From contig NZ_MWLL01000201.1 of assembly GCF_002198675.1 (NCBI RefSeq), forward strand, positions 1-48,844: DNA of 48,844 bases, given 5' to 3'. Both the position numbers and the translations under genes were made by a program. Under the pieces are notes generated by a model that had not been told where the DNA came from, made no database searches, and saw only the letters and a list, made by a program, of their open reading frames with translations. Origin of the DNA: Kineosporia sp. R_H_3 (lineage in GTDB: Bacteria; Actinomycetota; Actinomycetes; Actinomycetales; Kineosporiaceae). Below, piece by piece: positions 1 to 48,844 of the stretch (position 1 is the first letter of the stretch; the number at the start of each line of letters is the position of its first letter).

Positions 1-49
1 GGCCGCTACCGGAGCCGAGCCTTCCAGAACACCGCCCGGCAAGGACCCA

Positions 50-553
50 TTAGTCGTGGAGACGGAACTCCAGGACCGTCTCCCAGCGGCTGGAGTCCGG
101 CTGCGCGACCGGGTCGGTCACGTAGTGCTCCAGCCGGCAGCCCCACACCTCACCACGGTCCCCGAGGTGCATGTCGAAGACGTGCCCGTGTTGCGACGCC
201 CAGTCCCGGAACGCGCCCGTGGCCTCTTCCAGCCTGTCGTAGGGGCCGGTGTGCGTGGCGGTCAGGTAGCGGCCCGCCGGCAGGACCCCGCCGACAGCCC
301 GCCCGTCACCCGGTAGCTCGGCCGCCACCGGGACACCCACCTGGATCGCCAGCTCTCGCTCCATGTCGATGACGTCGTACCGCACGAGGGGGGCCCCGCT
401 GCCCGCGGCGACGATCTGCGGCCTGTCGAGCACCTCCCGGACCAGCTCCTGGATCACCGAGTCGATGGTCTCCATGGTGACGACGGCGTGGATGCCGATG
501 TAGCGGCGTGCCTCCCGCTCCACGACCGTCGGCGTGCTGAGGTTCACCGTCAC
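50..553 (-). CDS. GyrI-like (AraC effector-binding type) small-molecule-binding domain protein
   Basis: A 167-residue protein that looks like a stand-alone GyrI-like/AraC effector-binding domain, a fold that binds small hydrophobic ligands and usually works as a sensor or sequestering protein in the cytosol. Seen: an opening strand with a YIGIHAVVTM stretch, the central ...LPAGRYLTATHTGPYDRL segment characteristic of the family, and a C-terminal ETVLEFRLHD strand. There is no DNA-binding domain. I chose the GTG at 553 because a GGGAGGA Shine-Dalgarno lies 7 nt upstream; the longer open frame to 793 has no such signal and reads into the neighbouring gene's leader. The divergent hydrolase at 786 lies 230 bp away, so the two could share a control region. 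The family call is fairly safe; the ligand is unknown. Confidence 0.8.
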   Translation of the reverse strand: MTVNLSTPTVVEREARRYIGIHAVVTMETIDSVIQELVREVLDRPQIVAAGSGAPLVRYDVIDMERELAIQVGVPVAAELPGDGRAVGGVLPAGRYLTATHTGPYDRLEEATGAFRDWASQHGHVFDMHLGDRGEVWGCRLEHYVTDPVAQPDSSRWETVLEFRLHD

Positions 554-785
554 GGCAGCGTCCTCCCGCTCATGGCCGTCGGCCCGTCCGGCCGAGGCCT
601 TCGAGCCAGGTAGATCCGCGAGCACATGCGGACTCATCGGCCCGCCCTGGTCGGCGGCGCGCTTCCTGGACGACCACCGAGTGTCACGACTCAACCCGGA
701 CGGCGATCGTCCGCAATGGCCCCTACGGTGTCGGCCCTGGGCGCCCCGCCGGAGCTGCCCGAACCCGACTGAGGAGTGCACAACC

Positions 786-1472
786 ATGGACATCGTGCTG
801 GTCGCCGGTCTCTGGCTCGACGGATCGGCGTGGGACGCCGTCGTTCCTGAGCTCGACCGTCTCGGTCATCGCGCACGGCCGCTGACCCTGCCGGGCCAGG
901 GCGACGGCACGTCGACGGCGACCCTGGACGAGCAGGTGGCCGCTGTCGTCGCCGCGGTCGACGCCTCCGCCGGGCCCCCCGTCGTCGTGGGGCACTCCGC
1001 GGCGTGCACGCTCGCATGGCAGGCCGCCGACGCCCGACCCGACGCGGTGGCTGCCGTCGCGCTCATCGGTGGCTTCCCGGCGTCGGACGGCGCGAAGTAC
1101 GCGGACTCCTTCCCGGAGCGTGACGGCGTCGTGCCCTTCCCCGGGTGGGAGCCGTTCGAAGGGCCGGACGCCGCCGACCTCGATGCGCCGACCCGGCAGA
1201 GGATCGCCGCCTCCGCGGTCCCGGTCCCCGCACCCGTCGCCCAGGGCGTCGTCCGCCTCACCGACGCACGGAGGTTCGGCGTCCCCGTCACCGTCGTCTG
1301 CCCGGAGTTCAGCCCTGCCGAGGCGCGCGCATGGATCGCCGACGGGCACGGACCCGAGCTGGCCAAGGTGGAGCGTCTGGACCTCGTCGACATCGACTCG
1401 GGGCACTGGCCGATGTTCAGCAAGCCCGTCGAGCTCGCCCGGCTCCTCGCCGGTGTCGCCGACGGTGTCTGA
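786..1472 (+). CDS. alpha/beta hydrolase
   Basis: A 228-residue soluble alpha/beta hydrolase of the short lipase/esterase-like type. Seen: an N-terminal VLVAGLWLDGSAWDAVVPEL strand and oxyanion region, the nucleophile elbow VVGHSAACT (Ser near residue 79), a late acid region (VTVVCPEFSP) and a C-terminal DSGHWPMFSKP segment that supplies the catalytic His. The ATG at 786 follows a GAGGAG Shine-Dalgarno. No signal peptide is visible, so it should be cytoplasmic. The substrate cannot be read from sequence. It converges on another hydrolase (1526-2491) and the two share the hairpin terminator between them. Confidence 0.85.
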   Translation: MDIVLVAGLWLDGSAWDAVVPELDRLGHRARPLTLPGQGDGTSTATLDEQVAAVVAAVDASAGPPVVVGHSAACTLAWQAADARPDAVAAVALIGGFPASDGAKYADSFPERDGVVPFPGWEPFEGPDAADLDAPTRQRIAASAVPVPAPVAQGVVRLTDARRFGVPVTVVCPEFSPAEARAWIADGHGPELAKVERLDLVDIDSGHWPMFSKPVELARLLAGVADGV

Positions 1473-1489
1473 CGCCTGACCGGTCGATC

Positions 1490-1519
1490 GGTGGCTGCCG
1501 CCGGTCGGCGGCAGCCACC
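1490..1519. terminator. bidirectional hairpin terminator
   Basis: A perfect 13-bp inverted repeat (1490-1502 and 1507-1519) with a GGTC loop sits between two convergent hydrolase genes. There is no T-tract, which is usual for high-GC actinobacterial terminators. Confidence 0.75.
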
Positions 1520-1525
1520 GTCGTG

Positions 1526-2491
1526 TCAGCGCTCGTGACGACCGAGGGTGGCTGCGAGCGTGGCGACGAAGCGGGTCCGTGCCTCCCTGCGAGGGTTGTG
1601 GCCCGTGGGGAGGGCGACGACGTCGCAGCCCCCCGGGCAGACCGAGGCGCAGCGCCGGGCGGCGGTCGCGGAGACGATCCCGCCGCGGGCGGGGTCGCCG
1701 CGCACGAGCGTCACCGGGCACCGGACGTCGGCGAGCAGCGCTGCCAGCGGCTCACCCCAGTCCACCGGGACCGCGACGTGCGCGGGGTCGACCTGCCGTT
1801 TGGACCTCATCCAGGGGCCGTACTCGTCGTCGGGCCAGTCCGGGGCCTCGGCGACGATCTCTGCGCGCAGCGCGTCGTCGGACATCCCCCGGAGGCGCTC
1901 GAGCGCCGCGAGCCGGGCGGCCGACGAGCGCACCCGGCGCATCGTCGTCCGGGCCGGGTCCTCCAGCAGCAGGTGACGGACGACGCCGGGCCTGGCCGCT
2001 GCGACCCGGGCGGCGGTGAGCGCCCCCATCGAGTGGCCGAGGAGCACGACCGGGCCGCGCCGGCCGGCGAGCCGGATCGCGGCGTCGACGACGGCGACCC
2101 CGCCCCGCGCGTGGTCGGCGACCACGTACTCGGGGGCCGGCGCCCAGCGGGTGCCGCCGTGCGCCGGCGCGTCGGGAGCGAGCACCGGCCAGCGCCGGCC
2201 GAGGGCCTCGGCGAGCGGGGCGAAGCACTCCCCGGAGTCCGTCCACCCGTGGAACGCCACGAGGACCGGCCGTCGGACCCCGCGCGGGACCGTCACCCCG
2301 GGAAAGGTGTGCACGGAGACCGGACCGTCGGCGGTGCGCACCGTGCGGACGGCGGCCGGCGCCGCCCGACCGCCCTCCGGGTCGTCGTCCATCCTGCCGC
2401 CCGCCCCGTCGTCCACCCGGTCATCCAACACCCGGGGTCCGACGATCTCGACCCCTGCGGCACCGGCGTTCGCGTGTGACGGGACCGACAT
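1526..2491 (-). CDS. alpha/beta hydrolase
   Basis: A 321-residue alpha/beta hydrolase. Seen: the oxyanion-hole region LVAFHGWTDSG, the nucleophile elbow VVLLGHSMGALTA, the acid-bearing VTLVRGDPARGG strand, and a C-terminal His in ALPTGHNPRREA. It is a cytoplasmic enzyme by lack of a signal peptide; the substrate is unknown. The start is uncertain: ATG 2491 gives a 321-residue form with a low-complexity N-terminus and no convincing Shine-Dalgarno, while ATG 2393 would begin just before the conserved part. The gene diverges from pruA, and the 150-bp space between them carries a GntR-type operator candidate, so the two may be co-controlled. Confidence 0.8.
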   Translation of the reverse strand: MSVPSHANAGAAGVEIVGPRVLDDRVDDGAGGRMDDDPEGGRAAPAAVRTVRTADGPVSVHTFPGVTVPRGVRRPVLVAFHGWTDSGECFAPLAEALGRRWPVLAPDAPAHGGTRWAPAPEYVVADHARGGVAVVDAAIRLAGRRGPVVLLGHSMGALTAARVAAARPGVVRHLLLEDPARTTMRRVRSSAARLAALERLRGMSDDALRAEIVAEAPDWPDDEYGPWMRSKRQVDPAHVAVPVDWGEPLAALLADVRCPVTLVRGDPARGGIVSATAARRCASVCPGGCDVVALPTGHNPRREARTRFVATLAATLGRHER

Positions 2492-2502
2492 GATCGCGGG
2501 AT

Positions 2503-2527
2503 TGCTGTATGCAGAGTTGTATACCAA
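2503..2527. promoter_or_regulatory. GntR/FadR-type operator candidate between hydrolase and pruA
   Basis: The near-palindrome TTGTATACCAA (2517-2527) is preceded by a related TGTATGCA half-site at about 2507-2514. The T-rich, TATAC-centred dyad stands out in GC-rich surroundings and resembles operators of FadR-subfamily GntR repressors. A TATGAA -10-like box for pruA follows at 2537. No regulator gene lies nearby, so the assignment is inference. Confidence 0.35.
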
Positions 2528-2638
2528 GATTCGTCCTATGAATTTCCGTGCCCGGCTGGCCCTGCGTCCGTGCGCTCGGCCCCGAGGCGCGAGATCGTGC
2601 TGCCAGCAACCGCGAGTTCCCGTCTCGAAGGGCCTGCC

Positions 2639-4267
2639 ATGGACGCCGTGACCTCCGTTCCCGCCCCGGTCAACGAACCGGTCAAGGACTACGCCCCGGG
2701 CAGCCCCGAGCGTGCTGCCGTCGAGGCGGCGCTGGCCGACCTCGGCTCGGCCCGGATCGACCTGCCCATGACGATCGGCGGGCGCGAGGTCATGGGCACG
2801 GGGCGCCGGTTCGACGTCGTCCAGCCGCACGCCCGGCGCGCGGTCCTCGGCACGCTGCGGCACGCGACGAAGGCCGACGCCGCGGCCGCGGTGGCCGCGG
2901 CGAAGGCGGCCGCGCCGGCGTGGCGCGCGATGGCGTACGAGGACCGCGCCGCGATCTTCCTCAAGGCCGCCGAGCTGCTCTCCGGCCCGTGGCGGCAGAC
3001 GCTGAACGCGGCGACCATGCTGGGCCAGAGCAAGACGGTCTACCAGGCCGAGATCGACGCCGCGTGCGAGCTCATCGACTTCTGGCGCTTCAACGTCGCA
3101 TTCGGCCGGCGCCTCATCGAGGAGCAGCCGCCCGCGAACTCCAAGGGCATCTGGAACCGGACGGACCACCGCCCGCTCGAGGGCTTCGTCTACGCCGTCA
3201 CGCCGTTCAACTTCACCGCGATCGGCGCCAACCTCCCGACGGCACCGGCGCTCATGGGCAACGTCGTCGTCTGGAAGCCGTCACCGACGCAGCAGTTCTC
3301 CGCGCATTTCACCATGCGGCTGCTCGAGGCCGCCGGCCTGCCGCCCGGGGTCATCAACCTCGTGACCGGTGACGGGATCGCGGTCTCCGAGGTCGTCCTG
3401 CGGGACCCGGACCTCGCGGGCATCCACTTCACCGGCTCGACGCCGACGTTCAAGACGCTGTGGCGCACGGTCGGGGAGAACCTCGACGTGTACCGCGGCT
3501 ACCCGCGGATCGTCGGCGAGACGGGCGGCAAGGACTTCATCGTCGCCCACGCGAGCGCGGACGTGGACGTGCTGCGGACGGCGATGATCCGCGGTGCGTT
3601 CGAGTTCCAGGGCCAGAAGTGCTCCGCGGCGTCGCGGGCCTACGTCCCGCGGTCGGTGTGGCGCCGGCTCAAGGACGACCTCGTCTCGGCGACGCAGGCG
3701 CTGACCCAGGGCCCGGTGACCGACCTGTCGAACTTCATGGGCGCCGTCATCGACGACCGTGCGTTCGCCAAGCACGCCGCAGCGATCGACCGGGCGCATG
3801 CGACCGACGGTCTGAAGGTCCTCGCGGGCGGCACCTACGACGACAGCGAGGGCTGGTTCGTCCGGCCGACCGTCGTCGAGGGCAGCGACCCGACCGACGA
3901 GGTGTTCACGACCGAGTACTTCGGGCCGATCCTCGCCGTCCACGTCTTCCCGGACCGGCAGTACGACCGGGTGCTGCGCGAGATGGAGTCGATCGCGCCG
4001 TACGCGCTGACGGGCGCCGTCATCGCCCAGGACCGGCAGGCGATCGTCGACGCGCAGGAGGTGCTCCGGTACGCCGCGGGCAACTTCTACGTCAACGACA
4101 AGCCGACCGGTGCCGTCGTCGGGCAGCAGCCGTTCGGCGGCGCCCGGGCATCCGGCACGAACGACAAGGCGGGGGCGCTGCAGAACCTCCAGCGGTGGAC
4201 GTCGACGCGCTCCATCAAGGAGACGTTCGTGCCGCCGACCGACCACAACTACCCGCACCAGGGCTGA
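2639..4267 (+). CDS. pruA: 1-pyrroline-5-carboxylate dehydrogenase (L-glutamate gamma-semialdehyde dehydrogenase)
   Basis: A 542-residue aldehyde dehydrogenase that oxidises glutamate semialdehyde to glutamate with NAD+, the last step of proline and arginine breakdown, in the cytosol. Seen: the PFNFTAIGANLP segment and FTGST motif of the NAD site, the general-base region GETGGKDF (near residue 295), the catalytic Cys in FEFQGQKCSAASR (near 326), and the C-terminal NDKPTGAVVGQQPFGGARASG stretch typical of the PruA/RocA class. Length matches mono-functional PruA; there is no proline dehydrogenase domain or neighbour. ATG 2639 follows a GAAGGG Shine-Dalgarno. Its product glutamate is the substrate of the NAD-GDH encoded at 5136. 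A hairpin terminator follows at 4326. Confidence 0.95.
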   Translation: MDAVTSVPAPVNEPVKDYAPGSPERAAVEAALADLGSARIDLPMTIGGREVMGTGRRFDVVQPHARRAVLGTLRHATKADAAAAVAAAKAAAPAWRAMAYEDRAAIFLKAAELLSGPWRQTLNAATMLGQSKTVYQAEIDAACELIDFWRFNVAFGRRLIEEQPPANSKGIWNRTDHRPLEGFVYAVTPFNFTAIGANLPTAPALMGNVVVWKPSPTQQFSAHFTMRLLEAAGLPPGVINLVTGDGIAVSEVVLRDPDLAGIHFTGSTPTFKTLWRTVGENLDVYRGYPRIVGETGGKDFIVAHASADVDVLRTAMIRGAFEFQGQKCSAASRAYVPRSVWRRLKDDLVSATQALTQGPVTDLSNFMGAVIDDRAFAKHAAAIDRAHATDGLKVLAGGTYDDSEGWFVRPTVVEGSDPTDEVFTTEYFGPILAVHVFPDRQYDRVLREMESIAPYALTGAVIAQDRQAIVDAQEVLRYAAGNFYVNDKPTGAVVGQQPFGGARASGTNDKAGALQNLQRWTSTRSIKETFVPPTDHNYPHQG

Positions 4268-4325
4268 GGCGGTCGACACCAGGTGACCCGCCGCAGCACG
4301 CCGACAGCGTCGTCGGCGCGGCAGT

Positions 4326-4356
4326 CGTCCGCCCGCCCGAACGGTGCGGGCGGACG
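4326..4356. terminator. hairpin terminator between pruA and the DUF2505-type gene
   Basis: An 11-bp perfect stem (4326-4336 with 4346-4356) around a 9-nt loop lies between the convergent ends of pruA and the gene at 4358. It probably works in both directions. Confidence 0.65.
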
Positions 4357-4357
4357 G

Positions 4358-4855
4358 TCAGCCGCGTGCGAGCCAGGCGCGGCCCTCGCGCTCCTCGACC
4401 CGGATGGCGGCCCGGATCGCGGGCTCGACGGACTTCTCGATCTTGCCGCCCACGAGCGGGACGGACGCCTTGAGGTCTCCGTCGATGACCTCGACCGTGC
4501 CGGGACCCTCGGCGACGAGGCTCAGCGTCCCGGTCATCCGGACCGGGGCGCCCTTGATCTCGAGCACGAGCGTGCCCTCGCGGTTGCCCCGGTCGTCCGC
4601 CGCCTGCCAGTCCTGGATCTCCGAGACGACGAGCGTCTGCCCGACGAACGTCCGGACGAAGTCGGGGACCTGGTCGGTGGGCATCGTGCGGTGCGCGGTG
4701 ACGACGACCCCGCCGTCGTCGAACTCCTCGATGGTGACGTCGTGCGCGAGCGCGCCGGTCGCGACGCAGCGCTTCGACTGGAAGTCCTCGTCGCAGAGCA
4801 TCGCGAAGACCGCGTCCGGGGCCGCGTCGTAGCGGATGTCGGCGGTGAGTCGCAC
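4358..4855 (-). CDS. DUF2505-type protein (SRPBCC-like fold)
   Basis: A 165-residue protein with the usual actinobacterial DUF2505 layout: an opening ...ADIRYDAAPDAVFAMLCDEDFQSKRC, a central PDFVRTFVGQTLVVSEIQDW, and a C-terminal helix GGKIEKSVEPAIRAAIRVEE. The pattern resembles START/SRPBCC hydrophobic-ligand-binding proteins. The biochemical role is not known. GTG 4855 was chosen because a GGAGGG Shine-Dalgarno lies 7 nt upstream; the longer open frame has no support. It diverges from the GDH gene across a 280-bp gap (4856-5135), which holds a TATGGT -10-like box at 5074 for GDH and imperfect dyads, but no other gene that I can see. Confidence 0.8.
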   Translation of the reverse strand: MRLTADIRYDAAPDAVFAMLCDEDFQSKRCVATGALAHDVTIEEFDDGGVVVTAHRTMPTDQVPDFVRTFVGQTLVVSEIQDWQAADDRGNREGTLVLEIKGAPVRMTGTLSLVAEGPGTVEVIDGDLKASVPLVGGKIEKSVEPAIRAAIRVEEREGRAWLARG

Positions 4856-5135
4856 GGTCAGTCCCTCCGTCAGGCGCACGTGCGCCGGTCCTGCGGGAAG
4901 CGTAGCGACGTGCACCGTCCCTGCCCCGACGACCCGGCGCAGCCGGGGCCGGCCGGGCGACGGGCCGCACGCAGCACTCCAGGTCGGCGGCCGATCCGCC
5001 GACAGGGTGAGAGGGACCGATCTCGACCGCCCGCCGGGCGGTATCCCCACGCGGGGGCGTCCCGCAGCGTGGGTATGGTCGACACACGGCGTGCAACGGC
5101 GCACGCCGTTCGAGAGGTGCGAAGTGAGGCGCGCG

Positions 5136-8100
5136 ATGGCGCACACCCAGGACGCTGAACGGACGCAGATCCTCGAGCGGGCCACCGAGGCGGGCCTTCG
5201 ACAGGGGTGCCGGGAGCCCAACCTCTCCCAGCTCCTCGAGCGCTACTACCGCCACGTGTCGATCGAGGACCTCGCCGAGCGCGACCCCGTCGACCTCGCC
5301 GGGGCGGCGCTGTCGCAGCGGCAGCTCGCCGCCACCCGGCCCCAGGGCACCGCGAACGTCCGCGTCTTCACGCCGACGGTCGACGAGCACGCCTGGTCGT
5401 GCGGGCACACCGTCGTCGAGATCGTCACCGACGACATGCCCTTCCTCGTCGACTCGGTCCAGGCGGAGCTCTCCCGGCAGGACCGGGCGATCCACCTCGT
5501 CGTGCACCCGCAGGTCGTCGTCCGCCGGGACATCGCCGGCACCCTGCTCGAGGTGCTCGACCAGGGGCCCGGCGGCTGGGCGTCGTCCGACCACCCGCGG
5601 GACAGCCTCGTGGAGTCCTGGATCCACGTCGAGGTGGACCGGGTCACCGACTCCGACCACATCGACGAGATCACGAGCGGGCTGCGCGGCGTCCTCGAGG
5701 ACGTGCGGGTGTCCGTCGAGGACTGGCCGCGGATGCAGCAGCGCGCCCGGGACACCGCCGACGCGCTCGACGCCGAGCCGCCCGCCGGGCTGCCGGCCGA
5801 CGAGGTCGAGGAGGCGACCCAGCTCCTGCGCTGGCTCGCCGACGGCCACTTCACCTTCCTCGGGTACCGCGAGTACCGGCTCGACGTCCGGGACGGCCAC
5901 GACGTGCTCGTCGCCGAGAGCGGCAGCGGTCTGGGCATCCTGCGCTACGACCAGCACGCGGCGTCCTCGAGCTTCGACCGGCTCACCCCGCAGGCCCGGG
6001 CCAAGGCCCGGGAGAAGACGCTGCTCGTCCTCACGAAGGCGAACAGCCGGGCGACCGTGCACCGGCCCGCGTACCTCGACTACGTCGGCGTGAAGACCTT
6101 CGACGCGGCGGGCGCGGTCGTCGGTGAGCGCCGGTTCCTCGGCCTCTTCGCGTCGTCCGCGTACACCGACAGCGTCCGGCGCATCCCCGTCGTGAGCCGC
6201 AAGGTCGCCGGGGTGCTCAGCCGCACCGGCTTCTCGGTCGACAGCCACTCGGGCAAGGACCTGCTGCAGATCCTCGAGACGTACCCGCGCGACGAGCTCT
6301 TCGAGATCGGCGCCGACGACCTCACGAACATCGCCGTCGCCGTCATGCACCTGCAGGAGCGCCGCCGGACCCGGCTCTTCATGCGGTACGACGAGTACGG
6401 CCGCTTCGTCTCCTGCCTCGTCTTCCTGCCCCGGGACCGCTACACGACCTCGGTGCGGCTGAAGATGGAGGCGATCCTGCGGGACGCGTTCGGCGGCTCG
6501 CACGTCGACTACACGACCCGGGTCAGCGAGTCCGTCCTCGCCCGCCTGCACTTCGTCATCCGGGTCGACCCCGGTGTCCCGCTGCCGCAGGTCGACGCCG
6601 CCGAGGTCGAGGCCCGGCTCGTCGAGGCCACCCGGTCCTGGGACGAGGACCTCGCGGACGCGCTGCGGCTCGAGGCCGGCGAGGAGGAGGCGGCCCGACT
6701 GCTGCGCACCTGGGCCCGCGGCTTCCCCGAGGCCTACAAGGAGGACTTCCCGGCCCGGGTCGGGGTCGCGGACCTGCGCCGGATCGAGGCGCTGCCGGCG
6801 CTGGACGACGTCCCCGCCGCCCCGGTCGGCGCCGCCGCCGACGCCACGCTGGGGATGAACCTCTACGAGCCCGTCGGCGCACCCGCGGGGGAGCGCCGGT
6901 TCAAGCTCTACCGGCTCGCACCGCTGTCGCTGACCGCCGTGCTGCCCTACCTGAGCAACCTCGGCGTCGAGGTCGTCGACGAGCGGCCGTACGAGATCGT
7001 CCGCGGTGACGGCGCGATCGCCTACATCTACGACTTCGGGCTGCGGTACGACGCCACCGCCGGGGTCGCCGCCGAGCAGCCCGAGAAGGCGCGCGAGCTG
7101 TTCAGCGAGGCCTTCTCGGCGGCCTGGAGCGGCCGCGCCGAGAGCGACGGCTTCGACCGGCTCGTCATGCTCGCGGGGCTCACGTGGCGCCAGGTCGTCG
7201 TCCTGCGCGCCTACGCGAAGTACCTGCGGCAGACCGGGTCGACGTTCAGCCAGGACTACATCGAGCGCTGCCTCGCGGCGAACGTCGGCATCGCCCGGAT
7301 GCTCGTGCGGCTCTTCGAGGTGCGCTTCGACCCCGACCGCTTCGGCGGGATCCGGACCAACGGCAGCCACGACGTCGAGCGGTTCGACGCGGCCGACGAG
7401 CTCGCGACGAAGGTCCGCGAGGCGCTCGACCAGGTGGCGAGCCTCGACCAGGACCGGATCCTCCGCTCGCTCCTCGGCCTCGTGCTCGCGACGCTGCGGA
7501 CGAACTTCTTCCAGACCACCGGCGGGGAGCCCACGCCGTACGTGTCGTTCAAGCTCGACCCGCAGGCGGTCCCGGACCTGCCGCAGCCGCGGCCGGAGTT
7601 CGAGATCTTCGTCTACTCGCCGCGCGTCGAGGGCGTGCACCTGCGCTTCGGCAAGGTCGCCCGCGGGGGCCTGCGCTGGAGCGACCGCCGCGAGGACTTC
7701 CGCACCGAGATCCTCGGGCTCGTCAAGGCGCAGATGGTGAAGAACGCCGTCATCGTGCCGACCGGCGCCAAGGGCGGCTTCGTCTGCAAGAACCTGCCGG
7801 ACCCGGCCGTGGACCGGGAGGCCTGGCTCGCCGAGGGCGTGGCCTGCTACAAGACGTTCGTCCGCGGGCTCCTCGACGTCACGGACAACCTCGTCACCGA
7901 CCCCTCGGCCGCGCCCGCGCAGTCGACGGACGGCACCGGGGCCGTCGTCGCCCAGGTGGTCTCGCCGCCGCCGCAGGTCGTGCGGCACGACGAGGACGAC
8001 ACCTACCTCGTCGTCGCGGCCGACAAGGGGACGGCGACCTTCTCCGACATCGCCAACGGCGTCGCGAAGGAGTACGGCTTCTGGCTCGGGGACGCCTTCG

Positions 8101-10127
8101 CGTCCGGCGGGTCCGTCGGCTACGACCACAAGGCGATGGGCATCACGGCCAAGGGCGCGTGGGAGTCGGTCAAGCGGCACTTCCGCGAGCTGGGCCGGGA
8201 CACCCAGACCGAGGAGGTCACCGTCGTCGGCGTCGGCGACATGAGCGGTGACGTGTTCGGCAACGGGATGCTCCTGTCCCGGCACATCCGGCTCGTCGCG
8301 GCGTTCGACCACCGGCACCTGTTCCTCGACCCCGACCCGGACGCCGAGGCGTCGTTCGTCGAGCGGCAGCGGCTCTTCGCCCTCCCGCGCTCGTCATGGG
8401 CGGACTACGACACCTCGCTGCTGTCCCCCGGCGGCGGGATCTACCCGCGGACGGCGAAGTCGGTCCCGGTGTCGCCCGAGGTGGCCGCCCGGCTCGGCCT
8501 GCCGGTGTCGACCTCGGCGCTCACCCCGGCCGAGCTCATGCGGGCGATCCTCAAGGCTCCCGTCGACCTGCTGTGGAACGGCGGGATCGGCACGTACGTG
8601 AAGGCGTCGGCGGAGTCGCACGGCGAGGTCGGCGACAAGGCGAACGACGCGATCCGCGTCGACGGCCGCGACCTGCGGGTGCGGGTCGTCGGTGAGGGCG
8701 GCAACCTCGGCCTCACCCAGCTCGGCCGGGTCGAGGCGGCGCTGCACGGCGTCCGGGTCAACACCGACGCCATCGACAACTCGGCGGGCGTCGACTGCTC
8801 CGACCACGAGGTGAACATCAAGATCCTCCTCGACCGCGTCGTGGCCGCGGGGGACCTCACGGAGAAGCAGCGCAACACCCTGCTCGCGGAGATGACCGAC
8901 GACGTCGGCCGGATGGTCCTGCGCGACAACTACGAGCAGAACGTGCTGCTCGGCAACGCGCGCAAGCAGTCGCACTCGATGCTCACGGTGCACCAGCGGT
9001 TCATCCGGTCGCTCGAGGCGCGCGGTGCGCTCGACCGGGCGCTGGAGTTCCTGCCGGACGACGCGACGCTCGCCGAGCGGGACGACGACGAGCGCGGGCT
9101 CACCTCGCCGGAGTTCGCCGTCCTCGTGGCGTACGCGAAGATCGCCCTCACCGAGGACGTCGTCGCGTCCGGGCTGCCGGACGACCCGTGGTTCGCCCGG
9201 ACCCTGCGCGACTACTTCCCGCCGGCCCTCGTCGAGCGGTACGCCGACCGGCTCGCCCAGCACCCGCTGCGGCGCGAGCTCATCACGACGTGCCTGGTCA
9301 ACGAGATGGTCAACCGGGGCGGCATCACGTTCGCCTTCCGGGTCCAGGAGGAGACGGGCGCCAGCCCCGAGCAGGTCGCGCGGGCCTACACGGTGTGCCG
9401 GGAGGTGTTCGGGCTGCGCGAGTTCGTGGCCGCCGTCGAGGCGCTCGACAACGTCGTGCCGACGGAGGCGCAGACGGTGCTGTACCTGGAGTTCCGCCGG
9501 CTCCTCGACCGCTCGGTCCGCTGGTTCCTCCAGGCCCGGCCCGGCCAGCTCGACATCGGTGCGGAGGTGGCGCGGTTCGCGCCGGTCGTCGCCGAGCTGG
9601 GGCCGAAGCTGCAGGACATGATCGTCGGCGCCGAGCACAAGGCGCTCGTCGAGCAGGCCGGTCGGCTGGAGAAGATCGGCGTCCCCGCCGAGCTCGCCCT
9701 CTCGGGCGCGTGCCTGCTCAACGTGTTCCAGCTCCTCGACGTCGCGCAGATCGCCGAGCAGGCGCAGCTGCCCGCCGAGGAGGTGGCGCGGGTGTACCTC
9801 ACGCTGTCCGAGCGGTACGCGGTCGACGCGATGCTCACCCGGATCAGCGGCCTCGAGCGGCAGGACCGCTGGCAGTCGCTCGCCCGGGCCGCGTTGCGGT
9901 ACGACCTGTACGCGGCCCTGGAGTCGCTGACCCTCGCGGTCCTCGGCTCGACGCCGGCCGGTGCCGAGCCGGTCGCGCGGATCGAGCGCTGGGAGCGGGA
10001 GAACGCCGCGGCCGTCGCCCGGGCCACGCAGACGCTCGAGGAGGTGCGCCGGCTCGAGAAGGGCGACCTCGCGTCGCTGTCGGTGGCTCTGCGCACGCTG
10101 CGCGGGGTGGTGCGGACGACGGCCTGA
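5136..10127 (+). CDS. gdh: large (180-kDa class) NAD-dependent glutamate dehydrogenase
   Basis: A 1663-residue NAD-specific glutamate dehydrogenase, deaminating glutamate to 2-oxoglutarate and ammonium. The long N-terminal part has the ACT-like regulatory modules of this class (for example VEIVTDDMPFLVDSVQ near residue 90). The catalytic core has KVARGGLRWSDRREDF and the KAQMVKNAVIVPTGAKGG lysine region (about 835-885), the dinucleotide-binding VVGVGDMSGDVFGNGML (about 1028) and GEGGNLGLTQLGR (about 1186). Length matches the 1600-1660 residues usual for the family. Start: ATG 5136 has GTGAGG 6 nt upstream; an in-frame GTG at 5124 with AGAGG 6 nt upstream is an equally good candidate. It acts downstream of PruA, so the pair forms a proline-to-2-oxoglutarate route, though not one operon. 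Confidence 0.95.
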   Translation: MAHTQDAERTQILERATEAGLRQGCREPNLSQLLERYYRHVSIEDLAERDPVDLAGAALSQRQLAATRPQGTANVRVFTPTVDEHAWSCGHTVVEIVTDDMPFLVDSVQAELSRQDRAIHLVVHPQVVVRRDIAGTLLEVLDQGPGGWASSDHPRDSLVESWIHVEVDRVTDSDHIDEITSGLRGVLEDVRVSVEDWPRMQQRARDTADALDAEPPAGLPADEVEEATQLLRWLADGHFTFLGYREYRLDVRDGHDVLVAESGSGLGILRYDQHAASSSFDRLTPQARAKAREKTLLVLTKANSRATVHRPAYLDYVGVKTFDAAGAVVGERRFLGLFASSAYTDSVRRIPVVSRKVAGVLSRTGFSVDSHSGKDLLQILETYPRDELFEIGADDLTNIAVAVMHLQERRRTRLFMRYDEYGRFVSCLVFLPRDRYTTSVRLKMEAILRDAFGGSHVDYTTRVSESVLARLHFVIRVDPGVPLPQVDAAEVEARLVEATRSWDEDLADALRLEAGEEEAARLLRTWARGFPEAYKEDFPARVGVADLRRIEALPALDDVPAAPVGAAADATLGMNLYEPVGAPAGERRFKLYRLAPLSLTAVLPYLSNLGVEVVDERPYEIVRGDGAIAYIYDFGLRYDATAGVAAEQPEKARELFSEAFSAAWSGRAESDGFDRLVMLAGLTWRQVVVLRAYAKYLRQTGSTFSQDYIERCLAANVGIARMLVRLFEVRFDPDRFGGIRTNGSHDVERFDAADELATKVREALDQVASLDQDRILRSLLGLVLATLRTNFFQTTGGEPTPYVSFKLDPQAVPDLPQPRPEFEIFVYSPRVEGVHLRFGKVARGGLRWSDRREDFRTEILGLVKAQMVKNAVIVPTGAKGGFVCKNLPDPAVDREAWLAEGVACYKTFVRGLLDVTDNLVTDPSAAPAQSTDGTGAVVAQVVSPPPQVVRHDEDDTYLVVAADKGTATFSDIANGVAKEYGFWLGDAFASGGSVGYDHKAMGITAKGAWESVKRHFRELGRDTQTEEVTVVGVGDMSGDVFGNGMLLSRHIRLVAAFDHRHLFLDPDPDAEASFVERQRLFALPRSSWADYDTSLLSPGGGIYPRTAKSVPVSPEVAARLGLPVSTSALTPAELMRAILKAPVDLLWNGGIGTYVKASAESHGEVGDKANDAIRVDGRDLRVRVVGEGGNLGLTQLGRVEAALHGVRVNTDAIDNSAGVDCSDHEVNIKILLDRVVAAGDLTEKQRNTLLAEMTDDVGRMVLRDNYEQNVLLGNARKQSHSMLTVHQRFIRSLEARGALDRALEFLPDDATLAERDDDERGLTSPEFAVLVAYAKIALTEDVVASGLPDDPWFARTLRDYFPPALVERYADRLAQHPLRRELITTCLVNEMVNRGGITFAFRVQEETGASPEQVARAYTVCREVFGLREFVAAVEALDNVVPTEAQTVLYLEFRRLLDRSVRWFLQARPGQLDIGAEVARFAPVVAELGPKLQDMIVGAEHKALVEQAGRLEKIGVPAELALSGACLLNVFQLLDVAQIAEQAQLPAEEVARVYLTLSERYAVDAMLTRISGLERQDRWQSLARAALRYDLYAALESLTLAVLGSTPAGAEPVARIERWERENAAAVARATQTLEEVRRLEKGDLASLSVALRTLRGVVRTTA

Positions 10128-10259
10128 CGCGCCCCGGCCGGACCGGCCCGGCCGTGCGGTGCCGGCCCGGCTCTCGACCCGGTGCCGGCCCGGTGCCGCC
10201 CCGGCGCCGCCCCGACGGCGGACGCGGGACCGGTGGCGCCGCCGTCTACTGTGGAGGTC

Positions 10260-11795
10260 GTGCCGACCCTGAGCGAGCTCGTCGCCGCGAACACCGACCT
10301 CGAGGCGGCCGACGTCGAGTGGCTCCACCTGCTCGTCGGGGACTGGCAGATGATCTCGGACCTGTCGTTCGCCGACCTCGTGCTCTGGGTGCCGGACCGC
10401 GACTCGGACGGCTGGGTGGCCGTCGCGCACTGCCGCCCGAGCACCGGGCCGACCGTCTACTACGACGACGTCGTCGGCACCCACGTGCCGCGCGGGCGCC
10501 GGGTGCAGGTCGACCGCGCCTGGGACCTGCGCCGGATCTGCCGCGAGCGGGACCCGGAGTGGCACGACGACGTCCCGGTCCGTGAGGAGGCCGTGCCCGT
10601 CGTCCGGCGGGACCGGGTCATCGCGGTCGTCGCCCGGCACACGAACCTCGCCGCCGCGCGCACCCCGAGCCGGCTCGAGCTGACGTACCTGCAGTGCGCC
10701 GACGACCTGGCCCGGATGATCTCGACGGGGGAGTTCCCGGTCGCGGGCGCCCCGACCGGCTCCCGACGGGGTGCGCCCCGCGTCGGGGACGGTCTCATCC
10801 GGCTCGACCGGGACGGCCGGATCAGCTACGCGAGCCCGAACGCGCTGTCCGCCGTCCACCGGCTCGGGTACGTCGGGGACGTCCTCGACCGCTCGCTCGC
10901 GGAGATCGTGACCCCGCTGCTCGACCAGAGCGGGCCCGTCGACGAGTCGCTGCCGCTGGTCCTGTCCGGTCGGGCGCCGTGGCGCAGCGAGGTCGAGGCC
11001 CGGGGGACGACGCTGTCCCTGCGGGCGATCCCGCTCGCGGCCGCGGCGCACCGGATCGGCGCGCTCGTGCTCCTGCGCGACGTCTCGGAGCTGCGCCGCC
11101 GCGAGCGGGAGCTGCTCACGAAGGACGCAACGATCCGCGAGGTGCACCACCGGGTCAAGAACAACCTCCAGACCGTCGCCGCGCTGCTGCGGCTGCAGGC
11201 CCGGCGGATCCCGTCCGAGGAGGGGCGTGCCGCGCTCCAGGAGGCGATGCGCCGGGTCGCGACGATCGCGCTCGTCCACGAGACGCTCTCCGAGGGGCTC
11301 GGTGAGACGGTCGACTTCGACGACGTCGTCGCCCGGGTCGTCAAGCTCGCCGTCGAGCTCGCCGGGGCGCAGGCCCCGGTGGCCGTGAAGCGGGAGGGCC
11401 GGTTCGGCGAGCTGCGTGCCGAGAACGCGACGCCGCTCGCGCTCGTGCTCACCGAGCTCGTGACGAACGCCGTCGAGCACGGGCTCGCCGCCGGCGGCGG
11501 GACCGTCACGGTCATCGCCCACCGTGAGGGCCGCAGCCTCCGGGCGGTCGTCAAGGACGACGGTGCGGGGCTGCCCGAGGGGTTCAGCGCCGGCGTCGAC
11601 GGGCTCGGGACGCAGATCGTCCAGGCGCTCGTCGGCGGTGAGATGCGCGGCCGCATCATCTGGACGACGCCCGCGGAGGGCGGCACCGAGGTGAGCGTCG
11701 AGGTGACCGTGCACCGCGTGGACGGCGACGACGACCAGGACGCCGGCCGGAGCACGTCGGACGGCGCGGGCGAGGGTGTGCCGGCGGGGGTCTAG
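10260..11795 (+). CDS. pdtaS: PdtaS-type sensor histidine kinase
   Basis: A 511-residue soluble histidine kinase closely resembling mycobacterial PdtaS, which phosphorylates the RNA-binding antiterminator PdtaR. Seen in order: a GAF-like N-terminal domain (LSELVAANTDLEA...GEWQ-like VGDWQMISDLSFADLVLWV), a PAS-like domain (GDGLIRLDRDGRISYASPNALSA), the HisKA_2 phosphoacceptor box IREVHHRVKNNLQTVAALL (His near residue 298), and a HATPase domain with ELVTNAVEHGL, DDGAGLPEGF and GLGTQIV. The N-terminus aligns with the mycobacterial protein if GTG 10260 is used, but the GGAGG is then only 2 nt away; GTG 10251 is the alternative, possibly leaderless. No pdtaR lies in the window, as is common. There are no membrane segments, so it senses a cytosolic signal. 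Confidence 0.9.
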   Translation: MPTLSELVAANTDLEAADVEWLHLLVGDWQMISDLSFADLVLWVPDRDSDGWVAVAHCRPSTGPTVYYDDVVGTHVPRGRRVQVDRAWDLRRICRERDPEWHDDVPVREEAVPVVRRDRVIAVVARHTNLAAARTPSRLELTYLQCADDLARMISTGEFPVAGAPTGSRRGAPRVGDGLIRLDRDGRISYASPNALSAVHRLGYVGDVLDRSLAEIVTPLLDQSGPVDESLPLVLSGRAPWRSEVEARGTTLSLRAIPLAAAAHRIGALVLLRDVSELRRRERELLTKDATIREVHHRVKNNLQTVAALLRLQARRIPSEEGRAALQEAMRRVATIALVHETLSEGLGETVDFDDVVARVVKLAVELAGAQAPVAVKREGRFGELRAENATPLALVLTELVTNAVEHGLAAGGGTVTVIAHREGRSLRAVVKDDGAGLPEGFSAGVDGLGTQIVQALVGGEMRGRIIWTTPAEGGTEVSVEVTVHRVDGDDDQDAGRSTSDGAGEGVPAGV

Positions 11796-11938
11796 GCGGA
11801 CCGCGCAGCCCGGTGCCGGTGACCCGGCGCGCACGACCGGTGCCGCTGGTGCCCCTGAGGTCGTCCCGGCGCCGGGTACGACGAAAGCACCGACGGCCGT
11901 GGTCTGCCGCCGGTGTTCGTCGTGGGTCTGCGGGCCCG

Positions 11939-11962
11939 GCCCCGGGGATCACGAGCCGGGGC
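11939..11962. terminator. hairpin between convergent pdtaS and whiB1
   Basis: A 7-bp GC stem (11939-11945 with 11956-11962) and a 10-nt loop lie in the 248-bp gap 11796-12043. No gene is seen in the rest of that gap. A shared terminator is the simplest reading, but the stem is short. Confidence 0.4.
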
Positions 11963-12043
11963 GGACGCTGCCGCCCCGGCCTACGGGGTCTCGGTCGGTG
12001 GTGCGATCGTTCGTCGGTGCAGGTGGGTCGTCGTTCGGGAAGG

Positions 12044-12295
12044 TCAGCTCGCGCGACGTGCGCGGGCGTTGCGGCGCTTGAGAGCGCGACGCTCGTCCTC
12101 CGAGAGACCGCCCCAGACGCCGGCGTCCTGGCCGGAGTCGATTGCCCAGCGCAGGCACGTCTCGACGACGTCGCAACGCCGGCAGACGGCCTTCGCCTCT
12201 TCGATCTGCAGCAGGGCAGGACCCGTGTTCCCGATCGGGAAGAACAGCTCAGGGTCCTCGTCAAGGCACGCTGACTTGTGCCGCCAATCCGCCAT
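12044..12295 (-). CDS. whiB1: WhiB1-type iron-sulfur transcription factor
   Basis: An 83-residue WhiB protein of the WhiB1/WblE class, a [4Fe-4S] NO-sensitive regulator that binds the housekeeping sigma factor region 4. Seen: DWRHKSACLDEDPELFFP, four cluster cysteines (residues 10, 38, 41, 47) in the C...CxxCxxxxxC arrangement, the turn GVWGGLSEDERRAL, and the basic tail KRRNARARRAS that contacts DNA. Length and motifs match WhiB1 almost end to end. ATG 12295 has GGAGGAG about 11 nt upstream. The gene is monocistronic and converges with pdtaS; the 388-bp region upstream is its likely control region. Confidence 0.93.
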   Translation of the reverse strand: MADWRHKSACLDEDPELFFPIGNTGPALLQIEEAKAVCRRCDVVETCLRWAIDSGQDAGVWGGLSEDERRALKRRNARARRAS

Positions 12296-12683
12296 CAGGT
12301 GTTCCACTCCTCCAGCCCCGTGCGGGGGGCCTCGTCGCTTTCGGTGTCTGCGCGATTGCAGTGAGTGCTGGTGTCCCGACGTCCGCAACGGCATCTGTTC
12401 GCGCCTGTCGCTTCGGTCGGTGAAAGCGCTTCTTCGCGCCTCCCTGTATCCAACGCCAAGCCTCACATCCTTGTGCCCGCTTTCACAAGGGATACGGGAC
12501 AACTTTTCGTCACCGTCCGCTGTGAAATCGCTGAGCGCGAGGAACTGTGTTCGTTCATGCACTTGTTGTGATGACTGCTGCTCAGATGCCCTGCGACCGG
12601 GGTCTTGGGAGAGGGGCTGAGCCCTGTACGGTGGCCCTGAGACGTGGTGAACGTCTCCTGACGGTGACAGGATGTGACGAATC
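12296..12683. promoter_or_regulatory. divergent control region of whiB1 and a small membrane-protein gene
   Basis: About 390 bp without a convincing gene, visibly AT-richer than its surroundings, between whiB1 (minus) and the gene at 12684 (plus). It contains a perfect 7-bp stem hairpin at 12639-12657 (GAGACGT/ACGTCTC, 5-nt loop) just upstream of the plus-strand Shine-Dalgarno, and a TCAC-N8-GTGA dyad around 12510-12527. whiB1 genes often have long regulated leaders, which fits. Promoter boxes could not be fixed by eye. Confidence 0.45.
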
Positions 12684-13103
12684 ATGACTCGCGAGCGGAC
12701 CGGTGACGGTCACGAGACTCACCGTGTCCGTCAGATCGTCGCTGCGATCGTTTGTGCTGAATCCATTGTCGTCATCGGGTACGGATCCGTCCTGGGGATT
12801 GAAACACTCGTGGACCGACCCGCCAGTTTTGTCGGCTCCGCATTCCTCGCCCTCCTTGTCGTCCTGCTGGGCGCGGGGGTTGCCTCGGTGTCCCTGGGGC
12901 TGTGGCGGGGGCAGCGCTGGTCCCGTTCGCCGGCGCTCGTCTGGCAGGCGCTCCAGGCCTCGGTGGCCGTCCCGGCGCTCGGCCCGCGACCGCAGATCGG
13001 GGTACCGCTCCTGGTTGCCGCCGTCCTCGTCGTCGTCGGTGCGTTCACGCCCGGGGTCGTCGAGGAGCCGCCGGACGGCCGGACCCCGCTCGACGGGGAC
13101 TGA
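12684..13103 (+). CDS. small multi-pass membrane protein, function unknown
   Basis: A 139-residue protein with four predicted membrane helices: about residues 17-38 (VAAIVCAESIVVIGYGSVLG), 50-73 (SAFLALLVVLLGAGVASVSL), 82-97 and 103-125 (VPLLVAAVLVVVGAFTPGVV). It has a charged N-terminus and a short acidic/proline tail. I recognise the general type, a conserved actinobacterial integral membrane protein, but no function. ATG 12684 has an ACAGGA-type Shine-Dalgarno. It is divergent from whiB1 and converges on the sigma-factor gene, 36 bp away. Confidence 0.75.
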   Translation: MTRERTGDGHETHRVRQIVAAIVCAESIVVIGYGSVLGIETLVDRPASFVGSAFLALLVVLLGAGVASVSLGLWRGQRWSRSPALVWQALQASVAVPALGPRPQIGVPLLVAAVLVVVGAFTPGVVEEPPDGRTPLDGD

Positions 13104-13139
13104 CCCCGCGTCGGCGGCCGCCGCGGCGTGCAGGCGCGG

Positions 13140-13931
13140 TCAGGTCTCGTCGGAGAGGTTCTCCCGCAGCGTCGACAGGCTGCGCGCGAGGAGCCGGGAG
13201 ACGTGCATCTGCGAGACGCCCACCTCGGCGGCGATCTGGGACTGCGACATCCCGCGGCCGAAGCGCAGCGCGAGGATCGTGCGCTCGCGCGCCGGGAGCC
13301 GTTCGAGGAGCGGACGCAGCGTCTCGCGGTTCTCGACGAGCTCCATCCCGGAGTCGACCTCGCCGAGCGTCGGCTGGGTGTCGTCGGGGACGCTCGGCAG
13401 CGGGACCGTCGCGTAGGCGGAGCCGGTGTCGATCGCCTCGAGCACGAGGTCGGCGTCGGCGTCGAGGTGGTGGGCGAGCTCGGGGACCGTCGGCGAGCGG
13501 CCGAGAGAGTGGGTCAGCGTCTCGCGCGCCTCGGCGACCCGGCGGCTCAGGTCCTGGAGCCGGCGCGGCACCCGCATCGCCCAGCCCCGGTCCCGGAAGT
13601 GCCGGCGGATCTCGCCGAGGATCGTCGGGACGGCGAACGCGGTGAACGAGTCGCGGCCCGCGTCGAACCGGTCGACGGCGTTGAGCAGGCCGATCGTGCC
13701 GACCTGCACGAGGTCGTCGTACGGCTCGCCGCGGCCGCGGAAGCGCTGGGCGAGGTGGTGGACGAGGGCGAGCTGGCTCTCCACGATCTGCTCGCGGAGC
13801 ACCGCGTGCGCCGGGTCGTCGGCGTCGATCGTCGACAGCCGCCGCAGCAGAGGGACCACCGCGGCGTCCGCGGGGTGGAGCTGCGGGGACGGCTCGGTCG
13901 CCGCGCGTGCCGCGCTGCCGTCCCTCGTCAC
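13140..13931 (-). CDS. SigB/SigF-family RNA polymerase sigma factor
   Basis: A 263-residue group-3 sigma factor of the SigB/SigF stress type. Seen: region 2 (LVHHLAQRFRGRGEPYDDLVQVGTIGLLNAVDRFD...FTAFAVPTILGEIRRHFRDRGW), region 3 (VPRRLQDLSRRVAEARETLTHSLGRSPTVPELAHHL), and region 4 with helix-turn-helix RFGRGMSQSQIAAEVGVSQMHVSRLLARSL. GTG 13931 has GGAGGG upstream and overlaps the stop of the upstream anti-sigma gene by one base, so the two are translationally coupled; the open frame continues upstream to 13973 but only into that gene. It would direct a general stress or envelope regulon. No anti-anti-sigma gene is adjacent. Confidence 0.9.
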   Translation of the reverse strand: MTRDGSAARAATEPSPQLHPADAAVVPLLRRLSTIDADDPAHAVLREQIVESQLALVHHLAQRFRGRGEPYDDLVQVGTIGLLNAVDRFDAGRDSFTAFAVPTILGEIRRHFRDRGWAMRVPRRLQDLSRRVAEARETLTHSLGRSPTVPELAHHLDADADLVLEAIDTGSAYATVPLPSVPDDTQPTLGEVDSGMELVENRETLRPLLERLPARERTILALRFGRGMSQSQIAAEVGVSQMHVSRLLARSLSTLRENLSDET

Positions 13932-14338
13932 TACGCCCTCCGACCCCCGGTGTGGCTCAACCGGATCCAGCATCCCTCCTCGGTGGCCCCGGTCTCAACC
14001 CGGCCCACGAGTGCTTCGAGGACGGACCAGGCGAAGCTCGACCGGTCGGGGAGGGTCCGGGCCGGGCCGCGGACGTGCACGTCGAGCGCGCCGGGCCGGA
14101 TCGTGAACTCGGTGTAGAGGTGCGCGTCGGGGTGCGTCGTGTGGCCGAGCAGCAGTGCGCAGGCCTCGTCGACGGCGATGCGCAGGTCCTCGATCTCGTC
14201 GAGGGTCAGGTCGAGCCGCGCCGCGAGGCCGGCGCTCGCCGTCCGGATGACCGTGAGGTAGGCAGGGTCTGCGGGCACGCGGAGCTCGACGACATCCGTC
14301 ACGTTGGTCTTCCCGCTCTCCCCGACGACTGTGATCAT
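13931..14338 (-). CDS. RsbW-like anti-sigma factor (HATPase serine kinase)
   Basis: A 135-residue anti-sigma regulatory factor with a GHKL/HATPase_c2 fold. It should bind the co-encoded sigma factor and phosphorylate an anti-anti-sigma partner. Seen: an N-terminal VVELRVPADPAYLTVIRTASAGLAARL segment, the N-box LTLDEIEDLRIAVDEACALLL, and a C-terminal RLSHTGGRR strand. The G1 box is poorly conserved, as in many short actinobacterial members. ATG 14338 is preceded by GAGGGG with 8-nt spacing. It is the first gene of a two-gene operon with the sigma factor (1-bp overlap), which supports the pairing. The 134-bp gap upstream holds a small GC hairpin (14393-14406) that may terminate the GNAT gene. 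Confidence 0.85.
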   Translation of the reverse strand: MITVVGESGKTNVTDVVELRVPADPAYLTVIRTASAGLAARLDLTLDEIEDLRIAVDEACALLLGHTTHPDAHLYTEFTIRPGALDVHVRGPARTLPDRSSFAWSVLEALVGRVETGATEEGCWIRLSHTGGRRA

Positions 14339-14472
14339 GGAATTTACCCCTCGCTGCCCCGTGCGACCTGGTGTGCGCCCTTGGCTGCACATCGGCCGAA
14401 CGGCCGGGGGTGTTACACAGACCGTACGACCGACCACGTCCCGTGCCTGTAACGGACGGAACTGCTCCGACG

Positions 14473-15096
14473 CTACCGGCGATCCTGCGCCGGCGACGTT
14501 CCAGGTGATCCCGCCGTCCCGGCCGCGGCGGCGGCCTGCCGGGCGAGCGCCCGCAGCGGGTCGCCGGTGAGCCGGTGGACCGTCCAGTCCCCGAGAGGCT
14601 CGGCCCCGAGCCGCCGGTAGAAGCCGAGCGCGGGCTCGTTCCAGTCGAGGACGTTCCACTCCAGCCGGGCGTAGCCCCGGCGGTCGCACTCGGCCGCGAG
14701 CTCGGCGAGGAGGGCCTGCCCGAGCCCGAGGCCGCGGTACGCGGGGCGGACGAAGAGGTCCTCGAGCCAGATCCCGTGCCGGCCCCGCCAGGTCGAGAAG
14801 CTGACGAACCAGACGGCGGTCCCGGCGATCCGGGCCTGCGTGTCCCAGCGGGCGGCATCGGTGCCGTCGGCCGTGCCGGGGCCGGTGCCGCCCTCGGTCG
14901 CGTCGTCCTCGGGCAGCACCTCGGCGACGAAGGCGTGCACCCGTGGGTCGGCGCCGAAGAGCGCGGTGCGGAAGGCGTCCTCGTCGGCCTCGACGGCGTC
15001 CGGTTCGCGCTCGTACTCGGCGAGCTCGCGGACCAGCCCGAGGATCGCCGGGACGTCCTCGGGACGGGCCACCCGGACCCGGGTCCTCGTCGTCAC
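14473..15096 (-). CDS. GNAT-family N-acetyltransferase
   Basis: A 207-residue GNAT acetyltransferase that transfers acetyl from acetyl-CoA to an amine; it resembles the spermidine/diamine (SSAT-like) branch. Seen: VRVARPEDVPAILGLVRELAEYER at the start, the strand IWLEDLFVRPAYRGLGLGQALLAEL containing the pyrophosphate-binding R/Q-x-x-G-x-G/A signature, and the C-terminal LEWNVLDWNEPALGFYRRLGAEPLGDW block, which is the diagnostic region for this branch. An insertion of about 25 residues (EDDATEGGTGPGTADGTDAARWD) lies mid-protein. GTG 15096 has AGGAGG 5 nt upstream. It follows the FHA-FtsK gene by 44 bp on the same strand, so it may be cotranscribed; the link in function is unclear. Confidence 0.88.
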   Translation of the reverse strand: MTTRTRVRVARPEDVPAILGLVRELAEYEREPDAVEADEDAFRTALFGADPRVHAFVAEVLPEDDATEGGTGPGTADGTDAARWDTQARIAGTAVWFVSFSTWRGRHGIWLEDLFVRPAYRGLGLGQALLAELAAECDRRGYARLEWNVLDWNEPALGFYRRLGAEPLGDWTVHRLTGDPLRALARQAAAAAGTAGSPGTSPAQDRR

Positions 15097-15140
15097 GTCG
15101 ACCTCCTGCCGGTGCTGCCGCTGCCGCGCGTGCCGTCGGC

Positions 15141-18100
15141 TCACTCTCCCATCGCGGTCGCCCCGGGGGTGCGTGCGACCTGGACCGGGGTGGCACGGCC
15201 CCGGTCGACCACGACGCCCCGGCCCGGGACCGTGGTGCGGGGCGGGGCGTCACGGACGCCCAGCACCTCCGCCTCGCCGGGCCCGCACGTGCCGAGCAGC
15301 AGCCCGCACCGCGACCGCCGCGCGGCGGCGAGCAGGCCGCGGAAGGCGACGACGGCGTCCGCCGCGGTCGCGGCGACGACGGCGGTCGCACCGGCTGCGA
15401 CGAGCTCCTCGACCTGGGACAGGACGGGCTCCGGCAGTCGGTCGACGTCGTCGGCGAGCACGACGACCGGCGGCGTCGGTGCCGTGCCGACCCCGTCCGG
15501 TCCTGCTCGCACCACGGGCCGTCCGGCCCGCGCGACCTGGCGGCCCAGTGTGGTGAGGGCCGTCGTCCGACCGGAACCCGGTGGCCCCGCGACGAGGACG
15601 ACCTCGCCGGGCGGCAGCGGCAGCAGGACCGGTGCGGCGTCGTCCCCGCCGAGCCCGACGGCGACGGCCGCCGGGCCGCCCGGACCGTCGTGCGTGCGGT
15701 CCGCGTCGACGGGACCGGGACGGTCCACGCAGGCGTCGAGGTCCACGACGTCGACGAGCCCGGGCAACGGCACCAGACGCAGGGGCCGCCTCCCGGCCTG
15801 CGCGGGACCGGCTGCCAGGGCGCGGGCGAGCCGGACGAGCGCCGCCTCCTGCGCCGCGGGAGCGGGGTCGCGGTCGAGCAGCCCGACCTGCGCCTCGACG
15901 ACGGACCGGGAGCCGTCGGTCGCCGCGCCGAGCCGGAGCACCCGGCCGGGCGGCATCGTCGCGGGCAGTTCGTGCGCCGCCAGACCGGCGACGAGCAGGT
16001 CGGTGGGGTCGGCGGTCGGCAGGAGCAGCCGGGTCGGCAGCAGTGCGCCGACCGGACCGGTGAGCAGGCCGCGGCCACCGGCGGCGACGACGCGCAGGCC
16101 GTCGGCGCCGCGGTCCCGGGCGAGCGCCACCAGGTCATCGAAGGGCCTGCCCCGGTCGTGCGCGCGCAGGGCGTCCGCGACCGGCTCCCAGCCGTCGACG
16201 ACGAGGACCGTCCAGCGGGCCCGGACGGGATCGGTCGCCAGGTGTCGCAGCAGCCGGGCCGCGCGCTCGACGTCGTCGACGGTGGCGACGGTGCCCGCCC
16301 CCGGCAGGTCCGACGGGACGGTCCGCGCGCCCGGCGCCGCGAGCACGTGCACGTGCACGTGCACGTGCACGTGCACGGTGCCGGGTCTGGTGAGCAGGCC
16401 CGCGACGACGGCCCGCAACGCCGTCGTCCGGCCCGAGCGCGGGCCGCCGACGACGGCCAGGTGGCCGCGTCCGAGGTCCCAGGCGAGGGCCGCCCGGCGC
16501 TGCTCGTCGGGGAGGTCCGCCAGCCCGACCACGACGTGCGGCCCGTCGCCCGCCGTCGCTCCGGGTGCGTCCTCCGGGGGGAGGTCCGCGAGCAGCACCA
16601 CGTCCGGCAGCGGCGGCAGCCACGGTGCGGGAGGTGCAGCCGCGCCGGTCCGGGCGACCGCCTCCCGGCAGGCCACGGCCATGCTGTCGACCGCGTCCGG
16701 GGGCCCCTCGTCACCGGGCGGTCGCGCCGGGCCGCCGGCGGTGCGCCCGCCGCCTGCGGGTCCCCCGGCGAGCACCCGCACCCGGACCGTGGCGTCGCCC
16801 GCCCCACCCACGTCGTCCGGCACAGCGAGCAGCGCGGTCTGGACCGTCCGCAGGTCGCCGCCACCGGTCCGGACCACGGCCCGCCCGGGCGCCGAGGCGG
16901 GCAGCCCGGCCGCGTCCGGCGCCTCGACGACGTCGTCCGAGTCGGTCCGGTCGCGGACCCGCAGGGCGACCCGGAGGTTGAGGTTCGCCCGCATGTCCGC
17001 GGTGACGACACCTCCGGGCCGCTGGGTCGCCAGCACGAGGTGCACCCCGAGCGAACGGCCGACCGCGGCCACCCGGACGAGACCGCCGAGCAGGTCCGGG
17101 AGCTCCTCGGCGAGCACCCGGAACTCGTCGACGACGATGACGAGCCGCGGCATCGGCGCGGCTCCTGCCCGGTCGGCGGCGGCGAGGCGGTCGAAGGCGT
17201 CGAGGTCGGCGGCGCCCGCGGCGCGGAGCACCCGTTCGCGGCGGCGCAGCTCGGCCCGCAGCGCGGTGAGCGTGCGACGGGCGCCGTGCGGGTCGAGGTC
17301 GGTGAGCAGGCCGCAGACGTGCGGCAGCGCCTCGAGCCCGGCGAACGCCGTCCCGCCCTTGTAGTCCACGAGCAGGACGGCGACCTCGGTCGGCGGATGC
17401 TCGGCCGCGAGCGCGGCGACGAACGTCCGCAGGAGCTCGGACTTCCCGGCGCCGGTCGTCCCGGCGACGAGGGCGTGCGGCCCGTCGGTGCGCAGGTCCA
17501 CCGTCCACGGGCCGTCCGGGCCGCGGCCCAGGGCGACCCGCAGCGGGGGCGGGGTCCGGTCCGGTCGGGCCCAACGGCGTGCGAGGTCGGCACCCCAGCG
17601 CGCCGGGGGGCCGGGCAGACCGACCACCTCGGCCAGGGTGACCCTGGCCGGCAGCGCGGACCCGTCCGGCCGCGGGGTGGCGTCCCGGAGCCGGGCGACG
17701 TCGCGGGCGAGCCGGGCCGCAGTCCCCGGGCCGAGCCCGTCCGGGACGCAGCGGCGCACCCGTCCGTCGTGGCGCACCACGGCCTCGAGGCCCGCCGCCC
17801 CGGCCCCGGGCGCACCGACGACGACCGTGGCGAGGCACTCCGCGGGGAGCCGGGACACGTCGTCGTCCAGGCAGAGGACGACGACCCGGGCGCGCGGTGT
17901 GCCGTGCCGGCGGTCCGCGGCCCGGGCCTGTGCGGCGGCCCGGCGGAGGATCTCCGCGACGGCGGTGTCGCGTCGCAGGTCGTGCGCGCCGTCGAGGACG
18001 ACGACCAGCACCGCGGGGGTGCCCGGCGCGTCCCCTGGGACGGGTGCCCCGGGTGCGAGGGCGGCGACCGGGTCATCGTCGAGGTGCGGCAGCCAGGCCG

Positions 18101-19394
18101 CCCAGGACCAGCCGCGACCGCGGTCACGGTCCGACGACCGGACCACGACCCGGACCTCCTGCGGCGTGTGCAGCGTCGCGACCTGGGCGACGACGGCCCG
18201 GGCCAGATCCGTTGCCGCGCAACGGGGACCGGCGATGCCGAGGACGCCCGCACCGAGCAGGTCGACCGTGACCGGTGCGACGGCGTGCTCGGCCGCCGGC
18301 GCCTGCGGACCCTCGACGCGGACCCCGGCGGGCACCGGACCGAGCCCCAGCCGGACGACGAGCGCGTCCTCGTCGGCCGCCGATCGTTCCCACAACCGCC
18401 GGGTCGGGGACGCGGCCGCGGTCGTGAGGCGGCCGAGGTCCGGACGCACGCGGTCGAGGCGCGCGGCGTCCAGGCGGAGGGCAGCGGTGAGGTTCTCGGA
18501 CGCGACCGCGACGGCGGCCGCGTGGTCGGCGGCGGCCCGGCGCGCGTCCCGCCGGCCGCCCCGCCGCTCGACGAGGTGCTGGCCGAGCAGCGCCAGCGGT
18601 GTGAGGAGCGCGAGGAGCAGGAAGACCGGCTGGTGCCAGACCAGAGCCATCGGGACGGCGACCACGGCCGGGACGACGAGCGCCGGCCAGGGCAGCCTGT
18701 GCGGCCGCGCCGGTGGCGGCGGGTCCGGGAACCGCACGGTCAGGGGCGGGTCGTCCACCCGGACCCGGGGCGCACGGTTGACGAGCAGGTGCCCGAGCCC
18801 GTCGGGCACGGCCGCCGCCGGCTCGTCCTCGTCCGGGTCCCGCAGCACGAGGTGCGACGACCCCACGACGAGGCGCGCGCCGTCCTCCCACCGGGCCGGC
18901 CCGCCGTCCGGGAGCGGCTCCGGCGCACCGCCCGCAGATGCGAGCGCCGTCCCGTTCGTCGACCCCAGGTCCGACACGACGACCTCGCCCGGGGCGACGG
19001 TGACGACGGCGTGGGCCCGCGAGACGCCGGGGTCCTCGACGCGCACCGTCGCGTCCGGTCCCCGGCCCACCACCCACACGCCCGGACCGAGCGCGACCCG
19101 GCGGCCGGCGTCCGGCCCGGCGACGACGTGCACCTCGAGCAGCGGGACGCCGGGCGACGGGCCCGGCGCCCCGACGACGACCACCGCACCGTCGAGCAGC
19201 GGCGGCCGCCCGACGACGGCCTCGCCGTCGAGGACGACGCCGCCGACGGAGAGCGGTCGGCCCGGCACGAGGCCGGCGGCCGCCTCCAGGGCCGGGCGGG
19301 CCTCGGCGAGGCCCGCCCCCGCCGGGGCCTCGACGACGACGTCGCACGGGGCCGCCGTCCGGCCCCGGTCGACGACCGTGAGCCGGACGGCCAT
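15141..19394 (-). CDS. FHA-domain FtsK/SpoIIIE-type ATPase (EccC/EssC-like)
   Basis: A 1417-residue membrane ATPase. In order: an N-terminal beta-rich segment (1-80), an FHA phosphopeptide-binding domain (about 90-185, with GRGPD, SRAHA and LGSTNGT), two membrane helices (about 236-275), and three FtsK-type ATPase modules. Module 1 is canonical: GTTGAGKSE Walker A and VIVVDEF Walker B, with LATQRPGGVV. Modules 2 (GGPRSGRTT) and 3 (GPPGSGRTT) have Arg in place of the Walker A Lys. The layout matches type VII secretion EccC/EssC motors, but no WXG100, EccB/D or MycP gene is near. A (Val-His)n stretch is encoded by a microsatellite at 16343. The start is uncertain; ATG 19394 has only a weak GGGCGG ahead. 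Confidence 0.85.
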   Translation of the reverse strand: MAVRLTVVDRGRTAAPCDVVVEAPAGAGLAEARPALEAAAGLVPGRPLSVGGVVLDGEAVVGRPPLLDGAVVVVGAPGPSPGVPLLEVHVVAGPDAGRRVALGPGVWVVGRGPDATVRVEDPGVSRAHAVVTVAPGEVVVSDLGSTNGTALASAGGAPEPLPDGGPARWEDGARLVVGSSHLVLRDPDEDEPAAAVPDGLGHLLVNRAPRVRVDDPPLTVRFPDPPPPARPHRLPWPALVVPAVVAVPMALVWHQPVFLLLALLTPLALLGQHLVERRGGRRDARRAAADHAAAVAVASENLTAALRLDAARLDRVRPDLGRLTTAAASPTRRLWERSAADEDALVVRLGLGPVPAGVRVEGPQAPAAEHAVAPVTVDLLGAGVLGIAGPRCAATDLARAVVAQVATLHTPQEVRVVVRSSDRDRGRGWSWAAWLPHLDDDPVAALAPGAPVPGDAPGTPAVLVVVLDGAHDLRRDTAVAEILRRAAAQARAADRRHGTPRARVVVLCLDDDVSRLPAECLATVVVGAPGAGAAGLEAVVRHDGRVRRCVPDGLGPGTAARLARDVARLRDATPRPDGSALPARVTLAEVVGLPGPPARWGADLARRWARPDRTPPPLRVALGRGPDGPWTVDLRTDGPHALVAGTTGAGKSELLRTFVAALAAEHPPTEVAVLLVDYKGGTAFAGLEALPHVCGLLTDLDPHGARRTLTALRAELRRRERVLRAAGAADLDAFDRLAAADRAGAAPMPRLVIVVDEFRVLAEELPDLLGGLVRVAAVGRSLGVHLVLATQRPGGVVTADMRANLNLRVALRVRDRTDSDDVVEAPDAAGLPASAPGRAVVRTGGGDLRTVQTALLAVPDDVGGAGDATVRVRVLAGGPAGGGRTAGGPARPPGDEGPPDAVDSMAVACREAVARTGAAAPPAPWLPPLPDVVLLADLPPEDAPGATAGDGPHVVVGLADLPDEQRRAALAWDLGRGHLAVVGGPRSGRTTALRAVVAGLLTRPGTVHVHVHVHVHVLAAPGARTVPSDLPGAGTVATVDDVERAARLLRHLATDPVRARWTVLVVDGWEPVADALRAHDRGRPFDDLVALARDRGADGLRVVAAGGRGLLTGPVGALLPTRLLLPTADPTDLLVAGLAAHELPATMPPGRVLRLGAATDGSRSVVEAQVGLLDRDPAPAAQEAALVRLARALAAGPAQAGRRPLRLVPLPGLVDVVDLDACVDRPGPVDADRTHDGPGGPAAVAVGLGGDDAAPVLLPLPPGEVVLVAGPPGSGRTTALTTLGRQVARAGRPVVRAGPDGVGTAPTPPVVVLADDVDRLPEPVLSQVEELVAAGATAVVAATAADAVVAFRGLLAAARRSRCGLLLGTCGPGEAEVLGVRDAPPRTTVPGRGVVVDRGRATPVQVARTPGATAMGE
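16343..16376. repeat. GCACGT hexamer microsatellite inside the FtsK-like gene
   Basis: More than five uninterrupted copies of a 6-bp unit, in phase with the reading frame, encode alternating His and Val just after the second ATPase Walker A. The unit contains the self-complementary CACGTG, so each strand can fold on itself. Length change by whole units would keep the frame. Confidence 0.9.
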
Positions 19395-19634
19395 CCGCCC
19401 GCCGGGGGCAGGGGCCGTCACCGGAGGCCGTGGCGCGGAGGGGTCGTCATGGCCGGGGAGTCTGCGCCGGGGGACCGACGATCCGCCGCCCGCGGCCGCC
19501 GGCCTGTGGATAACCGGCCGGTTGTCATGCCGTTGGTCACTGACCTGTGGACAGCCGATGATGACGTCGAAGATCACCTATAGGTTGCGTGATCTCCGCC
19601 GGGCGAGGGGCCCGGCGAGCCTTCGGGAGGTGGC
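19395..19634. promoter_or_regulatory. divergent region between the FtsK-like gene and cpaF
   Basis: A 240-bp divergent intergenic region. It is AT-richer from 19505 to 19590 (GTGGATAACC, CCTATAGGTT), where promoters for both genes probably lie. A 7-bp stem hairpin (19598-19616, GCCGGGC/GCCCGGC) stands just before the cpaF Shine-Dalgarno GGGAGG. Confidence 0.4.
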
Positions 19635-20282
19635 GTGGACGCGGTGGCGATCGTCGCCGACGAGGTGCGCGAGCTGATCCGCCGGCGCGGGCTCGACCCG
19701 GCCCGGGACCCGGGCGGTGTGCGCCGCCTCGTCGAGGACGTCGTCGCCGACTACGACGACCGGTCGGTGTCGGGGGCGCTGCCGCCGCTCGCGGACACCG
19801 CGGGCGCGGTGAAGCGCGTGCTCGACGACGTCGCCGGGTTCGGTCCTCTGCAGCCGTACCTCGACGACCCCGACGTCGAGGAGGTCTGGATCAACGAGCC
19901 CGGCAAGGTCTTCGTCGCGCGCGGCGGGGTCAGCGAGCTGACGACGGCGATCCTCACCGAGGAGGAGGTCCGCGACCTCGTCGAGCGGATGCTCAAGACG
20001 AGCGGGCGCCGGGTCGACCTGTCGTCGCCCTTCGTCGACGCGATGCTGCCCGTCGGCTCGCGGCTGCACGTCGTCGTCCCCGACATCACCCGGCGCCACG
20101 TCGCGGTGAACATCCGCAAGTTCACCGTGCGGGCGACCCGCCTCGAGGACCTCGTCACGCTGCGGACCCTCACCCCGCACGCCGCGCGCTTCCTCACCGG
20201 GGCCGTCGCCGCCGGGCTGAACATCCTCGTCTCGGGCGGCACCCAGGCCGGCAAGACGACGTTGCTGAACTGTGTGCAGTGA
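19635..20282 (+). pseudogene. cpaF: CpaF/TadA-type secretion ATPase, 3' part missing
   Basis: The first 215 codons of a GspE/VirB11-superfamily ATPase that powers tad (Flp) pilus assembly. Seen: the N-terminal all-alpha domain, GFGPLQPYLDDPDVEEVWINEPGKVFV, RLHVVVPDITRRHVAVNIRKF, and the Walker A GGTQAGKTTLLNC (about residues 203-214). Two residues later the frame ends (V-Q-stop). The normal protein is about 400 residues; the Walker B and His-box regions, hence ATPase activity, are lost. GTG 19635 has GGGAGG four bases upstream. The cut is sharp and marks the left edge of the foreign region, at about 20273. No remainder of cpaF is found in the window. Confidence 0.9.
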
Positions 20283-20381
20283 CATTGGTCATGTCCGATG
20301 CGCGTTGGCTCCTGCTAAGCCTCGTGCGCGTTGCCGCGCTTTCGAAGCAGAGTTGCTCTCAGGTCCTGTAACTTCATCCCG

Positions 20382-21482
20382 GTGACAGATGTGCCGCAGC
20401 CCCCTGGCAACGAAGCCTCCACCGCTCAGGAAGATCCGGGGTCTTCGGTGGCCGCGCCGAGCAAGCAGGGCCAAAATGGCGGAGAACACATCGGCGACGC
20501 TTTGGTTGCGACAACCGCGATTCACGCGGATCCGGGCGGATTCTTCTTGCCACGCGCCCAATTGGCGGATGTCCTGGCGTCCATCGCCAAGACCGCCGCA
20601 GCGAACAAATCTTCGAATGTCAAAGGGCCATTTGTTGTGGCACTGGAAGATCTCCATCGGCTAGACAAATCTGTTCGACAGTTCATACCTGAAGATGCCG
20701 TACATACACCCACGCTTTCAATCAAAGTACTCTATGCCGACGAAAGTTCTGAACGATTCGACAACTGGGAGGCCTTCGCCTCCGAGGCATTCGCCGACCT
20801 CGACGGAACCAAGTTGAACGTTGAGTGGGAGGTATTCACTCCGGACGGCGCGTACAACATCGCCATGTCTTGGAAGGTGGAAGTCGAGAAGGACACTGCT
20901 TTCGACCGGTACGAACCAGCTAGTATTGAATATGTATTGCTCGGACCCAACCGGCAATGGCTGAGATGGGTGGAGGGTGAATTGTTGGTCATCCTGCGCT
21001 CGATGGCCCTCAACAGTGCTTACCGTCCGTTGAAGGCTCTTGCACACGCTCGCGTCCGCCTGTTCACAAAGCTCGGTGTGGCAGCACTGGCCCCGGCGCT
21101 GGCCTCGGTGTACTACTTCACGCACCCAAGAGATCCGAGGCCGACAACCAGGCAGCGATTCGACAACATCATGGCGGGCGAGACCCTGGACGAGCGCTTT
21201 CAGAGATTTGTTCACGATCAACTGTATTTGAGCGCGCCAGACGATAGTTTGCTGCTTGTTCTTGCCTTTCTCAGTCTGTTCGCCTTTGCCGCCGTAGTTA
21301 TGCCGGGCAATCTAATCGATAAGCCCCTGTCTAGACTCGTTCCTAGATCCGGATTTGCCATCGGGCCAGCCAAGAAGCGATTCGAGGATAGGCAACGGAC
21401 CTATCAATTCTGGGTCTACACTGTACTGATCGGTCTGGTGATCGGCGTGGTGTCGGGCGTCTTGGCGGGCCTGTTGGCATAG
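20382..21482 (+). CDS. unknown membrane protein with a large cytoplasmic N-terminal domain
   Basis: A protein of about 366 residues, not recognised. An N-terminal soluble domain (about 50-215; features FFLPRAQLADVLASIAK, VKGPFVVALEDLHRL and an aromatic-rich beta segment VEWEVFTPDGAYNIAMSW) is followed by a membrane helix near 228-246, a loop, a second at about 288-308 and a third at the very C-terminus (343-366). The start is uncertain: GTG 20382 is taken because coding-like sequence begins there; no good Shine-Dalgarno is visible and GTG 20391 is possible. It is the first gene inside the left edge and is clearly AT-richer than the host, pointing to transfer. Its stop lies 42 bp from the convergent capsid gene, and a GCGAGC/GCTCGC stem overlaps the capsid stop. 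Confidence 0.7.
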   Translation: MTDVPQPPGNEASTAQEDPGSSVAAPSKQGQNGGEHIGDALVATTAIHADPGGFFLPRAQLADVLASIAKTAAANKSSNVKGPFVVALEDLHRLDKSVRQFIPEDAVHTPTLSIKVLYADESSERFDNWEAFASEAFADLDGTKLNVEWEVFTPDGAYNIAMSWKVEVEKDTAFDRYEPASIEYVLLGPNRQWLRWVEGELLVILRSMALNSAYRPLKALAHARVRLFTKLGVAALAPALASVYYFTHPRDPRPTTRQRFDNIMAGETLDERFQRFVHDQLYLSAPDDSLLLVLAFLSLFAFAAVVMPGNLIDKPLSRLVPRSGFAIGPAKKRFEDRQRTYQFWVYTVLIGLVIGVVSGVLAGLLA

Positions 21483-21524
21483 TGTTGTCTTCAGGTGAAT
21501 TGTTGGGTCGCGAGCCTGTTTCGA

Positions 21525-22772
21525 TCAGCTCGCGCCACCCACGAACGCTTTGACCGCGCCGGTGGTGTCGACCAGGGCACCGTCGAGCCGAGCGAGCGCC
21601 CGGAAGGTCACCAGGTCGTTGCCGAATGCGTAGTCGTCGGAGCGTGCGAACCGAATCGGCCCCACCTGCCTCACAAAATAACGTGAGAAATCCCCGAACA
21701 AGATCGACCGGGCCGAGAGGCCCACGGCAGCCACGTTCGGGTCGACGTAGACGGGGCGCCCGAGCAGCGTCCCGGCGGCTCCGGTGCCCGGTGGGACGTC
21801 CTGGGAGAACAGGTAGCGGTTCTGGCTGTCCTTCAACTTCCGGACCGAGGCGAGGGTCGCGTTCCGCATGAGCCAGCCCGCCGACCGGCTCCGGGCGTAC
21901 GGGGCGGCGACGGAGTAGTAGAGGTCGATGAGGTTGTCGGCCGTGAACGCCCCGGCGACCGCCGTGCCGCCTGTGACGCCGACCGTGGCGCCGGTTGCGA
22001 CCCCGGACGGCTGCGACGACCCGGTGCCGGTGACGAAGTGGGCTCCGGCCCCGTTGGCGAGGGCGAGGCCGGCCTGCTCGGCGAGGAATCCGAGGAGGTC
22101 GAACGCGGAGTCCTGGACTAGCTCGGTCGTGACCTGGATCTGGAACGCGTACTTGTAGGCGCTCAGGGCAGTCGTCCCGAGCGTGGGATCGGAGGCGCCG
22201 ATGGCGCCGCCCTCGGCGACGATCGCGGCCGTGGAGAACGCAGTGGACGTGGGGACTCGGAGCGCCTCGCCGCTGTCGGTCTGGAGCAGGGTCGCCCCGG
22301 CGGCGAGGACGGCGGAGCCCTCGACCAGGTGGGAGACGAGGCGGTTGTAGAACGTCGTCCCGGTGAGGCCGGAGCCGGAGGTCGTCGAGACGGTGCGAGC
22401 CTCGACCCCCGGCTGCCAGCCGGAGCGCCGCTGCCGCGGGAGGACCTCGATGGGTCGTCGGTCGTTGGACAGGACGGCGGTCCGGAACGCGGCGTCCAGG
22501 TCCCGGTCCTCGCTGCTGACGTGCCTGCCGGTGACCGGGGTTGACTGGATCCGGGACATGGCCTCCCGGACGTCGTTCTCGCGCTTCTCCTGGTCGCGCA
22601 GTTCCTGGAGCCGCTGGTCGTAGGTGTCGAGGTCGGAGGTGAGGCGGTCGAACTCCGCCGCCTCGTCGGGACTGAGGGCGGCGCGCTGCTCGCGGTCCGC
22701 GCGGTCGAGGATCGCGGTCATGGTGTGGTGGATCTGGGCGCGCTTGTGCTCCAGATCGGTGATGAGGGACAC
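21525..22772 (-). CDS. HK97-family phage major capsid protein
   Basis: A complete 415-residue HK97-fold capsid protein. Seen: an N-terminal coiled-coil delta/scaffold region (about 1-75, LEHKRAQIHHTMTAIL...RLQELRDQEKREND), the maturation-cleavage neighbourhood near 100-130, and the shell domain beginning TSGSGLTGTTFYNRLVSHLVEGSAVLAAGATLL, with PTSTAFSTAAIVAEGGAI, SAYKYAFQIQVTTELVQDSAFDLLGFL and the C-terminal ILFGDFSRYFVRQVGPIRFARSDDYAFGNDLVTFRALARLDG, all typical. GTG 22772 has GGAG six bases upstream. GC is high, unlike its neighbour at 20382. No protease, portal or head-tail connector gene is next to it, which is unusual. It is either a remnant or a satellite-style lone capsid gene. Confidence 0.93.
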   Translation of the reverse strand: MSLITDLEHKRAQIHHTMTAILDRADREQRAALSPDEAAEFDRLTSDLDTYDQRLQELRDQEKRENDVREAMSRIQSTPVTGRHVSSEDRDLDAAFRTAVLSNDRRPIEVLPRQRRSGWQPGVEARTVSTTSGSGLTGTTFYNRLVSHLVEGSAVLAAGATLLQTDSGEALRVPTSTAFSTAAIVAEGGAIGASDPTLGTTALSAYKYAFQIQVTTELVQDSAFDLLGFLAEQAGLALANGAGAHFVTGTGSSQPSGVATGATVGVTGGTAVAGAFTADNLIDLYYSVAAPYARSRSAGWLMRNATLASVRKLKDSQNRYLFSQDVPPGTGAAGTLLGRPVYVDPNVAAVGLSARSILFGDFSRYFVRQVGPIRFARSDDYAFGNDLVTFRALARLDGALVDTTGAVKAFVGGAS

Positions 22773-23157
22773 GGGGTTCTCCGCGGTGGAGTCCCGCGCG
22801 GAGGGCGCACGACGGCGACGCCTCGGGGCGGGGATGCCTTGCTCAGGAAGTGGGGGGCCGCGGAGCCCGACTGTCGCCCTCGTGGTGCTGCCGGGTGCGG
22901 GTCGCGCTGCCCGGCCGGGCTCTAGCCGTCCGTGTCACTCCGTGCCGTGGTTGTCGACCTGCGGCAAGGGAGCCTTGTTATGAGGTCTAACTTACCAGAC
23001 GAGGGCATGGCGAGGTTGATCACCTAGACGTCCCCGCGAAGGCCACAGGCGGCCGAGCACCAAGGTGCGACGTCTGGGCGGGAAGCGGGACCTGCAGGCC
23101 CCGGCCGTTCGTGCCGCACCGCTCCACGGCAAGCCAACGAGCGTGGAGGAACCCCTC
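22773..23157. other. 385-bp stretch upstream of the capsid gene with no clear gene
   Basis: No frame with convincing codon use and start is visible on either strand. The minus strand should carry the capsid promoter; an AT-rich patch at about 22975-23005 is the likeliest place. A protease gene, expected upstream of an HK97 capsid gene, is not there. Confidence 0.4.
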
Positions 23158-23433
23158 ATGCCTTCGACATCAACCGCTAAGCGGATTCTCCTTATAGCGA
23201 AAACTTGGAACCAGAATCCGTCATATCTCGGCGTTCACGCCCTAGTGTCGCAGCGCGATCCGCGACCCCTGAGAAATGTGCACAACCCTCTGGCGAGAGG
23301 CAGTTTGGGCGAGTCCGACGCCCCCCGCAACGCAAGCGCGGTTTCGCTCGAAGCTGAAAGCCGCATTCGACATGAACTCAAAAGTTCGTCTAAAAGCGTT
23401 GTGGCACATGCTGTCCGGGCGCCAAGTCTTTGA
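23158..23433 (+). CDS. possible small protein, 91 residues, unknown
   Basis: An ATG at 23158 is preceded by a very good GGAGGA Shine-Dalgarno at 7-nt spacing and opens 91 codons (MPSTSTAKRILLIAKTW...). The protein has no recognisable motif and its composition is unremarkable, so the call rests on the ribosome-binding site. A competing frame, 23276-23461 (61 codons, MCTTLWREAVWA..., rich in basic amphipathic sequence), ends 8 bp before the hairpin at 23470 and may be the real gene, or the two may be remnants of one. GC drops sharply at about 23160, so a recombination joint is likely here. Confidence 0.3.
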   Translation: MPSTSTAKRILLIAKTWNQNPSYLGVHALVSQRDPRPLRNVHNPLARGSLGESDAPRNASAVSLEAESRIRHELKSSSKSVVAHAVRAPSL

Positions 23434-23469
23434 CACTGCGGGCGCCTTGGCGGGACGATGACGAGCGAA

Positions 23470-23500
23470 GGGGCCGGGAGGATACGACCCTCCCGACCCC
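23470..23500 (+). terminator. hairpin terminator
   Basis: A 12-bp stem with one mismatch (23470-23481 with 23489-23500), a 7-nt loop, and TTG after it. It lies 8 bp after a plus-strand stop codon at 23459-23461. Confidence 0.6.
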
Positions 23501-23579
23501 TTGAGACACAACCGATCTGAGCGGTCGCGTCGGTGCTGCAACAACCACGTTACCGCTCCCGTCAACGGAGCGTGAAGCC

Positions 23580-23708
23580 ATGCAGAACCTCTTCCCCTAC
23601 GGTGCCCCCGTCGTCGTGGTGATTATCTACGTGGCGGTGATCCGGCTGCGGGGCATCCGATGCGGCCCCTTCAGCATCACCTTCTTCGACCGCGGCCCCA
23701 CGTCCTGA
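23580..23708 (+). CDS. small single-pass membrane protein
   Basis: A 42-residue gene of the kind common in actinophages. ATG 23580 follows GGAG at 9-nt spacing. The protein has a single membrane helix at about residues 8-24 (APVVVVIIYVAVIRL), then a short tail with RCGPFSITFFDRGP. Function unknown; holin-like or superinfection-related roles are possible but not shown. It converges on the minus-strand gene ending at 23712, only 3 bp away. Confidence 0.5.
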   Translation: MQNLFPYGAPVVVVIIYVAVIRLRGIRCGPFSITFFDRGPTS

Positions 23709-23711
23709 CGA

Positions 23712-23942
23712 TCAGAGGGCACCAGCGATGCCGTCCGTGAGGTCACGAAGCAACCCACGGACGGCGTCGCGCCGCTCGCAGACGAGGGCGACGGCCATCC
23801 CCCAGACGTCGACGAACCGCCCGCGCTTGTCGCGATGCTCGACGAGGAACCGCAGGAGCGCGGTCGTCTCCGCCATGCCGAGAAGGTCGAGGCGCCCCGC
23901 CAGGACTCCCGATGTTGCAGAAGTCCCGGCGGGGCGGTCCAT
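23712..23942 (-). CDS. short paralogue of the 24506-24925 protein, N-terminus lost
   Basis: A 76-residue open frame whose residues about 19-65 (GRLDLLGMAETTALLRFLVEHRDKRGRFVDVWGMAVALVCERRDAV, given here only by its ends and key block RGRFVDVWGMAVALVC) match the C-terminal half of the protein at 24506-24925. The first half of that family is absent and is replaced by a short unrelated start. ATG 23942 lacks a good Shine-Dalgarno but lies 11 bp after the stop of the upstream gene (23954), so it could be translated by coupling. It is probably a partial duplicate, perhaps no longer functional. The family itself is not recognised. Confidence 0.5.
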   Translation of the reverse strand: MDRPAGTSATSGVLAGRLDLLGMAETTALLRFLVEHRDKRGRFVDVWGMAVALVCERRDAVRGLLRDLTDGIAGAL

Positions 23943-23953
23943 CGCCGAAGGCG

Positions 23954-24235
23954 TCAGCCGTCGACGTTGACGTCGAACTCGGAGGAGCCGTCGGTGCCGC
24001 CGCGAGCGGAAGCACGGACCCGGTAGCCACCCACGGCGAGGACGATCACCGGGACGGCGAGAATGACTAGGAGCCAGCCGCGGTAGATGCCAGGAGCTAG
24101 CCCGCCGCCGCCTGCGAAGAGGTCGATGAGCGGGACGCCAATGACGACCAGCACCATGGCTGTGACCGTTGCGACGAAGACGAACGTGAAGGCCCACGCT
24201 TGGGGCCTCGGGGGGTGGCTGCGACGGTCGGCCAC
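23954..24235 (-). CDS. small membrane protein with two helices
   Basis: A 93-residue protein with membrane helices at about 15-38 (FTFVFVATVTAMVLVVIGVPL) and 52-70 (WLLVILAVPVIVLAVGGY), a Gly-rich loop between them, and a polar tail ending in EFDVNVDG. No family is recognised. I took GTG 24235 because GGAAGGAG stands 9 nt upstream; GTG 24289 would add 18 residues without support. It is followed by the short gene at 23942. Both sit in the accessory region. Confidence 0.55.
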   Translation of the reverse strand: MADRRSHPPRPQAWAFTFVFVATVTAMVLVVIGVPLIDLFAGGGGLAPGIYRGWLLVILAVPVIVLAVGGYRVRASARGGTDGSSEFDVNVDG

Positions 24236-24333
24236 AGGCACCATCTCCTTCCGATCGGCGAAGCCGTCCGGACGCAAGGACTTGGGCACGACACACCTGG
24301 CCGGTAGTCTCCAAACTGCGACGTAAGGAAGAC

Positions 24334-24385
24334 GTCCCCCGGCGAAGCGGGCCAGCCCCCGCCTCTACCCGGGGGACTTCTTTTT
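24334..24385 (+). terminator. strong rho-independent terminator on the plus strand
   Basis: A 9-bp perfect outer stem (24334-24342 with 24369-24377), an inner GCGGG/CCCGC hairpin, and then TTC plus five T. This is a classical intrinsic terminator, rare in such GC-rich DNA. No plus-strand protein gene precedes it, so it may end a small RNA. Confidence 0.75.
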
Positions 24386-24505
24386 GCGCGGCTGCGGATT
24401 GAGCCGCGGATTCACAACGTACTCGGGGCCTTGGACAGGCGTGCGGACGCTCACTCCCCCTGCGCACCAACGGGAACGGGGGGCAGACTTGTACACAAAG
24501 CCGCT

Positions 24506-24925
24506 CTACCGTTCCCACCAGGGCCGACATGGCTGGTCATCGAGCAAGATCCATCCGATCGCCTCTTCCATTGTGTCGTAGATCACACGGACACCATCCC
24601 GGCGATCACACACCAGTGCGACTGCCATCCCCCAGACGTCCACGAACCGGCCGCGCCGGTCGCGGCGCTCGACGAGGAACCGCAAGAGCGCAGACCGCTC
24701 GGCCTCGCCGAGGAGGTCGAGGCGGCGGGCCAGCCGTCCAGGCTCCCCGACGCCCCCGGCCCGGAGGAGAAGCGCGAGGATGTCCGCCGTCCGGGCCGTC
24801 CCTCCGGGCAGATGGTGGGCCATCTCGTCGAGGGCGTCCGCCAGGGAGTTGCGGGCGTCCTCCTGAACGAGGGCGATGGCGGCCCGGAGGTCGGTCTCGG
24901 CGAGACTTTGACGCAAACCGGTCAT
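24506..24925 (-). CDS. unknown helical protein, accessory-region family
   Basis: A 139-residue, mostly alpha-helical protein: LRQSLAETDLRAAIALVQEDARNSLADALDEMAHHL, a middle TADILALLLRAGGV, the conserved block RLDLLGEAERSALLRFLVERRDRRGRFVDVWG (key part RGRFVDVWGMAVALVC), and a C-terminus ending in PWWER. No known domain is recognised. ATG 24925 has no clear Shine-Dalgarno, so translation may be leaderless. A shortened copy of its second half lies at 23712-23942, with about 115 bp of high DNA identity. The gap downstream (24386-24505) contains no visible gene. Confidence 0.55.
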   Translation of the reverse strand: MTGLRQSLAETDLRAAIALVQEDARNSLADALDEMAHHLPGGTARTADILALLLRAGGVGEPGRLARRLDLLGEAERSALLRFLVERRDRRGRFVDVWGMAVALVCDRRDGVRVIYDTMEEAIGWILLDDQPCRPWWER

Positions 24926-25036
24926 GGTGCAAACGACATTTGACGCAACCCCGTTGTGGCTGCTAGGACGGACGACAGGACGCCCCGAAGTCCGGAGAGA
25001 CCTAAACAGTCTTGCTCCGGACAAGGGAGGCCCACG

Positions 25037-25387
25037 GTGGCTGGCGTCGATCTCACCAACATCTCCGATGTGCTGCCGTACGTCCTCCCTACAGCGGGAG
25101 CTGTCGGTGCCGTCGTGTGGGGCTTCCTCCGGCGCCGCGGACGTGAGGTGCAGAGGTTCGGCGCGCGTGCCGCCGAGTCCCGCCTCGTTCGGACCGCGGG
25201 GTGGGCGTGGCTCATGAAGTTGCACGGCGTCGCGCCGGAGCGGGTCGCGGTGTTCGTCGAGGACGCGGCGCGCAAGAGCCAGGGGCTCACGGCGAGGGCG
25301 AGTCCGGAGGAGTCGCCCCCGAAAGCTCCCCAGGCGCCGGAGCTGCGCGTCGTCGACGGGGCCGGCGTCAGCGAGGGTGAGCTCTAG
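25037..25387 (+). CDS. small membrane-anchored protein, unknown
   Basis: A 116-residue protein. GTG 25037 has GGGAGG at 6-nt spacing. A membrane helix lies near residues 10-28 (VLPYVLPTAGAVGAVVWGF), followed by the basic stop-transfer FLRRRGREVQRF, an amphipathic middle, and a Pro/Ala/Glu-rich tail. The layout, an N-terminal anchor with a cytoplasmic basic domain, is common among phage accessory proteins; a holin role cannot be claimed. It converges on the frameshifted gene at 25390 with a 2-bp gap. Confidence 0.55.
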   Translation: MAGVDLTNISDVLPYVLPTAGAVGAVVWGFLRRRGREVQRFGARAAESRLVRTAGWAWLMKLHGVAPERVAVFVEDAARKSQGLTARASPEESPPKAPQAPELRVVDGAGVSEGEL

Positions 25388-25389
25388 CC

Positions 25390-25793
25390 CTATTCGAGCC
25401 GGCCGAGGGTCCAACCCTGGACCTCGCTGATGCGCCCACGCCAGAAGGAGCGCGGGGTGTACGACCGTTAGGACCTACAACCTGGGCCTGCGCGACGTGG
25501 ATGAAGTCGGGGCTCTTGAGGTAGGGCGCCGACTCAGTCATGAGCTCGAGGTCCTCCGCGTCGTCCGGGGGCGTCATGCCGGCGAGGAAGCGGATGGTGT
25601 CCCCCGTGCGAGACATGCCCTCGGGGATCGGCGACCCGTCATCGAGGGCGTCGAGGGTGGCGGCGAGGCCCTCGAACCATTCGTCCGCCCGGAGGAGGTT
25701 GCCGGTGATGAGGGTGCCGCCCACTGTGAGCGTGATGCCGGTGCCGCCTACCGGCGCTGCCCTGGCGAGGGCGAGGAGAAGGCTGCCACCGGA
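25390..25793 (-). pseudogene. frameshifted actinobacterial protein of unknown function
   Basis: The frame reads LLLALARAAPVGGTGITLTVGGTLITGNLLRADEWFEGL and on to PDFIHVAQAQVVGPNGRTP, then drifts into nonsense. The proper C-terminus (PRSFWRGRISEVQGWTLGRLE, stop at 25390-25392) is found in another frame. One extra C in the C4 run near 25457-25460 would restore a single protein of about 135 residues. The 5' end also lacks a usable start; the frame begins against the stop of the gene at 25801. I have seen this LLALA...GGTGITLTVGG family in many actinobacteria but know of no function. It is a pseudogene or carries a sequencing error. Confidence 0.65.
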
Positions 25794-25800
25794 AGAAGGA

Positions 25801-26517
25801 TCAGGGGATGAGGGTCTCGGCGTAGGGCAGGCGCACAAGCTTGACGTCGTTGCACTTGGCGGTCGTGCCGTCCCCAAACTCGACCTCTGTATCGCTGTTG
25901 ACTGTGTACTTGATCGTTCGCCATCCACCCGTGAGGGTGCGTCCGTCGATGGGGAGGTGGTTCTCGACTCGCTGCTTGATCAGCTTCACCAGTTGCTGTG
26001 GAGTGGTGATCTCGAGCAACTGGGGGCGGCCAGCAAGATCTGACATCCCGTCAAGGAACGAAGATGCAAACCGCGCCCGACCTTGCACACGCGCAGCGGA
26101 AGCGACGCCACGAGCGATGACGTCACTAGCCACGACGACTGCCAGACCAAAGGCAGTTGCAGCAGCGACCACGGCTGTCGCCAAGATCAGGGCGACTGTG
26201 ACCTCCTTACCTGCCGTCTCTACGAAGGAAGCTACAGTCGACGCGACAGTTCCCAAGAAGGTGAGGAGGCCACCTGCGCCTCCGATGGTCTGAAGTGCGC
26301 GCCTGGAGAGCGTCATTGTTCCGGCGCGGATGACCTGGACGGCCGAGTCGGTTGTCGCGAAGGCCTCGTCCTTGCTTGCCAACTTGTCGTCTGGAGTCAT
26401 GAAGTGCAGGCGTACAGCCGCCTCGGCAAGTGAGGGCCCGTCACTCAGTGGGAATCGTAGTGCCTTGTCCGTCTGGACGTATTGGGACGGAGTCGTCTTG
26501 AGAACTGGTTCGGTCAT
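25801..26517 (-). CDS. unknown protein with a central two-helix membrane segment
   Basis: A 238-residue protein. ATG 26517 has GAGGGGG at 5-nt spacing. An N-terminal soluble part (1-70: TTPSQYVQTDKALRFPLSDGPSLAEAAVRLHFMTPD) is followed by membrane helices at about 85-105 and 112-138 (VALILATAVVAAATAFGLAVVVAS) and a C-terminal soluble domain with EFGDGTTAKCNDVKLV. No family is recognised. GC is lower than in the host genes. It is upstream of the frameshifted gene at 25390 with almost no gap, so the two may once have formed an operon. A hairpin at 26600 isolates it from the right. Confidence 0.6.
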   Translation of the reverse strand: MTEPVLKTTPSQYVQTDKALRFPLSDGPSLAEAAVRLHFMTPDDKLASKDEAFATTDSAVQVIRAGTMTLSRRALQTIGGAGGLLTFLGTVASTVASFVETAGKEVTVALILATAVVAAATAFGLAVVVASDVIARGVASAARVQGRARFASSFLDGMSDLAGRPQLLEITTPQQLVKLIKQRVENHLPIDGRTLTGGWRTIKYTVNSDTEVEFGDGTTAKCNDVKLVRLPYAETLIP

Positions 26518-26599
26518 CACAGCCCCCTCAAGGTGCCATATGTAACCATCGCAGCACCGCCTGTGACGGGCAACTAGTGCCCGAACGTCCTCCAAAACA

Positions 26600-26629
26600 G
26601 AAGGCCCCCTGTAAGAATAGGGGGCCTTC
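26600..26629. terminator. hairpin terminator
   Basis: A perfect 11-bp stem (26600-26610 with 26619-26629), an 8-nt loop, and C/T-rich sequence after it. It is symmetrical and could stop transcription from either side. Confidence 0.65.
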
Positions 26630-26641
26630 CTCGTGCTGGAG

Positions 26642-26770
26642 TCAGTTGCCGGCCTCGCGGTAGGCGTCGATGACTTCCTGCTTGATGCAGGGAGGCGCTA
26701 CGGCAAGCGTCGCGCGGCCTGGACTGCGGTCAAGTGGGTGCTGGTAGGGCAGGGGAGCGTCGTGGTGGCG
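26642..26770 (-). pseudogene. possible C-terminal gene fragment
   Basis: A short minus-strand frame ends ...PPCIKQEVIDAYREAGN and stop (26642-26644), with codon use like real genes (third positions mostly G or C) but no start codon; an in-frame stop precedes it after about 43 codons. It looks like the tail of a lost protein. The plus strand is also open here, so the call is weak. Confidence 0.25.
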
Positions 26771-26823
26771 TAACTACTGGGGCTGACTAGTCGATAGATC
26801 AATCATGAGGCTGTCAGCAGCGG

Positions 26824-26829
26824 TAGCCT
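26824..26829 (+). promoter_or_regulatory. TAGCCT -10 box for a leaderless mRNA
   Basis: TAGCCT ends exactly 6 nt before the ATG at 26836, so transcription would begin at or next to the start codon. No Shine-Dalgarno is present, which fits. Identical hexamers occur upstream of the gene at 28685 (28581 and 28635). Confidence 0.5.
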
Positions 26830-26835
26830 GCATAG

Positions 26836-27861
26836 ATGGTCGAAGATGCAAGCGCCTTAGACGCAGAGATCGTTAGGGCCGTCGAGTCTCTGACGCATCA
26901 GGTACTGCAAGCCCAAGCATATTGGGAGCACGTAGATGATCTTCCAGTAGAGCTTCAAACGATTGCGTCGCTTGCCCATGCTGTGCTCGAACTCGTTGAC
27001 AGGGTTCCAGACCTCGTCGATCTGTCAGATTATCCCTTTCGCCGAAATGATGAAGCAGTGGAGATTGGAGGACTATCTATAGCTGTGGCACATTTGCGGC
27101 GAACCGATCCTAAGGATCAAGTCCTCAATTCCTTCTTTCAAGTCTGTAGCAAGGTCTTCACGCTCGTTGATAACTATGCAGATGCGTCTGGGAATAGCGT
27201 CCTCTTCAAGTCAGATACACTCTCTAAAGTTCGGGTGCGGGATCTCCGCGACAATTGCCGCGCTGTCAACAGTCTTATTGAGAGCGCTGCAAAGCTTGAG
27301 AAAATCAGTAGCGCCGTTGAGGTGGCTGAAGGTGCAGCACAGGAGGCTAAGCAAGCTGCTGGTGTTGCAGGGGTAGCCACACTCACAGGCCACTTCGCCG
27401 AGTTTGCCAAATCGCAATCGCTCGCTGCCGCCTGGCGCCAGGCCGTAACAGTGCTGCTCGTTGGCTCGGTAGTCGGGATCGGCGTCTTCAGTGTCGTGCA
27501 GAAGCAAATCCCGGCAGGCTGGGGAGCTGAGACGGTGTTCAAACTGACGCTGTCCCTTCCGCTACTCGCTCTTGCTTACTACTTCGCCCGCGACGCATCT
27601 AGACACGCTCTCGCGGCTCAGCGAGCCAGAGAAATCGAAGTCCGTCTGAAGACTCTTGGTGCCTTCACCTCTGAGCTGACCGACGAGGTCAGACTGGACG
27701 TGAGGTCAACTTTCGCCAAGGCGCTCTACACCGTCGTTGACTACGGCGACAGCGACGCCAAGGAAGCCAATGCGCTGGGCAAGGAGCTCACAGACACCGT
27801 CAAGGTGCTCGCTGAGGCAGTAGCCTCCATCGCAGGCAAGGCCAAGGACGCAGCAAAGTAG
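26836..27861 (+). CDS. coiled-coil, two-helix membrane protein of unknown function
   Basis: A 341-residue protein, not recognised. Residues 1-190 are largely helical (ESLTHQVLQAQAYWEHVDDLP, RDLRDNCRAVNSLIESAAKLEKISSAVEVAEGAAQEAKQAAG) with coiled-coil character. Two membrane helices follow at about 204-222 (AVTVLLVGSVVGIGVFSVV) and 234-252 (LTLSLPLLALAYYFA). A C-terminal helical domain (REIEVRLKTLGAFTSELTDEVRLDVRSTFAKAL) ends in KAKDAAK. The ATG is preceded by a -10 box at a leaderless distance. It is the first gene of a plus-strand operon with 27870 (8-bp gap). Codon use and GC are clearly lower than the host's. The shape recalls membrane-anchored partners in bacterial conflict systems, but that is analogy only. 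Confidence 0.65.
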   Translation: MVEDASALDAEIVRAVESLTHQVLQAQAYWEHVDDLPVELQTIASLAHAVLELVDRVPDLVDLSDYPFRRNDEAVEIGGLSIAVAHLRRTDPKDQVLNSFFQVCSKVFTLVDNYADASGNSVLFKSDTLSKVRVRDLRDNCRAVNSLIESAAKLEKISSAVEVAEGAAQEAKQAAGVAGVATLTGHFAEFAKSQSLAAAWRQAVTVLLVGSVVGIGVFSVVQKQIPAGWGAETVFKLTLSLPLLALAYYFARDASRHALAAQRAREIEVRLKTLGAFTSELTDEVRLDVRSTFAKALYTVVDYGDSDAKEANALGKELTDTVKVLAEAVASIAGKAKDAAK

Positions 27862-27869
27862 GAGGACTA

Positions 27870-28529
27870 GTGGGTTCCGAGCACCCGAACATGCGGCCGC
27901 CGGGGCGTGCCGCTGAGTTCCCAGATGTGTACAAGGTCTGGGGGGTACGAGAGGGCCTGCTGTTTGGCACATACGAGGGAGTCGACACGCACGGTGATAC
28001 CACCTACAGTGTTCGATCCAATCTGCTGACGGCCACCTTCGGCTACGCCGATACGTATTACGGGAAGTTGACGGAGGATCTCAACCGCTCCGCGCGCGTT
28101 ATGCGGGACTTCAGTGCACTCTCGCTGCTGCTGCGACTGGAAGACCACCCAGAGACTACGTACACCGTCCAACGCATCTCTCAGGCGTCCCCGTTACTCA
28201 TCTGGCTGACGGTGACCGTGCCCGCCGCCGCTTGGGGTATCAAGGTAGCGGTGGACCGTCTTTGCCAGGCTGCGAATACCGTCGGCGACACGCGACTTCA
28301 GATGTCTCAACGGAGAGCAAAGCGGGCCGTCTATGACGCTGTGGCGGACCACATCAACTCAGTTCCTATCGAAGACCTGATGCCGCGCAGATCGCGTAAT
28401 TCCATTATTCAGCAGGCGGCGCGGTCCATACTCGCCATCAGCAGCCTGGAGAACCCTGCCCCCAGCGAAGCGCAAGATCTTCTCGCCGAGCCACCGGCAG
28501 CCCTTCCTCTGATGCCCCGTCAGGAGTAG
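27870..28529 (+). CDS. unknown protein with one central membrane helix
   Basis: A 219-residue protein, not recognised. GTG 27870 has AGGAGG four bases upstream, and its Shine-Dalgarno spans the gap after the stop of the preceding gene, so the two are cotranslated. An N-terminal beta-rich part (KVWGVREGLLFGTYEGVDTHGDTTYSVRSN) and a helical part with LTEDLNRSARVMRDFSALSLLLRLE lead to a membrane helix at about 111-130 (LLIWLTVTVPAAAWGIKVAV). The cytoplasmic tail is basic (RRAKRAVYDAVADHI, PRRSRNSIIQQAARSIL). Probably a membrane partner of the 26836 protein. The gap downstream to 28684 holds two TAGCCT promoter-like boxes. Confidence 0.6.
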   Translation: MGSEHPNMRPPGRAAEFPDVYKVWGVREGLLFGTYEGVDTHGDTTYSVRSNLLTATFGYADTYYGKLTEDLNRSARVMRDFSALSLLLRLEDHPETTYTVQRISQASPLLIWLTVTVPAAAWGIKVAVDRLCQAANTVGDTRLQMSQRRAKRAVYDAVADHINSVPIEDLMPRRSRNSIIQQAARSILAISSLENPAPSEAQDLLAEPPAALPLMPRQE

Positions 28530-28580
28530 TCACTTCGGCCCATATGCGCGTGGTGTCCGCCTTGTGCCCGGACCAACGTC

Positions 28581-28640
28581 TAGCCTCCATACGCGGGGAA
28601 GCGAGCGGTACGGAGTGATGTCGGGCCCACGATGTAGCCT
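28581..28640 (+). promoter_or_regulatory. two TAGCCT -10-like boxes before the 28685 operon
   Basis: TAGCCT at 28581-28586 and again at 28635-28640 are embedded in a 155-bp gap. The same hexamer drives the 26836 gene at leaderless distance. Here a GAAGGG Shine-Dalgarno is present, so a leader of about 38 nt is expected from the nearer box. Confidence 0.4.
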
Positions 28641-28684
28641 CGCTTCCCACATCAGACAAGACGAGGCGTGAAGGGCTCTCACCG

Positions 28685-29494
28685 ATGGCTGAACGGCACA
28701 GCAAGACACCGAGCGCTGCACCGGCTGAGCCCCCTGTCGCGAAGGTTCGCCGTACGCCGCTCTCGCAAGAGAACGTTCCATCCATGTCGCTGGAGCAGGC
28801 ACTGCGTGTACCTCGAGCCATCGCGGAGAACTACGCCTTCCAGCCGACACGGCCCCTCAACGTGGCCGGCGCCGTGGGCATGAGCCCATCGTCGGGGACC
28901 TTCCGGATGATCACTGGTGCTTCGATTGCCTATGGCCTGACCGCAGGTGCTGCACAAGCCCCAGAGATCGGGCTCACGGCGCTGGGCAAGCGCATCGTCC
29001 GGCCGACCACCGAGGGGGATGACGTCGCCGCCAAACGTGAGGCGATCTTGCGCCCCAAGGTCGTAGGGGAGTTCCTTCGGCAGTACGACGGTGCACAGCT
29101 ACCCGCTGACCAGATCGCCAAGAACGTCCTCCAGGACAAGGGCGTACCAGTAGACCGCCTGGACGATGTGCTCGAGTTGATACTGGAGAACGCCCAGTCT
29201 GTCGGCTTCATCAGAGAGATCAACGGCAAGCGCTACGTAGACCTAGCCGCAGCTGCTACCGCGACCGCAGAGGCGGAAGCGCCGGCCGCAGAGCCTGAGA
29301 CTGCCTCGAACGGGACACTTCCAGTAGTCCAGCAGCCCAGTCAGGCGTATGCGGCACCGCACGTTGCAGTCGGGCCCGGAATCCACATCAACATCGAGAT
29401 TCACATTGCCGCGGACGCGACGTCAGAGACGGTCGAAGAGATCTTCAAGAACATGCGGCGGTACGTGCTGAATGGAGACGGGACGGCTGACTAA
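28685..29494 (+). CDS. winged-helix-like accessory protein, possible conflict-system regulator or adaptor
   Basis: A 269-residue protein. A disordered, basic N-terminus (1-35) precedes a conserved block: SLEQALRVPRAIAENYAFQ, TRPLNVAGAVGMSPSSGTFR, ITGASIAYGLT, ALGKRIVRPTTEGDD and AKREAILRPKVVGEFLRQYDGAQLP, then NVLQDKGVPVDRLDDVLELILENAQSVGFI. This reads as two winged-helix-type units (about 40-110 and 120-195). I recall similar proteins in accessory islands of many bacteria, with no established function. An Ala/Pro/Glu linker leads to a C-terminal GPGIHINIEIHIAADATSETVEEIFKNMRRYVL strand-helix unit. ATG 28685 has GAAGGG at 9-nt spacing. The stop overlaps the next ATG (TAATG), giving tight coupling to the 29494 protein, so the two very likely act together. 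Confidence 0.7.
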   Translation: MAERHSKTPSAAPAEPPVAKVRRTPLSQENVPSMSLEQALRVPRAIAENYAFQPTRPLNVAGAVGMSPSSGTFRMITGASIAYGLTAGAAQAPEIGLTALGKRIVRPTTEGDDVAAKREAILRPKVVGEFLRQYDGAQLPADQIAKNVLQDKGVPVDRLDDVLELILENAQSVGFIREINGKRYVDLAAAATATAEAEAPAAEPETASNGTLPVVQQPSQAYAAPHVAVGPGIHINIEIHIAADATSETVEEIFKNMRRYVLNGDGTAD

Positions 29495-30063
29495 TGGCCG
29501 ATCAACTGGACGCCGACCTACTCCGTCGGCTTCAGGAGTTCCAGTTCAGTGTGCGCCGACAGGTCAGCAGTCCCGTCGAGCCAGTAGTGCATGCCCGGGG
29601 TCCGCTGTCCGAGCGTGAAGCGGGCATCTTGGATCGGTTGCACAAGCTCTCGCCTAAGCTGGCCGCGTCGATGGAGCAGGCTCTGCGGGATCTCAACGAC
29701 ACGACAAGGCTCAGTTACATGGGTCCGGCCGGTGAGGTACGCGAGGTCATGCGCGCGGCCACTCAGCAACTTGCGCCCGATGAGGACATCCGCAAGCAGA
29801 CCTGGTACCTCGGCATCAAGCAGGGCGACAAGATCAATCCCAGCCAAAGTGAGCGCATTCGGTATGCGGTTCAGCAGAAGGGTGGCAACCGCGACCAGGT
29901 AAAAGGCGTAGATGACATGATCGACGAGTTGATCGGTCAGATCGGTCGCCGTACTTACCAATCCGGGAGCAAGTCTCTGCATGCTGGAGCAACACGAGCG
30001 CAGGTTAGCAAGCTAGTGGGGTGGGTGTTCGCCATCCTGGACGAGGTTCTACCCGAGGCCTAG
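29494..30063 (+). CDS. protein resembling predicted conflict-system (pPIWI-associated type) nucleases
   Basis: A 189-residue soluble helical protein. Its core, SEREAGILDRLHKLSPKLAASMEQALRDL..., VREVMRAATQQLAPDEDIRK, TWY, then SERIRYAVQQKGG and a C-terminal ...SLHAGATRAQVSKLVGWVFAILDEVL, follows the pattern I remember for the predicted pPIWI-associating nuclease family and related abortive-infection proteins: a helical bundle, a central R-I-R-Y motif and a late [KN]-x-x-H-x-x-A/S. That resemblance comes from memory and needs a profile search. ATG 29494 shares a base with the preceding stop (TAATG). The pairing with a winged-helix protein inside a phage-like region supports a defence or toxin-like role, by inference. 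Confidence 0.55.
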   Translation: MADQLDADLLRRLQEFQFSVRRQVSSPVEPVVHARGPLSEREAGILDRLHKLSPKLAASMEQALRDLNDTTRLSYMGPAGEVREVMRAATQQLAPDEDIRKQTWYLGIKQGDKINPSQSERIRYAVQQKGGNRDQVKGVDDMIDELIGQIGRRTYQSGSKSLHAGATRAQVSKLVGWVFAILDEVLPEA

Positions 30064-30876
30064 GCAACGGAGGTCGCCATGACAGTCGAATCGATCACTA
30101 CCACCGGTGTCAGGCTGCTGGTGACATTTGATGAGCGCCGTCTGGCAGCGGAGAGAAAACACCGTCATTCTGTTTAGCGTCAACCATGCGGGTCGGCTGG
30201 GCGCCCAGTTGGCTGGCCTAGGTGCACTTACCGTGTTCTCGGCGTTCGCGAGACCGATCTGCGCCTTGGTCGTCGCGTGCGGGTTACCCGTCCTCGAGGT
30301 ATGAGCGCTGAGGTTGCCAGCAGCAGCAGCAGAAGCTACAGCGGCGTCAGCTGCTGCCTGAGTTGCTGACACAGGTTTGGACGCGTCCGAGGTGTTGTCG
30401 ACGTTTGGTAGCCCGACATCGGTCTTAGTGAGGTTCAGGTCGCCCTTGAGCTGGTCGGCCGTGCGAGAGGTCCAGGCGCTGGCCTTCCGCTGAAGCACCG
30501 CGTCGTCGCTGGGGGGCAGAGCCGCGATCGTGGTCAGGTCGGCGTCGAGGGGCTGCTTGGTGGCAAGTCCTGATGTCAACGACGAAGCAGACGCTCCTCC
30601 GAGGTTGGAGAGCGCCGTGGATGGGCTGGCGACGTCCGCGGAGTTCTGAGATCGGCGCGTGTAGCGGCCATCTACCTCAGTTGTGTCCAACTGGTGCTTG
30701 TGGTCGCGGCGTGAGGCTTGGTTGGCCGTCCCGCTGGTCGAGGCGGTGAGGCCGATGCTGGTGGGGGAGGCGATGGTGTCATCGAACGAGGCGCTGACGC
30801 CCGGAGGACCCTGCACACCGATGGTCTTGACGACAACGCGGCCGCCGTTGGTAACCGTCACAGTCTTCCGGCTCAT
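30049..30876 (-). CDS. phage tail-fibre-like protein, 3' end apparently replaced
   Basis: An open frame of 275 codons. The first 220 are tail-fibre-like: TVTNGGRVVVKTIGVQGPPG at the start (collagen-like GPPG), SRRDHKHQLDTTEVDGRYTR, then repeat units of the kind NLTKTDVGLPNVDNTSDASKPVS and HTSRTGNPHATTKAQIGLANAENT. After ENT (about 30232) the sequence loses this character and continues to a stop at 30049, antisense to the operon on the plus strand, so the natural C-terminus is missing. ATG 30876 overlaps the stop of the upstream gene (ATGA), showing an operon with 30873-31223. Such fibres recognise the host surface. It is probably non-functional here. Confidence 0.75.
   Translation of the reverse strand: MSRKTVTVTNGGRVVVKTIGVQGPPGVSASFDDTIASPTSIGLTASTSGTANQASRRDHKHQLDTTEVDGRYTRRSQNSADVASPSTALSNLGGASASSLTSGLATKQPLDADLTTIAALPPSDDAVLQRKASAWTSRTADQLKGDLNLTKTDVGLPNVDNTSDASKPVSATQAAADAAVASAAAAGNLSAHTSRTGNPHATTKAQIGLANAENTVSAPRPANWAPSRPAWLTLNRMTVFSLRCQTALIKCHQQPDTGGSDRFDCHGDLRCLGLG
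30079..30177 (+). CDS. 32-residue open frame with a strong ribosome-binding site, probably a cut gene
   Basis: ATG 30079 has GGAGG exactly 5 nt upstream and lies 15 bp after the 29494 gene's stop, as a third operon member would. It encodes MTVESITTTGVRLLVTFDER and then 12 more residues before a stop at 30175. The last part runs into the minus-strand tail-fibre sequence, so it looks like the 5' end of a longer gene cut by recombination near 30170-30230. Confidence 0.4.
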   Translation: MTVESITTTGVRLLVTFDERRLAAERKHRHSV

Positions 30877-31223
30877 CGGGTGACCTCGCGGTTGACGGTC
30901 ACCTTGCCCTCAAGAAGCGGGTCCTGGGAGCCATCCGAGTAGTAGAGGAAGAGGTCGTAGACCCCGCTCATCCACGGAAGCGCCAGAGTCTCCTCATCGG
31001 TCAAACGGAGGGTGATGGTGCTGGCCGTTAGGTCGATGGTTATCCGACCGTTCTCCGTGGACAGCTCCAGGAGCACGTCTTCAGCGCCCTTGTGAGAGCG
31101 AATCTGCATCTTGGCGGATGCGCCTGTCAGGTCTACGTTTCCAAGAGCATCTTGGTACCCTAAGACGCTCGAAAAGGTGGCGTTGCGCTTGATGACGATG
31201 TCGTGGAGGCCAGCGAGTTCCAT
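30873..31223 (-). CDS. phage tail-associated small beta protein (BppU-like)
   Basis: A 116-residue beta-rich protein: HDIVIKRNATFSSVLGYQDALGNVDLTGASAKMQIRS..., GRITIDLTASTITLRLTDEETLALPW, then YDLFLYYSDGSQDPLLEGKVTVNREVTR. This is the pattern of phage baseplate or tail proteins that precede tail fibres (BppU N-terminal-like). It overlaps the tail-fibre gene by 4 bp (ATGA), giving coupled translation. ATG 31223 lacks a good Shine-Dalgarno, and the open frame continues upstream to 31316 without sense, so this start is a best guess. Confidence 0.7.
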   Translation of the reverse strand: MELAGLHDIVIKRNATFSSVLGYQDALGNVDLTGASAKMQIRSHKGAEDVLLELSTENGRITIDLTASTITLRLTDEETLALPWMSGVYDLFLYYSDGSQDPLLEGKVTVNREVTR

Positions 31224-31305
31224 GCGGTAGTCCGTCAATGGGCGTCGCTGGACTCGCGACCTACTCCCAGTATATAGCGAAACCCGGGAGAGGAGGAATA
31301 GAGAC

Positions 31306-32325
31306 TTGGAAAACAAGTCGCATCATGCCGCGACGGTAGGACTAGTACTAACCGCGATCAGTCTTGCATTCCTAGCTGTCAGTCTTATTGAACTGAAGCC
31401 GCAAGATCCAAGCTCTCGCCCTCCCATAGCGACAACGGACCACATAACACCCGTCGATACGAGAACTCACCCTGGAACGCCATCTCCTACGGGTGGAACT
31501 CAATCCCCAAGCCGTACATCCACTCCGAGCGGTACGACTAGTCCACCAACTTTCCTCCCATCAAGTTCACCGCCCTTAGCGTTACCCGATGTCCTGAAGT
31601 CTTGCGTAGAAGGATTGCTCGCATTCCGCAAGCCGGAGCGTATGCGCGCTGGCGACACAGAAACCTTTGTTGTAAACCTTGGTGCTGTCGGCGGTTCTCA
31701 ATCGCCCGGGACGGGCATCCCCGGAACGGGCCGGGTTCAAACGCGAGGGGTAGCCGCTTGCCCGGAAATGTACGCAACGCTGACCGGCGACGACTTCAAG
31801 GTTGAACGCGCAGACGGCTCGGACGCAGATGCAGTACGGCTAGTGGGTGCCGATAGCCTCGCGTCTTGGCAATGGCGGATCACGCCAAATTCTGGAGGAG
31901 AGCGCGAGCTCTACGTAGCTCTATACTCCGTTCAACAGGGCAAGCCACGTACGTTCCTTACGAGGTACACAGAGACGATCACAGTTGACGTAGCGGCGAC
32001 TCGCAAGGTTGGGTCCGTGCTGAAGTGGTCGCAGAGCTACGGCCTAAGCATCCCGGTGCTTGGTTTGGCCGCCTGGGGCGTGTTCCGCTACTGGCGGGCA
32101 TCGAAGAAGAAGCCAGACCCCAGTAACGGAAATATTGTGATCCAGATACCGCCTGATGCCGACGACGTCGTGCTATCGGTCACGGGAAAGGACACGGCAA
32201 CAGGCGGCGGAAAGTACAGCGCCGCCAAGACAGCCCCTTCAGCCAAGAAGGCTGTAGCGAAGAAGTCCACACCTGCAAAGAAGACAGCGGCCACGAAGTC
32301 ACCTCCGGCTCCTCCGCAGCCCTAA
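31306..32325 (+). CDS. membrane-anchored protein with Thr/Ser/Pro linker, beta domain and Lys/Ala/Pro tail
   Basis: A 339-residue protein starting at a TTG with a strong GGAGAGGAGGA Shine-Dalgarno 8 nt upstream. In order: membrane helix at about 8-28 (ATVGLVLTAISLAFLAVSLI), a Thr/Ser/Pro-rich linker (30-92), a beta-sandwich-like domain (about 95-230, with AFRKPERMRAGDTETFVVNL, MYATLTGDDFKVE, WQWRITPNSGGERELYVAL, ETITVDV), a second helix (about 248-265), a GNIVIQIPPDADDVVLSV segment and a histone-H1-like KKAVAKKSTPAKK tail. The beta domain recalls modules attached to caspase-like and TIR conflict proteins, by memory. It heads a small plus-strand operon. No known function. Confidence 0.65.
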   Translation: MENKSHHAATVGLVLTAISLAFLAVSLIELKPQDPSSRPPIATTDHITPVDTRTHPGTPSPTGGTQSPSRTSTPSGTTSPPTFLPSSSPPLALPDVLKSCVEGLLAFRKPERMRAGDTETFVVNLGAVGGSQSPGTGIPGTGRVQTRGVAACPEMYATLTGDDFKVERADGSDADAVRLVGADSLASWQWRITPNSGGERELYVALYSVQQGKPRTFLTRYTETITVDVAATRKVGSVLKWSQSYGLSIPVLGLAAWGVFRYWRASKKKPDPSNGNIVIQIPPDADDVVLSVTGKDTATGGGKYSAAKTAPSAKKAVAKKSTPAKKTAATKSPPAPPQP

Positions 32326-32343
32326 CAACTGAGGGTGAGAAGC

Positions 32344-32484
32344 GTGGCCACCGAGCAGTCACCTCCGCGTAGCTGGGTGCGGGGTCTGGCATCGAACGTG
32401 CTGGCAAACCTCGTGGCGGCTGGGGTAGTTGCGCTGCTTGTGGGGCTGTATGGGCTTGCGAGATCCTGGACTGGAAGCAAATAG
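32344..32484 (+). CDS. 46-residue single-pass membrane protein
   Basis: A short gene 18 bp after the 31306 gene: GTG 32344 preceded by GAGGGTGAG. The protein is VATEQSPPRSWVRGL, then a membrane helix at about 18-38 (NLVAAGVVALLVGLYGLA), then RSWTGSK. Its position and the matching membrane topology suggest a partner of the upstream protein. No family recognised. Confidence 0.5.
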   Translation: MATEQSPPRSWVRGLASNVLANLVAAGVVALLVGLYGLARSWTGSK

Positions 32485-32501
32485 GTATTACCTTCGCATT
32501 C

Positions 32502-32622
32502 GTGGCGGTGGGGATATTCCTGCTGCTTGGATGTTGGGCCTGTATTGACGAGGCGGCAACTAACCACCCTGACTCATCCATGATCGGGAAGACGCTGTAC
32601 GGAATCTGGTACATCGTAAAAG
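32502..32622 (+). pseudogene. membrane-protein gene cut by the IS3 element
   Basis: A frame with a hydrophobic start (VAVGIFLLLGCWACIDEAATN), then HPDSSMIGKTLYGIWYIVKG, is interrupted at the left inverted repeat of the IS. The frame is open upstream as well (CEILDWKQIGITFAF), so the true start may lie inside the preceding gene. It would have been the third gene of the 31306 operon. The rest is not found on the other side of the IS. Confidence 0.45.
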
Positions 32623-32662
32623 GGAGCCTGACCCGGTTTCCCGGACACCATCGGTGTGGTGT

Positions 32663-33538
32663 TCAGGCCGCGGTGTGGGCCTGGGTGTGGGCTCGTTCGT
32701 AGTCGATCGGGGACAGGTAGTCCAGTCCTGAGTGGCGGCGGACGGGGTTGTAGAACCCTTCGATCCATTCGAAGATCGCGGTCGCGAGCTCGTGCCGGCT
32801 GGTCCAGGTGCGGCGGTCGAGGAGTTCGCGCTGCATGCTCGACCAGAACGACTCGATCATGGTGTTGTCCACCGATGAGGCGACCCGTCCCATGGATCCG
32901 AGCAGGCCGGCGGAGCGCAGCCGGTGCCCGAAGACCCAGGACGTGTACTGGCTGCCTCGGTCCGCGTGGACGATCGTCCCGGGGTCGGGGCGGCGTCGCC
33001 AGCGGGCCATCTCGAGGGCGTCGACGACCAAGTCAGAGCGCATGTGGTCGGCGATCGACCAGCCCACGATGACCCGGGAGTAGACGTCCAGGACGGCGCA
33101 GCAGTAGACCCTCCCCTCACTGGTGGGGTGCTCGGTGATATCGGTGCACCACAACCGGTTCGGGGCATCGGCGACGAAGCGCCGCTTGACGAGGTCGGCG
33201 TGCGGGGCGGTGTCCGGCCGGCGTCGGCGGTGTTTGCGGCGACCGCCGATCCCGGCCAGACCGGCGTTCCGCATCAGGCGGGCGACCCGCTTGCGTGCCA
33301 CCGCGAGGCCGAGGCCCAGACGGAGCTCGGCATGCACGCGCGGGGCGCCGTAGCAGCCGCGCGAGGCCTCGTGCACGTCTTCGATCGTCGCGGTCAGGCC
33401 GGCGTCCTCGATGGCCCGCGCCGAGGGTGGTCGGTCGCGCCATTCGTAGTAGCCCGAGCGTGAGACGCCCCAGGACCCGGCAGGACACCGCCACGGAGAA
33501 GCCGTCGGCGGCGAGCTCGTGGACCAGCCGGAACCCTA
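32663..33538 (-). pseudogene. IS3-family transposase OrfB (DDE integrase), frameshifted
   Basis: The catalytic part (to about 33376) is intact: HEASRGCYGAPRVHAEL (HTH_21), then the rve core with first Asp in LWCTDITEHPT, second Asp in VHADRGSQYTS and the Glu in DNTMIESFWSSMQREL, followed by IEGFYNPVRRHSGLDYLSP. The N-terminal part (IGFRLVHELAADGFSVAVSCRVLG) is in a different frame. A run of four C on the plus strand (33468-33471) in place of three accounts for the shift; with three, the junction reads VLGVSRSGYYEWRDRP as expected. Normal OrfB is made by -1 slippage from orfA at the A-AAA at 33539-33542. The element is inactive as sequenced, or the run is miscalled. Confidence 0.85.
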
Positions 33539-33823
33539 TTTTGGGAGCACGTTCTCCCGGGCGAAGTACGCCGAGGCCCGCTTCAGGATCTCGATCTCCA
33601 TTGCCTGGACCCGGTTCTCGCGTCGCAGCCGGACCAGCTCGGCACGCTCGTCGCTGCTCAGGCCTTCCTTGCGGCCGGCGTCCACGTCGTCGCGGTCCAT
33701 CCACCGCCGCAGGCAGGACTCGCTGATCCCGAGATCCTTCGCGATCGCGGCGACCGGCTTCTCGCCGAGCCGGACCAGGTCCAGGGCACGGCGACGGAAC
33801 TCCGGCGGGTGCGGGGCAGGCAT
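33536..33823 (-). CDS. IS3-family transposase OrfA (HTH protein)
   Basis: A 95-residue OrfA: PEFRRRALDLVRLGEKPVAAIAKDLGISESCLRRWM is the helix-turn-helix that binds the inverted repeats, and SSDERAELVRLRRENRVQAMEIEILKRASAYFARENVLPK is the leucine zipper and tail typical of the group. ATG 33823 lies about 40 bp inside the right inverted repeat. Its last codons (CCA AAA TAG) form the slippery site from which the OrfAB fusion transposase is made by a -1 shift. Confidence 0.92.
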   Translation of the reverse strand: MPAPHPPEFRRRALDLVRLGEKPVAAIAKDLGISESCLRRWMDRDDVDAGRKEGLSSDERAELVRLRRENRVQAMEIEILKRASAYFARENVLPK

Positions 33824-33889
33824 CACAGGACTCCTCTCCGAGACGATCATCGCCTCAGGACAGGTGTCCGGGAAACCGGGTCAGGCTCC

Positions 33890-34035
33890 AGGCGCTTGCG
33901 GCCAAGCTCGACTGGCTCTGCTCGCGCTCCAGCTCCGAGATGGACCGAGAGAAGGCAAAGGCCTTCAAGGTCGCCTACGTGCAGTTCTCCGAGGAGGTGC
34001 TAGCTCCCGAGTACGCCGAGGCACTCAACCGGTGA
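33890..34035 (+). pseudogene. 3' fragment of a phage gene beside the IS
   Basis: Forty-eight codons (GCG at 33892 to TGA at 34033-34035) encode ALAAKLDWLCSRSSSEMDRE and ...AFKVAYVQFSEEVLAPEYAEALNR. The frame is open to the IS edge, so the 5' part was lost on insertion or deletion. The stop overlaps the GTG of the glycosyltransferase (GTGA), which shows that they once formed an operon. Confidence 0.6.
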
Positions 34036-34787
34036 GGACAACGATCGTCCTCCCAGTCTCAAGAGCCGACTACCTCGATCGGGTGTTCTACGCCCTGGAG
34101 ATGCTCACCTGCGACGCCAAGCGCACGGGGCTCCTCGTACTCGTCGACGGCGACCAGGAGCTTGTGACCACGGCTCAGACCTACGTGGAGCAGTCCAAGT
34201 CCGCGGAGCGCCGCTGTGTGCAACGCGACGACAGGTCACCCGTCACTCATGGCATCCCAGAGCGCCGACAGCGGATCGCGAACATCCTCAACGAGCTGAA
34301 GACCATGGTGACCAGTGAGTACGTCTTCGGGCTCGAGGACGACACCATCGTTCCCCGCATGGCACTTCAGCGCCTGTATGAGACCTACGCGCTGTTCCCG
34401 CACGCTGGGTTCGTCAGTGGAGTGGAACTGGGGAGGTGGGGCATCGCGCACGTCGGGGCATGGCTCGCTGACAACGTCTACGAGACGATCAGCCTCAAGA
34501 CTCCTCCGATGGGGGAGGGCATCCAGCCGGTCGACGCGGCTGGCTTCTACTGCTTCCTCACCAAGACCCAGCACTACCGCAAGCACACGTTCAAGCCCTA
34601 CGAGGACGCCCTCGGTCCAGACGTTGACTTCGGGCTCGCTCTGCGGCGCAACGGCTATCAGAACTACCTCAACTGGTCTGTGGCCTGCGAGCACCGACGT
34701 AAGGACGATTACCTCAAGCTCGGTCTGACCCCGCTCCAGGAGATCGAGGTGAAGCTAGAGGGCGGTGAATGGAAGGTGTGGATCTAG
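34032..34787 (+). CDS. phage-type GT-A-like glycosyltransferase
   Basis: A 251-residue protein resembling family-2-like glycosyltransferases in actinophages. Seen: VRTTIVLPVSRADYLDRVFYALEML at the start, LLVLVDGDQEL, the metal-binding-like acidic motif FGLEDDTIVPRMALQRL (EDD near residue 103) and a C-terminal YEDALGPDVDFGLALRRNGYQNYLNWSVACEH block. It probably glycosylates virion proteins, DNA or host surface from a nucleotide sugar; the acceptor is unknown. GTG 34032 overlaps the stop of the truncated gene before it. It ends tail-to-tail with 34784, with a 4-bp overlap. Composition is moderately GC-rich, closer to the capsid gene than to the AT-richer neighbours. Confidence 0.75.
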   Translation: MRTTIVLPVSRADYLDRVFYALEMLTCDAKRTGLLVLVDGDQELVTTAQTYVEQSKSAERRCVQRDDRSPVTHGIPERRQRIANILNELKTMVTSEYVFGLEDDTIVPRMALQRLYETYALFPHAGFVSGVELGRWGIAHVGAWLADNVYETISLKTPPMGEGIQPVDAAGFYCFLTKTQHYRKHTFKPYEDALGPDVDFGLALRRNGYQNYLNWSVACEHRRKDDYLKLGLTPLQEIEVKLEGGEWKVWI

Positions 34788-35497
34788 GCGGGCTTCTCCC
34801 AAACGGTGACGTCGAACGCGACCTTCGACGCGGATACGGAGATGATCTTCATGACCGCCAGGCGCTTCTCGCCCGTCATCAGGCAGACGCTGTACCCGGT
34901 CCTCAGTCTTGACACTTCAACGCCGTCGCTGGCCCCGATCTCTGTATTCGCAAGGCAGCTGGCATACGTAGCAGCAGACTTCACGAGGGCGATCTGAGAG
35001 AACTTGAAATCAACGTTTCCGTTGTAGATGCGGCCGATGTCGCCGAGAGGCGTATTGCCGCGCCCCCACTGGGGGTCGTCCTGCGGCGCATCTAGGTCCG
35101 CCGGCCCAGAGTCCTGTGTGACGATCAGCGGCCCCTTGTGCCGGACGTCTGGAGTCGCAGGCGATGACGGATCCACTGAGGTGGACGCACCAGCGTCGGC
35201 CAGTTGGCTCTTGAGCGCTTCGTTGTCCGTCTTGAGCTGATCGCGCTCCGCAGCGACCGAGGCAGACGCCGAAGAAACAGCCTGAAGCTCCTTGGACACG
35301 TCAGCGCTCTGGTTCTGAGCAGCCGAGACTTGGGTTACTGCCTCCTGCTTCTGGTCAGACTGGTTCTTGGCGAACAGGCCGATTACCGCTACGCCAAGGG
35401 TGAGAACGGCTGTGAAGACGGCCAAGAGCTGCACGATTGACTGAAACTTCGCAGCACGCGCCTCGTAGAATTCCTTGCCCGGTGGTGGCGTGCTCAT
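34784..35497 (-). CDS. membrane-anchored coiled-coil protein with a C-terminal RHKGP/ADLD domain (paralogue 1)
   Basis: A 237-residue protein. A cytoplasmic start (STPPPGKEFYEARAAKFQ), a membrane helix at about 19-44 (LLAVFTAVLTLGVAVIGLFA), a coiled coil (about 48-105, ending SASVAAERDQLKTDNEALKSQL), a Pro/Ser linker, then a C-terminal beta domain with RHKGPLIVTQDSGPADLDAP, QWGRG, two cysteines (YASC and YSVC) and a final KVAFDVTVWEKPA. The domain matches a common actinobacterial module (ADLD...C...T..G..A.....V....V..DVTVW) of unknown role. It is downstream of its paralogue at 35547, separated by 49 bp on the same strand. The ATG at 35497 has only a distant GAGG. Confidence 0.65.
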   Translation of the reverse strand: MSTPPPGKEFYEARAAKFQSIVQLLAVFTAVLTLGVAVIGLFAKNQSDQKQEAVTQVSAAQNQSADVSKELQAVSSASASVAAERDQLKTDNEALKSQLADAGASTSVDPSSPATPDVRHKGPLIVTQDSGPADLDAPQDDPQWGRGNTPLGDIGRIYNGNVDFKFSQIALVKSAATYASCLANTEIGASDGVEVSRLRTGYSVCLMTGEKRLAVMKIISVSASKVAFDVTVWEKPA

Positions 35498-35546
35498 ATG
35501 CGTGCGAGGACCTCTCTGGATGGCTGAGATAGATGGCCGTTAGTCT

Positions 35547-36284
35547 TCAGCCCGGGAGTTCCCACGTAGTGACGAAGTAGCTGATGCTCTGCGACTTGAT
35601 TTCCGTGATCTTCATGGTGGAGGTTCTGCCGTCGCTGGTGTAGACACAGATTGTCCACCCTGGCTTCATACTGGCTAGCTCGTACCTGAGGCCGCTCTCT
35701 AGCGTGGCCGCTTGGCAAGTTGTATAAGTCGCGTTTCCCTTGATCAGTGAAGTCTTGCTGAAGAATGTCTGGTTAACAGCTGCCGTTCCAAGGTCCTTGG
35801 TGCCGCCGCCGTTGCGCCCCCACTGTAGGTCATTGCTCGGGGAATCGAGATCTGCATAACCCGTTTTCGGAGTCACAGTGATTGGTCCCTTGTGGCGAAT
35901 CTCGGGGACCTGTCCGGGGGGATCGGTTGAGACCGCCGTAGTACCGCCGAGGTCTTTGATCTGCTCTGCCAGTGAGCTGTTCTCGGTCGTCAGGCGGCTG
36001 TTCTCCGACTGGAGCTTGTCGCGCTCATCTGCGACGCTGGCCGACGCTGAACTAATTGCAGCAACCTGGTCGGTTGCAGCAGCACTCTGATCCTGAGCAG
36101 TCGAGGCGACGGTTTGGGCCTCTTCCTTCTGCTGGGTCTGGATCGTTGCGTAGATGCCAAGTCCAGCAGCAACGAGGGTCATGATCGCCCCTAGTGCTCC
36201 GAACGTCGCGGTCCAACGCTGAGTCCGAGCTGTCTTGAGCTTGAGCTGGTCCTCAGTCAGAGGAGCGCGCTTGGTGTTCGCCAT
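35547..36284 (-). CDS. membrane-anchored coiled-coil protein with a C-terminal RHKGP/ADLD domain (paralogue 2)
   Basis: A 245-residue paralogue of the preceding entry. A basic start (MANTKRAPLTEDQLKLKTAR), a membrane helix at about 25-48 (TFGALGAIMTLVAAGLGIYATI), a coiled coil (SASVADERDKLQSENSRLTTENSSL), then EIRHKGPITVTPKTGYADLDSP, LQWGRNGGG, cysteines in YTTC and WTIC, and SYFVTTWELPG. Identity is highest at RHKGP, ADLD and QWGR and in the coiled coil SSASASVA-ERD. The two genes form a likely operon arising from tandem duplication and diverge from the terminase-like genes on the plus strand. Function unknown; heteromeric signalling pairs would be a reasonable idea. Confidence 0.65.
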   Translation of the reverse strand: MANTKRAPLTEDQLKLKTARTQRWTATFGALGAIMTLVAAGLGIYATIQTQQKEEAQTVASTAQDQSAAATDQVAAISSASASVADERDKLQSENSRLTTENSSLAEQIKDLGGTTAVSTDPPGQVPEIRHKGPITVTPKTGYADLDSPSNDLQWGRNGGGTKDLGTAAVNQTFFSKTSLIKGNATYTTCQAATLESGLRYELASMKPGWTICVYTSDGRTSTMKITEIKSQSISYFVTTWELPG

Positions 36285-36390
36285 GCCCTATGCCCCGTTC
36301 GCAGTAGTCCCCTCGCTGAGCGCAGCGTACCTGTGACGTTTCGCGGGCGTTCGCGGTTGCTGGGACTCGTAACATGACCAGAGTTGTCCT

Positions 36391-36918
36391 ATGATTGGAT
36401 CAATGGAACGAGCAGCACCACAAGACTTGACGAATGCCCCAGAAGGTTTGGAAACCGGAAAACCTAAGCGCCGTGGCGGTCCTCAGCCTGGCTATGGTCG
36501 CCCCAAGGGCAAGCTCTCGAAGACCACACTTGATCGGATCAAGGTTCTCGAGGAGATCCGCCAGCGGGTAGCTCGCAACGCTGATCAGCTTCTCAACGCT
36601 CAGATGAGCCTTGCCGTTGGCAACGTGCTTCTGTTTCGGGTTGACCAAGATGAGAAGGGCAAGGAACTGCCGGCCGTCCAAGTAACGAGCGCCGAGGAGA
36701 TCAAGGCCTATATCGACGGTGACACCGAGGGCGAGTGTGATTACATCACGGCCAAGCTCCCCGACAACAAGGCGATCGACTCGCTCCTGGACCGGACCTT
36801 CGGTAAGCCAGAGCAAAGCATCGACCTCAAGAGCAAGGGTAAGCGGCTGACGGCCGCCCCCGTGATCGTCTCAACCATCAAGCCTCGCGATGCTGACTCT
36901 CAAGACCAAGCAGCATGA
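36391..36918 (+). CDS. small-terminase-like phage protein
   Basis: A 175-residue, mostly charged protein: KPKRRGGPQPGYGRPKGKLSKTTLDRIKVLEEIRQRVARNADQLLNAQMSLAVGN, a middle beta section (VLLFRVDQDEKGKELPAVQVTSAEEIKAYID), then DYITAKLPDNKAIDSLLDRTFGKPEQSIDLKSKGK. The GGPQPG...GRPKG start and the DRTFGKPEQ motif are typical of phage proteins encoded just before a large terminase, likely the DNA-recognition subunit. The 3' end overlaps the terminase start by 29 bp. The start is uncertain: ATG 36391 or 36403, with no clear Shine-Dalgarno. Confidence 0.65.
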   Translation: MIGSMERAAPQDLTNAPEGLETGKPKRRGGPQPGYGRPKGKLSKTTLDRIKVLEEIRQRVARNADQLLNAQMSLAVGNVLLFRVDQDEKGKELPAVQVTSAEEIKAYIDGDTEGECDYITAKLPDNKAIDSLLDRTFGKPEQSIDLKSKGKRLTAAPVIVSTIKPRDADSQDQAA

Positions 36919-37108
36919 GGTCATCGAGGCAGTCAACGACCCGCGTGTAAGCACGATCGTTCTGATCGGGGCCGTGGGGACTGGCAAGACTGATGTGGCC
37001 GCCCACGCCACGATCTCCATCGCCTACGGATTCCCCAAGACCGACTGGCCGGTCTTCAGACAGAACGTCTCGACAGCCAAGCGGTCGGTGATCCCGTCCT
37101 CACCGTGA
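36890..37108 (+). pseudogene. terL: phage terminase large subunit, only the first 65 or so codons
   Basis: The reading frame starts MLTLKTKQHEVIEAVNDPRV and contains the ATPase Walker A GAVGTGKTDVA and NVSTAKRSVIPS, as in TerL packaging motors of 450-550 residues. After about residue 69 (near 37097) phage-like sequence ends and the frame runs through SP into a stop inside host-like DNA. The Walker B and nuclease domains are missing. It marks the right edge of the foreign region. Confidence 0.8.
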
Positions 37109-37137
37109 CCGCCCGGGCCCGCGCCCGGGCCGGCTGA
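37096..37137 (+). pseudogene. probable last codons of a TadE-like gene
   Basis: In the frame GTC-CTC-ACC-GTG the sequence reads VLTVTARARARAG and stops at 37135-37137, the tail typical of actinobacterial TadE-like proteins that end tad operons. An 8-bp GCCCGGGC stem (37111-37118 with 37123-37130) overlaps it. With the truncated cpaF on the left, this suggests that the tad genes between were lost. The piece is short, so confidence is limited. Confidence 0.45.
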
Positions 37138-37163
37138 GGCCGCCCCCGGACGAGGGCTCCGAC

Positions 37164-37895
37164 GTGCCGAGACCACCGACCCGTGGCAGCGTCGTCCGGG
37201 TGACCCCCCTCGATGGAGCCAGCGTCCTCGTCGCCGGAGCGAGCGGCGGCCTCGGCGCACCGCTGAGCCGGCTGCTCGCCGACCGGGGCGCGAACCTCAC
37301 CCTCGTCGGGCGGGACGCCGGGCGGCTCGCCGCGGTCGGGCTCGAGAAGGCCGCCGCGCACGCCGTCGACCTCACCGCACCGGGGGCCCCGCAGGCGTGC
37401 GTCGACGCCGCGGTCGCGGCGTGGGGGCGGCTCGACGGGATCGTCTACGTCGCCGGCGTCGTCGCGTTCGGGCCGGCCATCGAGACCGACGACGAGACCC
37501 TCGACCGGCTCGTCGCGACGAACCTGCTCGCGCCGGTCCGGCTCGTCCGGGCCGCCTACCCGCACCTGCACGTCAGCGCCGTGGAGGGCCGGACGCCGTT
37601 CGTCCTCAACGTCTCGGCGGTCGTCGCCGAGCAGCCGATGGCCGGGATGGCCGTCTACACGGCGACCAAGGCCGGGCTCGCGGCGTTCGACGCCGCGGCG
37701 GGCCGCGAGCTGCGGCGCAGCCGGATCCGGCTCGTCGACGCCCGGCCGCCGCACACCGAGACCGGCCTCGCGACCCGCCCGATCGCGGGCCGCTCCCCGA
37801 CGCTGCCGCAGGGCAAGACCCCCGACGAGGTCGCGGCCCGCCTCCTCGCGGCGATCGTCGACGACGAGCGCGACGTCCCGTCGTCCGCCTTCTGA
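37164..37895 (+). CDS. SDR-family short-chain dehydrogenase/reductase
   Basis: A 243-residue classical SDR, cytosolic, NAD(P)(H)-dependent. Seen: the dinucleotide motif VAGASGGLGAPLSRLLA (TGxxxGxG type), the VYVAG region in place of NNAG, a catalytic Ser in LNVSAVVAEQP, and YTATK (YxxxK). The C-terminal substrate part has VDARPPHTETGLATRPI, a phrase seen in actinobacterial members encoded after tad operons. GTG 37164 has GAGGG at 7-nt spacing; GTG 37200 would remove 12 non-conserved residues. It is the first intact host gene right of the foreign region. Substrate unknown. Confidence 0.88.
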   Translation: MPRPPTRGSVVRVTPLDGASVLVAGASGGLGAPLSRLLADRGANLTLVGRDAGRLAAVGLEKAAAHAVDLTAPGAPQACVDAAVAAWGRLDGIVYVAGVVAFGPAIETDDETLDRLVATNLLAPVRLVRAAYPHLHVSAVEGRTPFVLNVSAVVAEQPMAGMAVYTATKAGLAAFDAAAGRELRRSRIRLVDARPPHTETGLATRPIAGRSPTLPQGKTPDEVAARLLAAIVDDERDVPSSAF

Positions 37896-37907
37896 GCGCA
37901 CGACGCG

Positions 37908-38195
37908 TCAGGCACCGGGGGGCTTGCCGTAGTCGGCGCGGGCGATGGCCTCGACGGTCTGCTCCTCGGTGAACCGGTCCGAGCCGGGGATCTGCGGGAC
38001 GAACCCGACGAGCACCCCGTTCGCCATGACCTGCGCCTCGAGCCCGGCGGCGCCGTCGACGTCCCACAGCGCCTCGCGACCGTCGCCGAGCGGCACCCGG
38101 ATGCCGAACCGGAACGCCGCCGGCCGGGCCACCGCCGCCATGATCCCGTACTTGCGCAGGCCGTCGGCGATGCGCTGTGCCTCTCGCTCCTCCAT
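37908..38195 (-). CDS. small conserved actinobacterial protein, unknown
   Basis: A 95-residue soluble protein: EEREAQRIADGLRKYGIMAAVARPAAFRFGIRVPL, then GREALWDVDGAAGLEAQVMANGVLVGFVPQIPGS and a C-terminal helix FTEEQTVEAIARADY. I recognise it as a conserved hypothetical often found next to prfB in this group but know no function. ATG 38195 has no strong Shine-Dalgarno. It converges on the SDR gene (12 bp) and diverges from prfB. Confidence 0.7.
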   Translation of the reverse strand: MEEREAQRIADGLRKYGIMAAVARPAAFRFGIRVPLGDGREALWDVDGAAGLEAQVMANGVLVGFVPQIPGSDRFTEEQTVEAIARADYGKPPGA

Positions 38196-38280
38196 GGGAC
38201 CAGTCTGGGGGCACTCGGCTGGGAAGTCGCTGGGAGCGGGCTGGGCGGCATCTGGTTCGTGCCCCGGGCCGCCCTCCGCG

Positions 38281-38286
38281 TAATCT
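38281..38286 (+). promoter_or_regulatory. TAATCT -10 box of prfB
   Basis: TAATCT lies 8 nt before the GTG of prfB, so the transcript should begin at or within two bases of the start codon. No Shine-Dalgarno is present, consistent with a leaderless mRNA. Confidence 0.5.
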
Positions 38287-38294
38287 GATCGGTC

Positions 38295-39407
38295 GTGGCC
38301 GTCGACTTCCCCGCAGAACTGCGTGAGCTCCGCCAGACCCTGGGCTCGATCCTCGAGGTGAGCGACGTCAGCGCGCTCGAGAAGCAGGTCGCCGAGCTCT
38401 CCGAGCAGGCGTCCGCCCCCGACCTCTGGGACGACCCCGAGCACGCCCAGCAGGTGACGAGCAAGATGTCGCACGTCCAGGCCGAGCTCGACCGGCTCAG
38501 CGCCATGGTCAGCCAGGTCGAGGACCTCGAGACCCTCGTCGAGATGGCGACCGAGGAGAGCGACGCCGACACCCTCGCCGAGGCCGAGACCGAGCTCGTC
38601 AAGGTCAAGGAGGCGCTCGGCCGGCTCGAGGTCCGCACCCTGCTCTCCGGCGAGTACGACGAGCGCGAGGCGCTCGTGACGATCCGCTCCGAGGCGGGCG
38701 GCGTCGACGCCGCCGACTTCGCCGAGATGCTCCTGCGGATGTACCTGCGCTGGGCCGAGCGGCACGGCTACAAGACCGAGGTCTTCGACACCTCGTACGC
38801 CGAGGAGGCGGGCATCAAGTCGGCGACCTTCAAGGTCGCCGCGCCGTACGCCTACGGCACGCTCTCGGTCGAGCAGGGCACCCACCGGCTCGTCCGGATC
38901 AGCCCCTTCGACAACCAGGGCCGCCGGCAGACGTCGTTCGCCGGCGTCGAGGTGCTCCCCGTCGTCGCCGAGACCGACCACATCGACATCCCCGAGAACG
39001 ACATCAAGGTCGACGTCTACCGCTCGTCCGGCCCCGGCGGCCAGTCGGTCAACACGACCGACTCCGCCGTCCGCCTCACCCACCTGCCGACCGGCGTCGT
39101 CGTCACCTGCCAGAACGAGAAGTCGCAGCTGCAGAACAAGGCGTCCGCGCTGCGCGTGCTCCAGGCCAAGCTCCTCGAGCGGGCCCGCCAGGAGCGCCAG
39201 GCCGAGCTCGACTCGCTCAAGGGCGACGGCGGCAGCTCGTGGGGCAACCAGATGCGGTCCTACGTGCTCCACCCGTACCAGATGGTCAAGGACCTGCGGA
39301 CCGAGGAGGAGACCGGCAACCCGACCGCGGTCTTCGACGGCGACATCGACGCCTTCCTCGAGTCCGGGATCCGCTGGCGGCTCAACGCGGAGAAGTCCGC
39401 CGGCTGA
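38295..39407 (+). CDS. prfB: peptide chain release factor 2
   Basis: RF2, 370 residues, which releases nascent chains at UGA and UAA on the ribosome. Seen: an N-terminal helical domain 1, the stop-codon-reading motif SPF in [18 protein letters not shown] (about residue 200), and the catalytic GGQ loop in [24 protein letters not shown] (about 243), followed by [20 protein letters not shown]. The frame is continuous: there is no in-frame UGA after the first 25 codons, so the autoregulatory frameshift of enteric prfB is absent, as in other high-GC actinobacteria. The start is GTG 38295, probably leaderless. The gap to 39523 holds no other gene. Confidence 0.97.
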
Positions 39408-39523
39408 CGACGGCACGGAACCGGTTCGGCCAACTGGTCGTCGGTACCCGCGTGACGCTGGGATGATCCCGGCGACAGTTCGCAGGGCCCAGGGGGTCCG
39501 GGCCCGTCCGAGAGGAGCGCAGG

Positions 39524-40237
39524 GTGCGCAGCCAGTTGTTCGACACGGCGAACGCCGAGGTCCAGACCCAGGAGCGGTGGGTCAAGCAGAACAGCAAGAT
39601 GGTCAAGGTGAGCCTCGGCCAGGACGTCCTGGCCGTGAAGGGCGCCATGGTCGCCTACCAGGGGCAGGTGACCTTCAACCACGAGGGCTCCGGCAGCGTC
39701 GGCAAGTTCATCCGCCGGGCGCTGACCAACGAGGACACCCCGCTCATGCGGGTCGCCGGCCAGGGCGAGGTCTTCTTCGCGCGGATGGCGGAGGACATCT
39801 TCTTCATCCAGCTCGAGGGTGACGGCATCTCGATCAACGGCACCAACCTGCTGGCGTTCGACGCGAACCTCTCCTGGGACGTCCACCGCGTCCAGGGTGC
39901 GGGGATGCTCTCCGGCGGGTCGTTCAACACGATCATCCAGGGCCAGGGCACCGTCGCCATCACGAGCGACGGCCCGCCGATGATCCTCGACTGCTCGCAG
40001 CAGCCGACGTTCGTCGACATGCAGGCGGCCGTCGCGTGGTCGGCGAACCTGTCCCCGCAGGTCGTGTCGAGCATGAACATGAAGTCGCTCCTGCGCGGCG
40101 GCTCCGGCGAGGCGTTCCAGTTCGCCTTCCACGGCCCGGGCTTCGTCGTCGTCCAGCCGAGCGAGGGTCAGCCCCTCGGCGGCCCCGGCGGCGGCCAGCA
40201 GCAGCAGGCCGGCGGGCTCGGCCAGCTCTTCAGCTGA
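39524..40237 (+). CDS. AIM24-family protein
   Basis: A 237-residue member of the AIM24 (TraP-like beta-barrel) family. Seen: SLGQDVLAVKGAMVAYQGQVTFNHEGSG, RRALTNEDTPLMRVAGQGEVFFA, EDIFFIQLEGDGISINGTNLLAF, SGGSFNTIIQGQGTVAITSDG, and a tail rich in Gly and Gln (GGPGGGQQQQAGGLGQLFS). The family is soluble or membrane-peripheral with no established bacterial function. GTG 39524 has GAGAGGAG with 6-nt spacing. It ends at a very strong hairpin (40265), shared with the convergent RIO kinase gene. Confidence 0.88.
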   Translation: MRSQLFDTANAEVQTQERWVKQNSKMVKVSLGQDVLAVKGAMVAYQGQVTFNHEGSGSVGKFIRRALTNEDTPLMRVAGQGEVFFARMAEDIFFIQLEGDGISINGTNLLAFDANLSWDVHRVQGAGMLSGGSFNTIIQGQGTVAITSDGPPMILDCSQQPTFVDMQAAVAWSANLSPQVVSSMNMKSLLRGGSGEAFQFAFHGPGFVVVQPSEGQPLGGPGGGQQQQAGGLGQLFS

Positions 40238-40264
40238 CCCTCCGCACCGCCCGCACGGCACGGC

Positions 40265-40306
40265 ACGGACGGCGACCGGCAGCACCTGCTGCCGGTCGCC
40301 GTCCGT
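40265..40306. terminator. strong bidirectional hairpin terminator
   Basis: A perfect 19-bp stem (40265-40283 with 40288-40306) and an ACCT tetraloop between the convergent AIM24 and RIO kinase genes. It is among the most stable hairpins in the window. Confidence 0.85.
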
Positions 40307-40336
40307 CGTGCCCGGCTCTGCGGAGCCCGCGCCCCG

Positions 40337-41371
40337 TCAGCGCAGCCCGGCGTCGCCGAGCAGCCGGGCGGTGATCTCCCCGACGTCCGCGAGGTGCTCG
40401 GGCAGGCCGTGGCCGACGAACCACGTCGCGACGTTCTGGACGTCGCGCGCGAGGAACGCCGGGCCCTGCGGGTTGCCCACGACGTCCACGACCTGCGGCA
40501 GGTCGATGAGGACGAGCCGCTCCTCGTGGACGAGCAGGTTGTACGCCGACAGGTCGCCGTGCGCGTACCCGGCGAGCGCGAGCGTCCCGAGCGCGTCGAG
40601 CATCTGCTCCCAGAGGTCGGCGAGCAGCGCCCCGTCCGGCCGCAGGGCGGCGAGCCGGGGTGCGGCCACGCCGTCCGGCGTCCCCATGAACTCCATGAGG
40701 ATCTCGGTGCCGTCGAGCTGCACCGGGTAGGGCACGAGCGCGCGCCCGCCGGCGAAGCCGATCGACCACAGCCGGGAGAGGGCGCCGAACTCGGCGCGCG
40801 CCCACTGCCCGGCGATGACCTCGCGGCCGAACTCGGTGCGCCGCTGCATCGCCCGCATCTCGCGGGACCGGCGCACCCGGCGGCCCTCGAGGTAGCCGGC
40901 GTCACGGTGGAACTGGCGGTGCTCGTTCGACCGGTAGCGCTTGGCGGCGAGCAGGGTCACGGCGTCGGTGCCGGGCAGCCAGCGCTCCACGAGGTGGACG
41001 TCGGCCTCCTTGCCCGTCTTGACGACGCCCCGCTCGGCGTCGAGCGCGTTGTGGTCGGTGATGACCCACTCCGGGCGTGGCGTGGGGCCGTGCTCGGACC
41101 CGAACCACGAGGAGTAGCTGACGCCGTCCGGCAGGTCGTCCTCGGTGAGCCCGTCCGCACGGAGGTCGGACAGGTCGTCGGGGTCGTCGGAGCGGTCGTC
41201 CTGGCGGCCGCGCCGCGGCGGCTCGTCCGGGGCCGGGCCTTCGAGGTCGGACGCCGTGACCCGGCGTCCGTTCTTGCCGGCGCGCCTGCGGCGCGCGGGG
41301 ATGTGGGTGCCGTCGTCGGACGGGTCGTCAGACGGGTAGTCCAGGTCGTGCGAGAGGTCGTACGTGGTCAA
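40337..41371 (-). CDS. RIO1-type serine/threonine protein kinase
   Basis: A 344-residue RIO-family kinase. A charged, disordered N-terminus (1-85) precedes the kinase core: [15 protein letters not shown] (flexible ATP loop), the Lys in [10 protein letters not shown], a catalytic loop [17 protein letters not shown] and the metal-binding IDLPQVVDV, all as expected for active RIO kinases. Bacterial substrates are unknown. The start is TTG 41371, with GGAG 8 nt upstream; no ATG or GTG is available near the conserved part. The leader contains a small upstream frame and a 12-bp inverted repeat (see those entries), implying control of translation. Confidence 0.88.
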
Positions 41372-41429
41372 CGGAGGAGCTCCTCGATCGGAAGGACATG
41401 GGCAGGGCACAGCCCTTGACAGGCGCCAT
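41328..41429 (-). CDS. upstream open frame in the RIO kinase leader, 33 codons
   Basis: ATG 41429 has a strong GGAAGGAG Shine-Dalgarno 7 nt upstream. It encodes [20 protein letters not shown] and 13 more residues, overlapping the start of the RIO gene by 44 bp in another frame. The Shine-Dalgarno lies in one arm of a 12-bp inverted repeat (41438-41449 with 41385-41396) and the other arm lies within the small frame, just before the RIO start. A translation-coupled switch is a reasonable reading; the peptide itself may have no role. Confidence 0.4.
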
Positions 41430-41705
41430 GACGTGTCTCCTTCCGATCGGTGCGCACCCGGGGAGGGCGCGGTTGTCCTCGACGCGGACGTCGTGAGCGT
41501 GACGCGCGCGGCCCGGTGCGCGCAACTGGTTTTACGGGCGTGTGACACTGGACCCCGGTCCGCCGCGTGCGTGGCGGACCGCCCGGCCCGTTCCGTGTGC
41601 ATAGAGTTGATCAGGCCGGACGACGTACGCCTGCTACACAGTGTCGCTGCGGATACGTTCCGTGACGACGGACCTGACCCCGAGACCGGCCGAGGACGAC
41701 CTTCC
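41430..41705. promoter_or_regulatory. divergent control region of the RIO kinase and ftsE
   Basis: About 275 bp with no protein gene other than the small upstream frame. It contains the 5' arm of the RIO leader hairpin, a GC-rich dyad around 41565-41590 (GGTCCGCC/GGCGGACC), and AT-richer patches near 41530 (GGTTTTAC) and 41600 (GCATAGAGTTGA) where ftsE promoters probably lie. Confidence 0.4.
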
Positions 41706-42395
<690 letters not shown>

Positions 42396-42411
42396 GAGAG
42401 GCGAACAGACC

Positions 42412-43329
42412 ATGCGGTTCCAGTTCATGCTGTCCGAGATCGGGATCGGCCTGCGGCGCAACCTGTCCATGACGATCTCGGTCATCCTCGTGACGACCGT
42501 GTCGCTCCTGCTGCTCGGCGTCGGGATCCTCGCCCAGAAGCAGGTCTCGGCGATGAAGAGCTACTGGTACGACCGGGTCCAGGTCTCGATCTTCCTGTGC
42601 GGCAAGGACTCCGACTCGACGAGCTGCGCCGACGGCGAGGTCACGCAGGAGCAGACGGCCGCCATCCGCGCCGACCTCGGCTCGCCCGCGCTCAAGCCCT
42701 ACATCGACACCGTGTACTACGAGTCGAAGGAAGAGGCGTACGCGCACTTCAAGGAGCAGTTCAAGGGCAGCGTCCTCGCGGACAACGTCGTCGCGGACCA
42801 GCTCCCCGAGTCGTTCCGGGTGAAGCTCAAGGACCCGCAGCAGTACCAGGTCGTCTCGGACGCGTTCCGGGACAAGCCCGGCGTCGAACGGGTGCAGGAC
42901 CAGAACCAGCTCCTCGACCGGCTGTTCGCGCTCCTCAACGGCCTCAAGTGGGGGGCCTGGTTCGTCGCCGGCCTGACCCTGCTGTGCACCGTCCTGCTCG
43001 TCGCGACGACGATCCGGCTCACGGCGTTCACCCGGCGCCGGGAGACCGGCATCATGCGCCTCGTCGGTGCCTCGAACCTCGTCATCCAGCTGCCGTTCGT
43101 CCTCGAGGGGATGATCGCGGCCTTCCTGGGCGCCGTCCTCGCCTCGGGCGTGCTCGTCGCGTTCACGCACTTCGCGGTGCAGGGCTGGCTGAAGAACTCG
43201 CTGCGGTTCGTCGAGAACTACGTCACCGTCGGCGACGCGCTGTCGATCGTCCCCTTCCTTTTCGTGGTCGGTTTGCTGATCGCTGGCGTGTCGTCGTTCC
43301 TCTCGCTGCGGCGATACCTCAAGGTGTAA
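42412..43329 (+). CDS. ftsX: cell-division permease-like protein FtsX
   Basis: A 305-residue integral membrane protein. Four helices: about 21-43 (ISVILVTTVSLLLLGVGIL), 182-205 (GAWFVAGLTLLCTVLLVATTI), 224-250 and 278-300 (VPFLFVVGLLIAGVSSFL). The extracellular domain between helices 1 and 2 (about 45-180, with the Cys pair in FLCGKDSDSTSC) is where FtsX binds its peptidoglycan hydrolase. ATG 42412 has GAGAGG upstream. It is followed by a palindrome overlapping its stop codon and by a coiled-coil M23 peptidase, probably its direct target. Confidence 0.95.
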   Translation: MRFQFMLSEIGIGLRRNLSMTISVILVTTVSLLLLGVGILAQKQVSAMKSYWYDRVQVSIFLCGKDSDSTSCADGEVTQEQTAAIRADLGSPALKPYIDTVYYESKEEAYAHFKEQFKGSVLADNVVADQLPESFRVKLKDPQQYQVVSDAFRDKPGVERVQDQNQLLDRLFALLNGLKWGAWFVAGLTLLCTVLLVATTIRLTAFTRRRETGIMRLVGASNLVIQLPFVLEGMIAAFLGAVLASGVLVAFTHFAVQGWLKNSLRFVENYVTVGDALSIVPFLFVVGLLIAGVSSFLSLRRYLKV

Positions 43330-43352
43330 GTCTCGACAAGTTGTCGAGACTT
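43328..43352. promoter_or_regulatory. perfect 25-bp palindrome at the ftsX stop codon
   Basis: Two 12-bp arms (43328-43339 and 43341-43352, AAGTCTCGACAA and its complement) flank a single G, with the first bases inside the TAA of ftsX. It could be an operator in front of the peptidase gene or an attenuating hairpin; a one-base centre makes it poor as an RNA loop and better as a protein-binding dyad. Confidence 0.55.
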
Positions 43353-43432
43353 GCCCGACGGCGACTTCCCCGGCTCCACGTCGGACGGCGAGGTGTGCGG
43401 CGTCGTTCGCGGACGCCGGTGGAGGAGTGCCC

Positions 43433-44809
43433 ATGCGCCCGACCGGGCTGCGTGCTGTCGTCGTGCTCGCCGCGACGTCCCTGGTCGTCACGGGTCTGAC
43501 GTCCTCGACCGCGTCGGCCGCCCCGGGCGGAGCGGCCGCCCCGGCCGCTGCCGCGGCGGGCGGTCCGGCCAGGTCGGACCGCGTGACCGAGCGCAAGAAC
43601 GACCTCGACAAGCAGATCGACGACATCCGGGAGAGCCTCGAGGGCACCTCGGCCGACCTCGTCGACGCCGCGGTCGCGCTCAAGCGGTCCGAGGCGGGTC
43701 TCGTCACCGTGCGGGCCGAGCTCGCCGCGGCCCAGGCAGCCCTCGCCGCGGCGGAGAAGCGGGACGCCGAGCTGGCGACCGAGCTGGCCGTCGCCCGCGA
43801 GGAGGAGGCCAAGGCCGTCAAGGCGCTCGAGGCGCAGGCGAAGGCGGAGGCGCAGACCCGGGCCCAGCTCGGGCGGCTCGCCCGCGAGGCCTACTCGGGC
43901 TCCGGGATGACCGGCCTCTCGATCGCGCTCCAGGCCGACAGCCCTGACCAGTTCGCCGAGCGGATGGCCGTCGCCGGCGCCGTCATGCGCAGCGAGAACA
44001 GCGAGGTCGACCGGCTCGTCGTCGCCCGGTCCGAGATGCGGGCGCGGACGGCGAAGCTCACCGCGCTGCGGGCCCGCACCGCCGAGCTGAAGAAGCTCGC
44101 GGCGCAGGTCGTCGAGCAGCGCGCGGCCGCGCAGGCCCGGGCCGCCGCGGCCGAGGCCGAGCAGACCCGACTCGTCGACGAGCAGACCACGGCGCTCGGC
44201 GTCATCAAGGACAAGCAGGCGCAGGAGAAGGACCGCCTCGCGAAGGCCCAGGCCGAGCAGGACCAGCTCGAGAAGATCCTGCGCGCCCGCGCCGAGAAGG
44301 CCCGCAAGGAGCGGGAGGCCCGCGAGCGGCGGGACCGGGCGAAGTCCGGCGGCGGCTCGAGGGGCGGCTCCAGCGGCGGCACGAGCGCCGGGTCCGGCGG
44401 GTCGCAGACCAACCGCGGCGGGTACCTGTCGTACCCGGTCAACGCCCGGGTGACCTCCGGCTACGGCATGCGCTACCACCCGATCCTGCACTACTGGCGC
44501 CTGCACGGCGGGACCGACTTCGGCGCCGCGTGCGGCACCCCGCTGCGGGCGCCGGCCGACGGCACGATCGTCCGCGCCGGCTGGGCCGGCGGCTTCGGCA
44601 ACCAGATCGTCGTCGACCACGGCTACGTGCGCGGCGTCGACCTCTCGTCCTCGATGAACCACCTGTCGCGGATCTACGTCAGCAGCGGCCGCGTCCGGCG
44701 TGGCCAGGTCATCGGCCTCACCGGCACGACGGGTCTGTCGACGGGCTGCCACCTGCACTTCGAGGTCTACCAGAACGGCTCCCGGGTCAACCCGATGCGC
44801 TGGCTCTGA
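43433..44809 (+). CDS. secreted coiled-coil M23 peptidase, likely FtsEX-activated
   Basis: A 458-residue secreted peptidoglycan endopeptidase. Signal peptide at about 1-31 (VVVLAATSLVVTGLTSSTASA), an Ala/Pro spacer, a long coiled coil (about 50-300, RVTERKNDLDKQIDDIRESLEGTS...EKILRARAEKARKEREARERR), a Gly/Ser linker (305-328), and a LytM/M23 domain with zinc ligands in LHGGTDFGAACG and HLHFEV, so it should be active. The plan is that of EnvC/PcsB/RipC-like hydrolases bound by FtsX. ATG 43433 has GGAGGAG five bases upstream. Its place right after ftsEX supports the partnership. An 8-bp hairpin follows at 44847. Confidence 0.92.
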   Translation: MRPTGLRAVVVLAATSLVVTGLTSSTASAAPGGAAAPAAAAAGGPARSDRVTERKNDLDKQIDDIRESLEGTSADLVDAAVALKRSEAGLVTVRAELAAAQAALAAAEKRDAELATELAVAREEEAKAVKALEAQAKAEAQTRAQLGRLAREAYSGSGMTGLSIALQADSPDQFAERMAVAGAVMRSENSEVDRLVVARSEMRARTAKLTALRARTAELKKLAAQVVEQRAAAQARAAAAEAEQTRLVDEQTTALGVIKDKQAQEKDRLAKAQAEQDQLEKILRARAEKARKEREARERRDRAKSGGGSRGGSSGGTSAGSGGSQTNRGGYLSYPVNARVTSGYGMRYHPILHYWRLHGGTDFGAACGTPLRAPADGTIVRAGWAGGFGNQIVVDHGYVRGVDLSSSMNHLSRIYVSSGRVRRGQVIGLTGTTGLSTGCHLHFEVYQNGSRVNPMRWL

Positions 44810-44846
44810 GCCGCGGGGCCCCGGACGTCCGTGCCGTCGTCCGTGC

Positions 44847-44866
44847 CGTCCGGGGAATCCCGGACG
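44847..44866 (+). terminator. hairpin terminator after the M23 peptidase gene
   Basis: A perfect 8-bp stem (44847-44854 with 44859-44866) and a GAAT tetraloop, 37 bp after the stop codon. A TAGACT -10-like box for smpB follows at 44887. Confidence 0.6.
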
Positions 44867-44947
44867 ACGCGGACGGCGCCCGGCTCGTAGACTCGTCCGT
44901 CGGCCCGCACCGCGCGGGCCGTGCGACGCCGGAGGGAGGGCGCAACC

Positions 44948-45466
44948 GTGGGCAGGGCAGCAGACCAGAAGGCCCGCAAGGCCAAGAAGGCGAGCATCAA
45001 GGACGGCGCGGGCCGCGTCCTCGTGGCGAGCAACCGCAAGGCCCGGCACGACTACCACATCGACGACACCTACGAGGCGGGCATCGTCCTCATGGGCACC
45101 GAGGTCAAGGCGCTGCGCGCGGGTCGGGCGTCGCTCGTCGACGGGTACGCGTCGGTCGACAACGGCGAGATCTGGCTCGAGGGCGTGCACATCCCCGAGT
45201 ACGCGCAGGGCACGTGGACCAACCACGCGCCGCGCCGCAAGCGCAAGCTCCTGCTCCACCGCCTCGAGATCGACAAGCTCGCCTCGCAGGCCAAGGAGAA
45301 GGGCTTCACGATCATCCCGTTGCAGCTGTACTTCCTCAACGGCCGGGCCAAGGTCGAGATCGGCCTCGCGCGGGGCAAGAAGGAGTACGACAAGCGGCAG
45401 ACGCTCCGTGAGCGGCAGGACCGCCGCGAGGCCGACCGCGCCATGTCGACCCGCGCCGACCGCTGA
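44948..45466 (+). CDS. smpB: SsrA-binding protein SmpB
   Basis: A 172-residue SmpB, which binds tmRNA and delivers it to stalled ribosomes. Seen: [45 protein letters not shown], the conserved [32 protein letters not shown], and [32 protein letters not shown] with a C-terminal basic tail [14 protein letters not shown] short N-terminal basic extension ([19 protein letters not shown]) is present. GTG 44948 has a strong GGAGGGAGGG at 7-nt spacing. The tmRNA gene is 2.8 kb downstream, beyond the GGDEF-EAL gene. Confidence 0.97.
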
Positions 45467-45490
45467 CCCGGGCGGGGCGCGGGGCCCCGG

Positions 45491-47947
45491 TCAGATCGGC
45501 TGCGGCCGGCCGAACAGCCAGCCCTGGCCACGGTCGCAGCCGTAGCGGCGCAGGGCGTCCGCCTGCTCCTCGGTCTCCACGCCCTCGGCCGTGACGACGA
45601 GCCCGTGCGCGTGGGCGAGCGACACGATCGCGGACACGACGGCGTCCGCCCGGGCGCTCGTGCCGAGCCGGTTGACGAACGACCGGTCGATCTTCAGGAA
45701 GTCCAGCGGGAACCGGTCGAGGTAGGCGAGGGCCGAGTACCCGGTGCCGAAGTCGTCGAGGCCGACGTGCACGCCGAGGTCCTTGAGCCGGCGCACCTCG
45801 CGGGCGCGCCGTCCGGTCGCGTCGAGCAGGCTGGACTCGGTGAGCTCGACGAGCACCCGGTCGGCGGGGACGTCGTGCGCGGCGAGCGCGGCCGAGAGCC
45901 GGCGCAGGTAGGTCGGGTCGTCGAGCGTGCGCGCCGACACGTTGACGGCGACGCGCAGGTGCCCCGGGACGTCCGGCCGGGCGAGGTAGGCGACGGCGAG
46001 CTCGGTGATCCGGCTGTCGATCTCGACGACGAGGCCGGTGTCCTCGGCGACCGAGATGAACTCGCCGGGCTGCATGAGCCCGTGCTCGGGGTGCTCGAGG
46101 CGGGCGAGGGCCTCGCCCGCGACCCGGTCCCGGCTGCCGAGGTCGACGACGGGCTGCAGGTGCAGCCGGACGCCGTCGTGCGCGAGCGCCGTCCGCAGCC
46201 GCAGCTCGGACTCGATCCGGGCGTCCGCGCGGGCCCGCAGCGCGTCGTCGAAGACGGCGCACATGTCCCGGCCGGCGTCCTTGGCCTGGTAGAGCGCCAG
46301 GTCTGCCTGCCGGTAGAGGTCGACGACCGACCGGCCCGCCTCGGCGCACCCGGTGACGCCGACGCTCGCCGTCGTCACGAGCGACGCGCCGTCGGCGAGC
46401 ACGAAGGGCTCGGAGAGCCGCTCCCGCACGGTGGTCGCGACGACGAGGAGGGCGGCGTCGCCGGGGGCAGGGTCGAGCAGGACGGCGAACTCGTCGCCGC
46501 CGAGCCGGCACACGGTGGCGCCGCGCGGCGCGAGCCCGACGAGCCGGCGGCCGACCTCGACGAGCAGGGCGTCGCCGGCGACGTGGCCGAGGGAGTCGTT
46601 GACCACCTTGAAGCGGTCGAGGTCGAGGAGCAGGAGCCCGACCGGGTGCTCGGGGGAGGCGACGGCGAGCGCCTGCTCGAGCTGCTGCTCCAGGCAGGTC
46701 CGGTTGCCGAGGCCGGTGACGGGGTCCGTCAGGGCGAGCCGCTGGAGCTCCTCCTCGGCCGCGCGCTTGGCGGTCATGTCGGTGATGTGGAGCAGCACGC
46801 GGGTCGTGCCGTCCCGGCGGACGTCGGCGACGGCGGCGTGCACCCAGACCGGGATGTCGCGCCCGTCGCTGCGGACCGCGCGGACCTCGAGGGAGCTCTG
46901 CGGGGCGGGGCCGGTGAGGCTGTCGAGGAAGGCCGCGGCGGCGGCGCGGTCCTCGGGGTGGATCACCCCGGCCGCGAGCCCCATGGGCCGTTCCGGCAGG
47001 GAACGCCCGATGAGGTCGCCCATGGCCCGGTTGACCCGGTGCGCGGACCGGGTGCCGTCCGGCGCGACGTCGAACATGACCATCCCGATCGGGGCCTCGT
47101 CGAACGCGAGCCGGAACTTCTCCCGGCTCATCTCGAGGACGGCGACGTGCTCGGCCTCCTGCGTGACGTCGAGGGTCGCGCCGATGATGCCGACGATGTT
47201 CCCCTCGTCGTCGTGGACCGGCTCGGTCCAGGCGCGCAGGGTCCGGGTGCGGCCGTCGGGCGGCGTCGTCCGGAACTCGTTGCGCCAGCCGACCCCGGCG
47301 GCGAGGCACGCCTCCTCCTGGAGCCGGGTCCGCTCCCGGTCCACCGGGTCGAGCCACGTGCTCCAGGCGTTGAGGTCGACATGGGTGCCCGGGTCGAGAC
47401 CGACGAGCGCGAACATCTGCGGCGACCAGTGGATCGTGTGGTTGCGCAGGTCCCACTCCCAGATCGCGATCCCCGTGAGCTTGCGGGCGACGGCGAGGTG
47501 GCGCTGCGCCTCGGACGCGTCACCGGCGACGGCGACGTCCTCGGTGACGTCGACGAGGGTGACGACGGACGCGGCGGCGGCATGCATCCGGGGGGTCACG
47601 GCGGTGGTCGCGGCGGACAGCCAGCGGGGGCCGGCAGACGTCGTGACCGGGACGAGCCGGCGGTGGCCGACGGGGTCGGCGGGGAGGTCGAACGGGGGGT
47701 GCGACCCGAGCAGCGTGTCGCGGGGGACGTCGAGGAGGACCGCGGCGGTCGGGTTGGCGTCGAGGACGACCCCGTCGGCCGAGAGCAGCAGCATGCCCTG
47801 CGCGAGCCGGTCGAAGAGCAGGCCGAGCTGGGCGGCGTCGTCGCCGCGCTGGTCGTCGGGCGTGGCGGGGCCGGGCCGGGTCTTCGTCCCGGGGCCCGCC
47901 GGGCCGTGCGGGACCGGCACCCGGCCGGCCGCCGTGCGTGGGCTCAT
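45491..47947 (-). CDS. PAS-PAS-PAS-GGDEF-EAL cyclic-di-GMP signalling protein
   Basis: An 818-residue cytosolic protein that may make and break cyclic-di-GMP. PAS-like domains lie at about 40-150, 155-270 (IAIWEWDLRNHTIHWSPQMFALVG) and 280-400 (FRLAFDEAPIGMVMFD), then GGDEF with LTDPVTGLGNR, LLDLDRFKVVNDSLGH and RLGGDEFAVLL (intact GGDEF), and EAL with GEALARLEHPEHG, LVELTESSLL, LDDFGTGYSALAYL and LKIDRSFV, all catalytic-looking. No membrane helices. The start is uncertain: ATG 47947 is the conservative choice; a GTG at 48049 adds 34 non-conserved residues. It diverges from ssrA. Confidence 0.9.
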   Translation of the reverse strand: MSPRTAAGRVPVPHGPAGPGTKTRPGPATPDDQRGDDAAQLGLLFDRLAQGMLLLSADGVVLDANPTAAVLLDVPRDTLLGSHPPFDLPADPVGHRRLVPVTTSAGPRWLSAATTAVTPRMHAAAASVVTLVDVTEDVAVAGDASEAQRHLAVARKLTGIAIWEWDLRNHTIHWSPQMFALVGLDPGTHVDLNAWSTWLDPVDRERTRLQEEACLAAGVGWRNEFRTTPPDGRTRTLRAWTEPVHDDEGNIVGIIGATLDVTQEAEHVAVLEMSREKFRLAFDEAPIGMVMFDVAPDGTRSAHRVNRAMGDLIGRSLPERPMGLAAGVIHPEDRAAAAAFLDSLTGPAPQSSLEVRAVRSDGRDIPVWVHAAVADVRRDGTTRVLLHITDMTAKRAAEEELQRLALTDPVTGLGNRTCLEQQLEQALAVASPEHPVGLLLLDLDRFKVVNDSLGHVAGDALLVEVGRRLVGLAPRGATVCRLGGDEFAVLLDPAPGDAALLVVATTVRERLSEPFVLADGASLVTTASVGVTGCAEAGRSVVDLYRQADLALYQAKDAGRDMCAVFDDALRARADARIESELRLRTALAHDGVRLHLQPVVDLGSRDRVAGEALARLEHPEHGLMQPGEFISVAEDTGLVVEIDSRITELAVAYLARPDVPGHLRVAVNVSARTLDDPTYLRRLSAALAAHDVPADRVLVELTESSLLDATGRRAREVRRLKDLGVHVGLDDFGTGYSALAYLDRFPLDFLKIDRSFVNRLGTSARADAVVSAIVSLAHAHGLVVTAEGVETEEQADALRRYGCDRGQGWLFGRPQPI

Positions 47948-48180
47948 GGCGGCGTCACCCCTGCGCGGCGTCGGCGGCATGGCGCTGTCGCGCGCGGCGG
48001 ATGTCGTCACACGTGTGGTCTCGGTCCGCCCCGGGCGATCCTGGATCACCCGTCCGGGCTACTGCGGACATGGGACGGGACGGTATCGCCCCGCGGGGCG
48101 TCCCCGCGCGCCGCCGGGAACAGGGGCCGGGGTCCGGCTGTTGGACCGAAAGGACGTCGCGGCCTGTCCGGCGCGGCGGC

Positions 48181-48186
48181 TACAGT
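48181..48186 (+). promoter_or_regulatory. candidate ssrA promoter -10 (TACAGT)
   Basis: TACAGT lies 42 bp before the mature tmRNA 5' end, leaving a precursor leader of about 35 nt that RNase P would remove. No good -35 box is visible. The region 47948-48228 otherwise holds no gene. Confidence 0.35.
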
Positions 48187-48228
48187 GTCGGAGCGGGTCC
48201 CTCGGGCCCCGTGGTTGACAACTGCACA

Positions 48229-48595
48229 GGGGGTGACAGGTTTCGACGTTGGACGTCGTTCCAGGAGAAGCGGGCCGAGAAGGTGACGTGATCTCGTAAA
48301 CCTCGTCGCAAACCAATAGGTGCTAACACAAACAGCGCCGACTACGCCCTCGCCGCCTGAGCGAGTGTGATAGTCCGTCAGCCCGGGCACGCCTTCGGCC
48401 CGGTCGCTGGCGTCAGCTAGAAGGCCACTGGCCAAGGGTCCGGTCACGGGATCTGCGGCGACACCAACAGTGACTGAGCCCGGCTCGGCGACATGCATGC
48501 TGGATCGCCGGGGCTGAGAAACGCCGTAGCAGGCTGCGCCCGGAGAAGACCTGGTTCACCGCCAACGGACGCGGGTTCGATTCCCGCCACCTCCA
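48229..48595 (+). ncRNA. ssrA: transfer-messenger RNA (tmRNA)
   Basis: tmRNA, which with SmpB rescues stalled ribosomes and tags the peptide for proteolysis. Seen: the 5' GGGGGTGACAGGTTTCGAC start, an acceptor stem of 7 bp (48229-48235 with 48588-48594), a T-arm GGGTTCGATTCCC, and the tag frame after GCT at 48322: N-T-N-S-A-D-Y-A-L-A-A with a TGA at 48358-48360. The YALAA end is the usual degradation signal. The 3' CCA is not encoded. About 367 nt, a normal length. A very strong terminator begins 3 bp after it. Confidence 0.96.
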
Positions 48596-48739
48596 CGAAA
48601 TGGGTCGAGGCCCTCGCACAGCACCACCGTGCGAGGGCCTCGACCCATTTCATGCAGCCCGTGGGATCCGTCGCCTGCACCCATCCGTGCGGCGAGGAAC
48701 GAGCCGCAGGGCATGCGCGACGGATCCCGCCACCTCCAC
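48582..48739. repeat. 15-bp direct repeat of the ssrA 3' end (48582-48596 and 48725-48739)
   Basis: TCCCGCCACCTCCAC, the last bases of the tmRNA acceptor/T-arm, is repeated 143 bp downstream. The ssrA 3' end is a classical attachment site for phages and islands, so this may be a scar of an att site. The second copy is also the edge of an inverted repeat (48663-48674 with 48717-48728). Confidence 0.65.
48598..48650 (+). terminator. ssrA terminator with a 22-bp perfect stem
   Basis: Arms 48598-48619 and 48629-48650 pair without mismatch around a 9-nt loop, with the A-rich 5' side making the 3' side end in TTT. Confidence 0.85.
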
Positions 48740-48740
48740 T

Positions 48741-48820
48741 CGCGGCGAAGCCGCGAAGGGCCGAAGAACCACCGCAACGCGGCGAAGCCGCGAGCACACC
48801 TGCAACGCGGCGAAGCCGCG
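48741..48820. repeat. three copies of a 15-bp hairpin repeat
   Basis: CGCGGCGAAGCCGCG occurs at 48741-48755, 48778-48792 and 48806-48820. Each copy is a 6-bp stem with a GAA loop. The last two lie in a 28-bp period that is mostly conserved. The window ends shortly after, so the array may continue. Confidence 0.8.
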
Positions 48821-48844
48821 AGCCCCACGGACGCCCCCCACCCC

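Follow-up and report, generated by a model that had tools for sequence, protein, structure and literature searches.

A tandem pair of stalked membrane proteins from Kineosporia sp. R_H_3 ends in a two-cysteine domain shared with actinobacterial protein kinases and predicted to fold like HmuY-type lipoproteins

In the window, by which we mean the whole stretch of 48,844 bases that was analysed and which makes up an entire contig of Kineosporia sp. R_H_3 (NZ_MWLL01000201.1), two adjacent genes encode paralogous membrane proteins of 245 and 237 amino acids, both of which end in a two-cysteine domain. This domain represents a genuine family for which the searched libraries contain no curated model. 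As the family is used mainly to form the outer terminus of kinases and membrane-bound regulators, sensing or binding of an extracellular ligand is its most economical function, and we consider, at roughly even odds, that the pair are surface-displayed ligand-binding modules of the sensor or receptor type.

Table 1. Location of the gene pair, its parts and the island that carries it, in window positions
Feature	Position	Strand	Evidence
Acquired island on which the pair lies, together with genes for capsid, tail-fibre-like, terminase-like and transposase proteins	20274..37099		BLASTN breakpoints against two congeners, GC, gene matches
Upstream gene, encoding a stalked type II membrane protein of 245 aa that ends in the domain	35547..36284	-	ORF, alignment, hydropathy
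Downstream gene, 237 aa, paralogue with the layout of the 245-aa protein	34784..35497	-	ORF, alignment, hydropathy
Transmembrane segment of the 245-aa protein, residues 30-48	36141..36197	-	hydropathy
Transmembrane segment of the 237-aa protein, residues 24-42	35372..35428	-	hydropathy
Coiled-coil stalk of the 245-aa protein, ~residues 49-112	35949..36140	-	heptad pattern; a/d enrichment matched by 23/2000 shuffles
Coiled-coil stalk of the 237-aa protein, ~residues 45-104	35186..35365	-	heptad pattern; a/d enrichment matched by 68/2000 shuffles
Two-cysteine C-terminal beta domain of the 245-aa protein, residues 127-245	35550..35906	-	family alignment; AlphaFold model of residues 119-245
Two-cysteine C-terminal beta domain of the 237-aa protein, residues 117-237	34787..35149	-	family alignment
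Candidate ribosome-binding sequence AGAGAGG, 13 bases 5' of the ATG of the 237-aa gene	35511..35517	-	sequence; inference

The gene pair

The two genes, which a sequence-only reading of this DNA had placed at 34784-36284, were found there as open reading frames separated by 49 bases in the ORF list. Their products are 39% identical over 233 columns (E 2e-45 in a single comparison), and the motifs RHKGP, ADLD and QWGR, described in that reading as conserved between the paralogues, are common to both in the alignment of the pair. Its description of a membrane anchor, a coiled coil and a two-cysteine C-terminal beta domain was likewise borne out by hydropathy, by heptads and by an AlphaFold model that is all beta with one helix.

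Each protein has one strongly hydrophobic segment, the best 19-residue window having a mean Kyte-Doolittle value of 1.90 in the 245-aa protein and 2.58 in the 237-aa protein, and the tails before these segments are 29 and 23 residues long, respectively. In the 245-aa protein the N-terminal tail carries a clear positive charge (6 K/R vs 2 D/E); in the 237-aa protein the tail is hardly positive, and the two sides of the membrane segment differ little in charge (3 K/R and 2 D/E before, 3 K/R and 4 D/E after). No kinase domain was found in either protein by Pfam scan, and ~23-29 residues precede the membrane segment. Exactly two cysteines are present in each protein, all of them within the C-terminal domain (residues 181 and 205 in the 237-aa protein, 190 and 213 in the 245-aa protein). 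A scan of 34600-36500 found neither promoters nor terminators.

Both stalks, recognized by their a/d heptad enrichment (Table 1), end in a zipper with the identical a/d series V-R-L-N-L. The main indel of the paralogues lies in this zipper and spans exactly 7 columns, that is one heptad, the stalk of the 237-aa protein being the shorter one; being seven residues long, it keeps the heptad register V..R..L..N..L. A functional coiled coil could accommodate a length change of exactly one heptad, which favours dimers. Judging from the stalk, the proteins are probably dimeric.

The C-terminal domain family

No Pfam family exceeded its cut-off in any of the 25 aligned copies of the domain, and in six carrier proteins NCBIfam produced no match to the domain above its cut-off. 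A survey begun from six sequences detected the domain in at least 31 of 394 class genomes, the window's own included. Using a 25-row profile, we found it in 29 of 41 genomes of a genus that, to judge by its relatives, is probably Streptomyces, in 10 of 58 related genomes and, in a phylum survey, in at least 7 of 396 genomes, one of them outside the class; an 11-row profile found it in at least 11 of 396 genomes of the order. The many-genome surveys scored 7 to 18 candidates per genome, their counts being lower bounds, and how coarse they are can be seen from the 7 of 396 in the phylum against the 29 of 41 obtained by the finer search in one genus. The claim that the domain is common in actinobacteria is therefore correct for the domain but not for the exact RHKGP...QWGR wording, which is particular to the pair. 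Within the window's genome the domain is confined to the pair (2 matches, with the single protein and with the 25-row profile); it is absent from two congeners and present in 9 of 12 other family genomes examined. A search of genome contigs for related loci gave 9 loci.

The architectures were compared in 84 distinct proteins, and conservation in 77 non-redundant copies (<80% identity), both sets being drawn from best-match loci minus duplicates, flank loci, L006 and L004, the last of which is the protein of L040, which was kept. L006 was rejected as a relative, being an SMC-like coiled coil. In 83 of the 84 proteins no more than 10 residues follow the domain, and in 79 a transmembrane-like segment lies before it (hydropathy). 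A protein-kinase catalytic motif precedes it in at least 26 of them (motif search), a minimum because six non-kinase frames are cut at the 5' end by the locus boundary. Among 20 survey proteins, Pfam assigned a protein kinase to eight (L010, L017, L019, L023, L037, L083, L100, and L106); other carriers contain HTH_31 (L016) or a Swt1-like HEPN domain (L024), and further ones are a PKD protein (L004) and a BTAD (SARP) protein (L005).

Both cysteines are present in all 77 copies, the near-terminal tryptophan in 71, and the Asp or Glu of a D-hydrophobic motif before the second strand in 74; these counts lean upward, the 77 of 77 being partly built in, because the members were found by profiles holding those columns. 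The window pair fits the family as defined here, with a profile match, two cysteines 20-28 residues apart, a C-terminal position and a membrane segment before the domain. In the literature searches no listed title or opening of an abstract dealt with this domain or connected HmuY with ectodomains of actinobacteria, which is no proof of its absence from print.

Several members are of interest on their own. The protein at L024:1483-2532 (-) combines a Swt1-like HEPN domain (1e-17), a membrane segment and the two-cysteine ectodomain, and is possibly an extracellularly controlled RNase-type protein. At L010:1-2244 (+) a protein kinase carries two tandem copies of the ectodomain. Four cysteines, instead of two, occur in the kinase ectodomains of L023, L076, L077, L106 and L109, and such four-cysteine ectodomains make up four of the 77 non-redundant copies.

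By profile and alignment, the window proteins have the domain in common with the C-terminal ectodomains of actinobacterial Ser/Thr kinases (for instance L017, L037, L083, and L100), in which it likewise follows a transmembrane segment. Unlike these kinases, they contain no kinase or known cytoplasmic domain and have a coiled-coil stalk instead. Since the domain ends protein kinases, HTH and SARP proteins, the pair might serve a membrane kinase or regulator of the host as accessory subunit or act as its antagonist, with the free-standing domain competing for, or pairing with, the kinase's own copy. However, with only two copies found in the genome there is no domain-bearing partner kinase, and we hold this explanation to be quite unlikely, although a partner without the domain would still be allowed.

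Predicted fold of the domain

AlphaFold models were obtained for the domain of the 245-aa protein (residues 119-245; pLDDT 80.6, pTM 0.76) and for an Embleya scabrispora copy (pLDDT 82.9, pTM 0.79); both rest on one 11-row alignment, made of the window sequences and nine loci from named genomes, and are not independent. They consist of about eight elements, nearly all of them strands, with one helix that bears the first cysteine. Foldseek gave no match at E 0.001, the best being 0.12. When Foldseek's list was aligned with VIA-align, the same nine Bacteroidota entries (4ei0, 6ewm, 3h8t, 6r2h, 8b6a, 6eu8, 3u22, 4gbs, and 8b61) came out on top for both models, with Z from 9.4 to 5.9 and the next row at 3.7 for the 245-aa domain, and Z from 12.7 to 7.8 and the next row at 5.1 for the Embleya scabrispora copy. 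Even when there is no true match the best Z commonly reaches 7 to 8; the first model lies slightly, the second clearly, above this level. The agreement on nine entries together with the gap in Z below them is a stronger argument than Z alone. The absence of a family from the VIA-align lists was not counted as evidence.

Four of the nine entry titles name HmuY or HmuY-like, and PinO (6r2h), BfrB (8b6a), BfrC (8b61), DUF4466 (4ei0) and BF2707 we take to be of the HmuY type, as their co-ranking suggests. Prediction supports the view that the domain folds like the HmuY-type ligand-binding lipoproteins. A known enzyme or lipoprotein fold, which the sequence-only reading had named as something that would speak against it, is thus in part what emerged, as the predicted fold is that of a lipoprotein type.

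The modelled domain matches 4ei0_B over 120 residues at 2.5 A (Z 12.7) and HmuY over 107-114 residues at 2.7-2.8 A, and the HmuY-type proteins (PF14064; PDB 3h8t, 6ewm, 6eu8, and 3u22) are an exported, ligand-binding type of protein. The two differ in that identity is ~9-15% and in that the domain has ~120 residues as compared with 175-200 in the HmuY type. Unlike HmuY-type proteins, the window proteins have two invariant cysteines, a membrane helix and a stalk, and they have no lipobox cysteine, the only cysteines being the two of each domain. PF14064 was not found over cut-off in any of 24 genomes or in the window's own genome, HmuY was not among the five Pfam families, all below cut-off, listed for 25 domain sequences, and a profile search of solved structures gave 0 matches at E 10.

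The heme ligands of HmuY are His134 and His166, and Tfo has two methionines there, according to PMC6200708. No conserved column of the heme-ligand type was found in the 77 copies of the domain, His reaching at most 24 of 77 and Met at most 5 of 77 in any column. Since neither a His nor a Met pair is conserved, heme binding is not predicted for the family.

Stalked relatives and age of the duplication

The only stalked relative seen was WP_041293814.1 (KRAD_RS23520), encoded on plasmid pKRAD01 of Kineococcus radiotolerans. Like the window pair, it has a membrane helix, a coiled coil and a domain with RH.G and DLD, and it is 24-26% identical to the window proteins (E 6e-12 and 3e-12 in single comparisons). 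Unlike the pair, it is present as a single copy, is plasmid-borne and lies in a run of mostly hypothetical genes. The full-length profile of the pair had matches in at least 5 of 394 class genomes, and those outside the window's genome start at column 102 or later, thus covering the domain and linker, among the matches listed. With the same profile, no second stalked pair was found in the 394 class genomes among the up to 7 candidates scored per genome. Adjacent domain-bearing genes of another layout occur elsewhere, at 14141 and 16507 of G006:C85 and at 1616363 and 1618693 of G900:C1.

Recurrence of duplicated pairs, which had been put forward for a survey, was therefore not observed for the stalked layout, the tandem pair being seen only here among the matches listed. 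The earlier argument that keeping a diverged pair implies a hetero-oligomer or two specificities is not supported as an inference, and the pair is a single observation. A hetero-oligomer or a split of specificity is possible.

In a tree of 77 domains, which has few columns and in which 23 of 74 inner branches are unresolved, the window pair forms a clade (support 98/91) whose two branches measure 0.53 and 0.84 changes per column, which indicates that the duplication is old. A recent strain-level duplication was rejected on account of this clade with its long branches and of the 39% identity, so that on this point the sequence-only reading stands.

The island and its setting

The genes lie on an island of 16826 bases, which by BLASTN replaces ~4255 bases of a pilus locus that is uninterrupted in the congeners G001 and G002. 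In comparison with L067 (reverse complement), window position 20273 continues at base 3441 and window position 37100 corresponds to 7696, and the breakpoints in G001 agree within a base or two. The replaced ~4255 bases comprise the rest of cpaF and further tad-type genes, the latter by ORF reading. At window position 20273 the CpaF-like gene (PF00437) is interrupted at its Walker A region, and the right flank, from 37164, encodes a short-chain dehydrogenase followed by release factor 2. An assembly chimera was rejected, as the flanks keep their order and orientation in two congeners, and this conservation in both argues for a real insertion with deletion. As the island cuts cpaF of the tad pilus locus, the strain is probably without that pilus.

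The GC content is 62.8% in the island and 59.6% in the gene pair, as compared with 74.5 and 72.6% in the flanks. The island contains a major capsid gene (PF05065, 2e-57), tail-fibre-like genes, an rve-type transposase and several membrane or unassigned proteins, and at its right end there is a short, weakly matching terminase- or PhoH-like fragment. It does not have the make-up of an intact prophage but is a rearranged island in which phage genes occur. The earlier description of a phage-derived region is apt for the kind of region, given the capsid gene, the terminase-like fragment, the tail-fibre-like genes and the low GC, but it does not extend to the domain, which had no convincing match in the phage records and viral contigs searched.

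With its broken terminase-like end and its insertion-sequence genes, and absent as it is from two congeners, the island could be decaying and the pair unselected passenger genes on it. Both frames are open, and the motif, the cysteines and the heptad register are kept at 39% identity, which makes this highly improbable.

Other genes of the island were noted as well. The gene at 29494-30063 (+) encodes a 189-aa protein that matches the predicted pPIWI-associating nuclease (PF18165, 1.2e-12) and PADLOC Aga_Nuclease (2.2e-7), its upstream neighbour at 28685-29494 (+), which overlaps it, encodes a 269-aa protein without a match, and the two are possibly a defence-related pair. A 339-aa protein (31306-32325, +) is hydrophobic near its start and after residue 240, with a Thr/Pro-rich linker and a Lys/Ala-rich tail, and no match to it was found in Pfam, PHROG or PADLOC. 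A 341-aa membrane protein (26836-27861, +) has a weak SLATT_4 match (0.029, below cut-off). In the frame behind the pair (33519-34787, +), the end part is weakly glycosyltransferase-2-like (0.013, below cut-off); its first part overlaps opposite-strand transposase genes, so that the true start is probably further in.

Phage, spanin and envelope comparisons

No convincing match to the domain was found in phage records or, in four pattern-seeded scans, in viral contigs, and in a viral fold library no entry reached E 0.001, the best being 0.036. Two Synechococcus phage matches at E 0.6 look like chance. On the strength of these searches the reading of the domain as a phage family was rejected; the domain rather resembles host cargo carried by an island with phage genes.

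Like phage Rz-like spanins, the window proteins have a membrane helix followed by a coiled coil, and PHROG spanin profiles gave weak matches (best 2.7e-4) to ~residues 13-128, that is the membrane segment and stalk. Unlike in spanins, the matches stop short of the C-terminal domain, which they never reach, and the family of this domain is not viral in the searches made. The few weak matches that touch the C-terminal domain are at E 0.33-0.36 in PHROGs and at 0.049 for PADLOC PtuB. An assignment as spanin or division protein was not adopted, since, apart from these few, the hits obtained with PHROGs, Pfam, NCBIfam and PADLOC are confined to the membrane segment or the stalk. A broader possibility is that the pair serves the element which carries it, as a spanin-like lysis module or as a superinfection or entry-exclusion module. 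Its location on a phage-bearing island next to terminase-like genes, the weak spanin matches and the plasmid location of the sole stalked relative would all fit. Nevertheless, those matches leave out the C-terminal domain, no convincing relative was found in phage records or viral contigs, and the home of the domain is in chromosomal signalling and membrane proteins, so we regard such a function as unlikely.

A stalk with an outward domain would also suit a structural or adhesive protein of the cell envelope whose domain binds a wall polymer; the stalk has weak DivIC- and PcsB-like matches, and the PKD-repeat protein L004 carries the domain. These matches, however, concern the coiled coil only and lie below the curated cut-offs, and the kinase and transcription-factor architectures point to sensing, which leaves the envelope role about as unlikely as that of a kinase accessory or antagonist.

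Proposed function

Under the preferred reading of surface-displayed ligand-binding modules, the N-terminus would lie inside the cell, the stalk would form a parallel dimeric coiled coil lifting the domains into the wall layer, the two cysteines may form a disulfide outside the cell, and the domain would bind a small ligand or a surface partner. A single transcription unit would yield both proteins, which would assemble into homodimers or into a mixed dimer, the latter being a guess. Because no cytoplasmic effector domain is present, the pair cannot signal alone as kinases do and would instead bind, present or compete; working as binding modules, decoys or co-receptors would be the most likely way.

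In a wider form, the proposal would be that actinobacterial receptor kinases and one-component membrane regulators sense ligands through a major, uncatalogued ectodomain with the HmuY-type fold, and that mobile elements carry stalked, effector-less, diverged pairs which bind those ligands too, either as decoys or as hetero-dimeric receptors; taken as a whole, this is a speculative and doubtful extension. A common kinase ectodomain without a model in the libraries searched and with a predicted ligand-binding fold is a concrete domain to express and screen, and the small stalked proteins of the window offer such an ectodomain without an attached kinase.
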